A stretch of DNA of 64,000 bases from assembly GCA_963971285.1 (NCBI GenBank), contig OZ020260.1:4560798-4624797 (forward strand), written 5' to 3'. The notes beneath the pieces are model-generated. The model did no database searches and had not been told where the DNA came from. It saw only the letters and a program-made list of their open reading frames with translations. Position 1 is the first letter of the stretch. Each line of letters starts with the position of its first letter. Positions 1 through 64,000 of this stretch are shown in pieces. The stretch comes from Astropecten irregularis (taxonomy: Eukaryota; Echinodermata; Asteroidea; Paxillosida; Astropectinidae). A program made the translations under genes and the position numbers.

Positions 1-340
1 TCCGTGCTACAGTTATAGCCAAAATAGAGCATACTTATTGTCCACATACAACAGAGCACTCTTCCTATTATGCACTTTTGAGGAGTTTTTTGTATGTTTT
101 TTCCCCACTCTTTGAACTCTTATTCTGCCCAGATAAAATTACATGTGCTTACAAAAGTGCAAAAATGAATACTAAAATTGAATCTCGCCAAACTCTAAAA
201 CTAGCTTCCGCGCCTGCGCAAACATGACAGCTGTGTCATGTTCTATTTTTAACCGTAGCCGATACCTGACCTAAGATTTTTAATAAGAGTCGTCAGGGAA
301 TCTTTGGGCAGGGAACCAGACTAATTTCAAGCATCATACA

Positions 341-542
341 CGAGTTTACACTTCTAAAAAAGCGCATGCGTGGTAGTGCCTCGTTTCGAAGTCGCGATCA
401 AAACCGCCGAAGTGTAAACCCGTGTATTGTCTTCGACAATGGACGGGCTTACACTTCGGAAAGTGCACATGAGTGGAAGTGCCTCGTTTAGAAGTTGCGA
501 TGAAAATCTAAGATGGCTGCCATGGTGTAAACCCGTGTATTG
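341..542. repeat. Direct tandem duplication, about 95 bp per unit
   Basis: Two diverged direct copies, about 341-429 and 444-542. Each starts with a TTACACTTC block, carries GTGCCTCGTTT with GAAGT(C/T)GCGAT, and ends with GTGTAAACCCGTGTATTG. The start and end of each unit are roughly inverted relative to one another (TTACACTTC against GAAGTGTAA), so the units may be remnants of a foldback element. No coding signal. Confidence 0.65.
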
Positions 543-1013
543 CCGTCCGCCATCCGAGTTCCCGTCTTTGCAAAGATGATATATTTTTTTCATGCAAGCC
601 TTTGATGTGGACATCATTATATAAGAACGTGTTCTCCGTACGGTTACACACCAAAGAGACACTGAGACAAGTTTTAGTCACCTGTGACGCTTTTAGGGAT
701 ATTTGTTTTTATTAATCCCACAACACCATGATGAATTCTGTTTACATTGGGGGAGCTTTACTTTAATATTACACTATCATCTAAATCTTGCAGCGTTATG
801 GACTCAATTTTGATTCTTACTTGGGTCAGTGGAAATTCCCTATTCCAAGAAGGCTTTTATTTGCTAAACAAATTTGACCTCTGTACTAATGACGTCACAA
901 GAAGTTTACACGAGTGCAGTGTTAACTTTTTTTTTATGGTAATCAATGGATTTTGGTTCCTCCACTTCCTCCTTGAAAACACTTTGTATGTAGCGCGCGG
1001 CATATCAAGGGGA

Positions 1014-1205
1014 AACGGTGCCCGGTGGCAACAGTGCGCCACCAAGAGTTTGCAACATTTTGACCAATCACAATGCGCGGAATTAAGCTTGTCGACAAAT
1101 TGTGCAAGTGGAAGGATGCGCACTTTGTCGACAACATTCATTTCCTGAATTGTGATTGGCCAAGGCAATGTTAACTCGTGGTGGCGCACTATTGTTAATC
1201 GCCCG
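1014..1205. mobile_element. Foldback element, CCAATCACAA/GTTTGCAA family
   Basis: Left arm has GCGCCACCAAGAGTTTGCAA followed by gaCCAATCACAA; the right arm has the inverse, TTGTGATTGGCCAA then GTGGTGGCGCAC. Related copies lie at 11455-11601, 46525-46680 and 55228-55395. Palindromic, about 140-190 bp and non-coding, so a MITE-like foldback element is the best reading. No target duplication was established. Confidence 0.75.
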
Positions 1206-1746
1206 TTTTGCGCCCCTCATTCCAACCTGAGATGCTAATATCAAAATATCACACCGTAATTTTGAAATTTTTAATCTTTCTTTGCTCATTGGATTTGATT
1301 TCCCAATAACTTCCAATGATTTTCCAATAACTGACAATACAGCCAATTTGCCTTTGCGTTTTGTGCGCAAAACGTGGCGCCCGGGACACGTGCCCCCTTA
1401 CCCCGCTCTAGTTACGCCACCGTTTGTATGTAAACAAATAAGGTGACATCATTCGTACGTACACTGATTAAACTTAGCCACTAATAAAATAAAATTTTGA
1501 GTAAAGATCACCAAAAAAACCATCAAAACAAAACAATACATTTCATGGCGGCCAGAGGTTTTGAAACTCATTGCAAGGATAAAAATTGATTGACAACTTA
1601 AAACGAATGAACAAAAAATAATACTTATACTATAATCTATGTGCTCTGTATCATCTAGTTAATGTCCGGTCATCAGAGACAGCGTCCACTGCCGGGGAAA
1701 CTGTGCCGTCTCGACGGTACCGTGGTCCGATGTGAACTCGGTGAGC

Positions 1747-4700
1747 CTAGCACAGCTCGTACACTTCCTCGTAGTAGCAGCCTTCGTGGCAGCACTCCTC
1801 AGTCAGACTCCTCTTTTCGATTCCTCTCTTCAAGAAGCTGTTCGCCTCCTCGCCTGCAGAATGATTGAGACAAAAGAACGCACGATCCCGCCATAATTAT
1901 CCACAGGGAGACATTTCTGAATCGAGGTCCAACTCATTCAAAAAGGTTCATGAATAGTTACCGAACAATGGCCTTAAGTGTATTAGCGATTGCGGACGTT
2001 ATACAAGTCAGGTTGCCGTCATGTATGTATTCGAAAGTGAGTGTGAGCGAACATTGACATACAATTTGTTTTTGAAATTTGAATAAGTTGAACCACTTGA
2101 AGGTGTTTTTGGTGTTTTTTATAAGAGACCACATTCATCCTGCTTTCATCTAGTCCATTAAAAAAATTCATATAAAATATTTACCGCAAAATGACATAAA
2201 GGATAAGCGATTGCGGACGTTATACAAGTTAGGTCGCCGTCATTGTGTGTATTCGAAAGTGAGTGTGAACGAACATTGACATACACTTTTTTTAAGAGAC
2301 CACATTCATTCTGCTTTCATCTAGTTCATGAAATGTTTTTTATACACAAGGACAAATCGTATACATTTGGAGATTTCATCAAAATCGGCGTTTATAACTA
2401 TTCAAAATTAAAGCGCTTCACATCATGTCATACTAATAGTACATACTGCTTTCCAAGAACGGATGGTGTCTGCAACCACAGAGTTGGGACTTGCGGTTGT
2501 TCAAGGTGGTGCCGCACCAGTAGTTTCTAGGGGATCGCTTCTCCAATCCAGGGTTGTTCATGCTGAAACAAACCAACAGTTTCATGAAGCCATAAGCAGG
2601 CGCGGTTCTACGGGGGGACTAGGGGGGGCTGTAGCACCCCCAACATTTTGTCTAGCCCCCCCAAAAAAATGCAAGTGAAAATTTTTTTTTATTGAAAGTA
2701 CTGGATTTTTTCAGTTATTAAGCGCAAATTACATAAAAAACGCGTTGTGCGGGCTATAATGTGCATGTTTTTCGACCCCTAATATGACATAGCAGAAGCG
2801 AGTGTTAGAAGAACCCAAAATATTGAGTCTTCTAGCCCCCCCCCCCAAAAAAAAAATTGGCTCTTCTAGCCCCCCCAAAATTTTGACTCTAGAACCGCGC
2901 CTGGCCATAAGTATTCATGCTTACGGAAGTACGGAAGCTTAAACTGACCATCCGAGTTTCCGAGATCATTATCTCAGAAAGGCGTATTGGAAAGACGTCA
3001 TTCTGAGATATTGGGATTTGGAAGATTCTGAAGTCTGAAGCAACGTCTGTCCGAGATGCGACATCGGGGAAAGACGTTTTTCCGGAGATAATTATCACTG
3101 AATCTCGGACATTCGGATGGTCACTTTAAGCTTCCGTACCTGCCAATATTTTTTATAAGATTTTATGTACATTTATTAATAGCGAAACCGTTCCACAATG
3201 TTTTTCTCATATATCTTCACTGCACACTGCGGGCGATCCTCAAAAGTTGCCATTGGCCTACGTGTATACACATGATTATTACAGCATACACTTAAAAGTA
3301 GTATCATACTTTGGTATTGAAGTTGATAGAACATCTGCGGTCTGTTCATAATTTGATTTGTCATTGAATAAAAACAGACCTGTGAAATGTTCAGCTCAAA
3401 TGGAAACAGTAGAAAACAGCGAAAAACCGTATTTTTTGTACTAAAGGCATAGACCTAGACCTATACTTACAGGATTTCCCTCATTTCCACGAGCATTCCA
3501 CACCTGGAGTCAACATCGTCATTACCAGAGACTGGATACCAAAGGAAAGAAAAAAAACGAATATTATTAGGCTATGACACGCCGACAAATACAGCACGGG
3601 CCGATTTCACGAAGCCCTACGATCGATCGTAACTCGAGTAACGAAGGATAACCCATGGTATCCTACGTAGGGCTGCAATGCATCGCAATACGTCCTACGA
3701 TTGGTAGTAAGTTACGATGAGGTTGGTGAAATCGACCCCAGAGTTGTTAATATAAGCAGTCTATCCACCATGAGCACCATGACCATCTTTTTCACATCGT
3801 CTGTCGCAGAAAACAAGAGTTTGGTTAACTGTTCAAAACGACACCCATCCACTTCCTATACCCGAGTTCGAAAAATTATAATTCTTCACTATTAACCATT
3901 GACAAACTTCAACGGCACACGGCAAACGTCATTTTATCGAAAACAAATCATAATTTAAAGGTAGTATCATACTTTGGTTTTTGTCAAAGAAATACAAATT
4001 CATGGACATAAATATCAAGGAAGATACAATAAAAGTAATCTGTGAAAATTTCAGTCCCATACGGTGCCCACTTTTTGAGTAAACTTTTTGATCTTTTAAA
4101 AGATCAAAAAGATTTCCGGTCGTAGTTTTACTAATTCCAGGCGGAAGAATGTTAACGGTATGTCTACCACCACCATCTCCATATCCTGTACGTTATACGT
4201 AAATCTGTGAACATTTCTGTTTTGGTCTCTTACCAAAGTATGATACTACCTTTAAAGAATGTGTAATTCCGTTTCAATTTAGGAATTGTGTCACGATTGT
4301 AACGACTGTCAAATGCGTCTTGTCTTGTCAACGCTGTTTAAACCCGTGATATACTCAAAATATATATTTAAACAGTGCCCAATTTTCACAACTGGAGGTT
4401 AACACACAGTTTGACATCGTGGCGTAAAAGGACATGTACAATATTGGTAACAAACCAAAACAGGAATGTTCACAGACCTACATATAACTTACAGGGTATT
4501 AAGACAGTACTGATAAAAGCATACTGCGAACATTGTTCTGACTGAAATGCAAAAAAGAGTAAAACCAAACACCAAAACAATTTTTTGATCTTGAAGAGAT
4601 AAAAAAAAAATGAGACAGCTATTCCCATACAATTTGGTGTAACAATCGCATTGGTTTTTCGTTGTTTTCTACTGTTTTAAATGATTAATTGAGCTGAAAA

Positions 4701-4983
4701 TTTCACAGGTTTGTTTCAATTCCATGACAAATAGAGATATGAGCAGCTCGCAGCCGCTGTAACATTTACCAATGTTGTACACGCCCTTTAAATGGTATTA
4801 TCTTCTCTTAAAGGGGAACTACTATAAACCGATGCCCCAATCCCAAACCACAGTCACTAAACATTCGTTTCGCCTATACATCATCAAGTTCGTTCCCAGT
4901 ATTTAATTTAATAGCTTGTACTGTAGCTTACCCTGGTACAACACGACCATAGCCAGGACAGCGAAGATGAGTACACGGTTCAT
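1747..4983 (-). CDS. Insulin-like peptide precursor, eight-cysteine type (ILP-A)
   Basis: Secreted peptide hormone precursor of the insulin superfamily, 111 aa in four exons: 4983-4932, 3531-3471, 2562-2447, 1853-1747 (phases 1, 2, 1; all GT-AG). Exon 1 is a signal peptide beginning MNRVLIFAVL. Exon 2 carries VDSRC (Cys28). Exon 3 is the B chain, YWCGTTLNNRKSQLCGC (Cys54, 66, 68; C-x11-C spacing). Exon 4 holds the dibasic site EKR and the A chain ECCHEGCYYEEVYELC (Cys97, 98, 102, 111; CC-x3-C-x8-C). Six cysteines match the insulin pattern; Cys28 and Cys68 are an extra pair. A second Lys-Arg (GLEKR) lies between Cys28 and the B-chain core. Paralogous exon by exon to the genes at 10266 and 17918. 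Receptor unknown; the relaxin RxxxRxxI cassette is absent. Introns carry several transposon copies. The assembly is inferred by eye, without transcript support. Confidence 0.92.
1981..2335. repeat. Duplicated block in ILP-A intron 3
   Basis: Direct duplication, about 1981-2160 and 2205-2335: TAGCGATTGCGGACGTTATA, then AAGT(C/T)AGGT(T/C)GCCGTCAT, GTATTCGAAAGTGAGTGTGA and TAAGAGACCACATTCAT. The second copy lies about 110 bp beyond the donor of exon 3. Non-coding. Confidence 0.75.
2597..2904. mobile_element. hAT-like MITE, CAGGCGCGG family
   Basis: Perfect 14-bp terminal inverted repeats, CAGGCGCGGTTCTA and TAGAACCGCGCCTG, flanked on both sides by the 8-bp direct repeat GCCATAAG. An 8-bp duplication with a CAG...CTG terminus is typical of hAT transposition. 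The interior is non-coding and dominated by C runs following TAG (TAGCCCCCC). It sits in ILP-A intron 2. A decayed relative lies at 15140-15445. Confidence 0.88.
3290..3440. mobile_element. Fragment of the GGTAGTATCATAC family (variant)
   Basis: Begins with AGTAGTATCATACTTTGGTA, then AAGTTGATAGAACA, CTGTTCATAATTTGATTTGTC and GTAGAAAACAGCGAAAAA. The same sub-variant recurs at 7304-7560. Only the left half is recognisable here. Lies in ILP-A intron 2. Confidence 0.65.
3598..3738. mobile_element. Foldback element, GTCGATTTCAC family
   Basis: Ends in GGCCGATTTCACGAAGCCC and, inverted, GTGAAATCGACCCC, with the internal motif CGTAACTCGAGTAACGA. Other copies: 23607-23745, 45837-45980, 56060-56155, and a split copy at 60915-61325. 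About 140 bp, non-coding; in ILP-A intron 1. Confidence 0.75.
3959..4251. mobile_element. TTAA-flanked MITE (GGTAGTATCATAC family)
   Basis: Starts AGGTAGTATCATACTTTGGT and ends with the inverse, ACCAAAGTATGATACTACCT; TTAA directly abuts both ends. The centre carries the palindrome TTGATCTTTTAAAAGATCAA. Right and left halves differ, so this is a normal full copy. Located in ILP-A intron 1. TTAA flanks suggest piggyBac-type mobilisation, but no transposase is seen. Confidence 0.85.
4430..4795. mobile_element. TTAA MITE, divergent subfamily (ACATGTACAA ends)
   Basis: Left end AAAAGGACATGTACAATATT followed by GGTAAC; right end the inverse, ACCAATGTTGTACACGCCC followed by TTTAAA. Internal blocks (ACAGAAATGTTCACAG-like, GAGTAAAACCAA, TTTGATCTT) are shared with the main GGTAGTATCATAC family, so it is a sister subfamily with different termini. 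Lies in ILP-A intron 1. Confidence 0.7.
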
Positions 4984-5057
4984 GCTTGCAAGGTTAGAGG
5001 TTGCCACACGTCATCAAAACACAAACACAGTGAGTTCACTGCTCTGCAGAACAGGCC

Positions 5058-5066
5058 TTTTTATAT
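5058..5066 (-). promoter_or_regulatory. TATA box of ILP-A
   Basis: Minus strand reads CATATAAAAAGG, with TATAAAAA about 75 bp upstream of the ATG at 4983. The other two insulin-like genes have a TATA box in a comparable position, which supports both the start site and the gene call. Confidence 0.65.
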
Positions 5067-5499
5067 GCACTGTGATTAAGAGGCGAGGGGCAATAAAACA
5101 TGTATTTGTATGCAGTGACTGTAGCTGGAGATATTCAAATGAGCAAATTTGAATATCACGTGTCTTTATATCAAGCTCATGAATTATGCAAATGGCGTCG
5201 ATTTTGATGAGTGAAGACTGACTGTCCGTAAACGTTTCCGGTGTGGGAGGTATAGGCCCACACCATATTTATTAAATTTTGTAGACCTGTCATCATTTTT
5301 TTATACACGTTTTGTGTTATCTAAAAAATCAGAAAGAACTTTGCGAAAAGAACACGCTATGGACAGATAGTATACACACAGAAATGCAACATTTAACGTC
5401 AATATTATAACACAATATTATTGAACAGGATAATCATCAAAAATCTAAAACTGTATCTTCTTCTCATCTTCAATGATCCTTGGGATATAGCGGCATGTG

Positions 5500-5690
5500 A
5501 GTGGTTTCATGACTTCTGACTGCCAAACGAACAAAGATAATTAGGGACTCTGATGCCAACATAATGCTGGGTGGTGGTGGCTCAGTTGGTAGAGCGCCCG
5601 TACGGCATATTCCGGAAATCGTTGGTTCGAATCCCGCTCCAGTCAATTTTTCTTTGTTCACTTTTCAATGACAAGTTCAGTTGGTTTCCC
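5500..5690 (+). repeat. tRNA-derived SINE-like repeat
   Basis: Contains TGGCTCAGTTGGTAGAGC (A box and D arm) and GGTTCGAATCCCGCTCC (B box), preceded by CTGCCAAACGAACAAAGATA and followed by TTTCTTTGTTCACTTTTCAA. Acceptor and anticodon stems do not pair, so it is not a functional tRNA. The same flanks recur at 24050, 47060 and 48450 (plus) and, inverted, near 61600 and 61990, so this is a dispersed family. Confidence 0.8.
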
Positions 5691-5941
5691 TTGTGGTTAC
5701 TTGATGGTCATTTATTTCTGTTAGACAATGTGGTACAAATTATCGGCCTGGTTGATGAAGAATTTGGCTCGTCACCGCACAGGACCGCAGACCGTAGTCT
5801 TCTGGTCACCTGCCACATGCAATGAATAGAAAACAAAGTTTGAGCTTTCTTAATCTACTTTTAGACCGAATTAAACTCCACAAGTAATTAACTGTTGCAA
5901 ATTTCTCACCAGACAAAACAAAAAATTAACTCAATATAAAA

Positions 5942-6268
5942 TACTTGGAATTAGGAGGCCTGACGTTGCGATCCAAGCAGGCTCTTTCTCAAAGGATAAA
6001 CAACAAAAGGACAAGTTGCGCGTTCTTGCATGTTCTTGTCCTCTTGTCATTTAGCCTTTCAGAAAGATCCTGCTAGAATCGAACTCCAAGTGACCTGAAA
6101 TAATATGAAAATACTTGGCATTAGTAGGGTCTGATGTTTCGATCCTAGCAGGCTCTTTCTCAAAGGATAAACGACAAGAGGACAATGTTCTTGCATGTTC
6201 TTGTCCTCCTGTCATTTAGCCTTTAAGAAAGATCCTGCTAGGATCGAAAAGGCCCTCATAACTCCAAG
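5942..6268. repeat. Two tandem copies of the CCTAGCAGG foldback repeat
   Basis: Copies about 5942-6100 and 6108-6268. Each has CGATCCTAGCAGGCTCTTTC near one end and, inverted, GAAAGATCCTGCTAGGATCG near the other, with internal AAAGGATAAACGACAAGAGG and an inverted TTGTCCTC...CATTTAGCC. Further pieces at 9645-9710, 40045-40165 and 49310-49380. Confidence 0.75.
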
Positions 6269-7303
6269 CGTATTAAACTCTGTTAAATGCCATAGAAGTT
6301 TCATGAACATACCCAAGCCAAGGCTGTTGGTACTCCACTCCACGAGGTTAACAAATCCACTGAAGAGATAGATAACCTCTCAAGTGATTATAAGCCCTGA
6401 ATTTGGTCTTTTGAGTGCGTTATAAAGCACCAAATTTGATAGCTTAGAGCTGAATAGAGACATTAATTTCAGGGCCAGCGGATATTGAATTTAAAGTCGA
6501 CTCCAGATTATGCTGGTAGTTTTCTTTTTAAAGTTGACGAACGAGTAAAACGACCCTGTATTTATGTTTTCAATTAACCGGTATAATTATACAAAAACAA
6601 TTTATATTGACTTTTATCTCTCTTATTGAAAATTGACCAGCATTACCATTTTAACTGCGGTTGAATGAGTTATACTCTTAAAGGATAATTGCAGCCCGGC
6701 TAATTAGAATAAAAACCTTGAAAGTAATGATAAGCTTGGGCCATCGGCTTCGATCGATTAATATTTGAATGGACTAAATGAGGGGGAAAAACAAAGTTTG
6801 GCAAATAAAGTTGACAAAACTTTAATGGAGAAAACAAAAACAAATTGCACCCTTTTACCAAATCATTATTATTCCGGTGCAATTTTCAAACACGTTTTTT
6901 ACACCTGTGATTTTATTGGTTGCCATATTTTATGCCCTATAATTTGAGAAATATCTCGACAAAAAATCGTCTGTAATATTAACGAATAAGAATTGGAGGC
7001 AGTGTCCAAATTCATACTAGTCATTACACGTCCCTTGATAAGTTTGTCAGGCCCACCTTCTTCATGATTGCGACTCAGTTTGGTACTTGATTTCATTGAC
7101 TGAATGCCACTTTTCGATTTTCACCCCCTCCTGTTTCCTGAAACCTAGATCCGCCCCCGTTAAGCTTGGTTAATCTCTCCAGAACTATTCGCAAACTGAC
7201 CCAAAGATCAGTACGCTGTACGTTGCCAAATAAAGATATAAAAGTATATACTCGTCAATTCCCATCATGTTCACAGTATAAATTCTAAATCGTTCAGTTA
7301 TCA

Positions 7304-7560
7304 AAGGTAGTACACTACCATACTTTGATAAAGTTGATAGAACAGCTGCAGGCTGTTCATAATTTGATTTGTCATGGTATGAATACAAACTTGTGAAATG
7401 TTCAGCTCAATTGATCATTGGAAACAGTAGAAAACAGCGAAAAAACGTTGCAATTTATTGTTACGCGAAATTGTAAAGTACATGACAATTGTGAGGTTTT
7501 GATCTCGGAGATCAAAACTATTTTCGATCTTTTTGTTTTACTCATTTCTGGATACGTACT
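7304..7560. mobile_element. GGTAGTATCATAC-family fragment
   Basis: Starts AAGGTAGTACACTACCATAC and continues with the same sub-variant blocks as 3290-3440, then TTTTGATCTCGGAGATCAAAA as central palindrome and TTTTACTCATTTCTGG. The right terminus is missing. Confidence 0.65.
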
Positions 7561-8241
7561 CATTTCTGGAGTTTATCGGCTTTTGTAAGGTTGGTTGCTA
7601 TATTTAATGTATATTTAAGCTTGTTTTTATAGCGCAGGTACTGAGCATATATATTGAAACATTTTGTGTGACCTTATAATCTAGCACAACTATTAAGGTA
7701 ACAATTTAATTTGTCCTTAATAAAAACAAAAATCTTGACGAAACTCGAAAACAAATTATTAGTTTCATTTTATGTTTAGTAAACGATTTATATTTTCAAG
7801 GGCGCCACTTCAACAAAAATGCCGGTAGACAATTAATCGACTCTATCTAAAACAGCTAATTACTTTTTGTTAATTACCATTCCAAGTGCATTTCAATTCA
7901 ATGCAAACATCCAATTAGTTATAAAATAAGCACCAAAATGACAACCAGCACATTTTCCCGCCATTATGACACCGAATCATAATTTCATTTGACCTTGTGA
8001 AAACCTTTTCAGCAGAAATAGAAGTGCCAAAGCGATTAATCTTTAATTGTGTGGTTGTGCTATACATTTCTACTGGCTTAATTAGTTTGTTTTTCAACTG
8101 TTTACTTGTGCAATCATTCTATTTTTACAGGATTGGTCGACAAAACTTACGCCAAATGGAAGAAATAGTTTCTTGATAAATTTGATTTCCTTTGCTGTTT
8201 ACACTTTATTTATAATATGTAAACCGCAGTATGTAAAACTT

Positions 8242-8451
8242 TAAGGTACTATCATACTTTGGCAGCATACCGAAACAGAAATCATCGCAGATTTACCTGT
8301 AACTTACCTGTAACTTAATAAAGATTGCGATGGTAGAAACATGCCGTTAAGATATGTCTGCCTAAAATGCTGTATTTATCCAGAAAAGAGTCAAACCAAT
8401 GGCCAAAAACAATGTTGATCTTTTGAAGATAAGAAAAAATAATCGGGATAA
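8242..8451. mobile_element. GGTAGTATCATAC-family left half
   Basis: TTAAGGTACTATCATACTTT followed by CGAAACAGAAATC, GATTTACCTGTAACTT, GATGGTAGAAACATGCCGTT and CTGTATTTATCCAGAAAAGA. It stops at the central GATCTTTTGAAGAT block, where a second element in the other half configuration begins. Confidence 0.7.
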
Positions 8452-8822
8452 AAGGTAGTAACATACTTTGGTTTTTATCAAGGAAATACAGATTCATGGG
8501 CAAAAATATCAAGGAAGAAACAGTAACAGTCATCTGTGAAAATTTCAGTCCCATACGATGCCCACTTTATGAGAAAACAGTGAAAAACAGCCACAGTATT
8601 TCTTAAGTCTTTTCTCTTTGATCTTTTAAAAGATCAAAAATAAAAGAGAAAAGACTTAAGAAATACTAAGGCCATTTTTCACTGTTTTCTCAAAAAGTGG
8701 GCACCGTATGGGACTGACATTTTCACAGATGACTTTTACTGTATCTTCCTTGATAATTCTGATAATTCTGCCCATGAATCTGTATTTCTTGACAGAAACC
8801 AAATTATGATACTACCTTTAAG
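8452..8822. mobile_element. Snapback palindrome made of two inverted right halves
   Basis: Both arms are the right half of the TTAA MITE: GGTAGTAACATACTTTGG... running to CTTTGATCTTTTAAAAGATC at the centre (about 8636), then the same sequence inverted to TATGATACTACC and TTTAA. The arms are about 180 nt each with only scattered mismatches, so a transcript would form a long hairpin. Confidence 0.85.
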
Positions 8823-9299
8823 AGGACTTTGGTAACTCGTTTATCACTAAGGACAATAAGGATTGTAAAGCGCATTCACATGGTAGCGACCCCACACAGA
8901 CTTGTCCTGCAATTCGGGTTTTGTTCTGACATTTGGATCACAATTCATTTCGCCCCAAACATTACCGTTTTAAAAGCACATGTACATGCAAATAATATTT
9001 TTTAATAACGTTTTATTGATTCTGTGTTCGGGCTCTAGCGAAGAAGCAGGCTGTCACGATGTATCACCGTAACACTGGGTGAGTTTGCCCCAAAAAACCT
9101 TTGATTAAAAAACCGTCAGTTGACTTGCCCCTGCCCGATTTGTACACGTCTGTCATCTCGACAGCATTTTTGTAAATAACCAAACCAGTTAATAACGTGA
9201 TTTCTCTATATTATAGAGAAATCACGATGCTCAAAATACGAATCAAACTGCGACTCCTGTGAAAACCAGCTATCCCTGCCCGCCTTGTCTCCTACGCAA

Positions 9300-9405
9300 A
9301 CGCCAAATATACAATTTGTCATCTTTGGTGGGATTCGAACCAGGGACGCCCGGAACTCAATCAACACAAGAATTCCCTGCTGGGAGCCAGGTTTACCCTG
9401 CATGC
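9300..9405 (-). repeat. tRNA-like repeat
   Basis: The minus strand contains CCTGGTTCGAATCCCACC (B box) preceded by about 60 nt including ATTGAGTTCCGGGCG. I see no clear A box or acceptor stem. Probably a tRNA-derived SINE remnant. Confidence 0.4.
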
Positions 9406-10172
9406 CCACTAATACCGAAATATGCTGACATTTTCAAGACACAAAGAAAGATTTTAATTGTAAATCCTAACATTGACGACAAAACATTTGAGAATTCAAT
9501 ATCGGGACCAAGATTTTACAATACCAGATTTCATAAATTATGGAATATGAAATTATGAAATTCGATCAGAGAAAGAACAATCACCGGAGAGGGTGGCGAA
9601 TAATGTTAAGGTTGGAGTTAAAAACTACGGTAAACATGCTTGGAGTTAGGAAGGCCTGACGCGTTTCGATCCTAGCAGGATCTTTATCCAAGGCTAAAAT
9701 GACAAAAGGACACAGAAGAAACATAGTTGGATTCTTAATAATCAATCTCTGATAATTTGATAACTGCTTCGAACTATAAAAGTACAGACCGTCATATCAT
9801 TCAATGTACTTTCATCAAGATTCACCAGGATGGTCTTGGTGTATCTTTTGAACAAATTTCAAACAAATATTAAGTTTCAGTGGTGTCATAGTTTGCCAAG
9901 GATGTAAACACGTGATAACTTCTGTCGTTCTCGAGGTTAAACGTGACCTAGTTGGGACGGTTCATAAAGGTAAACGATTGGCTCGCTGAAATGGCGCCAC
10001 CGTACCTTAATTTGCATAATTATGGGCGGGAGTTAACATACCTGTCAGCTCATTCGTGCAGGGTTGCGTGATGGGGTGACTTTTTCTCGCCCGGTGAGAT
10101 GCGCAGACGTTCGAGAGATGCCATCTAATGATTGCACACCGTCTATCAAGGGGCCCTTAGGCCTTTAGGTCT

Positions 10173-10180
10173 ATATAAAG
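10173..10180 (+). promoter_or_regulatory. TATA box of ILP-B
   Basis: TATATAAAG about 90 bp upstream of the ATG at 10266, followed by CACACTG and a CAGTCTCTAC stretch where transcription could start. Position matches the TATA boxes of the two paralogues. Confidence 0.7.
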
Positions 10181-10265
10181 TCACCGAGTCGCCCTGGTTG
10201 GTCACACTGTTCGGGGTTTCTCCAGTCTCTACAAGCAACCGTGCACCGCTCGGCAATCAGACACC

Positions 10266-12713
10266 ATGAATCAGTGGCTCGTGGGCTTGCTACTCTGCGC
10301 CTGTGTGGCAGTCATTCTTGCAGGTAAGCACACCAAGTTTGAGTCGGGTGATTTGTCATTATTTGACTTGCAATGCACTCCCAATATTGGCGGGAAACCT
10401 TCTTTGTATTTTCGGTCACTGCCAATAGTTTGCACTGATAAAATAGTCGGGTCGTTGCTGTTTGAAGTTGTTGAATTTAAATGTAGTAGTATACTTCGAG
10501 CCAATGGCACCCCAAATTGGTGGTGCAAGCCGTGACGGTGTCGGTGGTACGTGCTATCTATTTCGACCATGTCCATCAGCAAGTGGTTTGAGGTTCGTTA
10601 TGAGGACTGTCGTATAATAGTAACGGTGCATGTCTTCATACTTGCCGTCCATATTTACGATGCGCAGTAGGGGCGCCAGCGGGTCTATCACGGTGTCATA
10701 CTCCACTGTGTTGAAGTTGATTCATAATGTATAGAATGGCTGCAGATTCACTCCTCTCGTAATCTTTTTCGATGCCTGACGCGTAGGACCGGCACGGCAG
10801 CCACAGCCGCCGGCCTGACAATGATTGCATCATTGGGCAAGACGCTTTGTCACATATTGCTCCTCGTCGCCCAGGCGTAAATGGGTACCTGCGAGGGTAG
10901 AGATGGCTTTGTGGTTTGATTAGCCTCTGTGCACTGAATATGGTAGCCGGGGCTGTATACTCCCCAGGGAGTTGAGATGGTTTCAGGAATGTAAAATATG
11001 GCTCGATGACCAGGGATAATAACATATTTGTATTGCGCAGTAGAGAGCATATTCATAATAGTAGCTGCGCAATTTATTCTGAACTATGCCTTCAAAACAG
11101 CCGACAAAAAAAATCAACAAAACCCTAAAACTATGATTGCCAGTTGCATGAAAAATTATGACCAGTCGCAGTACATCCAGCGCAGAAACGGTGGGTGAGA
11201 ATGTGATCTTTTGAAAGAGAACTTAAACTTGGACCACGCCAAGTTCTGTTTGCAAGTTTAAGGGGCTGACATCTTCATTACTGAACTTTATTATTTTTTT
11301 TTTACTGACTTTGGACATTTCAGAAAAGGAGCAAAACATCGACAAAGCCGTCTGCGAGGCCCTGGCTTTACAAGTCAAGACAGAAGGGTAAGTCGTCTTA
11401 AGATGCTTGCGATGTCTCCCTAACATTTGTCGATGTCAGAGGGACGTGTCGTTACCTTTAAACGCGTTGGCCAATCACAATTCAGTAAATGCGCATGTTT
11501 TCACATGCGCAGTTTGTGGACAAAATTAATGCCACGCATTGTGATTGGCCAACCTGTTGCAAACTCATGGTGGCGCACTATTTTATTGTGAATCGCCCGA
11601 ACTGCACTGTCGGTGGGGTGCCTGGGCTTTGCACATGTGGTTATTTGATGAGTATGAACTGATCTTTACTGATATAAGTTATTGTTGCTTCTGCATGTCC
11701 TGTCAGACATTTTCCTTTAAAGCGATTTAAGTTTTAAGTTGTGTGCTCTCCCCCATTTCAGCAAGAAGCGATGGGACGGTCCGTCGCATAGGTTCTGTGG
11801 ATCCACTCTGACCGCAAAGCGCAATGCCTACTGCAACTGCCAAGTCGTGCCCAGAAAGAGAGAGTTCAGGCTTTCAGGTAAGATCATTTACGGAGCATCT
11901 CCACGAATGCCTTTCCTACGGTGCTCCACGAGTGCCATTCCACTTATCCAGATAACCACATAATTTATCTCGCCAAGTTGATTTATCAAGCCTTAAAAGT
12001 CAACTCGACTTATCGAGACATTTCCGGGCAAGATGAATAAGTAAAAACTAAGAGGTCGACACTATCCTGATAATTTTACTTCTCGCCAAGACGACTTACT
12101 GAAACAAATTATGTTGACATGTTCTGATAATTAAAACGCAAAGTCGACTTACTGAAAGGAGAGAGTTGACCTCTCCTAATAGTGGAATCGAATCATAGGG
12201 CGTTTACGAAACGCCGGAGGCTCAGGCTCAGGCTCCGGCTCCATTTCGTGAATCTATTCTAAAATAAAGGGTATCAAATTAGAGGCTTTTGGCTGCGGTT
12301 CGGAAGTTGATTGTCTGGTTTGAAAAAACAAAAACAGAGCTTCAGCTTCAATGAAAAACCACAACCTATATTTTCAGCATATTGAATGACGGAGTTGGAG
12401 CCTAAGCCTGAGCCTGGGCCTGAGCCTGAGCCTCCGTTTCGTAAGCCCCCATAGTGACCGATTGACAGACTGTGACCGTTCATTGCAGAAGACGGTCAGC
12501 ATTTGCAGTCAAAACTAATATCAATCTGTCCACTTGGAGTGAAGGCCTAAATAACTAAGTGTGATCTGATTATTTTTTTTCATCTCGACAGAGTTCCTTC
12601 CTTCGGCCAAGGCTAATAACTTCCTGTCAGGCCGTGGCATAGCCAAGAGAAGCCTGTCTGAGGAATGCTGCAACGAGGGTTGCTACTGGGAGGAAATTGA
12701 GGAGGTCTGCTAA
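10266..12713 (+). CDS. Insulin-like peptide precursor, eight-cysteine type (ILP-B)
   Basis: Secreted insulin-superfamily precursor, 119 aa in four exons: 10266-10323, 11324-11387, 11762-11877, 12592-12713 (phases 1, 2, 1). Signal peptide MNQWLVGLLLCACVAVILA. Exon 2 has IDKAVC (Cys30). Exon 3, the B chain, has RFCGSTLTAKRNAYCNC (Cys53, 65, 67) preceded by a KKR site at the exon junction and followed by PRKRE. Exon 4 has GIAKRSL, then the A chain ECCNEGCYWEEIEEVC (Cys105, 106, 110, 119). The phase-1 intron between B and A is the one typical of insulin genes. The start is favoured by its TATA box and hydrophobic leader. Six cysteines follow the insulin spacing; Cys30 and Cys67 are extra. Closest to ILP-A across the A-chain exon. 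Introns contain two foldback elements. Physiological role cannot be read from sequence. Confidence 0.93.
11455..11601. mobile_element. Foldback element, CCAATCACAA family
   Basis: GTTGGCCAATCACAATTC on the left, GCATTGTGATTGGCCAA then GGTGGCGCACTATT on the right. Lies in ILP-B intron 2. The left outer arm is shorter than in the copy at 1014-1205. Confidence 0.75.
12198..12450. mobile_element. Foldback element, GTTTACGAAAC/GGCTCAGG family
   Basis: Left arm GGGCGTTTACGAAACGCCGG then repeats of AGGCTC; right arm GAGCCTCCGTTTCGTAAGCC. Related copy at 22185-22420 and a single arm at 17380-17412. Lies in ILP-B intron 3. Confidence 0.75.
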
Positions 12714-12913
12714 GCCTCTTATACCAGGAGGAACATGGATATCATCGGATTGAACGGACTTTGATACCGAATCAAGGAATTCTCGCTTACCCTTTTTCGG
12801 CTTTTGCTTTTGTTTCTTTTGGTTTTTTTTCTGCTTAGCAAAATCGGAAACTTCAATTATAGTTTGGATTTAAAAGAATGATACCTTATATATTATTTTA
12901 AAGATTAAGACAA

Positions 12914-13350
12914 GGGGTGCGTTCCGCTTACGCGAACGTTGCCAACGTACGCCAACGTTTGCAAACAATTTCGGGTGGAACGAGTTGTGCGCCGCCAACG
13001 TTGGCGGGCGTTAGCAACAATCCGCGAACATATTTCTGAGATGTTCGCGGATCATTTAAAAATGGCCGATACTTCCAAGATGGCGGAAAAGTAAGTAGAC
13101 GACGAATTGTTTTTATGACGAAAGTAAAAGGAAGTAGGCCTAGAAAGTTAAGATTGAACATTTAATATTGCAATCTCCTCAATTATTTGGGATGCGGCAA
13201 GCCATACAATTTCATAACTACTGTCACTAGTGTCACGACTGGACGCCGCCATTTTGACGTTGTGTTGCCGGCGCGCTCACAATCGGTTCCGGTTGTACGC
13301 AAACGTTGCCGCTAACGTTGAGACATGTTCGCGCAAGCGGAACGCAGCCC
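12914..13350. mobile_element. Foldback element, GTGCGTTCCGCTT family
   Basis: GGGGTGCGTTCCGCTTACGC at the left and GCGCAAGCGGAACGCAGCCC at the right; internal AACGTT-rich blocks. It lies between the ILP-B stop codon and the AATAAA at 13605, so it may be transcribed inside the ILP-B 3' UTR. Confidence 0.75.
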
Positions 13351-13604
13351 AGGTATGTAGTGAAACAAATACTGAAAACTTGATGGTGCATGTTATTTTG
13401 GAAAGGTATATATTAATCAATGGCAAAATGCTGCCTCAATGACACTACCTAATTAACTGACCCGTTACTTTGCTGTGGCCGTAATTTTGAGCTTATGATT
13501 ATTTTTATTAATTGATCTCGAAATATACTAGATTTGACGTTTTGATTTCGAACCAAATTTTATTTGTACAAATGTAAAATTGATGCCATGTGTATAAAGG
13601 TGTG

Positions 13605-13610
13605 AATAAA
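13605..13610 (+). promoter_or_regulatory. Polyadenylation signal, probably ILP-B
   Basis: AATAAA in TGTGAATAAAATGC, about 890 bp after the stop codon at 12713 and the first canonical AATAAA I noticed in that interval. If used, the 3' UTR includes the foldback element at 12914-13350. Confidence 0.45.
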
Positions 13611-13860
13611 ATGCAAAACAGTGATCTTCCATACGATTATACAGCTGGTGATTTAATTCAATGCAAAATTGAAGTCTTTGGTGAAAAGGGATTATAAATT
13701 TTCGTCATTCTTGATGCAAGTTTTTTTCTCAGACACTTCGTGCATGACGTCTCGCCCCAGGAGACACCGTGCCACTTTCCAATAAGCCTTTTGCACATTA
13801 AATCTGAATAAGTATCTGGTACACAGACTTCTTTAATCTCACATAAACACCCCAGTTTGA

Positions 13861-13928
13861 ATTTCACAGACTAAATATACACTGTTGTTATACACGTGAT
13901 ATAGCAACAGTGTCTTAGTCTGGGAAAT
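13861..13928. other. Imperfect hairpin between the convergent ILP genes
   Basis: The left arm ATTTC-a-CAGACTAA...CACTGTTG pairs with CAACAGTG..TTAGTCTG-g-GAAAT across a loop of roughly 17 nt. Each arm is about 25 nt, a size compatible with a small-RNA precursor, but no family is recognised. It lies between the polyadenylation signals of ILP-B and ILP-C. Confidence 0.45.
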
Positions 13929-14016
13929 GGCGTCATCAAAACCCCTCAAACACTATTGAAAATAAACTCACAACATGAAACGGCTCATTTGTATGTTCAT
14001 TGTAAAAAATTATCAA

Positions 14017-14022
14017 TTTATT
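14017..14022 (-). promoter_or_regulatory. Polyadenylation signal, probably ILP-C
   Basis: AATAAA on the minus strand about 400 bp past the ILP-C stop codon (14426). Together with the AATAAA at 13605 it would leave about 400 bp between the two convergent 3' ends. Confidence 0.4.
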
Positions 14023-14425
14023 TGAATTTACAATCTGCAGCAGCTGTATAAATTAACTAAAAACTACAATCCACAACCCTTAGTATATTAAATTACATCA
14101 AATTGAAATAATTATGTGCACAACGGCCCAATTTGGATCCTTGCTAGAGTTTCTTAAAATAGACTTTCAAAAGAGAAGTGTTAATACGTCATCTGACACG
14201 GTAAATCCCGTGCACCTTTTCTCTTTCAACACATCGCAAAATACCCCTTTTCTCTTTAAAATCATTACAGTTTTGGCCGTTTTTTGGAAGGAAGGAAGAA
14301 AGAGTCCACCATGCATGTAAATTCAGTGAAAACAAAAGCCCCAGCTCTGTTAATTCGACTCGCCATTTTGTCGAGTCATCATCGTCGTGTTTCTTCTTTC
14401 ATTCAAGTTCCTGTCTGCAAACTCA

Positions 14426-17400
14426 CTAGCAGTAGTTTGCCAGCTCGTCCCAGTAGCAGCCCCACACGCAGCACTCATTGTGGAGGGATCTCTTGCTGAC
14501 ACGCCCGTTTAAGAATGACAAGGCTTTCTTCCGAGAACGGAATTCTGACGTAAAGAGATAAGAAAAAGAGAAGACGAAACGTTTTATTTTGCAGTCATTT
14601 CTGGTGTATGTTTAAAGGTAATGTCTTGTGGTCTTGCGAAAGTGCATTAACCATTTTTCCCTCAAGAAAAATTTGAGGCTTTGCAAAGTGACAATTGCTA
14701 TGTGGATTGGTTTGCTGAAACACCATAATGTAAGAACCGTACGTACTTTCGCACTTCTATTTCGTTCGCACTTCTCGTAAAGTCTTAACGTTTCGACTAG
14801 CCTGTGTTAGCCCTCATCATCAGGCTAGTCGAAACGTTGAAACCAGGGCCCAATTTCATGGAATCCGTTATCGTTAGGAAAAATTCTTCGCTTACGGTAG
14901 CAGAATTTGTTTGGTTACGGTTAGCGTATTTCACGGAAGGGTTTCCCTTTTGGTAACGGTAAGCAAGGAATTTGTGCAGAATGCATACGACAGCCCGTTA
15001 GCAGTAAATGATCAGGGTTACCCTAGAAATTCTTCGCTAACCGAGAGTCTTGCTTACGGATTCCATGAAATAGATTACAACGCGTAGCAGTGCCCGTAAG
15101 CACAAAAATAGGCTGTAACAGATTCCATGAAATTGGGCCCAGGTGCGGTTCTACGGGGGGGGGGGCCCAAAAATGTTGTCTAGCCCCCAGAAACAATGCA
15201 CGTAGAAAATAATTCTTGAAAATAATTGATTTTTGTCAGTTACCAAGCGCCAATTACATAAAAAAAAAACCGTTGTGTGGGCTTTGTGCATGTTTTTCGA
15301 CCTCTAATAAGACATAGCAGAAGCGAGTGTTAGAAGAACCCAAAATATTGGGTCTTCTAGCCCCCCCCCAAAAAAAAAAAAAAATTATGGCTCTTCTAGC
15401 CCCCCCCCCCCCCAAAAAAAAGAAGAAGAAATATTGGCTCTAGAAATTGAAGTGCGAAAGTACGAACGATTTTTACATGGTGATTCCGCAAAACCGATCC
15501 ACATAATTTTTCCCTCCTAAAATTCGAGGATTTGCGCGTGCATTCTTACCCGAAGCGGTCGGTACCGGCACAACATTACAGCCACAGTAAGCCTCCCTGA
15601 CCTCCTCAAGGTAGGCATCGCAGAAATAATGTATCTGGCCAACAGACTGGGTAGTCATCCTTCGAATCCATGCAAAATCAAATAACAGATAGCAGTTAGC
15701 ACAAATCGAACATAGTTTGATAATTCCTTGTCTATTATACATAATACGGTAACCTTTTGGAAAAGATCGGGGGCCAATTTCACTTCCCTGCTTAGCACAA
15801 AAATTAGCTAACCATGAAATTTCTGTCTTAAGGGGGTATCTCATTGAGCGGCGAATGCTTTATACGAACATTGCGAATTTTGGATTCGCCAATTTCTGAC
15901 GAATGTTGGCGAGTGGAGTGGAGGGGATGGTGTTCTGCCTCGGCCGGGAACTCGGCATGGACCTCCCCTGTCCCCCAAGGGGTCTTAAAGCTAGTATCTC
16001 ACTGAGCGGCGAATGTTTACTGTTTAAGAAATTTCTTGCAACCTTTTTACGAACCCTGGCGAAATCTCAAATTCACTACGTTCGCAAACATTCGCCGCTC
16101 AGTGAGATACCCCCTTTAATAAATACAGGATTAACAAACTAAATTCCCATGTGTTGTGTATCACTTGTGATTGTTCTTTGGCTGTTTTTCGCGGACCATG
16201 AATATCAAATGGAATTGTTAATGGTGGTTTGTTAAGTTGAGCAAGATATTTTGTGCTAAGCACAGTTTTTTGTGCTGAACAGCTCCATGAAATTGGCCCC
16301 AGTAGGCACAGTGGAGTGGAGATGAGGATTTATATATAGCAATGGTATTGGAAGTCTCGTGTTAAAGGTAGAGTACAGAATTTGTAACATAATGTTTCAG
16401 TGTATGAAGATGGTGCTGGTAGAAGCATTTCATTTTGAAACATTTTCTGTATCTTATGAGAAATTAGTCAAACAAAGACCGAAAACAGTTTTGATCTCGG
16501 GGTAAGATAAAAAGCATTCCTTTTTTTGTTTACAAGAAAAACAATTAGTCGGGTTTTCGATATTTTCTCGCGACTCAGAATGTCCAATTGAGCTCAAATT
16601 TTCACAGGTTTGTTATTTTATGTACATGATGGATTAGACAAGTATGAGTGCTGTTCTGCGATCTTTACCAATTGTGTATTAAGGTCTTCGTCGGACATAA
16701 TGAATTTATTATAGTCCACTCACCTTTCTGCCTTGATCCGAGTGGCCAGCGCCGAACACGTGGCGTCGTCGACGGTGACGCTCCCTGAAACGTCAGAAAA
16801 GAGTTATGTCAGGTAACAGCAGCTATATTGCGACTCATGGTGTCACTGACTTTAGGCCTACTTACTTTACCGCCTTTATATTAAATGGACAAGTTTGGAA
16901 CTTTTATGCCAGTTCTTATTTGAGAGTCTAAATATAGCCAAATGGTTCGTTCACATGAAACAAGTTATGTTCCCGCAGCTAGGTATCCGTGCGATTCGCA
17001 GGCAGGTAGTATCATACTTTGAGACCAAAACAGAAATGTTCACAGATTTACGTATAATTACTTACAGGGTATGAAGATGGTGGTGGTAGAAACATACTGT
17101 TAAAATTGTTCCGCCTGGAATGGTGTATACAGTATATCCAGAAATTTAGTAAAACAACGACCTAAAATCTTTTCGATCTTTTAAAAGATCAAAAATAAAA
17201 GAGAAAAGACTTAAGAAATACTGTGGCCGTTTTTCGCTGTTTTCTCAAAAAGTGGGCACCGTATGGGACTGAAAATTTGTACAGATGACTATTACTGTAT
17301 CGTCCTTGATATTTTTGCCCATGAATCTGTATTTCTTTGAGAAAAACCAATGTATGATACTACCTTTAACACAACACTAAGGGCGTTTACGAAACGGAGG

Positions 17401-17918
17401 CTCAGGCTCTCCCTATTCCTCCCACAATGCAACGCGCTAAACGAACCGTGACGTCATTAAGACATAGGTCTATTAGGCCTATAATAGCACAAACATAGGA
17501 TGTAACTTTTCGATTTAAACAACGTTTAAGTTAAATATCATTTTTTTATTAGTCGTGGTTTTGCTTTTTCAAAAGTAGCGTGGGTCTACGCCAACTGCAT
17601 CTAACCAAATCTACATGTACTTATTAAAAAACGTCAAAAAACCTATAAGACTTGGCAATCCGTTTGGTGAGCTTCACAGACCCACATAGTACAGACCAAG
17701 AAAAAAAACCCAATCAACCCTCCCCAAAACACAACTCAAAAACAGGCTACGTTTTTCTTCTGACAGATTGCAAAAAAGCCTATAAACCCCGACAACAAGC
17801 GTTCTCTTTGATAAGTGTTTCCTACTCTCTAACTTTATTTCACTTGGGACACACTCAGCTTACCTGCCACCGCCAAGACGAGCGCACAAAACCACAGAGC
17901 GAGCACAAAGCGAGTCAT
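14426..17918 (-). CDS. Insulin-like peptide precursor, eight-cysteine type (ILP-C)
   Basis: Insulin-superfamily precursor, 114 aa in four exons: 17918-17864, 16784-16724, 15659-15550, 14544-14426 (phases 1, 2, 1). Signal peptide MTRFVLALWFCALVLAVA. Exon 2: VDDATC (Cys28). Exon 3, B chain: YFCDAYLEEVREAYCGC (Cys52, 64, 66). Exon 4: SRKK and SKRSL processing sites, then A chain ECCVWGCYWDELANYC (Cys100, 101, 105, 114). The open frame continues upstream to an ATG at 18092, but the TATA box at 18032 and the hydrophobic leader favour 17918. Unlike its paralogues it has no dibasic site between Cys28 and the B-chain core, and its B chain (Leu, Val, Glu, Tyr) looks more insulin-like. The exon-3 acceptor (GAAG) has a weak pyrimidine tract and is the least certain junction. 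Introns are full of nested transposons. Confidence 0.92.
14846..15140. mobile_element. Foldback element, GGGCCCAATTTCATGGAATC family
   Basis: Perfect terminal inversion: GGGCCCAATTTCATGGAATC at the left, GATTCCATGAAATTGGGCCC at the right; interior with AATTCTTCGCTTACGG and its inverse. Non-coding MITE nested in the foldback at 14615-15530. Confidence 0.85.
15140..15445. mobile_element. Decayed hAT-like MITE (CAGGCGCGG family)
   Basis: Starts CAGGTGCGGTTCTACGG and carries the same interior as 2597-2904: TTGTCTAGCCCCC, AAGCGAGTGTTAGAAGAACC and long C and A runs. The right end stops at GGCTCTAGAAATTG, so the terminal CGCGCCTG is lost and no target duplication can be shown. Confidence 0.75.
15769..16300. 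mobile_element. CTTAGCACAAAA foldback interrupted by a TTAA MITE
   Basis: Left piece 15769-15831 (GGCCAATTTCA, TGCTTAGCACAAAAATTAGC, ATGAAATTTCTGTCTTAA) and right piece 16116-16300 (GTATCACTTGTGATTGTTCT to AGCTCCATGAAATTGGCCCC). Removing 15832-16119 restores a family member like the copies at 32215 and 57795. In ILP-C intron 2. Confidence 0.85.
15832..16115. mobile_element. TTAA MITE, GGGGGTATCTCA family
   Basis: Termini GGGGGTATCTCATTGAGCGG and CCGCTCAGTGAGATACCCCC, flanked by TTAA at 15828-15831 and again at 16116-16119. Since the host element normally has a single TTAA there, this is direct evidence for a TTAA target duplication. Internal duplicate of CTCACTGAGCGGCGAATG near 15997. Confidence 0.88.
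16360..16690. mobile_element. Divergent relative of the GGTAGTATCATAC family
   Basis: AAAGGTAGAGTACAGAATTTG, then GTATGAAGATGGTGCTGGTA, TTTTGATCTCGGGGTAAGAT, TGAGCTCAAATTTTCACAGG, ending with TTTACCAATTGTGTATTAA. A similar copy lies at 50695-51245. In ILP-C intron 2. Confidence 0.6.
17004..17365. mobile_element. TTAA MITE (GGTAGTATCATAC family), full copy
   Basis: Starts AGGTAGTATCATACTTTGAG, ends ATGATACTACC followed by TTTAA; central TTCGATCTTTTAAAAGATCA. The right flank is TTAA; the left flank (GGC) has lost it. In ILP-C intron 1. Confidence 0.82.
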
Positions 17919-18031
17919 CGGATAATGATGGTGCCAGATCATCCTCCGCGGGAAAACAGAAACGATGCAGCTAGTTGTTCCCCGGACCACACCGAAGAGA
18001 ACACTGCCAGGCCCCGTGTACTCACCGTCAG

Positions 18032-18038
18032 TTTTATA
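18032..18038 (-). promoter_or_regulatory. TATA box of ILP-C
   Basis: Minus strand TATAAAAC, about 115 bp upstream of the ATG at 17918. Parallel to the TATA boxes of the two paralogues; it argues against the upstream in-frame ATG at 18092. Confidence 0.65.
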
Positions 18039-18720
18039 GACCACCGTACATCCACTTGAAATTCTCCGCACTCGGAAGACAAAATACCTCAAGTGGTACC
18101 CAGCCTACGCTTCCGTTACTCGACACGGATGGCTGATTCGTGAACCAACTAAACTACGTATGCCATACCAGCAAATTTCACTGTCAATTTCCACAAGCAG
18201 GGACGACCGTGGTCCTTAATTATTACAGCAAAGCTGGGGGCTTAGTTTTCCGTTTTATGTTTAGATTTTGAAGACACCTTCAGGAGTGGGCTTGATGAAA
18301 ATTCAATTTCGTTGAAGGAGAAACTAATCCATACTGAGATTAGTTGAAGGCAACTTATTAACGATAAACCGAGCTATTTTGCTTTGCAATTGGCGCGACA
18401 TGACGCCACACTCAGGGCTAATGATCTCACGTAGGCCATAATCCATAAACTGTAGGTGAGAAGTTAATGGGTTTCTGATCATAATTATTATTTTTCACAC
18501 ACATAATAATTTTTTAACGTGCATGAAAAGGGCATTTAAACATTGGTAACAAAACAAAACAGAAATATTCACATATTTACGTAAAACTTACAGGGAATAA
18601 AGACGGTAATGATAGAAACATACTGTGATTTTCTTCTTGCCTGAAATGCTGTATTTATCCGGAAAAGAGTAAAATCAAAAACTGTTTTGAGCTTGGCAAG
18701 ATAAAAAAGACTAAAACAAC

Positions 18721-18833
18721 TAGTATTCCCAGACGGTCTCCCATTCAAGTACTAATCAAGCCCGATGTTGATTTACATCGGTGATCGGACGAAAACCGGT
18801 GTATTCAACGTAGTATGGTCATAGGCATTTACA
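18721..18833 (-). pseudogene. 5S rRNA-derived pseudogene or SINE fragment
   Basis: The minus strand reads as a diverged 5S rRNA: GCCTATGACCATACTACGTT, GAATACACCGGTTTTCGTCC, GATCACCGATGTAAATCAAC, ATCGGGCTTGATTAGTACTT, GAATGGGAGACCGTCTGGGA. Nearly the whole 120-nt molecule is present with roughly ten substitutions against the metazoan consensus as I remember it. It directly abuts a truncated TTAA element, so it is either a dispersed copy or the head of a 5S-derived SINE. Confidence 0.85.
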
Positions 18834-18881
18834 TGTGAAGAATGCGAAAACTTAAAGTATTAAAAATATAGGGCCTTTACG

Positions 18882-19090
18882 CAGTGGCGTCACCAAGGGG
18901 GGGCCAGGGGGGGGGGCACGTGCCCATCCCCCCCCCCCCCCCTGGAAAACCTCGTGCCCCCCCGCGTGCCCCCCCATTTGAGATTTGGGTTGGTGAAAAA
19001 AAATATAATATATATTATTGTAGTGCCCCCCAACAATTGCAAGTGCCCCCCTTGTGCCCCCCCAGACTCAAAAGTCTGGTGACGCCACTG
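18882..19090. mobile_element. hAT-like MITE, CAGTGGCG family (copy 1)
   Basis: Termini CAGTGGCGTCACCA and GGTGACGCCACTG, flanked by a perfect 8-bp target duplication, CCTTTACG (18874-18881 and 19091-19098). Interior rich in G/C runs separated by CACGTGCC and by TGAGATTTGGGTTGG. The second copy at 39812-40012 is in opposite orientation. Confidence 0.93.
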
Positions 19091-19102
19091 CCTTTACGAC
19101 AC

Positions 19103-19255
19103 CAGGGGCCCATTTCACTAACGCTTTGCGATCATCGTAAAGCCCAAATCCATCGCTAAACGGAAAATTGCTATGCAAAGTAGCGATCGATTTTCTGTTT
19201 AGCGATGGATTTGGGCTTTACGATGATCGCAAAACGTTAGTGAAATCGGCTCCTG
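19103..19255. mobile_element. Foldback element with 70-bp arms (CGATCATCGTAAAGCCC)
   Basis: GGGGCCCATTTCACTAACGC, then TTGCGATCATCGTAAAGCCC and ATCGCTAAACGGAAAAT on the left, the inverse on the right, ending GTGAAATCGGCTCCTGG. The arms are nearly perfect. Nested in the element at 18871-19463. Confidence 0.85.
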
Positions 19256-19887
19256 GCTTGACGAGGCTAGGCTTGGTACTTATTTTACTACCGCCATTTG
19301 AGGCCCACAAAACGAAATGAAGGGAATTAGGCCACATGATGAAGCCGACAAAAAATACTCCGGCTTCGCCATGTATCTCAAGCCCTTCATTTCATTTAGG
19401 ACACTCAAATTGGTAGCAAAATAAATCCCAAGCCTAGCCTCAAGCCTTATTTCGTAAAGGCCCGTAGTAACAGCAGCGGCTTCAAAATTGCCCCAAAGTT
19501 GTCCTGATTAAATCTGCGTCAAACCTATAGTGGTAGGTTAAAACAGGCAAACTTGACAATTCGGCAAACGTATAACGTGGTAGATTAAAAGAGCGCAAAC
19601 TTGAAAACTCTGTACGAAATGGTGAAGGATTATTCATATTGTGATCCTTCAAGGGGCACGTTGTTCGGCATAATAAATCTACACGCATCACCGTGCCTCA
19701 ATAGCCCAGGACCTAGACCTAGCCGGTGAAAACTGCGCTAACTAAACAAATGCAAAATTTAGTTAAAACTGCGCAAACTAAAAAAATGCAAATTAAAAAT
19801 TGCGCAAAAGTAGTCCTGGCTAAAAGTGCGCGCAAATTAAAAAATTGCGCAAAAGTAGTCCTGCCTAAAAGTGGTAATTATTCTGCC

Positions 19888-20096
19888 CCCGAACCCATTT
19901 TTGATCTTTTAAAAGATCAAAAATAGAAGTGAAAAGACTTAAGAAATACTGTTGCGCAGTTTTTCACTGTTTTCTCAAAAAGTGGGCACCGTATGGGAAT
20001 GAAATTTTCCCAGATGACTGTTACCGTATCTGTCTTGATATTTTTGCCCATGAATCTGCATTTCTTTGATAAAAACCAAAGTATGATATTACCTTT
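19888..20096. mobile_element. Right half of a TTAA MITE
   Basis: Starts at the central TTGATCTTTTAAAAGATCAA and runs through CTTAAGAAATACTGT, GGGCACCGTATGGGA and CATGAATCTGCATTTCTTTG to AAGTATGATATTACC and TTTAA. The left half is replaced by repeats of AACTGCGC and AAAAATGCAAAAT-type sequence. Confidence 0.75.
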
Positions 20097-20729
20097 AATG
20101 CAATGCACTGTAGTTGCACTGTTAATAGTAAATACAAAATGGCACAAGTCTGATAATCATGTAAACAAAACCACAGCGTGCAACAATGGCATGCAGACAT
20201 CGCAGAATTTTTATAACAAACAAAAATTCCAACTCGCTATGCTTCACTTATTAATCAACAATTATGTTAATTTTGTTTTTATTTCCCGGTATTCATTTAA
20301 AAATACAGGTTAACTACCGGTATTATTATAAGTTCGTTCCAATCACATTGATAACATAATTCTCTATAGCTCATCACATATTAATATACCAACTGGTATT
20401 ATCACGACCTTAATTCAGCAAAAATGACCAACAAGATATTAAATTCACCTCTTTTTTTTAATTTCCATCAAAATTCTAGGGGCAAAATGGCATCGGTCAA
20501 CTCTTTCGCTACGGCGAAAAGACATTCTAAGACCAATTTGAATTATAAATACGTGTACTGATTATAGCGTAAATTCAGGTTCTAGTCTAGATAATAAATA
20601 AAATATTACACTTCATTATTTTGACACATTAATAATAATAACAATACTAACAAGAAGCTATAGGTCTACAGCTTATTGTTTGAGTTCATTGTTTGAGGTG
20701 ACTGTCCGGTTGAATTAATAGATCGACCC

Positions 20730-20895
20730 AGTAAGCCCCTCCTGCTGCTCACGTGGGCAACGAGCACGTGATTCTCAACACCAATGCCGTTCCAGTTGCT
20801 TGCTTGATACGCGCATGCCCGCATAGCGGGCATATAGCACGGCTGCGATTGGTCAGAAGTAAACTGGGCGGGGCGTACTGGAACGGTCTATTGGC
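20730..20895. promoter_or_regulatory. GC-box/CCAAT-box cluster, possible promoter
   Basis: Contains CACGTG twice, GCGATTGGTCAG, GGGCGGGGCG and TCTATTGGCCAATGG within about 150 bp in otherwise AT-rich DNA. ATGCCGTTCCAG and CTGGAACGG form an inverted pair, so this may instead be a foldback element. No convincing coding exon follows on either strand. Confidence 0.25.
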
Positions 20896-21117
20896 CAATG
20901 GGTGACTTCTTTAAAAGCATCCGAAAACGGGACGTCTGACAAAACACATAGGCTCTATCGTATTAAGGCTGGATTGCTTTTCCATTCCAAACCATGCCCA
21001 TTAGTTTTTCAAGCCTACAACCAACACAATTCTTTAATGTGCAGTTGTGCACGTTGCAATCGTGTCCAAATTTTGATTGCTCCCGCCAAAATCACATGGT
21101 GAGATTTGTTAAGAAGT

Positions 21118-21260
21118 CTAAGGCCGTGTCCCAATTCTCTGTATGCGGCTGCAAATTACGCATGAACCTATGGCAGCCACTAGCCAGTGACTGCAGCCAT
21201 TTCCATAGACTTGTGTGTTATTTGCGGTCGCAGCCAAAAAATAAGGACACAGCCTTAGCC
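21118..21260. mobile_element. Foldback element, AAGGCCGTGTCCCAATTC family
   Basis: TAAGGCCGTGTCCCAATTCT then GCGGCTGCAAAT on the left; TTTGCGGTCGCAGCC then AAGGACACAGCCTTA on the right. Single copy in this window. Confidence 0.6.
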
Positions 21261-22184
21261 TCAGTTTCGTAAAGCCCCTCAGCCTACGTGTAACTTCGAC
21301 CTGCGACTTATTGTCAACCTATGGCGGACTTTGCCTGGTAACTTTTTAACATAAATTGTCTTGTGGCCTTGTTGTAGGTACCAGGCATAAATCCACCGTT
21401 GGTTAACATATACTCGCTGAATGAACTTGGCATTATGGCTTCACTATGGCTTCAATACCCTAAATAAAATAATTATAAAATGCAGTCATTTTGGCGAATA
21501 CTTTGGCGAACCTTTTCCTACAAATTTAACTATTAAACAGCTCAACAATATTTCTTCCTCATTTGCACAAATCATTAATTTTATAAACAAGTACCAACTG
21601 TGCGATGTACAAATATAACATTTACACAAACAAATATATATTCATATTATATAAAAACAAACAAAATCATAAATAAGGTACAATATATGAGCACAAATAA
21701 TTATATAAATTAAAAAGAAATATAGAACAAACATTTTGAATGCAACAATAAAGTAAAAAAAGAAAGAAGACTTTGAACATGTTACACCAATATAGATTTT
21801 AGAGGATGACAGTGTATAGATTTATCCGTGCAGCAAGACAAAATTACATCGTACAAGTTGACAAAGTAACATTTCCAAAATGATGATTATCGTTTGGTAT
21901 TGCACCTTTAAGTCACCCTCAAAGTTGTTTTTATTTTTGGAACTCGCTTTGACCAATTTACAAAATGCATAATATAATTCGTATAGATTAAGAATCTTAA
22001 ATTTTTGCACATACTTAACTGTTGAAAAGACAGGTAGCAAAACTTATTTTGTACACGACTATAAGATCACTAGAAGAAAAGGCTTTCGATTCTTGCTCTT
22101 TGTTAAAATAAATGCTTAATGAATTAACAAACTTGATTAGGTATTAGATTGTTTTTAACTAATCCAGATCTTGTTGAACTAATT

Positions 22185-22420
22185 TGGGGTCTTTTCCAAA
22201 CCTCGGCTCCGGCTCCTTTTCGTAAATCCATTCTAAAACAACAGGTATCATAATAGAGGCTTTTGACTGCGGTTTGGAAGCAGATTTTTTTGGTTTAAAA
22301 ACAGAAAATAGAGCTTCAGCTTCAATGAAAACCCAGAACCTATTAATTTATTATCAGCATATGGATGACATGACAGAAACGAAGCCAGAGCCGGAGCAGA
22401 GGTTAAGAAAAGGCCCCAGA
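22185..22420. mobile_element. Foldback element, related to 12198-12450
   Basis: Shares TCGTAAATCCATTCTAAAA, ATCATAATAGAGGCTTTTGA and AGAGCTTCAGCTTCAATGAA with the ILP-B intron element and has CCGGCTCC/GGAGCAGAGG arms. The ends are decayed. Confidence 0.7.
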
Positions 22421-22627
22421 TCAATGACTTGCGTGGAGTGTACTTGGCAAGGAGAAGGCTTCACAATAGCTAGTTATGGTAGTTAGAAGGGGAGTTGTTG
22501 GGGCTGGTTAAACTCCGCTTGACTTCAAAGGACAAACCCTGAAGCAATCAGTGGTTAAACCATCAACCTCCCATACTGTTTAATAGTTACTGTTGGACGT
22601 TGGGAGGTTGCAGGACTGTAGGGCTCA

Positions 22628-22772
22628 GGGGCCGATTTCATAAAACTTACGAGGCGTCGCAGAGTTAAGACACATCCTTGCTCTATAGACTCATTGCATC
22701 TATGGGACGCGTCGCAGCTATGATGTGTCGCAAATCGAGTTGCGATGCGTCGCGGAGCTTTATGAAATGCCA
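22628..22772. mobile_element. Foldback element, CGATTTCATAAAACTTACG type
   Basis: GGGGCCGATTTCATAAA with ACGAGGCGTCGCAGAG on the left; GATGCGTCGCGGAGC and TTTATGAAATGCCA on the right. Related in terminal motif, but not interior, to the GTCGATTTCAC family. Confidence 0.65.
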
Positions 22773-23606
22773 GTTGGTGCTTTGTCATTTGTGAGACTTG
22801 TGACTGCCCCACTTGCACTGTTTTGCAAAGATTGACCATTGCGGGAGATTCCTGGCCAAGGCCCGAATGTTTTGAAGCTCCGCAGAGCTACCCTACATTG
22901 CAGGCCGGGGAATAGTACCCCAAGCTGCTCAGCATTTCGTTCTGTGTAGTTTCCCATTTTCACACCAAAATAAAATACAAAAGAGTACTGACAACTGATT
23001 ATATCTGCACACGAAAAAAGTTCACCAGACCACCTCAAAACAGCGACTTTCATGAAACCAAAAGTGGCGTTTTGCACGATCACCTATACACAAAATACAT
23101 GTACACGGAAGGGTGGGGGTCTTGGCTTAGATGTTACAAAAGGTTTCAAGGACCAATTTTTTATTATTCTTGCTGGAATTTGAAAACCAAGCACCTGAGA
23201 TCCAAATCTTTTTGAGTTCGTTTTTGAGTGGACCTGGTGTGTTCTTGTGAAGGAACTGTTTCAAGACTTGGGCTTTATGCGACTGGAACTGGCACACAAT
23301 GGCCTGCCTTTGTAAATTGGAGTCCATCCCATAATAATCTGCCACTGGTTCCCGGCAGCAGAAACCTGCGACATATTCAAATACACAGACAAGGCTACTG
23401 GTAACCAGTGCAAAACCAGACAGTGATTGGTTGGTTCGAGCGAGTCCGCTAGTCTGGTCCAACCAACATCAACTGGAATGCATTCAGATCCGTCAGTCTT
23501 ACTTTACACTCATAGTTGGTGCACAAATTGGCACCTAAGATACCACACAAAAGAGTGGAGTAGGTATTGCAACTGTGCATTATGTGTATTTGCCTTTGGA
23601 ATCGAT

Positions 23607-23745
23607 TTAACCACATTCATCGTAACTTACTATCAATCATAGGACTTATGATGCGTTGCAGCCCTACATAGGATACGATGGGTTATCTTTCCAAACTTGT
23701 GTTACGATTGATTGCAGGGCTTCGTAAAATCAACCGATGGAACAC
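23607..23745. mobile_element. GTCGATTTCAC-family foldback (decayed)
   Basis: CATCGTAACTTACTATCAAT, AGGACTTATGATGCGTTGCA, CCTACATAGGATACGATGGG and GGGCTTCGTAAAATC. The left terminus is degraded. Confidence 0.7.
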
Positions 23746-23935
23746 TGTCCAAACCCAAACACTGAAATTCCTAGATTCTTTATAGTTCAGAACATATTTA
23801 TACTGAAGTTGTCATTTTGAGCCGGTTTTCGTGAGCCGATGAAGGCCGGACTGTAATATCATGCACAGTAAGCAACAGGAAGGGTGGACATTCACCTTTG
23901 GTCTGAGCGGGCCGGTCACTTCCGCTGACAGCCTC

Positions 23936-26900
23936 TCATTTGTCTTCAGTTTCGTCATCATCATCCACGGTCAGCTTGCACTTCTGCGTGGCCAAATGAA
24001 AAGAAAGGAGGGAATAGAATACATATGACAGTTCAGTGATTGTCTTACTTGAGGGTTACGCAGGGGTTGCGGAAGCCGCAACCTCTATGAGTGATCCCCA
24101 TGTACCGTTTCTCAGGTTGCAGCATTGCTAATGCTGTGCATATCTTGAATAATCCTTGGGATATAGCAGTATGTGAGTGGTTTCATGGCTTTTTACTGCC
24201 AAACGAACAAAGATAATTGACTACACTACCGACATAGGGCTGTATAGCTCAGTTGGTAGAGCGCCAGTATGGTATTCTGGAGAACGCTGGTTCGAATCCT
24301 ACTCCGGTCAGATTGTCTTTGTTCGCTTTTCAATGACTTCAAATTCAGTCAGTCTCCCTTGTGGTTATGTGATGATTTTGATAAAAACAGTATCAACAAC
24401 CATATTTCCATGTGTTGTGTATCATTTGTGATTGTTCTTTGGCTGTTTTTCAATGACCATGAATATCAAATGGAATTTTTGATGGTGGTTTGTTTTATTT
24501 GTGCAAGACATTTTGTGCTAAGCAATTTTTTTGTGCTTAACAGATCTCATCTCACTCTTCTTACTGACTCTCCTCTGCAGCATTGAGTGTCTATCCAGAG
24601 GCCAATTTCATAGAGCTGCTTAGCACAAAATTTGCTTAAGCATTAAAAGTCTTCCTTGATCAAACAGGATTTCCAACCAAACTTTTGTGTGATGGTTACT
24701 GCTTTTGACTTGTATTCAGTATTCAGCCATTATTAGCTGAGAATAACATTCACAAGGAGTTTTTAGCTGGCATACTGATTTTATTTACCAAAGTTGTTGG
24801 TGCTTAAGCAAATTTTTGTTCTTAAGCAGCTCTGAGAAATTGGTCCCAGGGCAGCTTGTCTACTGTATCCAACTCACCTGGTAGTTGGTGAAGTGCCCCT
24901 GGCTCCGGCAGTGGTGCTCCACCTCGTCCTGCTGCCAGAAGCGACGTCCGCATAAGAAGCACTGGAAGGCTGTCACCTCTCTGATGTACTCCTCTCCTAA
25001 TGATCAACCACCCCAGACAAAAAATGAACCATTCGAGGAAGTTAGATTGATATCAAGGCTGCAATCATTTAGGTACAAGGTTATTCCATAAGACAGTAAG
25101 GTCTGCGGAGACAGAAGCGTGGTTCTGAAAAGAATCAGTGAGAGGTTGTCCAGAGGTTCCGGCCAGTGTAATCTGGCCATCCTCAGGAGAGAGTAAAGAT
25201 GGCCAGGGGCCAATTTCACGGCCCTGCTTAGCACAAAAATGTCCTAACCATGAAATTTCTGTCTTACTAAAAACAAGATTTTTATGAGTTGTATATCACT
25301 TGTGATTGTTCTTTGGCTATTGTTCGTTTACCAGCCGTAGACAGTCTGTCCAAAAAAGCGTCAATGGGCATACTTTATTCTGTTCACTTATCTCATGATA
25401 CAAAGATAATTGACTATTTATAGGGACACCACCAACACAAGCCTGGGTAGCTCAGTTGGTCAAATGCCGGTACGGTATTCCAAAGGACGCTCGTTTAAAT
25501 CTCAAATTTCTTTTGGTTCACTTTTCAAAGAAATTATCTCAAAAATTTCATTACATCATACAATATCTTCCACTGACCGTATTTTTTGGTGGAGTCGTAG
25601 CCCTCCAGCCCAGTCTCTCTAGCTGGTGGCTCCTTGCTGCTGGTGTCTGGGGACGGACATTCGGCGCCGTCAGGGAGTGCGATGAGCCTGTTTAGCTTGG
25701 CTGAAAAAAGGCAAAATTCAGACCGTTTATAATCTCATGAATGGTCAAGTTCATCATTGGTCATGTAATTTTTTGTTGGGGAAAAGAGCAATCACTCCAA
25801 TCCATAGTTCACCAAATGCATATCATATAAACTGGTGTTTTGTTTGTGATAAAAAAAGCACCTTCCCAACTCGAATGTGACAGCATACTCTTGGGGTGCT
25901 ATAAAATGTTGGCAACACAATTCCATGACTTTTTCCCCACAACACACAGGTATTTTCCATGACTTTAGGGGTAATTTCCATGCTCCGTAACTTTCCAAGA
26001 TTTTCCAGGATTTTCAATTACTGTGGGAATAAAACAACTGATCGTTTAACACCAAACGTGCATGCCTGGTTTATACTTCATGCCAACTTGCAATGATGCA
26101 ATTTGGTGATGCAACAAGTTACACTGTACACACTGTACACCGTTTCTTTGATTGTGGCGTAAGAAAATACACTCTGTTGCACATGTTCACATGAAGTTTG
26201 AACTGGGCTCTTATGAAAATGACCCTGGAGGACTAATGGGAGGGAACTTAAGGTCAAGATGACCGGGGGAAGGGGTGTAACCTGTGTCAAATATAAGATA
26301 TTCTATCTTGTTGTTGGCGTTACCATTGGCTGTATCCATGATGACCTCTGGCTCGGTTGGGTCTTTCTGATCGCTGTCTGGCTCCTGCTGGTCCTTCTTG
26401 ATCTTCTTCTCCCCTTCTCCGTTCCCTTCCTCCTCATTCTCGTCCTGAGCAAAAAACAATTGTTGGGAAAAATATTGGGATTTGTCGAAGTATGATCCTC
26501 TTGCAGATACCCAACACCCGTTGTCCCTTCTGACTGGCACCAGGGGGCCGTGCCTTCTGACTGGCACCAGGGGGATGCTAGCATCAAACATAAAAGATCA
26601 GATGTTACAGCAGTCCTTTCAATTCTCAGGTCCCATCCACATTTTATACACTCACGCTGAAGACTGTTAATCTCAATAATCAGTCAGTTTCTTTTAAAAT
26701 TCTGAATTTACTTGCTCGAAATCATACAATTTTCAGTCTTCAGCTGGATCCGACCAACTGTATAAACAGCCTACAACTGTTTCTATCTAGAGTCAACATC
26801 AAGGCTGGAGACAGAAATTTGTTTTAACAACAGATGTGGCAGAAGCTGTAGACAGGGTTCTAGCCACGGTGGGCGGCGCTGGGCGGGCCAGCCCGGCACT

Positions 26901-29400
26901 GGAAATTTGCGCCCGGAACTTAGGTCTAAAATAAACTCTTCCGCCCAGCACGAATTTCCGCAGAGTGAATAAAAGTATTGCCAATATTGTGAATTTTGAC
27001 CACATTCCTGAATAAAAGTTCACTCCTTTCTGTTATACACCTGAAATTCATTGAATATCTGTCCTTAAAATGTAGCTTCATACCATTAAATGGCGCTGCC
27101 GTCAGAACGGTAAAAATGTTGGCCCTGGACCTTGATCATGTTGCGCTGCATTTTTATCACCACGGCTCAACTTCATTTCTAGAGCCCACCACTAAAATTG
27201 GTCTGGCTAGAACCCTGGCTGTAGACCTTAATATGGATACCCCTAATTGGATACGGCCTCAATGAACAAAGAATTAATGCATATAATATTACATGTTTCA
27301 TATTTATGAAGAAACTGGGACTGACCTCAAACTTGGACCTCACTGGTGACCTTGAGCGTGACCTGGATGACCTTTCAGTTGTGGCTTTCAGACCAGCTTC
27401 AGTACTGTCCCGTTTTTGATCCCCTTTGGCTCCTGAGCCCCTTGAGTCAAAGTGGTCCTTGCCGCTGGTGGTGTGCGACGTGTCGATTTGTGGGGGCTCC
27501 GTTTGCTTGTCTCTAATGGTGGGCGGTACTGTGAACTGCCTCGGCGGGAGGGTGGGCGCCGATTTGGCCAAGAGGGGTGACATCATGAGTTGGATCTGCT
27601 GCTGCACAAGGCTCTCGACGTTGGTGGGCATGTGAGTGTTCATGTTCCGGAAGTTGATGGATTCCGGGATCCGTTTAGGTGGCGTGTGACTGGGATGTTC
27701 GGGGAGCGAAGACCGGGTTTTGTTGGTGTTGGAGCAACCGCGTACAGTCCGGTCGTCCTCCCACCGAGCCCTCGGGGACTTCCCCCCGTGGGGACTCCAC
27801 CGTGTCCGGTCGCTGTCCCTGACATTGCGGTACCGGTCACTGTGGTGGTCGTCCTTCCGAACGTCGTGCGGTCTGTGGTCGTCCTTGCGAACATCGTGCT
27901 GGCGCTGGTGACTGCCGCGATCGTCCCGACTGCTGAAATGTCCTCCTACGGTCCCAATCGGAGGCTCGGTATTAGCCGGCGGGCTGACCCACCAGTCAAA
28001 GACGTCTTCTGGGTTGGCCTTCAAGGTGTCCTGGCCCTGGGCCTGGGCAGGGCTCTGGCTGCTGGGCGACCAGTGGTCAGAATACTGCCGCCAACCACGG
28101 CCGAACCCACCCCTCTGGCCTCGCCCCCAGCCCCGACTGCGCTCGCTGCTCCGCCCCCGCCAGTTGCTGGCACTGTAACCCGTGCTCTGCTGCTGGCTCA
28201 ACGGGGTGGAGGAATAGTGAGTGCCCCCGCCCCCGCCGGTACTGCTTGACTGCTGGCTGTAGTTGCTGCTGTTGTACTGTGACCCGGAAGCCTGACCCTG
28301 ACTATAGTTGGCGCAGGCTGTGTAGTACTTCTCCATCTGGGCGTAAAACTCTGCATACTGCAGGTTGGACTGCGCTTGGGCCGAGGACGGACTGCTTCCA
28401 GAAGTCCCAAGCATGGAAGAGGAAGAGCCACTGCCAGTGCCATAATACTGCGCGGCAGCCACCACTGCTGCAGCGGCTGCGCTATTGTTTGGTGATGAGG
28501 CCACACTGGGGGCCTGGGCACCAGACTGGGGACCAGGCTGTGGACTCTGGTTTGTATATGCCGCAATGGCCTGACTGTATGACTGCCACCATTCTATAAA
28601 CAAATCAACCACGTAAAGAAATTATCATTAACTCCAAATAGAAAATAGCCTGCCCTGTCTTAACTAGACTAAATAGGCAAGTAATCGTGAATGTGCTCAT
28701 TAAGCTTGACAAAAGGGTTCCAAAAAACGAAAACCACAAAATAACAACAACAACAAAAACAACATCAACAAAATAACAGATTAAGTAACAACCAACTAAC
28801 CAAAATGTTGTTCAACCACAATAAGATGTCAAGTGATCGTTTAATTTACTTATTCAATCATGATATTCCTCAGTAGGCCTAACTTACTTAGTCTGCCTTT
28901 TTTAAACATTTGGACATGGTCCGGCGATAGTAGGATTGTATTGGCTGTTTTCGCCCCCTAAAAAAGATTGATTTGAAGGGTCCAAGTTAGGCCTACTCGG
29001 ACTAATTTCAAGACAAAGTTACTCGGACTAATCTATGCTGGCTCACGATGTCATGTTTTTTTTTCTAGTAAAAGTCAAAGCGAGGTAGGCCTGGTATTAC
29101 TGTATTAGTAAGTAACATAACAGTTATGCCTATTCGATTGAGATCTTTTCATTTCGCTGACAGACTTCAACTCTACTTGTAGAACTGGATCAATGAGCAG
29201 AGAGTTGTCATTGTCACCACTGTACCCAGTACTGCCACTGCAACTGACAAGTGACAGCCATAGGACCTAGTCAATAATGACAATTCACAATCACAGCCGG
29301 TACATAGCAAAATATCGCACTGTGTGTAAGTGTGCCTACCTGCTAATTTCGATAGTTGCTGTTGATCTTGTTGAGACATCTGTGATGATAATGACTGCAT
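23936..29400 (-). CDS. RS-rich nuclear-type protein with a U1/matrin-type C2H2 zinc finger
   Basis: Six exons join into a 579-aa frame: 29400-29340, 28593-27326, 26444-26324, 25700-25578, 24996-24878, 23983-23936. Every junction is GT-AG and in phase. The start ATG is preceded immediately by an in-frame TAA. The N-terminal third is Q/S/Y/A-rich (QQDQQQLSKLAEWWQSYSQA), followed by an RGG-like tract (RGWGRGQRGGFGRGWRQY), an Arg/Asp/His-rich region with a duplicated HDVRKDDH, and an RS segment (SSRSRSRSPVRS). Near the C terminus (about residues 526-564) is one finger, C-x2-C-x12-H-x5-H, in FQCFLCGRRFWQQDEVEHHC; the tail is acidic (VDDDDETEDK). The composition suggests an RNA-associated nuclear protein, like matrin-type splicing factors, but I cannot assign an orthologue. 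A strong CpG-rich long exon and the protein-like frame support the gene; terminal exons are less certain. Confidence 0.78.
24050..24400 (+). repeat. tRNA-derived SINE-like repeat with long 5' region
   Basis: GAGTGATCCCCATGTACCGT, AGGTTGCAGCATTGC, GATATAGCAGTATGTGAGTG, CTGCCAAACGAACAAAGATA, then TAGCTCAGTTGGTAGAGCGC and GGTTCGAATCCTACTCC, then TTTGTTCGCTTTTCAATGA and CCCTTGTGGTTATGTGATGA. Same layout as 47060-47400 and 48450-48805. The CTTAGCACAAAA-family fragment follows at once. Confidence 0.8.
24400..24545. mobile_element. CTTAGCACAAAA-family fragment
   Basis: TTCCATGTGTTGTGTATCAT, GATTGTTCTTTGGCTG, GACCATGAATATCAAATGGA, GTGCTAAGCAA and GTGCTTAACAG. The left half is missing. Located in the last intron or 3' flank of the minus-strand zinc-finger gene. 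Confidence 0.7.
24598..24848. mobile_element. CTTAGCACAAAA-type foldback, variant interior
   Basis: GGCCAATTTCATAGAGCTGC then TTAGCACAAAATTTGCTTAA on the left; CTTAAGCAGCTCTGAGAAAT then TGGTCCC on the right. The interior differs from the main family. It ends 30 bp from the finger exon of the zinc-finger gene. Confidence 0.75.
25205..25335. mobile_element. CTTAGCACAAAA-family left half
   Basis: GGGGCCAATTTCACGGCCCT, GCTTAGCACAAAAATG, ATGAAATTTCTGTCTTACTA, then GTATATCACTTGTGATTGTT CTTTGGC. Truncated before the right arm. In an intron of the zinc-finger gene. Confidence 0.7.
25385..25530 (+). repeat. tRNA-derived repeat, degraded
   Basis: GGGTAGCTCAGTTGGTCAAA with GGTACGGTATTCCAAAGGAC, then a ruined B box (CGTTTAAATCTCAAATTTC) and TTTTGGTTCACTTTTCAA. 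Preceded by the family's GATAATTGACTATT and GGGACACCACC. Confidence 0.7.
26512..26576. repeat. Two tandem copies of a ~30-bp unit
   Basis: CCTTCTGACTGGCACCAGGG occurs twice, 30 bp apart, in the intron between exons 2 and 3 of the zinc-finger gene. Non-coding. Confidence 0.7.
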
Positions 29401-29949
29401 TTAAGGCTAAATTATGCAGCCAACAGCTGCAGCCCATACGGTGGGACGTTCACAATTTAATATGACGAAAAAATAAGACAATCCGACTGAGAAATCTTTC
29501 CTTTTTTTATCAAAATATAAATTATAATGTCAATTTTTTCGACTCATGAATATTAGTCACTGGTAGCCGCGCCGGTGAAATTAAGTGATTTGTTATATCC
29601 ATCGTAGGTAGGTTACCAGTTTTGTGTGCAGGTTTGCCAGTTCGCCGCTTGGTGGCGCTGCCAGAAAATGAAATAGAGGGCGTCCTCAATATGGACCGCT
29701 GGAGGTGGAGTCTAGACCTCCCTGGCTGCGCTGCTGCGTTGAAAAAAAGAGTGGGTTTTGTTAGAACTTCAACGGGGTCTGGGGCAACATTATTATAAAG
29801 GACTAACACAACGTGTAATGAAATAATGTTTTGGGCGTGTTTCAGTTTACGTTTTTATGAGACTAAAGTCCAAAACCTTCCTCAAATCAATATACAAATA
29901 TTGTCCTATTGATATACGCCAATTCATTAACGTACACTACAATGTTTAA

Positions 29950-30325
29950 AGGGATTGCATACGTTTGGTAATTTGAGCCTAATGTTTGTTTCAAACCAAT
30001 ATTATTGTTTATATATACCATAAAACTAACCTGTGAAAGTTTCAATTCAAAAGGTGGTAGCGTTTTTGAGATTTTGGCGACAAACTAGAGCGGTTATTTC
30101 ACGCCAGAGAACAGTAAGTCAATAGCTGAGAAGCGTTACGGCCATAACGCTTCTCAGATTTATAATTTTTGGAGATAAAAAGTGACATATTTTTCTATAA
30201 CCGCGGTACTTCGAATTGAACGTTTCTCAATATGCATTATACTATCCAAAGCAGCTGTACTTCTCACCAAGTAAGTTTTTATTGCCATAAATTTTCAGAA
30301 TCATTACCAAACGTATGCAATGCCT
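29950..30325. mobile_element. TTAA MITE, GGGATTGCATACGTTTGG subfamily
   Basis: Left AGGGATTGCATACGTTTGGT, right ACCAAACGTATGCAATGCC; TTAA flanks at 29946-29949 and 30326-30329. Centre carries the palindrome TGAGAAGCGTTACGG/CCATAACGCTTCTCA. Architecture (TTAA flank, long TIR, central palindrome) matches the GGTAGTATCATAC family but the sequence is distinct. Confidence 0.85.
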
Positions 30326-31116
30326 TTAATGCAGATGTAAGTTAAATCTGTCCCCCCTCCAAATTATGTCCGAACGGACACATTTACACGGTTACGGACA
30401 TGTACAGTTGTCAGGAGACATTTTTACCTGGGTAACTGTGTCTCCCGGACTCATTTAGGAGGGATTTAACCTTTTCACTCAAGCCTTATCGATACTGAAG
30501 TGAAAATTAGGTGCCCCGACCATAAAGGTATCTAAATCATTATTGGTAAAGGTCAGTACCAACCAACCCCCCCCCCCCCAAAAAAAAAACACCCACATTT
30601 AATAATGATTATAATAAACTGAATAAGCTAAAATTGGGTATGTTATGATGTAGCGTTGGACAACGTCTCGTTTGATCTTAAAAGATTAATATAATAGATC
30701 AGACGCATTATTATATAGTTTATTACTGTCATAGAGCACGGCTTGCAAGTGCGTGGGGACGGGTGGCAAGCAGGAGTGGTTCTACCGTTCTAGAGGTAAT
30801 ACATTTTTTTTATGGGCTGGGCAAGAACATGACGTCATCTTCTCACATTGCTAGCCTCCCAACTTCCTTGGAAATGGAAATGTAACGTCGGATCTCTCTG
30901 TGTATCGTGAATGATGATGAACGTATGAAATAATTATGCAATATTTGGATGTCTGGGCACACCGGATGATGTTCCTGAGCTGTGGTCTTAATATTTTTAT
31001 CGAAGACGAAAATAAAGTAAGGACTGGGAACCACTCGATTTCTAGCGTTTCGCTTGGTGTGTCTGTCGCCCTCTCTTGGCAATGCAGTGTGAAAACTACC
31101 GCCTCAAGTCTCCTTT

Positions 31117-31670
31117 AAAGGGTTCCTGCAGTGCCTTTTTCAGTCAGGTTATTTTATTGCCTTCATACAGAGAATATACTGACAGATAATGAATGGCAAG
31201 CCTTATTTTGGTTTCAAACTAGCATATTGGTTTTCATTTGAATTCGGCTTTGCAAAATGGGGTAAATTTCATGCATGCTCATGTGGGGAACCAACAGCAA
31301 AAGTATAATGAAAAAACAAAAACAATGAAGAGGCAAACTTGCCCCACAGAAATGGTTTGGCAAAAAACATTTCACCACCAGTAAGGTTGAGTGAAAGGCA
31401 CATGTTCGGCACAGTAAAGCCCATTGAGGAGGATAAGGTCTGTCAGTAAACCTATAAAACAACGTACCCCTACTTTTCATTCACAAATCTAGATGACATC
31501 ACAGTTTTCCTTATGAATATGGAAATTATAATTAGCATACAAACCCCAAAACCTGTTGTTAACCCTGGAACAGTGTGTGGAAGTGGATACAATCACATAC
31601 CCCATACAACAGTTGCTTTTTGGCACATGTTCAAGCCATAATATTCCTATTGCAGATACCCTTTAAAGGA
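31117..31670. mobile_element. Possible TTAA element, GGGTTCCTGCAG ends
   Basis: TTTAAAGGGTTCCTGCAGTG at the left and TATTGCAGATACCCTTTAAA at the right. The inverted match is short (about 17 bp with two mismatches) and the interior has no symmetry I can see. Confidence 0.4.
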
Positions 31671-31737
31671 ACTGCTACATAGTAACCAAGTGAACAATCA
31701 CACCGCATTAATTATCTCGATTGAAGCCCGGTCATTG

Positions 31738-31865
31738 GGTGCGTTCGTTTAGCTTCCACGGAGCAGCCCCGACTTGGGAATGGTCGTGTAAATTAATCAT
31801 GCGCAAAACAAGCGAGAGAATGTGAAGAAAATTGACTGGTGTCGACTCGAGGAAATCAATAACAA
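31738..31865. mobile_element. Fragment of the GTGCATTCGTTTAGC family
   Basis: GGGTGCGTTCGTTTAGCTTC, GGGAATGGTCGTGT, CAAAACAAGCGAGAGAATG and TTGACTGGTGTCGACTCG match the complete copy at 43194-43327. The right terminus is absent. Confidence 0.75.
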
Positions 31866-32214
31866 AATAGAAAAGAAAATCGATGTGCGTGAAAAAGGAA
31901 AGAAAACAATTATTAACGGGCAACATCTGTTTAGCTTGATAGAATTACCCACAAGTCTATACTGCAATTGCCTTTGGTATATTATTAGTTAATTCATTGA
32001 ATAAATCATGCTGTGAAATGACGAATGATAAAATACACCTTCCGCCAACCGGTGTTTTCATATAATTTATTATACAACAGGAAGAGCCTGGGCAAAGTGC
32101 TGAGTAAATAATGCCGAGCCGACCAATATGCAAACACACATTAATGATTTACTTTGTTAATAATGAACGGGCTAGTCTAGGTATTAATTATTCTACACAC
32201 TTAATAGATCATCA

Positions 32215-32452
32215 GAACGCAGCTGAGCTAAGCATTGCATTTCTGTCTTAGCAAAAACAGGGTTAACAAACAAATTTCCACGTCTTGTGTATCACTTGTG
32301 ATTGTTCTTTGGCTGTTGTTCGCTGACCATGAATATCAAATTGAATTTTTTACAACGGTGGTTTGTTTTATTGGGCGAGACATTTTTGTGCTAAGCAAAT
32401 TTTTGTGCTTAGCAAATGTTTGTGCTTAGCAGCTCCATGAAATTGGCCCCTG
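32215..32452. mobile_element. CTTAGCACAAAA-family element
   Basis: AGCATTGCATTTCTGTCTTA, ACAGGGTTAACAAACAAATT, GTATCACTTGTGATTGTTCT, GACCATGAATATCAAATTGA and TTAGCAGCTCCATGAAATTG GCCCC. Left terminus worn. Confidence 0.8.
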
Positions 32453-32629
32453 TTAGGGGTGGAGGATTCTAATCTATATACCTGCGTGGTATGACGCACG
32501 CGATACACATACATTGTACCCTCAAACAGGTACGCGGTCTAGAGCCTCTTATCGACATAACGAAACAGACCATTCCACAAGCATCTCCTCTCAGTCGGCA
32601 AAGGGATTATGACGGTACAAAATCTACAT

Positions 32630-32870
32630 TCACGGCAGCGAGCGAGGCGAGCGACGCGGGAGGAGCAGCCGTAAATAATTCATTGATCCAGGCCCTTTGC
32701 ATTATGGCTAAACGTGGCACGGCATAAAATATATAAATATAAATCGGCCGGCCGGCCGGCTCCGGCGCTCTCTGGCTTCTGACTAACTGAACCGCCCACT
32801 GCGACAAACATCGAGAGCTCGAATCAGGCACGACAGCGCTGGACTTTCTCCCCTCGCGCTAAACGGAGGC
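32630..32870. other. CpG-dense segment
   Basis: Short GC-rich interval with GCGAGCGAGGCGAGCGACGC and a (GGCC)n run, TCGGCCGGCCGGCCGGCTCC, in AT-rich surroundings. It could mark a promoter or first exon of the downstream KCNE-like transcript, but no exon can be shown. Confidence 0.3.
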
Positions 32871-33452
32871 TAAATTCGGCTCTGGCGAAAATAAATTTAG
32901 ATCGCCAAAGGTTGAGGATCAGGAGTTATACGGGATTAGGACCACCAATCAACCCCGCGTAAAACATCACCGACACCCACTAGTCCCATGTAAACCTCGT
33001 GCTACCATAACTCCATGATGCTACTGACGTACAAACTCAAAACTCATATCGGTAAGAAATCAGATTTCTGATCGTGGTGACAGCAACACTATACCCTGGA
33101 ATGATATTATGATATAGCGAGAGCTAGCTGCAGACCAATTAAACGCACGTTGGCGGCCTCCATTCACAAGGAACAGACTACTACGTACAGAGATTGTATA
33201 AATACGACCGGCACGGAGCGATTGTGACGGGTGAGTTAATTGCTGCACGAGGGGACGACTCGGCCCGTCTAATGGACTGTGATTATTATTTTATCAGCGG
33301 CCCCGTCCGCCGTTAAACAGTAGAGAGCAAGTCCTTTGGTGGGCCGCCCGTCGCTCGTGGTCAAAATGTAATTTGCAAGCTTCATAGTCGGACATGCAAC
33401 TGTTCAACGTATAGTGCGACACTGTGGAAAGTATTACAAGTGGATGTCCCTC

Positions 33453-33460
33453 TATAAATA
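33453..33460 (+). promoter_or_regulatory. TATA-like site upstream of the KCNE-like gene
   Basis: TATAAATA in CTCTATAAATAGGCCC, followed about 35 bp on by a pyrimidine-rich TCATTCTCATC. It is 1.5 kb before the ATG at 34935, so an untranslated first exon would be required. Weak candidate. Confidence 0.25.
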
Positions 33461-34934
33461 GGCCCTGCATGCAGTTTGATGTTCTCGGTCGCTGTCATTC
33501 TCATCACCACGTTAACCTATCCAGGAGGAGCACAGCAGGATGTGTATTGACTTAATTGGAGATGTCATCAAGTCAATGCGCCCTGTGGATTCTATAAGCT
33601 GTGCCGTCTTGATATAAACACTGGAGTGTGCGACATCTGATCTCATCTTAAACCACATTTGTGTCATCATCTACTACTAAGCATGGTATACACGGGACCG
33701 ATGACTTAAAAAACAAAACACGCTGGGAAAATGATAATTTAATGCGTTCACAATCTGGAGAATTCATTCATTCGTGCTGATCTGCTTGTAGGTTTCCGTA
33801 CCCGAGGAAAACCAGAATGTCAACGCTTGGACACGGCTGTAGACGGAATTTATGCGCGTATAAAACATGCTCCATGCGCTGGAGTGCCAGTCTGAGAGAT
33901 TAAAGGAGCACGCTACGACAATCATTCAACCTCGACTGATGGCCTATAGTGCCTCACTCTGATGATACCTCGTTCGATTAAGAGAAACTGCGATTCCCTT
34001 TAATGGGTGACCTGCGATTTGACATGTTGCAGTAATTAGCTCGCTTGTTTTTTTTTTCTCTATTCATTATTATTATTATCTTCAGATGTGCATCTGCATT
34101 ATATAGGGCCCACGCATGATGACAATGATGAGTGATGACAATGCATTGAAAGCACTTTAGGTTTTATTTAATGAGATGTATCAAGTTGACCTGTATTTAT
34201 TATTGTCTTCAGAGGCCTAATGATACTACGTACGCCACGCGGGGAATAATTGCACAAAAAAAGGAGCCGACGAATATTTGCCGTTTAGATAAATTTCCCC
34301 CATTGTGGATACAGTAAATGCGATTATGTCTGTAATTTGTCTCGGTAAAGCTTACAGAACGTGCGCATCATACAGCTCAGAGTAACTCTCATTAATGTTC
34401 ACGCATCGCCGTTGTTCTGCATCACCGTTATTAGCAAACGGGAGGAAGCGTCAGAAGGACACGACGGATCGACTTCTAGACAGGGAGAAATGTCTTGATT
34501 TACGAGAAACGATTTCCAGTCAATTTGTGAATTGTCATCCGATACCTGTTTCGTCCCGTTATTACGTCCCGTCTGAAGTGAAAGGCGAGTCGCATATAAA
34601 TATACCCGCCTTGGCAATGATAATATACGCACGGACTTCAGATTGCATCCGCGATGAATGCTTTTTCGAAATAAAACCGTGGATGTGATTTACGGTCGTA
34701 GAAATCATCGGTGACGCATGTCAAGTGGTCACTAATAAACGAGACGAGATAGAGTATTGGCGGCTGTTGCCCTACTGGGAGTTAGTACAGTGAACAACAT
34801 TCTCTGTTGTTGTTTCCATCCAGTGAATGATTATCGGCGGTTATAACCTCATGATTGCTTTGCTTGTTTACTGGAATCGAGTGAGAATTTTAACTATCGC
34901 GAATAAAGAAGTATAGTTTACTGAAAAAGGGAAA

Positions 34935-35339
34935 ATGCGAGGGAATTTAGTGACCTTGCTGTGCGGTGGTGATAAGAACAACAATGCATCGTCGGCGTAT
35001 AACGACACTTTGGTGGACGTGGCCGGGAATTCGACCGTCGAGTCGGCGGAGGAATCGACGGGTTACGTCGGCGACCCCATGCTCTACATCCTGGTGGTGC
35101 TCCTCTTCTACGCCAGCAGCATCACCTTGTTCATGGTCAAGTACATTCGGAAGCAGAACGAGGAGAGCCACTTGGACAACGACTACAACACCTTTGTCAG
35201 GCAGGTGGGCTTCGACGAGAAACTGATGGAAGCCAAGAACAAAGCCGCCATGAGACTGAAGGAAATGGCGGCCGGTATAAATAAGCCAGCAGTAGTAGAC
35301 CCACCACTTCAGCAAGTAACAGTGACCAGTACTGTTTGA
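34935..35339 (+). CDS. KCNE-like single-pass membrane protein (potassium-channel beta-subunit family)
   Basis: Intronless 134-aa frame; an in-frame TAG at 34914 precedes the ATG, so the start is secure. The N-terminal 47 residues lack a signal peptide and carry three N-glycosylation sequons (N17-A-S, N23-D-T, N32-S-T). One membrane span, about residues 49-70 (MLYILVVLLFYASSITLFMV), is followed by KYIRKQNEESHLDNDYNTFV. The Y-I-R after the span and the H-x-x-(N)D-x-Y segment match the signature of vertebrate KCNE proteins (MinK/MiRP), which also have intronless coding regions, N-terminal glycans and 100-170 residues. The C terminus, TSTV, fits a class I PDZ ligand. KCNE subunits modulate KCNQ/KCNH channel gating at the plasma membrane; that role here is inferred from architecture and motif. 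The last codons belong to a repeat duplicated downstream. Confidence 0.72.
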   Translation: MRGNLVTLLCGGDKNNNASSAYNDTLVDVAGNSTVESAEESTGYVGDPMLYILVVLLFYASSITLFMVKYIRKQNEESHLDNDYNTFVRQVGFDEKLMEAKNKAAMRLKEMAAGINKPAVVDPPLQQVTVTSTV

Positions 35340-35808
35340 TGGAATAATTTTTTTTTAAAGTCATTGAAAGATGAACAAAGAAAATAGACTAGAGCGGGAT
35401 TCGAACCTACCGCGACCTCCAATATACCGTACCGGTACTTCTTATTATACAATGTTTTCAAAAGCTATTACAGTTATTATATATTATAATTTTATATAAG
35501 TTACAGTGACCAGTACTGTTTGATGGAACATTTTTTAAGTCATTGAAATTAGATGAACAAAGAAAACTTGACTGGAGTGGGATTCGAACCTGCCGCGACC
35601 TCCAAAGTACAGTACCGGTATATTTTGTATGTAAGATACATTGTTTTCACAAGCTATTGTAATCTTTTTCATCATTCATCAGAAAAGAAAATATACTGGA
35701 GCGGGATTCGAACCTGCGCGACCTCCATTATACCATTTATACCGGTAATTTTTATGTAAAATATAAAATGTTTTGGAAAGGTATTATAATCTTTTTATCA
35801 TTCATCAG
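35311..35808. repeat. Three tandem ~130-190 bp units overlapping the KCNE-like stop codon
   Basis: Units about 35311-35500, 35502-35680 and 35681-35808. Units 1 and 2 both start with ACAGTGACCAGTACTGTTTG ATGGAA and all three contain GCGGGATTCGAACCT followed by GCGACCTCCA (an inverted tRNA B box), then TACCGGTA and CATTCATCA or TATTA. Unit 1 therefore supplies the last codons and stop of the KCNE-like gene. Confidence 0.8.
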
Positions 35809-35908
35809 TAATTTTTCAAATGGTTGTACATCCGTCGTTTCTCAGAATTAGAAATAGCAATTTTGAGTCTATTCCAAAAAGGTAGCAATTATAAGGGTAT
35901 CGTTTTAA

Positions 35909-36263
35909 AGGTAGTATGATCATACTTTGGGAAGAGACCAAAACAGAATTGTTCACATATTTAAGTATAACTTTCAGGGTATGAAGATGATGCTAGTAGA
36001 AACCTACCGTTAAAATTGTTCCGCCTGAAATGGTGTATTTATCCAGAAATGAGTAAAACAACGACCGAAAATCTTTTTGATCTTTTAAAAGATCAAAAAT
36101 AAAAGAGAAAAGACTTAAGAAATACTGTAGCCGTTTTTCACGATTTTCTCAAAAAAGTGGGCACCGTATGGGACTCAATTTTCACAGGTGACTGTGACTG
36201 TATCTTCCTTGATATTTTTGCCCATGAATCTGTACTCCTTTGAAAAAAAGTATGATACTACCT
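35909..36263. mobile_element. TTAA MITE (GGTAGTATCATAC family), full copy
   Basis: AGGTAGTATGATCATACTTT at the left, AAGTATGATACTACCT at the right, TTAA on both sides, central TTTGATCTTTTAAAAGATCA. A GATC insertion interrupts the left terminus. Confidence 0.85.
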
Positions 36264-36519
36264 TTAAAGAAATGCATTTGGCCTGCTTTTGCCGATAGTT
36301 TGGAGGCGAATAATTGACGTTTATAAGCCTATAGACCTAATTATTCATTTTGTGAATTCAAAAAGATTTCCTAAATGAAAAAAAAAAAAAAAAACTTATT
36401 TTCTGGTAAGAATATCGGACGTGTATCTTTTTAAAACTTGTCTTACCGTACACCTTTTACTCATTTCTAAACGTAGGGCCTGTGTTGGCATAATGTTAGT
36501 GAGTTGGCAGTTTGTCGTG

Positions 36520-36852
36520 AAGGGTACTATCATACTCATGCTAGCCTACCAAAACAGAAATCTTCACATGTTTACCTGTAACTTGAATGGTATAAAGATG
36601 GTGATGGTATAGAAACATACCATTAAAATTTGTCTGCCTGAAATGCTGTATTTATCCAGAAAACAATTTTGATTTACAGAAATTTAAAAATCCCGTGTGA
36701 AAAGATTTTAAAAATAACTGGCGATTTTCACTTTTTCTCAAAAAGTGGGACTGGAAAAAATTATTTCACTGATGACCGTTATACTATCTTTCTTGATATT
36801 TTTGCCCATGAATCTGCATTTCTTTGACAAAACCCAAAGTATGATATTACCT
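36520..36852. mobile_element. TTAA MITE, decayed copy joined to the next
   Basis: Starts AGGGTACTATCATACTCATG, ends AAGTATGATATTACCT; central palindrome reduced to TTTTGATTTACAGAAATT. Its right-hand TTAA (36853-36856) is also the left TTAA of the next copy. Confidence 0.8.
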
Positions 36853-36856
36853 TTAA

Positions 36857-37216
36857 AGGTAGTATCATACTTTTGTAAGAGACCAAAACAGAAATGTTCA
36901 CAGATTTACGTATAACTTACAGGGTATAACGGTGATTCTGGTAGAAACCTACCGTTAAAGTTTTGCCGCCTGAAATGGTGTATTTATCCAGAAATTAGTA
37001 AAACAACGACCGAAAATCTTTTTGATCTTTTAAAAGATCAAAAATAAAAGAGAAAACACTTAAGAAACACTGTGGCTATTTTTCACTGTTTTCTCAAAAA
37101 GTGGGCACCGTATGGGACTGAAATTTTCACAGATGACTATTACTGTATATAATGTCTTGATATTTCTGAACATGAATCTGCATTTCTTTGACAAAACCAA
37201 AAGTATGATATTAACC
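36857..37216. mobile_element. TTAA MITE, head-to-tail with the previous copy
   Basis: AGGTAGTATCATACTTTTGT to AAGTATGATATTAACC with TTAA at 36853-36856 and 37217-37220; central TTTGATCTTTTAAAAGATCA. Shares a single TTAA with the copy to its left. Confidence 0.88.
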
Positions 37217-37513
37217 TTAAAGGCCTACGATGTCGCCAAGTCCAACACAAACAGCCTAAAGCTGCATTGAGTTCACCTTTAATAATTATTAATCAAAAAA
37301 CGCCACGGCATATTGGCCTACAATAAACGGTTTGGAATCCCGGCTCTGTCTGCGTTTTTGTATGACTGTAGTAGCCAATGCGGTCCTATGGGATCCCCTA
37401 GACTGTACATGCAGCATTGCAGAGTATACCTTTATTACATGCATGCTACCCATGTAATCGAACTCGGCAAATAGAGCAGATCGCACAAAATATAAATGCG
37501 CTCGTCAATTTAA

Positions 37514-37884
37514 AGGTAGTATCATACTTTGATATTAGAAACCGAAACAGAAATCTTCACAGATTTACGTATAACTTATAGGGTATGAAGACGATGCTAG
37601 TAGAAACCTACCGTTAAAATTGTTCCGCCTGAAATGCTGTATTTATCAAGAAATTAGTAAAAACAACGACCGAAAACCTTTTTGATCTTTTAAAAGATCA
37701 AAAATAAAAGAGAAAAGACTTAAGAAATACTGTGGCCGTTTTTCACTGTTTTCTCAAAAAGTAGTCACCGTATGGCACTGAAATTTTCACAGGTGACTGT
37801 TTATACTGCATCTTCCTTGATACTTTTGCCCATGAATCTTTTCTTTGACATTTCTTTGACAAAAACCAAAGTATGATATTACCT
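37514..37884. mobile_element. TTAA MITE, full copy
   Basis: AGGTAGTATCATACTTTGAT to CAAAGTATGATATTACCT, TTAA flanks at 37510-37513 and 37885-37888, central palindrome intact. Confidence 0.88.
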
Positions 37885-39395
37885 TTAAAAAGAGAGAAAG
37901 AAAAAAATACCCGTTCGGAGTGCAGTGCCGCATAATATACTGTCTGGGTTCAAAAACATGAAACCACATGGACTGGCTGGAGAATTTATTTTGTGTGTCA
38001 TCTCAAAGGTTGTATAGGAGATTCACGAGAGCCATTAATAGAACAACGCAGCTGGCATACCGTATACATGATGAATGGATGAAAATGGTTTTACGTGGAC
38101 ACAATCATAAGGCGACGTTAATCTTATTATGCAAGCTAATGCTATTATATATTTTTTGTTAAAAAATTGTTTTGTATGAAATATTATAAAACCGAAGGAT
38201 AGGAAAATCAACAGATATTATTTGAGTTGTTGTTATATTTATAAGTCTCGGATTCATCTAATGTTTACTGTATTTAAATAATTATTTTGGTTACTGTGGA
38301 AATGTTTTTTTTTATTAATACAAAAATGTGAAATTATGATGAAGAATTTGGCCAGAATTAAACAAATTAATGTAAATTTGAGCGATGGTTTATTTACTCC
38401 TGCTGATTGTCGATCATCGTTGAGTTTAAAGTGAAACCAGTGGAGGACATTGGCCGCAAGACATTATGCATAATGTGTACAGAATAAGGCCATATTGACA
38501 TCCCAAGAGTGTCACTTTTGTCAGTTGTCAGAGTGCACTCATGTACTGGATAATTTCAACTCAATCCAAAAATAACAGTTGATTTGAAAAATAAACATAC
38601 TATATATAATTCAAGAAGTCTATTAATTTAGCAATTCCCTCCCCTCCCCCCCCAAAAAAAACCAACTTATTTAGTCAGAGTTTTCGCAGAAAAAAGATAT
38701 TAGACAATTTGAATACTTATTTGTCATACACTGATATAAATTGGAATGAAAATGTAATCAACATGAGGTGTTTTATACAACGTGTATAACAAAAAACCCT
38801 CTGAAAGTATCTTGTGTGCATACAATTAAAATCTCGAACATTACATTAAGCCTGGTGTGCAACCGTGAAATTCGAATCATTACGAATGAATGAAGACGAC
38901 CCCTATTTCTTAAAAATGGTACAGTCCGAATTTCGTTGAACGTTTTTTTTCTAACAAGAAGAAGAAGAAATTGAAACGGAATCGTATATCTCCCGAGTAT
39001 TTTGGTTTTTTATATATTGCAGTTCCCCACGGCAAACGCCTTGAAATTCTATCTCGCATGGTAAATTCCATTATGTCTGAGCATTCCATGGAAACAATTC
39101 TCACGTGGTTATATATCTGTTCCCTCGTTTGTCATCTCATTGGTACTCTTTCTGCTTGGTGGAATTTTATAATTACGGGACCGTGGAACGAGAGAAGAAG
39201 CCCAATTGCTATTATATAAGCTTCGATGAACATCCATCTTTTTTACTTTTTACACTGTACGGTGGCTTTTAGTAGCCATGTTTGGTAATTTGCCATTAAA
39301 AAGATGCTGAAGAATAATTACGTTGATAATTACGTTGAAGGTCATGTAGCTGAACGTTCCTAATTCGTCATGTACAAAAAAATATCCTAAATTAA

Positions 39396-39758
39396 AGGGC
39401 TTGTATACAACGTGACAGAATAGCACTCTTTGTCTAATCCAGTATAAACATGACTGTGCATGAAATAATAAGCTTGTGAAAATTTGACCTCAACCGGACA
39501 TCGGAGTCACGAGAAAAATAGCGAGAATCTGTATGACTCAATTAAAAAAAACATAAAGAACAATTTTTGATCTTGCGGAGATATAAAATATTTATGTCTT
39601 TGGTGTTTGGTTTTACTCTTTCTGGATAGATGCACCATTTCAGGCGGAAATATTTTAATGATAATGTTTGTACCAGCACCATTTTCATACCCTGAAATTT
39701 ATACGTAAATCTGTGAACATTTTCTGTTTCGGTTTGTTACCAATTGTTGTACATGCTC
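39396..39758. mobile_element. TTAA MITE, GGGCTTGTATACAACG subfamily
   Basis: AGGGCTTGTATACAACGTG at the left, CAATTGTTGTACATGCTCT at the right; TTAA flanks. The right half (TTTACTCTTTCTGGATAGAT, ACCATTTCAGGCGGAAATAT, TACGTAAATCTGTGAACATT) is shared with the main family in inverse orientation. Confidence 0.8.
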
Positions 39759-39811
39759 TTTAATGTTGAACTCTTAACTGCGTCGTAATAATAACCAATA
39801 CAAGCTATACT

Positions 39812-40012
39812 CAGTGGCGTCACCAGACTTTTGAGTCTGGGGGGGCACAAGGGGGGCACTAGCAATTGTTGGGGGGGCACTACAATATATATTATATTTT
39901 TTTTCACCAACCCAAATCTCAAATGGGGGGGCACGAGGGGGGGGGGCACGGGGTTTTCCAGGGGGGGCACGTGCCCCCCCCCCCCCCTGGCCCCCCCTTG
40001 GCGACGCCACTG
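39812..40012. mobile_element. hAT-like MITE, CAGTGGCG family (copy 2)
   Basis: CAGTGGCGTCACCAGACTTT to GGCGACGCCACTG, with perfect 8-bp target duplication GCTATACT (39804-39811 and 40013-40020). Long G runs interrupted by CAC. Opposite orientation to the copy at 18882. Confidence 0.94.
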
Positions 40013-40044
40013 GCTATACTGCTGCAAACTCATCAACCTAAGTT

Positions 40045-40165
40045 CGGAGGCCCCGACGTTTCGATCCTAGTATAATGATCTTTCTCAAATGCTTTAGAGA
40101 GAAAAGGCTTTAGCTTTTGAGAAAGATCCTGCTAGGGTCGAATCATGGGGCCCTCCAAACTCTAT
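40045..40165. repeat. CCTAGCAGG-type foldback repeat
   Basis: GAGGCCCCGACGTTTCGATC, CTAGTATAATGATCTTTCTC, then the inverse GAGAAAGATCCTGCTAGGGT CGAA and GGGGCCCTCCAAACTC. Compact copy of the family at 5942-6268. Confidence 0.75.
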
Positions 40166-40559
40166 GAAGCATTAGATTAAAAATAATTGCTTTAGCAGGG
40201 AAAGCAGCCCTCTTATCTCGTTACGTTTGATTTCCTGTGGGTGGTGGCATTTCTATAATCGCTTGGTATTAGTGGTGCATGGTTGGAAAGCTATTTATGA
40301 TAATGTATATTGAATATGAATATTATAAATGCATTCATAAAATAGCTCATGGCATCATTGAGTTAAATCTCAATGCATTCTGCACAGAATCAATTGCAAC
40401 ATATTATTAGAATAAAACTTAATTAATAGAAATTAAAGCTATTATTGGATGGTTTTAAAGAATCTCAAACGCTTGGAACATACGTTTAAAAATTAATTAC
40501 AAAAATAATTAGACCTATATTTTTTTGTTAATTTGAAAAAGACACTAACCTATGTTTAA

Positions 40560-40873
40560 AGGTACTATCATACTTTCGTATAGGAAACCAAAACAGAAAT
40601 GTTCATAGATGTACCTATAACTGACTGGGTATGAAGATGGTGCTGGTAGAAACATACCGTTAACATTTTCCCGCCTGAAATGGTGTGTTTATCCAGAAAA
40701 TAGTAAAAGCAACCACCGAAAATATTTTTGATTTTTAAAAAATAAAAGATAACGGTGAAAAGATTAAAATAATTCATTAATTCTCAAAAGGTCGGCACCG
40801 TACGGGAGTAGACATTTGTTTACCCATGAATCTGCATTTTTGTAAAACAAAAACCAAAGTATGATATTACCTT
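40560..40873. mobile_element. TTAA MITE, shortened copy
   Basis: AGGTACTATCATACTTTCGT to CAAAGTATGATATTACCT with TTAA flanks. The right half has a deletion between GTCGGCACCGTACGGGAG and ACCCATGAATCTGCATTTT. Confidence 0.83.
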
Positions 40874-43193
40874 TTAAATAAGTGGAGGGGTGGTAATAAT
40901 TATAATAATCATGAGCTTGTTTATTCATGCATTTATATTAGATAAGGATCTTGGGCTCAGTATACGAGTTCGCCAAGACGTCAACACAGACTGCGAGGGC
41001 TTCAATAAAAGGGCCCCGGACCCCACGCAACTCCATCGCTTTATCTTGCCAATGTTTAATATTTCACTCATAGAGAGATGATAGCTTTCCCCTCACGAAC
41101 AAACAAACACCTTATTATGATAGTTTAGATATTTCTTCTTACGAACATCTATAAGAACCCCGTGCCATAATTATGCAGAAAGGAATGATCGTTAAAATGC
41201 CCCCGGGGCAAACGGGGTGCACAGTCGGCCAACTGTAAGCGAGTGGCGCTCGGTAGAGTGCATGGGAGACAAACTCTCGTGAACCGTGTTTGCACTGCTC
41301 CGCTTAACGCGCTCCCCGAGGATTTGCCCCGGTATAGATCAGGATGTAGAACATATAGGCCTACTACACGGCCTCCTTGACGCCACCAATATTTATCATA
41401 AACTAGAACAGAATTGTGAAAAATTTTATCGCATGTTGATTTTGTTGTTGTTGTTATTTTCTGAAGCTACAATTTATTACAAGGCCATGTTATGGAGGCG
41501 AATGTGTAATCAACATAACGCAATAAGATGTGGATTATTGTAATAGGATCGGAGGATATACTATCTGGCTATACATCAGGGCGTATATACATGGAGGCCA
41601 GACAATTTAATGTACAGCGAGGTTCTAGTACTCCTATCCTCAATCTCCGTTGCCATGGGTCCAATTTCCTGAGACTGTTTGGCATTGCTAAGTAAATTGC
41701 CCAGCAGGCATCGCCGTATCGGTGACATACAGTGTGCGCATCACATGAAAATAATAACTTGCATTCTCAAATGATTTTCGAGTGTGCACAGCCGTAGCAT
41801 ACATAGTGTGGACTCCACGATATAGGACGTCCACATAATGCAGGATCCCAAGACGTTATGTGGACTCACACACGTCCACATAATGTTTTGATGCGAATGA
41901 AAATGCCAAAAGGAGAAATGTTCAATGTGTCTTTATCAATCGCAAATTGAAGTTCATCAAGGGATAGGCCTATTCGGTCCAAATTTCATCATGAAAAGAT
42001 GGGTACAGTTCAAATACCAATGGTATAAAGATGTCCATTTGGTCAGTACATGAAAACAAAGGAAAGTCCACTTAAGGTATTTTGGACAGTATGCACTGAC
42101 ATTTTTTTTGGTATACACAAACTCCATGTTACGTAGCCAGGTAACCAATTACATGTATGTGGCTTTCGCTTGAATTTACAAATTTCATGCCATATGTTTG
42201 TGGCATGAGCTGTGGCAAAGCAAAGCCGCTTTCCATAAACTCGTGTGTAATTAAGCCATAAGCCATAAGCCGCAGCAAGTTAATTTGGCTTCACACGAAT
42301 ACCGACAATTTGTATTATGAAATCGGGCTTGACACCTCCAATTAATGCTATCCTCAAATGTGGAACTGCACCCAATTTGCACGCCGGCGACCTTGCGTGC
42401 TGACAATGATATTAATTATACAGTCTGCTTGAAATACAAATTGATTATTAATAATTAATTATGGTGAAGAGAAGTTACATTTCCTCGGTTCTATACATTG
42501 TGCAGATAAGTACGCAAGAGCCTAGATTTTATTTTCCCATGCCATTTAATCGCATCTCGAGGGCCTATACACATTCTACACTATTCTTTGCTGTGGCGGG
42601 GACTATTTATTGTGGACAGGCATTTGATTTTCAAAGGCTTTCGGTCAACTTTGATTAAAATAATTATTGCATTTACCTTTCTCGAAAAATAATGTCTTCG
42701 AACTAACTGGAGCCTTGATTTGCATCCAATTTGTCGACCTCAATTATTTTTTGTATTTGCAAATTTGGCTATAATTTACCTGCACTTTCGACTGTGATTT
42801 GCATCAAAAGGCCATTTCCAAACCTTTTAACAGCTTTACACTGCATTTACCACTTAGCACCTACAATCAGACAATAATTATAATTTTTACTGACCTGCTA
42901 TATGAAGCAAAATATATTCTGTACTTGCATTGAAATAAAATATACATATTCCTTGCTCATATACCAGTATTTTTCTCAAGGCTATTTGTCTCAAGTTAAC
43001 TACGTATACGTTAATGTTGGACTTTAATATCTTTGTGAACGTCTGCCTTTATGGTGTAAAGTTGAATAATCAAAATCATCCATTGTTCTTAACAATTGCA
43101 ATTTGATTAATCTTTTGACCCTTTAGCCTCGCACATGGTCAAAATGAACATGGTCAAAATGGCTACAGCAGCGTTCAAATCGTCTGTTCTTCA

Positions 43194-43327
43194 ATGGGTG
43201 CATTCGTTTAGCTCCCCCGGGTCAGCCCTTTCTGGGAATGGTCGTGTTTTACTGCACAAAACAAGCGAGAGAATGGAGACGAGGTTGACTGGTGTCGACC
43301 CGGGGGGGCTAAACGAATGCACCCATT
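43194..43327. mobile_element. Foldback element, GTGCATTCGTTTAGC family
   Basis: AATGGGTGCATTCGTTTAGC at the left and GCTAAACGAATGCACCCATT at the right, a perfect 20-bp inversion; interior has GGGAATGGTCGTGT and GACTGGTGTCGACCCGG. Partial copy at 31738. Confidence 0.88.
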
Positions 43328-44413
43328 ATTAGGCCAACGAAATACGAATAATAAATGAGAGGCACATTCCCAGCTTCATAATGAAACAATTAATTATCAA
43401 ACCCTTAATTATTGTGCATGGTCTATATCATTACATTGGCCATCATTGTGCATTGCACATGGCGTGTAGCTAATTAGGACTTCTCAGAAGATCTGTCGAA
43501 ATAATCTTACAGAAGAAAACCTTATGTTACCTATAAAATGCTAACGAATCATAGCCCCACATTCTGCTAATAATTATTACAAACGTAAACTTATCTAAAT
43601 TCTCAATCATGATCCGGGGTTGTTGTCCGCTTTTTTGTGCGTCGATACACTAAGACGACTTTACGAGTCTATGAATACTTTGAAACTATAGAGGGCGCTA
43701 GTTGAAGTTGACCGGAAAACAAGAAAAATCGTCTGCACACATAATGACATGTGTTTGGAGAAGATCGTCAGAATTTGATGTTGTCCATTTCTTTTCGAGG
43801 TAAGGATCGCAATTTAATAAGCAGAGTAATACAATTTGTCTAGACTGTAGCCTGCACCCGTCGACTGTATCTGTTTAATTTATTAAAAATATCCGATCGT
43901 TTACAGATTGTGTAGAAAGTCCCTCGGTCTCGGATCAAAAAAGTAAAATCATGACAGACGAAGTTGTGCACTTTTGTGCATTGTCACGACTATTCAAGTG
44001 AACTGGGTGATTGGTATGGTAGTAATGGTACTTGGCACAGCTTCAACAGTGAGGTAAAAACAAGTCGTAGTGCCGGTAGGGAAAGAATTCCACTGTGACT
44101 ATTACGGGAAATGGTTAACTCTGTAACACTAGAGTTACCTTACGGGATACAAATTAATTATGATTAACTTCGATCTCAGCCGTGTAACTGTAACACTGGG
44201 TAGCATATCTGAAAAGTGAGACACGTTTTTTTTTTACATAGGCCCTACAATGATACACTTCGAATGCAGCAGCAGCCGTTTATCCCATAATGCCCTCTGC
44301 TGGTTCCATAGTGTGCACACTCGAAATTAATTTGCTTTGACTGTCATTTTGATTTTCGATATTATTTTGTACCATACATTCGAAGCTGCAGGTGCTAGAA
44401 GTAAGGAGGGTCA

Positions 44414-44524
44414 TAGTTGCGATGATCGTAACCCTAGGTAACCCTTAGGGACAGGGACCTTAAGGTCCCTATCCCTAAGGTCCCTGTCCCCATGTCAGAC
44501 CTAGGGTTACGATCATCGCAACTA
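44414..44524. mobile_element. 111-bp palindromic element with 9-bp target duplication
   Basis: TAGTTGCGATGATCGTAACC to GGTTACGATCATCGCAACTA, almost fully palindromic around TAAGGTCCC. Flanked by the perfect direct repeat GGAGGGTCA (44405-44413 and 44525-44533). A 9-bp duplication is typical of Mutator-like elements. It ends 120 bp before the DUSP12 ATG, so it may lie in the promoter or first intron. Confidence 0.85.
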
Positions 44525-44646
44525 GGAGGGTCACAGATTAAGCCATCAAAACTACGGCATCCTTACAAAAAGGCTATAGAGCCTCTAGAGGTGACTCTTT
44601 GTCTGTTTTATTTATGCCGCAGGTTTTAATCCAGCAGCTTCGCAAG

Positions 44647-47600
44647 ATGACCGACGGTAGCTTGATACATGCACGCTACATGGACGAAGTGTCCCCGGGG
44701 CTGTTCCTGGGATGCAGGAATGCCGTTGAATCGTCAGAAGGCAGGGCAACCCTGATGGAGCACTCCGTCAACCACATTCTGTCCGTAGAGAGTATGAAGC
44801 CCAATTTAGACTCGCTGGACGTCAAGCACAAGTTTGTCTGCATTGATGACATGCCCCACGCAGATATCCTGCAGTATTTTGAAGAGTGCATCGGGTTTAT
44901 CAGGGAAGCACTGACGAATGGCAAGGTTCTTGTCCATTGGTAGGTATGATAGGATTGTCAGCTTTTCAGCAACCTCCCCATAGCCTAGTGAAAAGGGACT
45001 AGCGGAGAGTTCTATACAAGTCTGAGTTTTGACTGGTGACATTCATTTTGCACTAGACATAATTAAGGCCTTTTCCCACTTCATCAATTTAGGGGGTGGT
45101 CCCGGGGCAATGCAGCAAATAAACCACGATTCCCACTTGAAATGTTCACCCCTCCGTCACCCCCGAGCCACCCCTGAGTCACCCCCGAGATCGCCCTTTC
45201 TTCGGGTTGAGCTCAACCCAACTCAGGACCAGGGTTAACATTTCACCCCGGGGCGGCTCCGGGGTGGCTCCGGGGTGAGTTCGGCCCAAGGATGAGCGCT
45301 CTAGTGGAAAAGGCCTATAAACTGGTTTGCTGTCCCAACATTTGTTTCAAGTTCGAGACAATCTCTCCTAAAGACATAAAGGAAGTGACACCTTTCACAC
45401 ACTCTCCTTTCTCAGCACTCAGATATGGAGCTGGTAGTTTTTGTAGCAGTCCTCATAATCACTATTCGTGCAGTGTCTCTTCATTCCTCAATCTGTTTCA
45501 ATGACTGGCTGTGTACTTGATAACGTATTTCTTTGTCATTTTTTCACCCGGCATGGATAGCTTGATGGGCGTTTCACGGAGTTCAGCTGTGGTGATCGCC
45601 TACCTGATGCACCGAGACATGATCACGTTCCAAGAGGCCTTCGACATCGTCCGGGAAATGCATCCCATGGCAGAGTGAGTGTTAGGAGGGCATCCGATCC
45701 AGTCGGTCCCAAGCTGGTTGATGGGCTTCCATTTTTATAAGGACCTTTAGGAAAGATTCATGAAACAGATTCTGAAGTCTGCATCAATCAGGGTGATCAG
45801 CATCACCACGATCTTACAAACAGCCAATCTTCAGGGGTCGATTTCACCAAACTCATCGTAACTTACAACTTACTACCAATCGTAGGACTTATGATGCATT
45901 GCAGCCTTACGTAGGATACGATGGGTTATCCTTTTCAACTCGAGTTACGATCAATCGTAGGGCTTCGTGAAATCGACCCCTGGCATGCCTGAAAAAATTG
46001 TTTTCACAAGCAATGTCCCGTATAGTACCGATGTCTGGGTTTCTACGGCCTGCTCTGCATAGCTCTTCGGGACTACTTAAATTGAGCTGTTTGTGTTGTT
46101 TCCATCACAGGCCCAATTACGGCTTCATGGATTTGCTACGTCTCTTTGAGGCCATGGGGTGTCAGTTTTCAGCGTCGAATCCCCTGTACAGGCAGCACCG
46201 ACTCGGGCAGCTGGCTGGAGACATCCAAGGTAAATGCTGGGTCGGTGCGAGGTATTTCGTTTCGATCAATAATTGATCTGTGAATTGATTGATCGGTCTG
46301 TCTGTGGCTTCACCAATCTATTTTTAATTGTTTCTGCTGCTGGTACTATTAGCCTTCATCAGCCTTCATGAGGGCTAGCAGTTCCAGCAGCCAAAACGTC
46401 TCTACCACCAACACGCCATCGCGTGACTTTAATCACCTTTTTCCTTATCTGTATCTATCACGATGAATGACCCTTTCCTGTAAAAATATATTTGATTGAT
46501 AATTGTTTGATTGCTCAACCAGGGCGGGCGATTCCAAATAGTGCGCCCCCAAGAGTTTGCAATGCGTGGGCCAATCACAATTCATGGAATCTATGTGCAA
46601 TGGGTCAACAAATTTCTCGCATTGTGATTGGCCAGCGCATTGCAAACTCTTGGGGCCGCACACTATTTTGGAATTGCTCGTATTACTCAATAAATCTGAA
46701 TCTAGATCTAAATCTGCTTAATCAGATGTTTGGCTGGTTGATTTTGATTATTCTAATCATTGTCTTGTACTTTTCTTTGTTGTGGTCTAGCTGGTCTGGA
46801 CGTGCCCGCAGACATGATCGCTGCCGATCCCCAGGAATCTCCCTCCGATCAATCACAGACTATCTACAAATGCAGGAAATGCAGGTCAGTTTTAATACAG
46901 TGCTCCGTGCATGACCTGTAGAGGGCGCTATTTATAGAATACACTCAGTGTTTGACCATTCAAACAAGGTGTTAAATATACATGTGGAGTGCCTTTGACC
47001 TTAAGCAGTTTGTAGGCTTCCAGGGTAGGAATTGAACCCATGACCTACTGGTTTTCAGTGCATTGGTCTTCTTCAAATTCAGTCAGTTTCCCTTGTGGTT
47101 GTTTGATGATTATAATATTATTGATTAAAAAGCCACATCCTCTTTGAGTGATCCCCCATGCACTGTTTCTCAGGTTGCAGCATTGTTAATGTTGCGCGTA
47201 TTGCTAAAATTATGATCCTTGGGGTATAGTGGTATGTTTCATGGCTTCTGACTGCCAAGCAAACTTAGATAATCAACCGTTAGGGACACCACCAGGGTGG
47301 CTCAGTTGGTTATTAAGAGCACTGGTACAATATTCCGGAGGTCGCTGGTTCAAATCCCATTCCAGTCAACTTTTCTTTGTTCACTGTTCACATTTTGTAT
47401 ATCACTCCAATCCATATTTTCTCAGACGTGCCATTTTCCTAGAATCGAGTGTGCTGGCCCACATCACTGGCAAAGGTCAAGCCAGCTTCCAGTGGCACAA
47501 GCAGTCTCATTCCCTCACCCAGCAGAGAGTGAGCACACCCCCTGCTAACTCAGTGGTATCGTCCACATCGTCATGCACGTCCCTGTTTGTGGAGCCTGTG

Positions 47601-49144
47601 AAGTGGATGGAACCACTCATGATCGGGGAGCTGGAAGGAAAAGTAAGGATGTGTGAATCGGATCATTACAGTGCTACCCAAGAAATTCTTTGCCTACCCT
47701 GTGCTAGCTAGGGATCCAGAGGTTTAAGTATTTTTGCTTACTCCGGCTTGTGGTATAATTAGCCAGGATATTCTGTTTATTAAAAGTAAGCAGATATTCC
47801 TCGCTTACAGTGAGCAGATCCATTAAATAAGACATGATGATAATAGTGCAGCAATTATAAGGTGTTCTGAATCTGCAGAACCTGCTTTCTAACACTCCTG
47901 AAACCATCTCAACTCCCTGGGGAGTATACACTATACAGCTCCGGCTGTTGAGAGTGCACAAAGGCTAATCAGGCACAAAGCCATCTCTATGCTCACAAGT
48001 ACCCATTTCGTCCTGGGTGAAGCCTGAGAAGCAATATTATGTGACTGGCATCTTGCCAGAGGACGCAAGCACCACTTACCCATGGCTGGATTTGAACCCA
48101 CAATCTGTAGATTGACTATAAATATCTCCCATACGAAACACCACACTACTGGTTGTTGCCACTTTAGGATCAATTTTCATTGAATATTTTTTATTTATTT
48201 TACAGCTTTCCTGTCCCAAGTGTAAGGCGCGACTGGGATCCTTCAATTGGGCAGGTAGGTTATTCAGCCAAACGTTTTGTGCCTGGCAAAGTGTGGACAA
48301 CACTTTTTTTATAATATGCTCAAATGAAGTCTAGCCCATGTAGTGTGATCAGACTTGGGCTGTAAAATAGCCGTTAGGCACTGACGGTGTAAAAGATAAT
48401 CTTCATGTGTTAATCAATGGTTGACAGCAGCTTAGATTATCAGGCTAAAGGGGTGAATAAGATGATTAATTTGAGTCAGTTTCCCTTGTGGTTATTTGAT
48501 GATTATATTGAATAGAAAGCCGAATCCTCTTTGCGTGATCCCCCATAGACTTGGGTGCAGCATTGGTAATGCTGCATGTATCTCAAATGAGGCTTGGGAT
48601 ATAGCAGTATGTGAGTGGTTTCATGGCTTCTGACTGCCAAACGAACAAAGACAATTGACTATTAGGGACGCCACCGACATAGGGCTGGATAGCTCAGTTG
48701 GTAAGAGTGCCAGTACACTAAAGTACAGTGATCCGGAGTTCACTGGTTCGAATCCCGCTCTTGTCAATTTTTCTTTGTTCACTTTTCAATGAGTAATTCG
48801 AATTAGGCTAGCTTCTCACCAATGTTTATCAGTGTTGTATTCTAAGTGCTTAGTTAAGAGTGCATTATGAAGCACTGAGTATGCAGTGCTGATATACATT
48901 GGCAGAGCCTGAGGACAGGCCTTATTATGAGTTATCCTATTCCCCATTTAAATATCTTAATAACAAGACGATTATTAAATCTTTTAAGATAAAATATCTC
49001 ATAGGTGTAATATCTTGTTCTTGTTCCACAGGTCTGCAGTGCTCTTGCGGTGCGTGGGTCACCCCTGCCTTCCAAATTCACCAGAACAGAGTAGACAGAA
49101 CAACACAGAAGTTCCAACCAACACAACAGGGCCCAGTTTCATAG
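44647..49144 (+). CDS. DUSP12: Dual-specificity phosphatase 12 (YVH1 family)
   Basis: Seven coding exons give 332 aa (human about 340): 44647-44939, 45561-45674, 46111-46229, 46791-46884, 47426-47642, 48206-48254, 49032-49144; all GT-AG and in phase. The N-terminal half is a dual-specificity phosphatase domain. The signature HC-x5-R spans the exon 1/2 junction as H97-C98-L-M-G-V-S-R104; the general-acid Asp is probably D67 (CIDDMPHAD). The C-terminal half is the YVH1 zinc-binding domain: CRKC (203, 206), CPKC (282, 285), CSC (299, 301) and the diagnostic FVEPVKWM, LGSFNW and WVTPAFQIHQNRVD motifs. YVH1/DUSP12 proteins act in 60S ribosome maturation (Mrt4 release) and as phosphatases. The start was chosen by alignment to family length; an acceptor-like site at 44622 and an upstream in-frame ATG mean an upstream exon is possible. 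The active-site LM replaces the usual HA or QA. Confidence 0.96.
45053..45322. mobile_element. Foldback element, AAGGCCTTTTCCCACT family
   Basis: AAGGCCTTTTCCCACTTCAT with ACCCCCGAG repeats on the left; GGGGTGAGTTCG, GATGAGCGCTCTAGTG and GAAAAGGCCT on the right. A partial copy (right arm) at 54690-54765 in INTS5. In DUSP12 intron 1. Confidence 0.75.
45837..45980. mobile_element. GTCGATTTCAC-family foldback, complete copy
   Basis: GGGGTCGATTTCACCAAACT to CTTCGTGAAATCGACCCC; interior GGATACGATGGGTTATCCTT and CTCGAGTTACGATCAATCGT. In DUSP12 intron 2. Confidence 0.85.
46525..46680. mobile_element. CCAATCACAA-family foldback, best copy
   Basis: GGGCGATTCCAAATAGTGCG, AAGAGTTTGCAATGCG and GCCAATCACAATTC on the left; ATTGTGATTGGCCAGCGCAT, TGCAAACTCTTGG and CACTATTTTGGAATTGCTCG on the right. 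Arms about 60 bp. In DUSP12 intron 3. Confidence 0.85.
47060..47400 (+). repeat. tRNA-derived SINE-like repeat
   Basis: CAGTTTCCCTTGTGGTTGTT, GAGTGATCCCCCATGCACTG, CAGGTTGCAGCATTG, CTTCTGACTGCCAA, GGGTGGCTCAGTTGGTTATT, CGCTGGTTCAAATCCCATTC, TTTCTTTGTTCACTG. It ends 25 bp before DUSP12 exon 5, close to the acceptor. Confidence 0.8.
47880..48145. repeat. Dispersed repeat with an inverted B-box-like motif (copy 1)
   Basis: ACTCCTGAAACCATCTCAAC, TCCC.GGGGAGTATACA, AAAGCCATCTCTATGCTCAC, ACGCAAGCACCACTTACCCA, TGGCTGGATTTGAACCCACA, TCTGTAGATTGACTA. Matches 57180-57420. The minus-strand GGGTTCAAATCCAGCC resembles a tRNA B box, so probably a tRNA-derived SINE. In DUSP12 intron 5. Confidence 0.75.
48450..48805 (+). 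repeat. tRNA-derived SINE-like repeat
   Basis: CCCTTGTGGTTATTTGATGA, GCGTGATCCCCCATAG, GATATAGCAGTATGTGAGTG, CTGCCAAACGAACAAAGACA, GGGACGCCACCGACATAGGG, ATAGCTCAGTTGGTAAGAGT, GGTTCGAATCCCGCTC, TTTCTTTGTTCACTTTTCAA. Best-preserved long copy. In DUSP12 intron 6. Confidence 0.83.
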
Positions 49145-49264
49145 CAGAGCCCACCAAAAATATATAATCATCTGGGAAGTAATACAAATCACATGTATTT
49201 TGCATCAGTGGTTGGGCACAGAGAAATTATTCATTTTCAAATATATATTTTTTTCAATACAAGT

Positions 49265-49270
49265 AATAAA
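49265..49270 (+). promoter_or_regulatory. Polyadenylation signal, DUSP12
   Basis: AATAAA in CAAGTAATAAACTGAG, 120 bp after the stop codon; the first such hexamer downstream. Confidence 0.5.
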
Positions 49271-50485
49271 CTGAGTGCTGCAAATGACTCATCAGCCAAA
49301 ATGACCTGAAATATATCAAACTTTGAGAAAGATTCTGCTAGTATCAAAATGCGTCAGGCCCTCCTAACTCCAAGCATATTTTTTTTTTGCTTGAAAATAA
49401 GTTGTAAAATGAAATAATAATTTTATGTCAAAAGTACAGTGTTACATTAATGGCATGCATTGAATGAATTATAATTTTTTTTTTTACTAAAACGCTTCAA
49501 TGAAACATTGTGCCCATTGACTTCATTATGTTTTAGTTCAAAATCAGTTGAATTTTTGTTATTGAAATTTAGTTTCAGTTGTAATGAATATTTCATAACA
49601 GGTACCACCTTTTAAAAGTGGTGTACGTTATGCATTGGTTTTATACATGAGACAACTGATTGTAATTTACTCCTCAAACATCCTGGCTTTTGTACCAGTC
49701 AATAATTTTTGACTTTGAACATGAATTTTCTTGGTAATTATAATATATTTATATTATTCATCAAAGATTTTGTAAAGATTAACCTTTTTTCACTGATCAG
49801 ACTTTTCTTTGAGTGACAGTTGTTGTAAGCTGCTTTATGTCAATAAAAAAGTCATAACTTCCAAACTTACTGGGCATCTTTGCAAAGTTTCTTCTAGTAA
49901 GAATTCGAATTCACCAGCCCCCCCAAAAAAAAAAAATTTAAAGCTTGGCCCCGCCCCAGGCCCCATATTGATAGAGGGCGCCACCACCAATTGAAAATGC
50001 TGAGTTTCTGTGGTGGAGGAAACATTTAAAAGTTCTCCTTTTTGAACTGTTTGCATCATTGAGACAGTAATTGAAGCTATTTCGGTACTTTCTTGATGTA
50101 TTGATAGCACTGTGTGATTTTTACTTTTGAGCGTATGTGAAAATGACGTCTTTTTTGAGGAAGAGCTTTTAAAAATTAGTCACTGTTTAATTAGTCACCA
50201 CATGACACTTTCTGAGCCCCGTACTAAATATTTTGCCATTTCCTCTGGTATCGTTCACTTTACAGTATGGGCACGATTTGTAAGTTCCCTGAGAATGATC
50301 ATAGTCTTGTTCCCATCTCATAATAACTGCATTATGTATTGATGATTGCTTAGCACCAGACGATTGACAGATACTGAGCGCTTTAGCATGTCTAGCGACA
50401 TGAGCGACGTTCAGTGTAGAAAAATTTGGCTAAAATTGGTTGACAAAACTACAGGTTTCTTTCCTTCAAACAAGTAAATGGCAAT
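49271..50485. other. Spacer between DUSP12 and INTS5
   Basis: A CCTAGCAGG-repeat fragment (49310-49380) and AT-rich sequence with poly-T and poly-A runs. It must contain the INTS5 promoter; no TATA box in a sensible position was seen, as expected for a housekeeping gene. I see no separate gene. Confidence 0.6.
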
Positions 50486-53400
50486 ATGAGTGCGTCACAA
50501 GTATCACCAGAGGTAGTATTTTATTAATTTACATCAAATAAATGTGGGGGAAATGTAGTTTACGCATGTTTGTCAGATTTCGTGGACACGTTCGCTTGAC
50601 ACTTTTTTTTTTTAGCAGACGACAAAAACTGAAAAAGCATTGCATTGCCATGGCCATGCCGATTGCGTAGCTGCAATAGGTAGCCCTTTATTACTCCTTT
50701 CACAGATTTACCTATAACTTTCAGGGTATGAAAGGTGCTGGTAGAAACATACCGTTAAAATATTTCTGCCTGAAGTGGTGTATTTATCCAGAAATTAGTG
50801 AAACAAAAATCGAAAACAGTTTTGTCTTTTAATATCTCGGGGGAAGATCAAAACCATTCTTTATGTTTTCAGAAAGGCAGTGTATATTTTCAATGTCAGC
50901 GCTATCTTGCCGTTCCCATTGGCTAATTTGCAGTACTAGTAGTACTTAGTATTAGTTTATAGTAGGCCTAGTATGTTCCTCCAGCAAAATAACCTTCAGA
51001 GAAAGAAGGCTGGCATGGCAAATTGGCAAACGAGAAGAATGCATGACGATGCCGGCAAAATATACACAGCACTTCCTTTCAGAGAAACTTGAGTCAGGTT
51101 TTCGATATTTTCTTGTGACTCGGATGTCCCGATTGAGCTCAGATTTTCACAGGTTTATTATTTCATATACATGTTGGATCAGACAAAGTGTGACTGAGTG
51201 CTGTACTCTGACATTTACCAACTTACTTAGTATTATACCTTTAAAATATGAATGAGAAAAGAGGGGGACAGACACAAACATCTGTACCCTAGCCCCTTCA
51301 CGGAATGGGCATTAGATCGCAGTTTGTCAGCTAAAAGTCCAAACCACGTTATTAATATTATCTTTTTTTACTGTTCTCTGTTCCAGGAGCTGCTTATCTC
51401 CATCCGGAGCTTCGTCAAGGGAATCCACGTCCGGTCGGGCCACAAACTGTCCAGTGAGGAGCATGCTCGGTGTGCGTTACATCTCCTTTGCACCCTGCCC
51501 GCTGCCCGCACAGCCGTCCTAGAGCACCTGTGTCATGTCTTTGATGAGAGCGTCAACTCGTACTTGTTTGAACTTGAAGGAGAAGGTACGTAGGCCTATG
51601 TAACAGCTAGTGTTAACGGGATGGAAACATTATTGTAATCCACCTAGGCATGCGAGGCCCTATAGCCAATGATTTCCTTTTTCGTTTTGTGGGGCACTGG
51701 GCGATTTGTGGGTGCACCAAGACGAGGCAATAACTATGTGCACTAACACAATAATTAGGTGTACCAAGGCAATAAGTAGGTGCTCTTATGCAATAAGTAG
51801 GTTTCCCTAACTACTCAGCAAGCTGAATCTAAGCTTGCTGACGGTTTGGGTTATCTTTACCATAATTACTGTTGCCAATAAGAATCCCATGCACTGCATG
51901 CCCAGCTAGAATTCTTGCAACGTCGTCAGTAACAACTTGCATTTCGTCTTCTCTTTCATGCAGCGAGCACTGGGCTGAACCTGGACGGTGTGATCCAGGA
52001 AATCTATGATGTGCTGCATAATTTCATCAGCACCAATGCAGACGCCTGGTCTCCGTTCATATCTGCTGTAAGTTGATATTCCTTTTTGATTTTATACATT
52101 AATCACAATAATGACTTGAGATACGTGTATATTTAATAATTAAATTTAAGATTTTGAAAGGTCTGGGTTTTCAATCCATGCATTATCATTTATCAATTGC
52201 TAAAGGCTTAGACTCTGAAGAAAATTCTGCTAGGATTGACATTTCAGATCCTTTGAGATAGAAGGTTCAGTAAATGACTCTTTTGTATTAGATAAAATTA
52301 AAAAGAGAGATAATAATTCTATCAATTTTGAGAACTACTAGCATTAACAATCACCTTACGTATTGATTAACCCTATCCCACCTCAATACCACAGTTTACC
52401 ATACTTGGTTTTTTCTGTGTTAAGTGTGGTATCCTGAATATCACAGTGTAGTTTTTGTGGTAATGCGTGGTTTATGATCCAGTTCCTCCTGTGGAGACTA
52501 TGGTAATGCGCGGTTTAAGAACCAGTCCCCCCTGTGGAGACTGTGGTAAATGTGTGGAAAGCATCGCTTATCTTGTGTGGTATGAGCAGTTAGGTTTAAC
52601 GACATACGCACTATAAATGTTTGTAAATTGTTTCTTTCACAGTGGTCAATTGACCTCTTGGGTCAGATCAGTAGTACCTACGCTGGTCGGCGAGGCGTGC
52701 CCCACCCCTCCAGTCTCAATGAACTGCTCCAGCTATGGATGACTTGCAAAGGTACGTGGATCATTCCACAGAAAGCTCACGTCTTGATGCGTCATTGAAA
52801 GCTACAGGGTTGTGATGTGTTTCGAAAAAATCCCAACACAAAGATCAAAAATATTTTGGTGGTTAGTTTTACTCTTTTCTGGATAAATGCATCATTTCAG
52901 GTAGAAAAAAATTCATAGTATGTTTCTCCCATTACCATCTTCATACCCTGTATGTTATATGTAAATCTGTGAACATTTCTGTTTTGGTTTGTTTATACCA
53001 ATGTTGTATATGCCTTTAAAAGTTTGATATCCTGAAGGATAAGATGACAGTTTGGAAATTGTGAAATTTTGTGTGTTTTTGTTTAACTCACAGCCACAAG
53101 AACCCTGATGGATGTAGCATCTCAGTGCTTTGCTGCTATGGTGGGTACCTGCCCGGATCTCTGTGTGGATGCCCTGCTGGATACGTCTGTGCAACACTCC
53201 CCACACTTTGACTGGGTGGTCGCACACATCGGGTAAAAATGTGGAGCAATTCGCATTCAATTGCATTCATTTGCATTTGTTTACATTTGTTTACATTCGT
53301 TTACATTCGTTTACATTTGTTAACTTTCTTTTACATTCATTTACATTCGTTTGCATTCGTTTGCATTCATTTACATTTTTTTTTACATTTGTTTATATTT

Positions 53401-56400
53401 GTTTACATTCGTTTATATTCATTTACATTCATTAACATTCGTTTGCATTCGTTTGCATTCGTTTACATTCATTTACATTCGTTTACATTTGTTTATATTT
53501 GTTTACATTCGTTTATATTCATTTACATTCATTTACATTTGTTTACATTCATTTACATTCGTTTACATTCGTTTACATTCATTTATATCGTTTACATTCG
53601 TAAGTTCATCTCTAGAATAGAATTCTTTACTTGGTTGCTCTATAGCTCCTGCTTTCCGAATACCATCATAACCCGCGTCCTCTCCTGCGGTCTGAAAGAC
53701 TTTTGCAACAGCCAGTCCCAGGGCTTGGTGGCGTCGGACAAGAAGGTGCCTAAGATGGCCTCAGTGGTGGGCATCCTGGGCCACCTGGCTTCTCAGCACT
53801 CGCAGGACATCAGGAAGGCCCTCTTGGAGCTCTTCCAGGTATGCTTGATAAACCGTTTTATATTTGAGTCCTCAGGACCTTTGGGCCAATTCCTCAGACC
53901 TGATATGACTCAGGTACAAGTCCTCCGGAAGATTATCGGAGGAAACAGACTGGGATGTCCAGCTAACACCTCTGGTTCCTTCAGAATCCACTTCTGTTCC
54001 TTCCAAGAGTTGTTCACACATTGCAGTGAAACGGCGCTATAACACACTTTTGGCTATACCAAACATCATCCTTGGCTCCCAATTATTTCATACAATGTAT
54101 AGTCATGCTGAACATTGTTCATTATAATGAACGACCACTTTAACAAACAATTTCTGTGCAACTCGGCATGTTCGTTATAGTAGCGTTCCACTGTACACTG
54201 TACTTTTCACAGTTTTTACAAGCTCTTGACTACAGTCTTTGATTTTTGGCTTAGCAGATATTCCTAATTTCCTTAAAATAGGTTGGCAGTATGCCAGCGA
54301 TTGTATCTCGGCCATGTGAGACTTTCAATCTTTGTTGGATCTCCACATGCATGCTTTTGATTTTGTTGTCTTTTTCTTGGCAGGAGAGTTTAGTTAGCGA
54401 CGAGGAGCAGCACTTGTTCACTGTTCCCTTCCTACTGCAGCTGGCCACCATGTCCCCCATGCTGCTGCGAGTCATCACCACCGACTTCGTCCAAGCATGT
54501 GAGTCTCACGGCACCTTTTTCTCGGTTTTGTATTAAAAGGAATCGCCCAGAATGAGTGCAACTGCACTGAAACAGGAAAGTGGGGCATGTTCAACAAGTG
54601 TGCCAGTTCCTGCTGCTGCATCTATATCACTTGATCTGTCAGGTCCGCTATGATCTCTTGGATTGCCGGCAGAGGAGTCCAGGTTTTAAACTTTTCACCC
54701 CAGGGCGGCTCCAGATGAGTTCGCCGTGTGGATGAGCACTCTAGTGGGAAAAAGCCTTTAGAGACTTCTATCACTGGGCAGTACTGTCTCATCTTTTGCA
54801 TCTTTCAGATCTTTCTCTTCAGCCTCATCTGTCTAATCTAATTTTGTCATTGTGCCTTTTTTGTTTTTGCCCCCTCCCAACCTCCACCCCCTACCCCTGC
54901 CCTCCTGTCCACTGGCCCCCTGCCCCCCTGCCCTGCTGCCCCCAGTGACGCCCGAAGTCCTGAACCGTCTATCAGAGCAGTTCCTCAAGTCCTCGGTGCT
55001 GTTGCAGGACAAGGACAGCCTGCTGACACTGGTCATCCACCTGATTTGCCGCTCGGGCAGCGGCGCCTTCAAGCTGCTCTGCTTCCTGCTGGACAGGGCC
55101 TGCGACGGCGGCCGGGAGTCAAAGGTCAATGAGCATGTGCAGAAGACCTGTGCGCTGATACTGGTGGGTGTTTAAAAACATTTTTTTTTAGAATTTATAT
55201 TTTATTAATAATGAAATGTGGCAATATGGGCAATTCGAAATGGTGCGCCACCAAGAGTTTGCAACACGTTGGCGATCACAACGTGTATAATCTGTCGACC
55301 CTTTCCAGGTGGGCATTGGGTCTGGTCGACAAATTCCTTGAATTGTGATTGGCCAACGCATTGCAAACTCTTGGTGGTGCTTCTTGCCCGAACAGGATGC
55401 CATTTGTATTTTGTGCAGCACAACTGGCATAAACCACATTATTGAGAATAAGAGGGTTGACTGTTTGTTTCTTTAAACACAGGACCTCTTGCTACTAGAC
55501 CTGCAGCGGTCAGTCTACAGCCAGACCGGTAACCTGTCTCTGGCCCAGCAGACGAGCATGTCCTCCTCGCTGCCGGACACCATGATGGACATTCCCTTCC
55601 TGACCGAACTGCAGAAACACACCAACACCTTATGCACGGACATCTTGACCGCTAGTGACCAGAGGTCAGTTTTAATATTAAACCTGTTCATTTCAAATCG
55701 TATGGATTCTTGAACTTAAGGCCTTCCTGAATCTGCCCCTAAGTCCAACAATGCACTGTATTCCTATAGGCCTTTTTCACACTATCTTCTTTTCAATCCG
55801 TGTTGAAACCAACCCGGATCTGCCCCGGTTCAGCCCGGCAAGTTTTTGAACTGGATTAAAGAGACGCTATGTTCACACTATATTTTTGTGTGAACCGGTT
55901 CATACGACACTTATCACAGTGAAAAATACAGTTTGGAACCTGGTTGAGATTTTTAACCCCAGTCCCCACCAGGGTTGATTTCAATCTGGTAATAGGCTGT
56001 CCTACCCAGGTTGGCTTGGGGTTGAAACTTTTCGAGTGTGAAAAGGGTTGAAAAAATAACTTATGCACTGCAGCCCATCCAACTCATTGGATATGATGGG
56101 TTATCCTTCGTAACTCGAGTTATGAGTGATTGTAGGGCTTTGTAAAATCGACCCCTAGGTTAATTCCACCCCCCACCCCCCCCCCCCCAAAAAAAAAAAT
56201 TGAATATACGTAGCTGAGAGAAAAATCTTTTATATAAAAGTTGTGAAAACCAACCCAAAAGGGTATTTATCCAAAGCATTTTCATTTTAGCCATTGCTTA
56301 AATAAAAAACCATTTTCGTTTTGTTTTTGTGACCAAGGTTACCATGGTTACAGAGACTGCTCGGTTTGATTGGCGTGCATTGTGGGGAGAGCTGCGCCAC

Positions 56401-59400
56401 TGGTATCCTGACCTGCATACTCATCAAGCAGTCCGCAACGTCCAAAGTAAGTCAGATTCATTTTTAGTGTTGTCTGCAACCAACGAACGACAAGGCTTTT
56501 CTGTGATTTCTTAGAAATGCCAAGTTATTTTCAAAGACATTTGTCCCCATGCCTCCATTTATACCATTTTCTTTACTTCTATAATGTTGATTGTTTTGAT
56601 TGTTGCCAACTGAGCTATTCAACCCTTTGTTGGTGGTGTCTCTATTCTAACCACTAACATACTATAGTTGAGCACTGCCATAACAAACTTAGCGGAATGC
56701 ACAGATATTGTCTGTTATAGTGATCTTTCGTTGTAGTGATTTAAAGAACCACACATATGTATATGGTATGTATTGTACATATAAATTGGGAGCCAAGGAT
56801 GATGTTCGGTATACATGTAGCGTTGTTCATTGTAGTGGCATTCCACTGCATATACCAAGGATCATTTTAGATTCGCACAGCATTAACAATATGCAACCTG
56901 AGAAGTGACATCAGTTATCCCTGATTTTAATTACCGACTGCTCTGTTGTGTGGTTTTTCTTGACCCCCAGGTCAGCTTATTTACCTCTCTGCAGGCAGAA
57001 ATTGAAGCGGCATATCCCAACATCCTGCCCAGGACGCTTAACAAGACCATGAACCAGCTACAACGAATTGAGGAATCTGAGGTTTGTCAAAATGAAAATA
57101 ATAATAATATCTACTTATAACACATAATAAACAAATATTCTCTATGCACGTTATATATTATTATCCCTGGTTTTTCGGGCCATAATTTACATTCCTGAAA
57201 CCATCCCAACTCCCAGGAGAGTAATACAGCCCTGGCTGCCGTATTCAGCGCACAGAGGCTAATCTAACACACAAAGCCATCTCTACCCTCTCAGGTACCC
57301 ATTTACACCTGGGTGAAGAGGAGCAATATGTGACAAAGCGTCTTGCCCAAGGACGCAAGCACCACCAGCCCATGGCTGGATTAGAACCCACAATTTGTAG
57401 ATTGACCACAAGACTCGTCTTGGGTTTTAACACACCGAGAAAGGTATTTAATGTTTTTTTCATTCTGCCTCTCTGTAGACTCTTCAGCTGCTCCTGAACC
57501 TGACCCAGCTAGTCAAGTGGGAGACGGCGGGCAAGGGCCGGGGCGTGGCCAGATCCCGATTCGCCAACGCCTTAGTCCCCCACTTGCACTCCCTGTCCAC
57601 CCAGCTCCACCACGCAGACCTGGCCGTCGCCACCGGTACCGTGGAACTCCTGTACCTGATTGGCCGGCCCGAGCCTGTCTCCATGGTGACGCTGGTGGGC
57701 GTGGCCCAGTCGGCCGCCGAGTTTTTCTTCACGGCCCTGCATCTGAGACCAGGTAAGGCTAGTCTGTCTTAAATCCATTTTTACACTTGAGACAAAAAAT
57801 GTGCTTAGCACAAAAATTTGCTAAGCATGACATTTCTGTCTTAACAAAAATAGGGTTAACAACACAAATTTCCATGTATTTTGTTTCGCTTGTGATTGTT
57901 CTTTGGCTGTTGTTCACCGACCATGAATATCAAATGAAATTTTTTACGTTGGTTTGTTTAATTAGGCAAGACAGTTTTGTGCTAAGCAAATATTTGTGCT
58001 TAGCAGCCCCCATGAGCACTGAGCTCTTGCTTCTTGTACCAGTTGCCTTCTTCGATTTGGACTCGAAGTTTAAGCCCTGGCTTTGCATACTGTGTTGTGT
58101 TTTCTTGCAGAGGCTTTTGATAAGCAGCGCGTTCTCAGTCACTGTCAGAGGTACCTGGCGGCTTGGTCTCAGTTACCCATGGGGCAGCAGCTGGTCATCA
58201 GGACGCTCATGGAGGGCATATCAAATCGGGTAAGTCACATCCAATGATTGAATCTGGAAGGTTATACATTGGTGTGACAGTCGATTTCACTGTGACAAAA
58301 CACTAAGATTGATCTCAAAGCAGCCTATCCATTCTTATTGCGAAGGAAAAGTGTGATGTCACAATTATTATAATAGAGAGGTTTCGCTGTGTCACGGATA
58401 CCAATACGCGAACGGATACATCTCAATACGTCATCACTAAATTGCAGTCAATGTGACTTATAACCGTTATATCAGGGCTGGAAATAAGGTTTTGTGAGGG
58501 CAAGGCCAATTTTCTATTGCAAGGGGCACTTTCATTGGAAAATCATAATGTCTATGGAAAAATTTGAAGGGGCACCAAGGCCAAGAACCAGGGCAGCGAA
58601 GGTCATGGCCTCCGTGGCCTCCGTTTATTTCCAGCCCTGTTATATACAACTTTGCATATTCATTTGCAACAGATATCTGCAGCCATTTGCGTACCGTAAC
58701 TAAAAAAAACGGATATTGTCTTTGCAGATTTTGTAGTGGACTGTCATTTGTAAGTCAGCAATTTTCCACCTTGTCATTGTTAGTGGTGTCATCGATGGAT
58801 GTTGTGTGGAATTTGTAATTAGAAAAGAGAGGAGTAGACTGAAAATAAGGCGACAGTTTGTCATAACCCAGGCCTCACATGTCATCTCATGTTCATCTCA
58901 TGTTCAATATCACAGCAAAACTGCCATCTGTTTGGAGGTACACCACGCATAGAGGGCGACGTGGCACCCCTGCGCGAGAAGCCCACCTCTCTCCTGAAGG
59001 AGAACCAGAAATTTGCCAACGCGTCCTTCACCTTGCCGGCCAGCAACTCGGCCGTCTTCCACGCGGGGACCATCGGTAGAGGGCTGAAACCCAAATCAGC
59101 TCAGGCCGACGTGTCAAAGGTCAGTCATTGACAAATCCAAACAAAACTCGGAGCTTTGCCTACCTCAGATCTCCTGTCTCTTAATTTCTTTTTCTGAACA
59201 AGAGAGAATTGAGCTTATTCAATGTTTAAATACTTTGGTTTTTGTCAAAGAAAGGCAGATTCATGAGCAAAAATATCAAGAAAGTTTCAGCAACAGTCAT
59301 CTGTGAAATTTCCAGTCCCATACGGTACTCACTTTTTGAGAAAACATTTAAAAAAGCCCACAGTATTTTTAAAATCTTTTCACTTTTCACTGTTTCACAT

Positions 59401-62400
59401 TGTTGATCTTTTAAAGTCGGATCAAAATTGTTTTTTGGTCATTGCCTTTACTCTTTTCTTGCTGAATACACCATTTCAGGCAGAAAAACGTGACCGATAT
59501 GGTTCTACCATCACCATCTTTATAAGTTATAGGTAAAATCTGTGGAGATTTCTGTTTCGGTATGCTACCAAAGTATGATAAGTACCTTTAAACCCAGCCT
59601 CCCTAAACATAAACCTCAAAAATATTGTATGTTTTGTGAAATTGGCCCTGAAGTGTACTCTGTGGTTGTTGTTTTTTTCCAGGAGGCCGTCATGTTGAAC
59701 TGCCAGTGTTTCTTGGACACCATGCTGGCCTGCTGCACGCTCCCCGACCCTCCTCTCGGTCAGCCTGCCTCGGCGCCGCTGAGTCTCAAGCCGGTGGATG
59801 AGAAGGCCGCCCGGACCATGGCGGCCATGCTGATGGAGCTAGCCTGTCCTGACATGACCCACGTCGGGGTCACTTGGCCCGAGGAGGAACACATGAAGTT
59901 AACTGTGGAGAGGTACAAATCCTATTTGATAATTTGTGGTCCAAAAGTGAGATTGTTTTACTCAAAGACGAGGTAGCTTCATTTCTGGTCCATATTGGCC
60001 TTAAAATCTATCCATCTTTCAAATTAAAGGTATCATACTTTGGTAGTATACTGATGGTATAAAGATGGTGATGGTAGAAACATAAGGCCATAAAAATTAA
60101 TTTGTGTTATTGGTGTAACCTGCCCGCCCCAAAAATATGCCCCCACCGTAAACATTTTAAACCAAAAAAAACAATTTTTTTTTTTTTAAATCGGGTAAAA
60201 TATTTAATAAATACAATTTAAAAAATCGCAAATTTGTATGCAGATTAAAAGCTTAAAAGGAGCAAAAGATGGAAACCAGACTGGTTAAAGTTGTTTTGTC
60301 ATTTCTTGTCTTTATTTGACTCGTCAAATACTGTGATATACAGGAAAAAAAGCATTTAATACAGGAAAAATTTAACTAAAAAAAAAAAAAATCCGCCCGC
60401 CCTACCCTATTTTCCAACCCTCCGTTACTCCAATACAACAATTTTTTTTTTATGGCGTAACGTTAAAATTGTTCTGCCTGAAATGCTTCATTTATCCAGA
60501 AAAGAGTAAAACCAATGACCAAAAACAACTTAAAGTACGCTGTTTCTTCTTCATTTTGTTTTGTAGGGATTTATATGTCAAGAGAAGATTTGAGGAAAAC
60601 CCAATATTTTGGGACATCTTGGAAATCATCAGTAAAGGTAAGCAGTTATAAAGAATGGCATTTAGCTGGTATCTTATTTGGCCCTAATACATTACTAGAT
60701 ACTTACGTAGTACCATTTTTCATTCTAATCTCCTTCCCAGGGCTGTGTTCTTATCATATTGTTAATACAAAGGCTGTAAAGTTTTACATTTCCGGTTCAG
60801 ATGATATCGAGTTTGTTATTTCGATGAAACACATTTTTTCGCAAAGTTAGCATGTTCAGTATGAAATGAACTTGATTCATGTTGACGGAAGGCCAGGGGA
60901 AAGTAAAATGTCGCTTAAGGGGTCGATTTTACCAAACTCGTAACTTTTGCAGAAATACCATGTAAGAATCGTTCGTACTTTTGCACTTCTATTTCGTTCG
61001 TACTTCTCGTAAGGTCTCAATGTCTCGACTAGTCTGCTGTAGTCCTCATCAGTAGACTGTCTCCTGATGATGACTAGGGCAGGCTACTTGAAACGTTGAG
61101 ACCTTACGAGAAGTGCAAACGAAATAGAAGTGTGAAAGTACGAACGATTCTTACATTGTATTTCCGCAAACCGATCCGCATACCAATTGTCACCATGTAA
61201 AGCCTCAAATCTTTCTTTTCATTGTAACTTGGTATCAATCGTAGGATTTATGATGCATTGCAGCCCTACGTAAGACACGATGGAATGTCCTTCGTAACTG
61301 GAGTTACAATCGATCCTATGGCTTCTTTAGCTGAGTTTGAGGAAGACTCATCCTAATTCTCATCACCCTTTTGAATTCTCCCTCCCAGTGCCGACAGCCT
61401 TATGCCAGTGCTCTGTGCTGTTGTACAGTCTTCAGGCAACGCTCATTTCTTTCTGGGACACGAGTCGAGAGTCGAAAGGAGAGAATGCGCCAACCCAGCT
61501 GAGAGCCACGTGCAGACTGCTAGAATGCATGAACCAGGTAAGATATCACATATCGAGGCTGCTGATTCTCCTTTGTATCATTGAATGGTGAACCAACAAA
61601 ATCGACTGGAGTGGGATTCGAATCTGCGACCCTGGAACACCTTAATTACTAGTTGAAATAAAAAAACAAACAAAAAACAGTTGTTTTAACAGCTGAGCTA
61701 TCTGGTTGATTGTGTCCCAAATCGTTTTTATCTTTTGTTTTCCTGTCAGACGCCGTGAAACCATTCACATCCTGCTTTATCCCAAGGATCATTTAAGATA
61801 CGTGCAGCATCAACAATGCCGCAACCTGAGATTACGTACGAGGGATCACTCAAAGGGAAACAGCCTTGTTCAATTTTATGATAGAAATATGCATTCTTTT
61901 CAGGTTGTGAAAATCCTGAATTTGGTTTCCTATACTACACCGGTTTTTACAAACCTGTTCCACCTGCACAATGATGTTATGAAGGAGAGCAGAGAAAACT
62001 GACTAGAGCGGGATTTGAACCGGTGACCTCTGGGTTACCGTAGTGGGTACCCTACTGACTGGACTTTCCGGCATGTTGACAGTCCTCCAAATTTTCTGTT
62101 TTTTTTTTTTTTATTCCTGTTCAGTTGAAAGTCACAAACTGTGAAACCATACATAGCAAGGATCGATTTATGATAGTAGCCACATCAGCAATGCTGTCGA
62201 ATGTCATTCTATGCGACTGATGATAGATATCTTCTCAGCGATTGAAATTTGCATACAGGTCAGGAGACCAGCAGACAGAACTGAAGTCAATTTTCTAATG
62301 ACACTGGTTTCTGTGGTTACCAACTCGTTTCTATCTCTTCTTTACAGTCTGGTTACCTGCCTACCCCTCTGTGCTACTGCAGTCTTCTCATACCTAGTCT

Positions 62401-63982
62401 GGCTCCCAGTGAAATCTGCCTTCTGCTGACAACCATCTGGGCATTCCTGAAGGTAAAGTAGCAAAATCTCGTCATTATTTCGTTTTCCAATTTTCTGCAT
62501 TTTTTATTTTACAGTGGAACGCCACGATAGCAAACACTGCTACACTGAACATTTGACTATACCGAACATCATCCTTGGCTCCCAATTTTTGTGTGTACAA
62601 TACATATCCAATATTGTTCTTCAAATCACTATAACGAATGACCACTATAACGGACAATATCTGTGCATCCCGCTATGTTCATTGTAATAGTGTTCCACTG
62701 TTAATATTCAGTGGAGTACTTGTTGTTTTGTCTGATCGAGACTCTGATTGCCCTTGTTGAGTACAGCGACATTACAAGGAGATATATGAGGCCAATTTAA
62801 TGGAGCTGTTAAGCACAACAAAATTGCTTAGCACAAAATGTTTTGCTCAATAAAACAAACCACCATTAAAAATTCCATTTGATATTCATGGTCAACGAAC
62901 AACAGCCAAAGAACAATCACGAGTGCAACACACAGCACATGGACATTTTGTTGGTAATCCTGTTTGGATTAAGACAGAAATTTTATGGTCAGCGGCAAAA
63001 TTCTGTGCTAAGCAGGGCCGTGACATTGGCCCATGATGTGGAGCGATATTATAAAACAGATTGGCGTGAGGGATCCACAATGTCTCCGTGGTCGGTTGAT
63101 ACTGACCGTAGAATTGACACAACTTTTCTTCTTCTTCTTCCCTTCATCAGGAGAACCCGCCGAGTTTCAACACTCCTTTGAGCAAGCCTGACTTGAGCGG
63201 AAAGTATATCAGTTCATTCCCGCCAGGTTAGTATTTGCTAAAGGAAATTAAAAAAAAAAATGAATGGGATTCGAACCTGTTACCCTCCTCGAATACCATA
63301 CCGGTGATCTACCAATTCCACTGAGCTACTGTTCCAGCCCTATGTCAGCAGTGCCCCTAATTGTCAATTGTCTCAGTCCATTGAATGTTCTTACTGTGTA
63401 TGTTCATCACGACATAGTACGTCTTGAGAATGAAGGCTTTTCTTAGTGACAGTACCAAGTCGGTAATAGACTGATCCGATGGCACTAAATACTGTCCGCC
63501 ATTACTGGTGTGTCCCCGCCTGCCTTTTGTCCAGCAACAAAAGAATTTACGCTCCGCCACACTCTATAATTGCAGGGTGTGCGTCCCATGATTAGGGGAT
63601 GTACAGTATATAAGTGCGGCGGACGTAAATCCTTTTGTTGCCTGACAAAATACGGGCGGGGACACACCAGTAATGGTGGGTGTTTTTTTACCTCCATGTT
63701 CGCGTCGTCGGATCTGTGTATAGGTTTATTACAGTAACACCATGTACAAATATCTGATGTCAGAATTATATGTTCTGTTTGATACTGGCAGGTGTTACCA
63801 TCAAGTATGCTGAAGTGATCCACGCCATTGTCCACAAGAACATTGGTCAGTTTGGCGACCTGTACTCCCAGCTCTTCCCTTCACTGGTACCCAGCACCTT
63901 AATAACGCCGAGTGCCACACCAACGGTGGGACCAACTCATGAACAAGTACCTGTTCAAGGGGCCGGTACTACACCGACGTGA
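50486..63982 (+). CDS. INTS5: Integrator complex subunit 5
   Basis: Twenty coding exons sum to 971 aa (human about 1019). Exons: 50486-50512, 51387-51585, 51964-52067, 52643-52751, 53094-53232, 53646-53838, 54384-54498, 54946-55163, 55483-55664, 56338-56446, 56971-57081, 57479-57752, 58111-58229, 58916-59119, 59683-59912, 60567-60637, 61398-61537, 62348-62452, 63151-63226, 63792-63982. All junctions are GT-AG and the frame is open throughout. Diagnostic stretches shared with animal INTS5: [55 protein letters not shown] and [17 protein letters not shown]5 is an all-helical scaffold of the Integrator complex, which attenuates RNA polymerase II and processes snRNA 3' ends in the nucleus; no catalytic motif is expected or seen. 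The 27-nt first coding exon (MSASQVSPE) is the least certain part. Introns carry many repeats. Confidence 0.96.
50695..51245. mobile_element. Divergent GGTAGTATCATAC-related element
   Basis: ATTTACCTATAACTTTCAGG, GGTGCTGGTAGAAACATACC, GTGTATTTATCCAGAAATTA on the left half; TTGAGCTCAGATTTTCACAG, TACATGTTGGATCAGACAA and TTTACCAA..TTAGTATTATACC with TTTAA on the right. About 90 bp of unrelated sequence (50890-51060) seems inserted. In INTS5 intron 1. Confidence 0.55.
52835..53015. mobile_element. Half of a TTAA element
   Basis: GATCAAAAATATTTTGGTGG, TTACTCTTTTCTGGATAAAT, ATCATTTCAGGTAGAAA, ATATGTAAATCTGTGAACAT, TTTCTGTTTTGG, ending CCAATGTTGTATATGCC with TTTAAA. INTS5 intron 4. Confidence 0.7.
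53264..53603. repeat. 10-bp minisatellite, (TTTACATTCG)n
   Basis: About 34 tandem units of TTTACATTCG with variants TTTACATTTG, TTTATATTCA, TTTGCATTCG and TTAACATTCG. Lies entirely inside INTS5 intron 5 (53233-53645). It creates long spurious open frames because 10-bp units without stops are read in rotating frames. Confidence 0.95.
54040..54198. mobile_element. ACAGTGGAACGC-family element (copy 1)
   Basis: CAGTGAAACGGCGCTATAAC, ACCAAACATCATCCTTGGCT, CCCAATT, GAACGACCACTTTAACAAAC, GTTCGTTATAGTAGCGTTCC ACTGTACA. Copies at 56660-56865 and 62505-62705. Three of three lie in INTS5 introns (6, 10, 18). Confidence 0.8.
54690..54765. mobile_element. Arm of the AAGGCCTTTTCCCACT family
   Basis: TTTCACCCCAGGGCGGCTCC, GATGAGTTCGCCGTGTGGAT, GAGCACTCTAGTGGGAAAAA GCC. 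Only the right arm of the element seen complete at 45053-45322. INTS5 intron 7. Confidence 0.7.
55228..55395. mobile_element. CCAATCACAA-family foldback
   Basis: GGGCAATTCGAAATGGTGCG, CCACCAAGAGTTTGCAACAC on the left; TTGTGATTGGCCAACGCATT, GCAAACTCTTGGTGGTGC and TTGCCCG on the right. INTS5 intron 8. Confidence 0.82.
55768..56050. mobile_element. Foldback element, CCTTTTTCACACT family
   Basis: GGCCTTTTTCACACTATCTT with AACCAACCCGGATC on the left; CAAGCC/CTTGGGGTTGAAAC and GAGTGTGAAAAGGG on the right. Immediately followed at 56060 by a GTCGATTTCAC-family half. INTS5 intron 9. Confidence 0.65.
56060..56155. mobile_element. GTCGATTTCAC-family right part
   Basis: TTATGCACTGCAGCCCATCC, GATATGATGGGTTATCCTTC, TAACTCGAGTTATGA, GTAGGGCTTTGTAAAATCGA CCCC. 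Left part missing. INTS5 intron 9. Confidence 0.75.
56660..56865. mobile_element. ACAGTGGAACGC-family element (copy 2)
   Basis: TAGTTGAGCACTGCCATAAC, GCACAGATATTGTCTGTTAT, AGTGATCTTTCGTTGTAGTG, ATTGGGAGCCAAGGATGATG and GTAGTGGCATTCCACTGC. Inverse orientation relative to copy 1. INTS5 intron 10. Confidence 0.78.
57180..57420. repeat. Dispersed repeat with inverted B-box-like motif (copy 2)
   Basis: CCTGAAACCATCCCAACTCC, CAGAGGCTAATCTAACACAC, AAAGCCATCTCTACCCTC, CCATTTACACCTGGGTGAAG, GGACGCAAGCACCACCAGCC, CATGGCTGGATTAGAACCCA. Same family as 47880-48145. INTS5 intron 11. Confidence 0.78.
57795..58013. mobile_element. CTTAGCACAAAA-family element
   Basis: GTGCTTAGCACAAAAATTTG, CTAAGCATGACATTTCTGTC, AGGGTTAACAACACAAATTT, GATTGTTCTTTGGCTGTTGT, GACCATGAATATCAAATGAA, GTGCTTAGCAGCCCCCATGA. 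INTS5 intron 12. Confidence 0.82.
59229..59587. mobile_element. TTAA MITE (GGTAGTATCATAC family)
   Basis: Left TACTTTGGTTTTTGTCAAAG, right TACCAAAGTATGATAAGTACC; TTAA at 59225-59228 and 59588-59591; central TTGATCTTTTAAAGTCGGATC. The leftmost GGTAGTATCA is deleted. INTS5 intron 14. Confidence 0.8.
60028..60530. mobile_element. TTAA MITE left half split by another element
   Basis: AAAGGTATCATACTTTGGTA, GATGGTGATGGTAGAAACAT up to 60083, resuming at about 60455 with CGTTAAAATTGTTCTGCCTG, AAATGCTTCATTTATCCAGA, AAAGAGTAAAACCAATGACC. The right half is absent. INTS5 intron 15. Confidence 0.75.
60083..60454. mobile_element. Inserted element, GGCCATAAAAATTAATTTG ends
   Basis: Left GGCCATAAAAATTAATTTGT with TTATTGGTGTAACC and CCGCCC; right GGGCGG-inverse CCGCCCGCCC, GTTACTCCAATACAACAATT and TTTTATGGC. 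Interior A/T runs. Sits exactly inside the AACATA-CGTTAAAA site of the host MITE; a TA duplication is possible. Confidence 0.7.
60915..61325. mobile_element. GTCGATTTCAC foldback split by another foldback
   Basis: Left piece about 60915-60950 (GGGGTCGATTTTACCAAACT CGTAACTT); right piece about 61210-61325 (TAACTTGGTATCAATCGTAG, GATTTATGATGCATTGCAGC, CCTACGTAAGACACGATGG, TACAATCGATCCTATGGCTT C). INTS5 intron 16. Confidence 0.78.
60955..61205. mobile_element. Foldback element, CGTTCGTACTTTTGCACTTC family
   Basis: CCATGTAAGAATCGTTCGTA, CTTTTGCACTTCTATTTCGT, TCTCGTAAGGTCTCAATGTC on the left; GTTGAGACCTTACGAGAAGT, GAAATAGAAGTGTGAAAGTA, CGAACGATTCTTACAT on the right. Arms about 80 bp. Intact relative of the interrupted element in ILP-C intron 3. 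Confidence 0.85.
61595..61850 (-). repeat. tRNA-derived SINE-like repeat, inverted
   Basis: The minus strand has AGCTCAGCTG (A-box remnant), GGTCGCAGATTCGAATCCCA CTCCAGTC and, further along, the CCTTGGGATAAAGCAGGATG and GAGTGATCCCTCGTACGTAA blocks of the long family, in rearranged order. INTS5 intron 17. Confidence 0.65.
61985..62205 (-). repeat. tRNA-derived SINE-like repeat, inverted, partial
   Basis: GACTAGAGCGGGATTTGAAC CGGTGACC at the left (inverted B box), then GTGAAACCATACATAGCAAG GATC. INTS5 intron 17. Confidence 0.6.
62505..62705. mobile_element. ACAGTGGAACGC-family element (copy 3, complete)
   Basis: TTTTACAGTGGAACGCCACG, GACTATACCGAACATCATCC, TTGGCTCCCAATTTTTG, CACTATAACGAATGACCACT, ATTGTAATAGTGTTCCACTG TTAA. 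INTS5 intron 18. Confidence 0.82.
62790..63020. mobile_element. CTTAGCACAAAA-family element, inverted
   Basis: GGCCAATTTAATGGAGCTGT TAAGCACAA, GCTTAGCACAAAATGTTTTG, CCATTTGATATTCATGGTCA, CAGCCAAAGAACAATCACGA, TGTGCTAAGCAGGGCC. INTS5 intron 18. Confidence 0.82.
63250..63345 (-). repeat. tRNA-derived repeat, best tRNA-like copy
   Basis: Minus strand: GGCTGGAACAGTAGCTCAGT GGAATTGGTAGATC, GGTATGGTATTCGAGGAGGG, AGGTTCGAATCCCATTCA and a following poly-T. A and B boxes are both good, but the cloverleaf acceptor stem does not close. INTS5 intron 19. Confidence 0.7.
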
Positions 63983-64000
63983 CGGAAAAGGCTGGTTAAC

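Follow-up and report, generated by a model that had tools for sequence, protein, structure and literature searches.

Three neighbouring genes for small insulin-like hormones in the genome of the sea star Astropecten irregularis raise the question of which family these belong to and how their precursors are processed. The window analysed here is a stretch of 64,000 nucleotides (GenBank assembly GCA_963971285.1, contig OZ020260.1), in which an earlier note had described three four-exon genes within 16 kb, with open precursors of 111, 119 and 114 aa, intron phases 1-2-1, a KRSL-type A-chain cleavage site and a TATA box. Gene models re-derived from the sequence bore out this description (Table 1). 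All nine introns are GT-AG, and the four coding exons, the intron phases, the TATA box and KR-S-L ahead of the A chain were found in each gene. The acceptor of exon 3 in gene 3 has a poor pyrimidine tract. Gene 1 carries an additional TATA motif at -187, and gene 3 has another in-frame ATG 24 bases upstream. On both strands of the window, the A-chain cysteine pattern occurred three times, each inside one of the three genes, and the B-chain pattern four times, three of them in these genes; the remaining match, at 27685, was not insulin-like. Looking for a fourth gene in the 20 kb that precede the window revealed no A-chain pattern.

Table 1. Features of the insulin-like gene cluster (positions within the window)
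Feature	Position	Strand	Details
Gene 1, multinsulin precursor, 111 aa	1747..4983	-	coding exons 4983-4932, 3531-3471, 2562-2447, 1853-1747
Gene 1, TATA box	5056..5065	-	-82 from ATG
Gene 1, docking-like motif, exon-4 part	1825..1853	-	spliced LESSEEANSFLKR; first residues from exon 3
Gene 1, A chain, after KR	1750..1809	-	20 aa, 6 Glu, ExxxExC present
Gene 2, multinsulin precursor, 119 aa	10266..12713	+	coding exons 10266-10323, 11324-11387, 11762-11877, 12592-12713
Gene 2, TATA box	10172..10180	+	-94 from ATG
Gene 2, docking-like motif FLPSAKANNFLSG, start of exon 4	12594..12632	+	PSSM rank 1 of 65,631 window positions
Gene 2, A chain, after KR	12651..12710	+	20 aa, 7 Glu, ExxxExC present
Gene 3, divergent multinsulin precursor, 114 aa	14426..17918	-	coding exons 17918-17864, 16784-16724, 15659-15550, 14544-14426
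Gene 3, TATA box	18030..18038	-	-120 from ATG
Gene 3, docking-like motif FRSRKKALSFLNG, weaker, start of exon 4	14504..14542	-	PSSM rank 17
Gene 3, A chain, after KR	14429..14488	-	20 aa, 2 Glu, ExxxExC absent

Each precursor is predicted to begin with a signal peptide and a short front domain, which contains a single additional cysteine; the B chain (C-x11-C-x-C), the C-peptide and the A chain (CC-x3-C-x8-C) follow. Eight cysteines are invariant in the eight aligned sequences, all of which also have KR ahead of the A chain. Pfam Insulin (PF00049) was the sole family at E ≤ 1 in the five precursors scanned, each of which fell short of the curated cut-off of 23 bits: gene 3 scored 22.8, the best of the three genes, gene 1 17.2 and gene 2 16.6, and the annotated relatives P0001 and P0004 likewise reached 21.1 and 16.0. 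At E ≤ 10, it matched all eight members, and no other family matched as many. Across the whole genome, the same profile gave no match, but neither did the controls, which makes that search uninformative.

In a phmmer search of 5.8 billion sequences, genes 1 and 2 had E-values of 1.2e-50 and 4.7e-53, and their matches are therefore not due to chance. Gene 1 matched Patiria miniata LOC119720809 (71%) and Acanthaster planci LOC110975798 (69%), and gene 2 matched A. planci LOC110975792 (75%), P. miniata LOC119719907 (74%) and a sequence of Asterias amurensis (59%), so that all five matches came from three sea-star species. Gene 3 had no match at E ≤ 1 among five candidates. The comparison with protein databases that had been proposed thus yielded relatives for two of the precursors and none for the third. 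The insulin-like identity, paralogy, common gene structure and clustering asserted in the earlier note were supported by the cysteine pattern, the relatives, the Pfam matches and the alignment. The tree contained one well-supported split (100/100), with gene 1 and its counterparts in Acanthaster and Patiria on one side and gene 2, its relatives and gene 3 on the other, which indicates that the duplication between genes 1 and 2 is old and predates the divergence of these species. Of the suggested origin by tandem duplication with inversions, the paralogy stood and the orientation of the genes (-, +, -) fits inversions. The expectation that automatic annotation could miss such genes did not hold for genes 1 and 2 in related species: both are annotated in A. 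planci and P. miniata, as uncharacterized proteins or under an insulin-like domain name. The two A. planci relatives have longest contigs of equal size, as do the two P. miniata relatives, an indication that these species share the cluster.

Gene 3 shares 42% identity with gene 2 and keeps all eight cysteines. Its branch in the tree is long (1.94) and conserved A-chain residues have been lost; the gene could be decaying. That it is a pseudogene, with only two hormones produced from the cluster, seems quite improbable: the weak exon 3 acceptor, the long branch and the lack of a database relative would fit such a fate, but the frame is open over four exons, and the TATA box, the eight cysteines and the KR site are in place.

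On the grounds of gene structure, clade and shared species, and compared by description with the published multinsulins, the three genes are almost certainly multinsulins, each predicted to code for a secreted hormone precursor. The main text of Veenstra (2021, PMC8286064) describes this family as clustered four-exon relatives of dilp7 in Asterozoa, with introns in phases 1-2-1, KR sites and six or eight cysteines, and reports clusters from other sea stars. The cluster of A. irregularis shows the four exons with phases 1-2-1, the cysteine frame, the KR sites, the closeness to dilp7 and the clustered copies in an asterozoan host, and its cysteine number is that of the published four-disulfide subset. 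The passages of PMC8286064 compared here do not treat a KR between the front domain and the B chain, or a C-peptide motif. Genes for peptides of the dilp7 type have, like those of multinsulins, a phase 2 intron ahead of the B chain and a phase 1 intron within the C domain; multinsulins differ by one more phase 1 intron and a further pair of cysteines. We take the exon at C16:9329199 to be the candidate dilp7 ortholog of this genome; no B exon was recognised in the 10 kb covered for the insulin-like gene on C16, and its gene model is incomplete. The starfish hormone RGP/GSS resembles multinsulins in the insulin-superfamily cysteine frame, KR processing and host, but has one intron, unlike the four-exon multinsulins. 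RGP-like A-chain exons were found in this genome on C16 (E 2.8e-7) and C18 (E 0.023).

Three disulfides of the insulin type would form in the secretory pathway. A fourth is predicted to link the cysteine of the front domain to the additional one that follows the B chain. Convertases would then cleave at the KR ahead of the A chain, and the processed peptides would be secreted as hormones. Seven of the eight aligned sequences have a second KR, located after the front cysteine and before the B chain (LEKR-SPRN in gene 1, GKKR-WDGP in gene 2; gene 3 is without the site). If it were cleaved in genes 1 and 2, the hormone would have three chains and four disulfides. In gene 2, a bulky Trp directly follows GKKR; according to the cleavage rules in the main text of PMC8286064, a bulky residue after the site can hinder cutting, and the Trp may thus count against cleavage there. 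As receptor, Veenstra argued for the single insulin receptor tyrosine kinase, which would most likely be the target here too. Signalling through an LGR-type GPCR, the type of receptor used by dilp7, is doubtful: the phase 2 intron common to multinsulins and dilp7-type genes is consistent with it, but the main text of PMC8286064 considers this route unlikely on the grounds that the front-domain sequence of dilp7 is lost.

A profile search against the PDB, intended as a test of the insulin fold, pointed to another protein family. Of the 18 rows at E ≤ 1, 16 were clotting-factor Gla domains, rows 1-7 among them, from factors X, II and VII and protein C, with a best E of 0.0018; relaxin-3 (E 0.094) and insulin (E 0.21) ranked below the Gla proteins. 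This result raised the tentative possibility that multinsulins are vitamin K-dependent: the C-peptide would serve as a docking propeptide for gamma-glutamyl carboxylase (GGCX), this enzyme would turn Glu of the A chain into Gla within the ER, and cleavage at KR would then take off the tag, as in clotting factors. An hhalign comparison with human propeptide and Gla sequences was consistent with this idea (score 34.7, E 4.1e-6), the score being reached by none of 250 column shuffles and none of 250 shuffles with the cysteines kept. When the corresponding HMM was run over the window in six frames (2,879 segments), the fourth exons of genes 1, 2 and 3 took ranks 1-3 (E 0.002, 0.031 and 1.3). Taken as single sequences, they reached at best 16.0 bits with this HMM (E 0.055 for 100,000 sequences), the match of gene 3 was not above shuffles, and Pfam Gla (PF00594) matched none of the eight members at E ≤ 10 in searches whose HMMER filters drop most weak matches; these results argue against carboxylation. 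The presence of both enzymes in the same genome argues for it: GGCX is represented by pieces of exons that align with solved chains of the enzyme (E 1.9e-53), and VKOR by matches on C10 and C152. Genome-wide, Pfam Gla gave no match in a search lacking a working control, and human factor X gave no candidates in a search that was uninformative. Vitamin K-dependent proteins such as factor X, factor IX, prothrombin and protein C resemble multinsulins in the pattern F-x5-A-x3-L, in a tag that in multinsulins too would be removed at a basic site, and in a C-x4-C loop that has ExxxExC around it and EE after it. Multinsulins differ in having insulin-type chains, no Gla domain by Pfam, and a motif about eight residues closer to the loop.

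Carboxylase-docking propeptides are characterised by F-16, A-10 and L-6. The multinsulin C-peptide matches the F-x5-A-x3-L pattern in motif and spacing, although sites of like score also occur by chance. With a PSSM built from propeptides, the same C-peptide site scored best in all 11 sea-star sequences, and the residue six before the motif A was F in eight, L in two and S in one. The mean score of genes 1-3 and P0003 was reached by none of 3,000 column permutations with seven propeptides and by two of 3,000 with the four whose letters were confirmed. These values favour a docking function, but only four of the eight multinsulins scored within the range of genuine propeptides that had been left out; sites scoring about as high by chance lay at 14565 of the window (12.65, in an unrelated frame) and in 60 kb of other genome DNA (13.14, 12.79 and 11.77); and the motif was picked only after the profile search had shown Gla proteins. 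With their ExxxExC, genes 1 and 2 have A chains that are consistent with carboxylation; the two RGP-like A-chain exons differ, with 0 and 1 Glu and by eye no docking motif (one of them scored -5.9), a contrast that also speaks for it. Gene 3, which keeps a weak motif although its A chain is poor in Glu and lacks ExxxExC, counts against it, as do the insulin-like exons C29B and C16, whose propeptide scores were weak (shuffle p 0.27 and 0.26); a PDB search with the C16 exon gave no Gla protein at E ≤ 10.

We cautiously prefer the explanation that the C-peptide segment A-x2-F-L-x-x-R is a folding or convertase-presentation helix inherited in the dilp7/IGF lineage, which only resembles a propeptide, the Glu-rich A chain having its role in receptor binding. 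Of the insulin-like A-chain exons recovered from this genome, all six outside the RGP type contain the A-x2-F-L core, C29B and C16 with their weak propeptide scores among them. What we take to be the fly dilp7 segment has A-N-x-F-L, with no identical chain in the PDB and no occurrence in the paper texts searched; it scored only -0.4 to 3.0 and matched no Gla protein in the PDB. An inherited helix alone, however, would leave unexplained both the Gla domains as best profile matches and the F six before A in most of the sequences. Gla has been reported in cone-snail venom insulins, which, unlike multinsulins, are venom components of a mollusc. The Gla of these insulins was not found in the text of PMC10819828. 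No prior publication of a carboxylase reading of multinsulins was found among the open-access papers inspected, and the main text of PMC8286064 contains no occurrence of carboxyl, vitamin or propeptide.

Judged from sequence, it is rather unlikely that multinsulins are vitamin K-dependent hormones of the insulin family, calcium-binding through a Glu-rich A chain converted to Gla and possibly three-chained. Insulin-related peptides could even be the ancestral substrates of the invertebrate carboxylase, because the motif core also occurs in dilp7- and IGF-like exons. If carboxylation were true, vitamin K would be linked to insulin-type signalling in an invertebrate, and multinsulins would represent a new kind of modified hormone. 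It would also make a puzzle testable: the GGCX of Drosophila is active and accepts human propeptides, but classical Gla proteins have not been described from the fly (PMC12112360). The family itself is already described, and the present cluster adds to it a further species and, in gene 3, a divergent copy.

When the three insulin-like genes of the window (gene 1, −; gene 2, +; gene 3, −) were re-derived from the raw sequence and spliced, each gave four coding exons, as claimed in the earlier note, with GT-AG introns in phases 1-2-1, and the open precursors had the lengths claimed for them (111, 119 and 114 aa). At both ends the rebuilt models agreed with the reported cluster bounds (1747 and 17918), and the reported TATA boxes were located 82, 94 and 120 bases 5′ of the ATGs of genes 1, 2 and 3, respectively. 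On both strands of the 64 kb, the A-chain cysteine pattern matched these three genes only. The cluster is real and looks functional, and it is of an already published kind, the multinsulins. Veenstra (2021; PMC8286064) describes these as a fifth insulin type, found in Asterozoa, usually in multiple copies and typically with four coding exons, sharing a phase 2 intron with dilp7 and having one additional phase 1 intron, KR sites and, in some members, two extra cysteines; they are clustered in A. planci and Pisaster, and their target is inferred there to be a receptor tyrosine kinase. The phase 2 intron also marks dilp7-type genes in PMC11863921. Genes 1–3 agreed with every published multinsulin feature checked here.

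A similarity search of the precursors, proposed in the earlier note and run on a protein database, matched genes 1 and 2 to sea-star proteins and found no relative of gene 3 among five candidates. Gene 2 (35 candidates, 3 at E ≤ 1e-3) resembled LOC110975792 of A. planci (75% identity, E 4.7e-53), LOC119719907 of P. miniata (74%) and a protein of Asterias amurensis (59%). Gene 1 (2 candidates, both at E ≤ 1) resembled LOC119720809 of P. miniata (71%, 1.2e-50) and LOC110975798 of A. planci (69%). Identities of 59–75% suggest that the host is a sea star distinct from these three species. Within each relative species, the records of both proteins gave an equal-sized longest contig (2,206,660 and 28,613,699), which suggests, short of proof, that the cluster is common to A. 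planci and P. miniata as well. The tree contained a single well-supported split (100/100), separating gene 1 and two relatives from gene 2, three relatives and gene 3; the placement of gene 3 is unsure because its branch was long (1.94) and the other four inner branches lacked firm support.

Eight cysteines were invariant in all eight aligned sequences (genes 1–3 and five relatives). The two that are additional to the insulin set, of which one belongs to the front domain and the other stands two residues past the second B-chain cysteine, are predicted to pair with each other. A KR separated the front cysteine from the B chain in 7/8 sequences, gene 3 lacking it; all four members of the gene 2 group read GKKR-W there, and all three of the gene 1 group read EKR-SP or DKR-SP. 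Cleavage at this site would produce a three-chain hormone.

A PDB search with the eight-sequence multinsulin profile, intended as an insulin-fold test, returned Gla proteins (entries of factor X, prothrombin, factor VII and protein C) in rows 1 to 7 and in 16 of the 18 rows at E ≤ 1. The E-values were 0.0018 for the factor X light chain, 0.0023 for protein C and 0.0065 for prothrombin, against 0.094 for the relaxin-3 A chain and 0.21 for insulin. Both families paired over ANSFL...L-x-x-EC-x4-C-x2-EE. The clotting-factor propeptide, which carries F, A and L at −16, −10 and −6, respectively, binds gamma-glutamyl carboxylase. It is described in PMC9146348 as the usual exosite-binding part, removed by cleavage after carboxylation. 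The gene 2 C-peptide F-L-P-S-A-K-A-N-N-F-L aligns where factor X has F-I-R-R-E-Q-A-N-N-I-L (factor X letters confirmed). Using hhalign, the multinsulin profile aligned to seven human propeptide-plus-Gla segments with a score of 34.7 (probability 87, E 4.1e-6), which was reached by 0/250 column shuffles of the Gla alignment (maximum 19.6) and 0/250 shuffles with cysteine columns kept (maximum 24.2); the reversed alignment scored 13.8. An HMM of the same human segments was run on the window (2,879 segments in six frames), and its three best hits were the fourth exons of gene 1 (E 0.002), gene 2 (0.031) and gene 3 (1.3), in that order; the last is not significant alone given best E-values of 0.85 to 3.8 in five shuffled sets. 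Human insulin, mature IGF1, mature IGF2 and the relaxin-3 A chain scored ≤ 0.5 bits, although these controls probe mainly the A chain, as the strings other than insulin lack a full C-peptide.

A PSSM of 13 propeptide positions was applied to the eight full multinsulins and three partial exon sets from elsewhere in the genome (C29A, C29B and C16). The same C-peptide site, 23 to 29 residues ahead of CC, scored highest in 11/11 sequences. Within-protein shuffle p ranged from 0/4,000 to 0.018 for the multinsulins and was 0.008 for C29A; the C29B and C16 sites were not significant (0.27 and 0.26). Multinsulins scored 7.1 to 17.5, four of eight falling inside the leave-one-out range of real propeptides (12.0 to 23.2). 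Among 65,631 window positions, the gene 2 site ranked 1, unspliced exon 4 of gene 1 ranked 3 and gene 3 ranked 17; rank 2 (12.65 bits at 14565, in a different frame adjoining gene 3) was regarded as a chance site. A score of 12 to 13 alone is not rare, since values of 13.14, 12.79 and 11.77 occurred among 62,367 positions in 60 kb elsewhere in the genome. When the PSSM columns were permuted, the mean over genes 1–3 and P0003 (a sequence scored alongside them) reached the observed one in 0/3,000 cases with seven propeptides and in 2/3,000 when the set was restricted to the four propeptides with confirmed letters.

Genome searches with the three precursors reached at least three further insulin-like A-chain exons (two on C29, one on C16) and two weak extra matches on C15 and C14; these counts are lower bounds because the search scored best candidates only. 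The two RGP-like exons (Table) had 0 (C16) and 1 (C18) A-chain Glu, and F-x5-A-x3-L was not seen in either by eye; the C16 one, the only one scored, gave −5.9.

Table. Further features of the window (plain coordinates) and of other places of the genome (C numbers; L, loci there)
Feature	Position	Remarks
Two adjoining insulin/IGF-like genes	C29:9891185-9908285 (L006, L009-L012)	Arg/Lys-rich parts, signal peptides near-identical; perhaps two echinoderm IGF genes
A-chain exon	C16:9329199-9329324 (L008, L013)	GCVWEEVAEYC, F-x5-A-x2-F-L; taken by us as perhaps a dilp7 ortholog
RGP-like A-chain exon	C16:20133996	E 2.8e-7
RGP-like A-chain exon	C18:17142166	E 0.023
VKOR match, unbroken 391-aa frame	C152:185591-185968 (L020)	1.3e-20; might be a bacterial contaminant
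Repeat with 'ggtagtatcatactttgg'-like ends, by eye	~3960-4250, 8450-8820, 16985-17370, 19900-20000	Perhaps a non-autonomous mobile element
5S rRNA match, full-length	18708-18826 (-)	85.5 bits; ~0.8 kb upstream of gene 3 start codon; may be gene, pseudogene or 5S-derived repeat
tRNA-Thr (GGT)	24238-24310 (+)	
134-aa ORF with hydrophobic segment	34935-35339 (+)	Weak resemblance to KCNE/ISK slow potassium channel subunit; Pfam ISK_Channel E 0.001, 19.2 bits (below cut-off 22.1)
Possible dual-specificity phosphatase exon	44599-44943 (+)	DSPc E 5.3e-5, 23.5 bits (below cut-off 33.5)
Integrator complex subunit 5 gene	51252-59976 (+)	Pfam domains in separate frames: N-terminal 51252-51593, C-terminal 59542-59976

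Components of a carboxylation system were also found in the genome. Pfam HTTM, the family to which the carboxylase belongs, matched at four places on C28, and the pieces, joined by eye (138 aa, part of the enzyme), matched solved vitamin-K-dependent gamma-carboxylase chains at 1.9e-53. VKOR was matched by two exon-like pieces on C10 (3.1e-6 each), in addition to the C152 frame (Table).

Several observations argue against the C-peptide serving as a carboxylase docking propeptide. Pfam Gla was listed for 0/8 multinsulins, and single multinsulins fell below HMM significance (best E 0.055 for 100,000 sequences). The motif was set after the PDB match, though that match has its own whole-database E-value. 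ANSFL can be aligned to the propeptide, the placement that the PSSM probes, or to where the mature Gla domain begins, the placement chosen by hhalign, and the two tests are not independent. Gene 3 has the F, A and L but only two Glu and no ExxxExC. The A chains of C29B and C16 are Glu-rich, yet their motif scores were weak, as were their HMM scores (3.3), and neither the C16 exon nor a fly dilp7 segment matched any PDB Gla protein. The A-x2-F-L core is somewhat probably a trait of the dilp7/IGF lineage serving another role, which we rate as likelier than carboxylation. True gamma-carboxylation of multinsulins is possible but less likely than not. What may be new in this published family is the docking-like C-peptide, a possible but doubtful novelty in an assessment that already takes chance PSSM sites into account.
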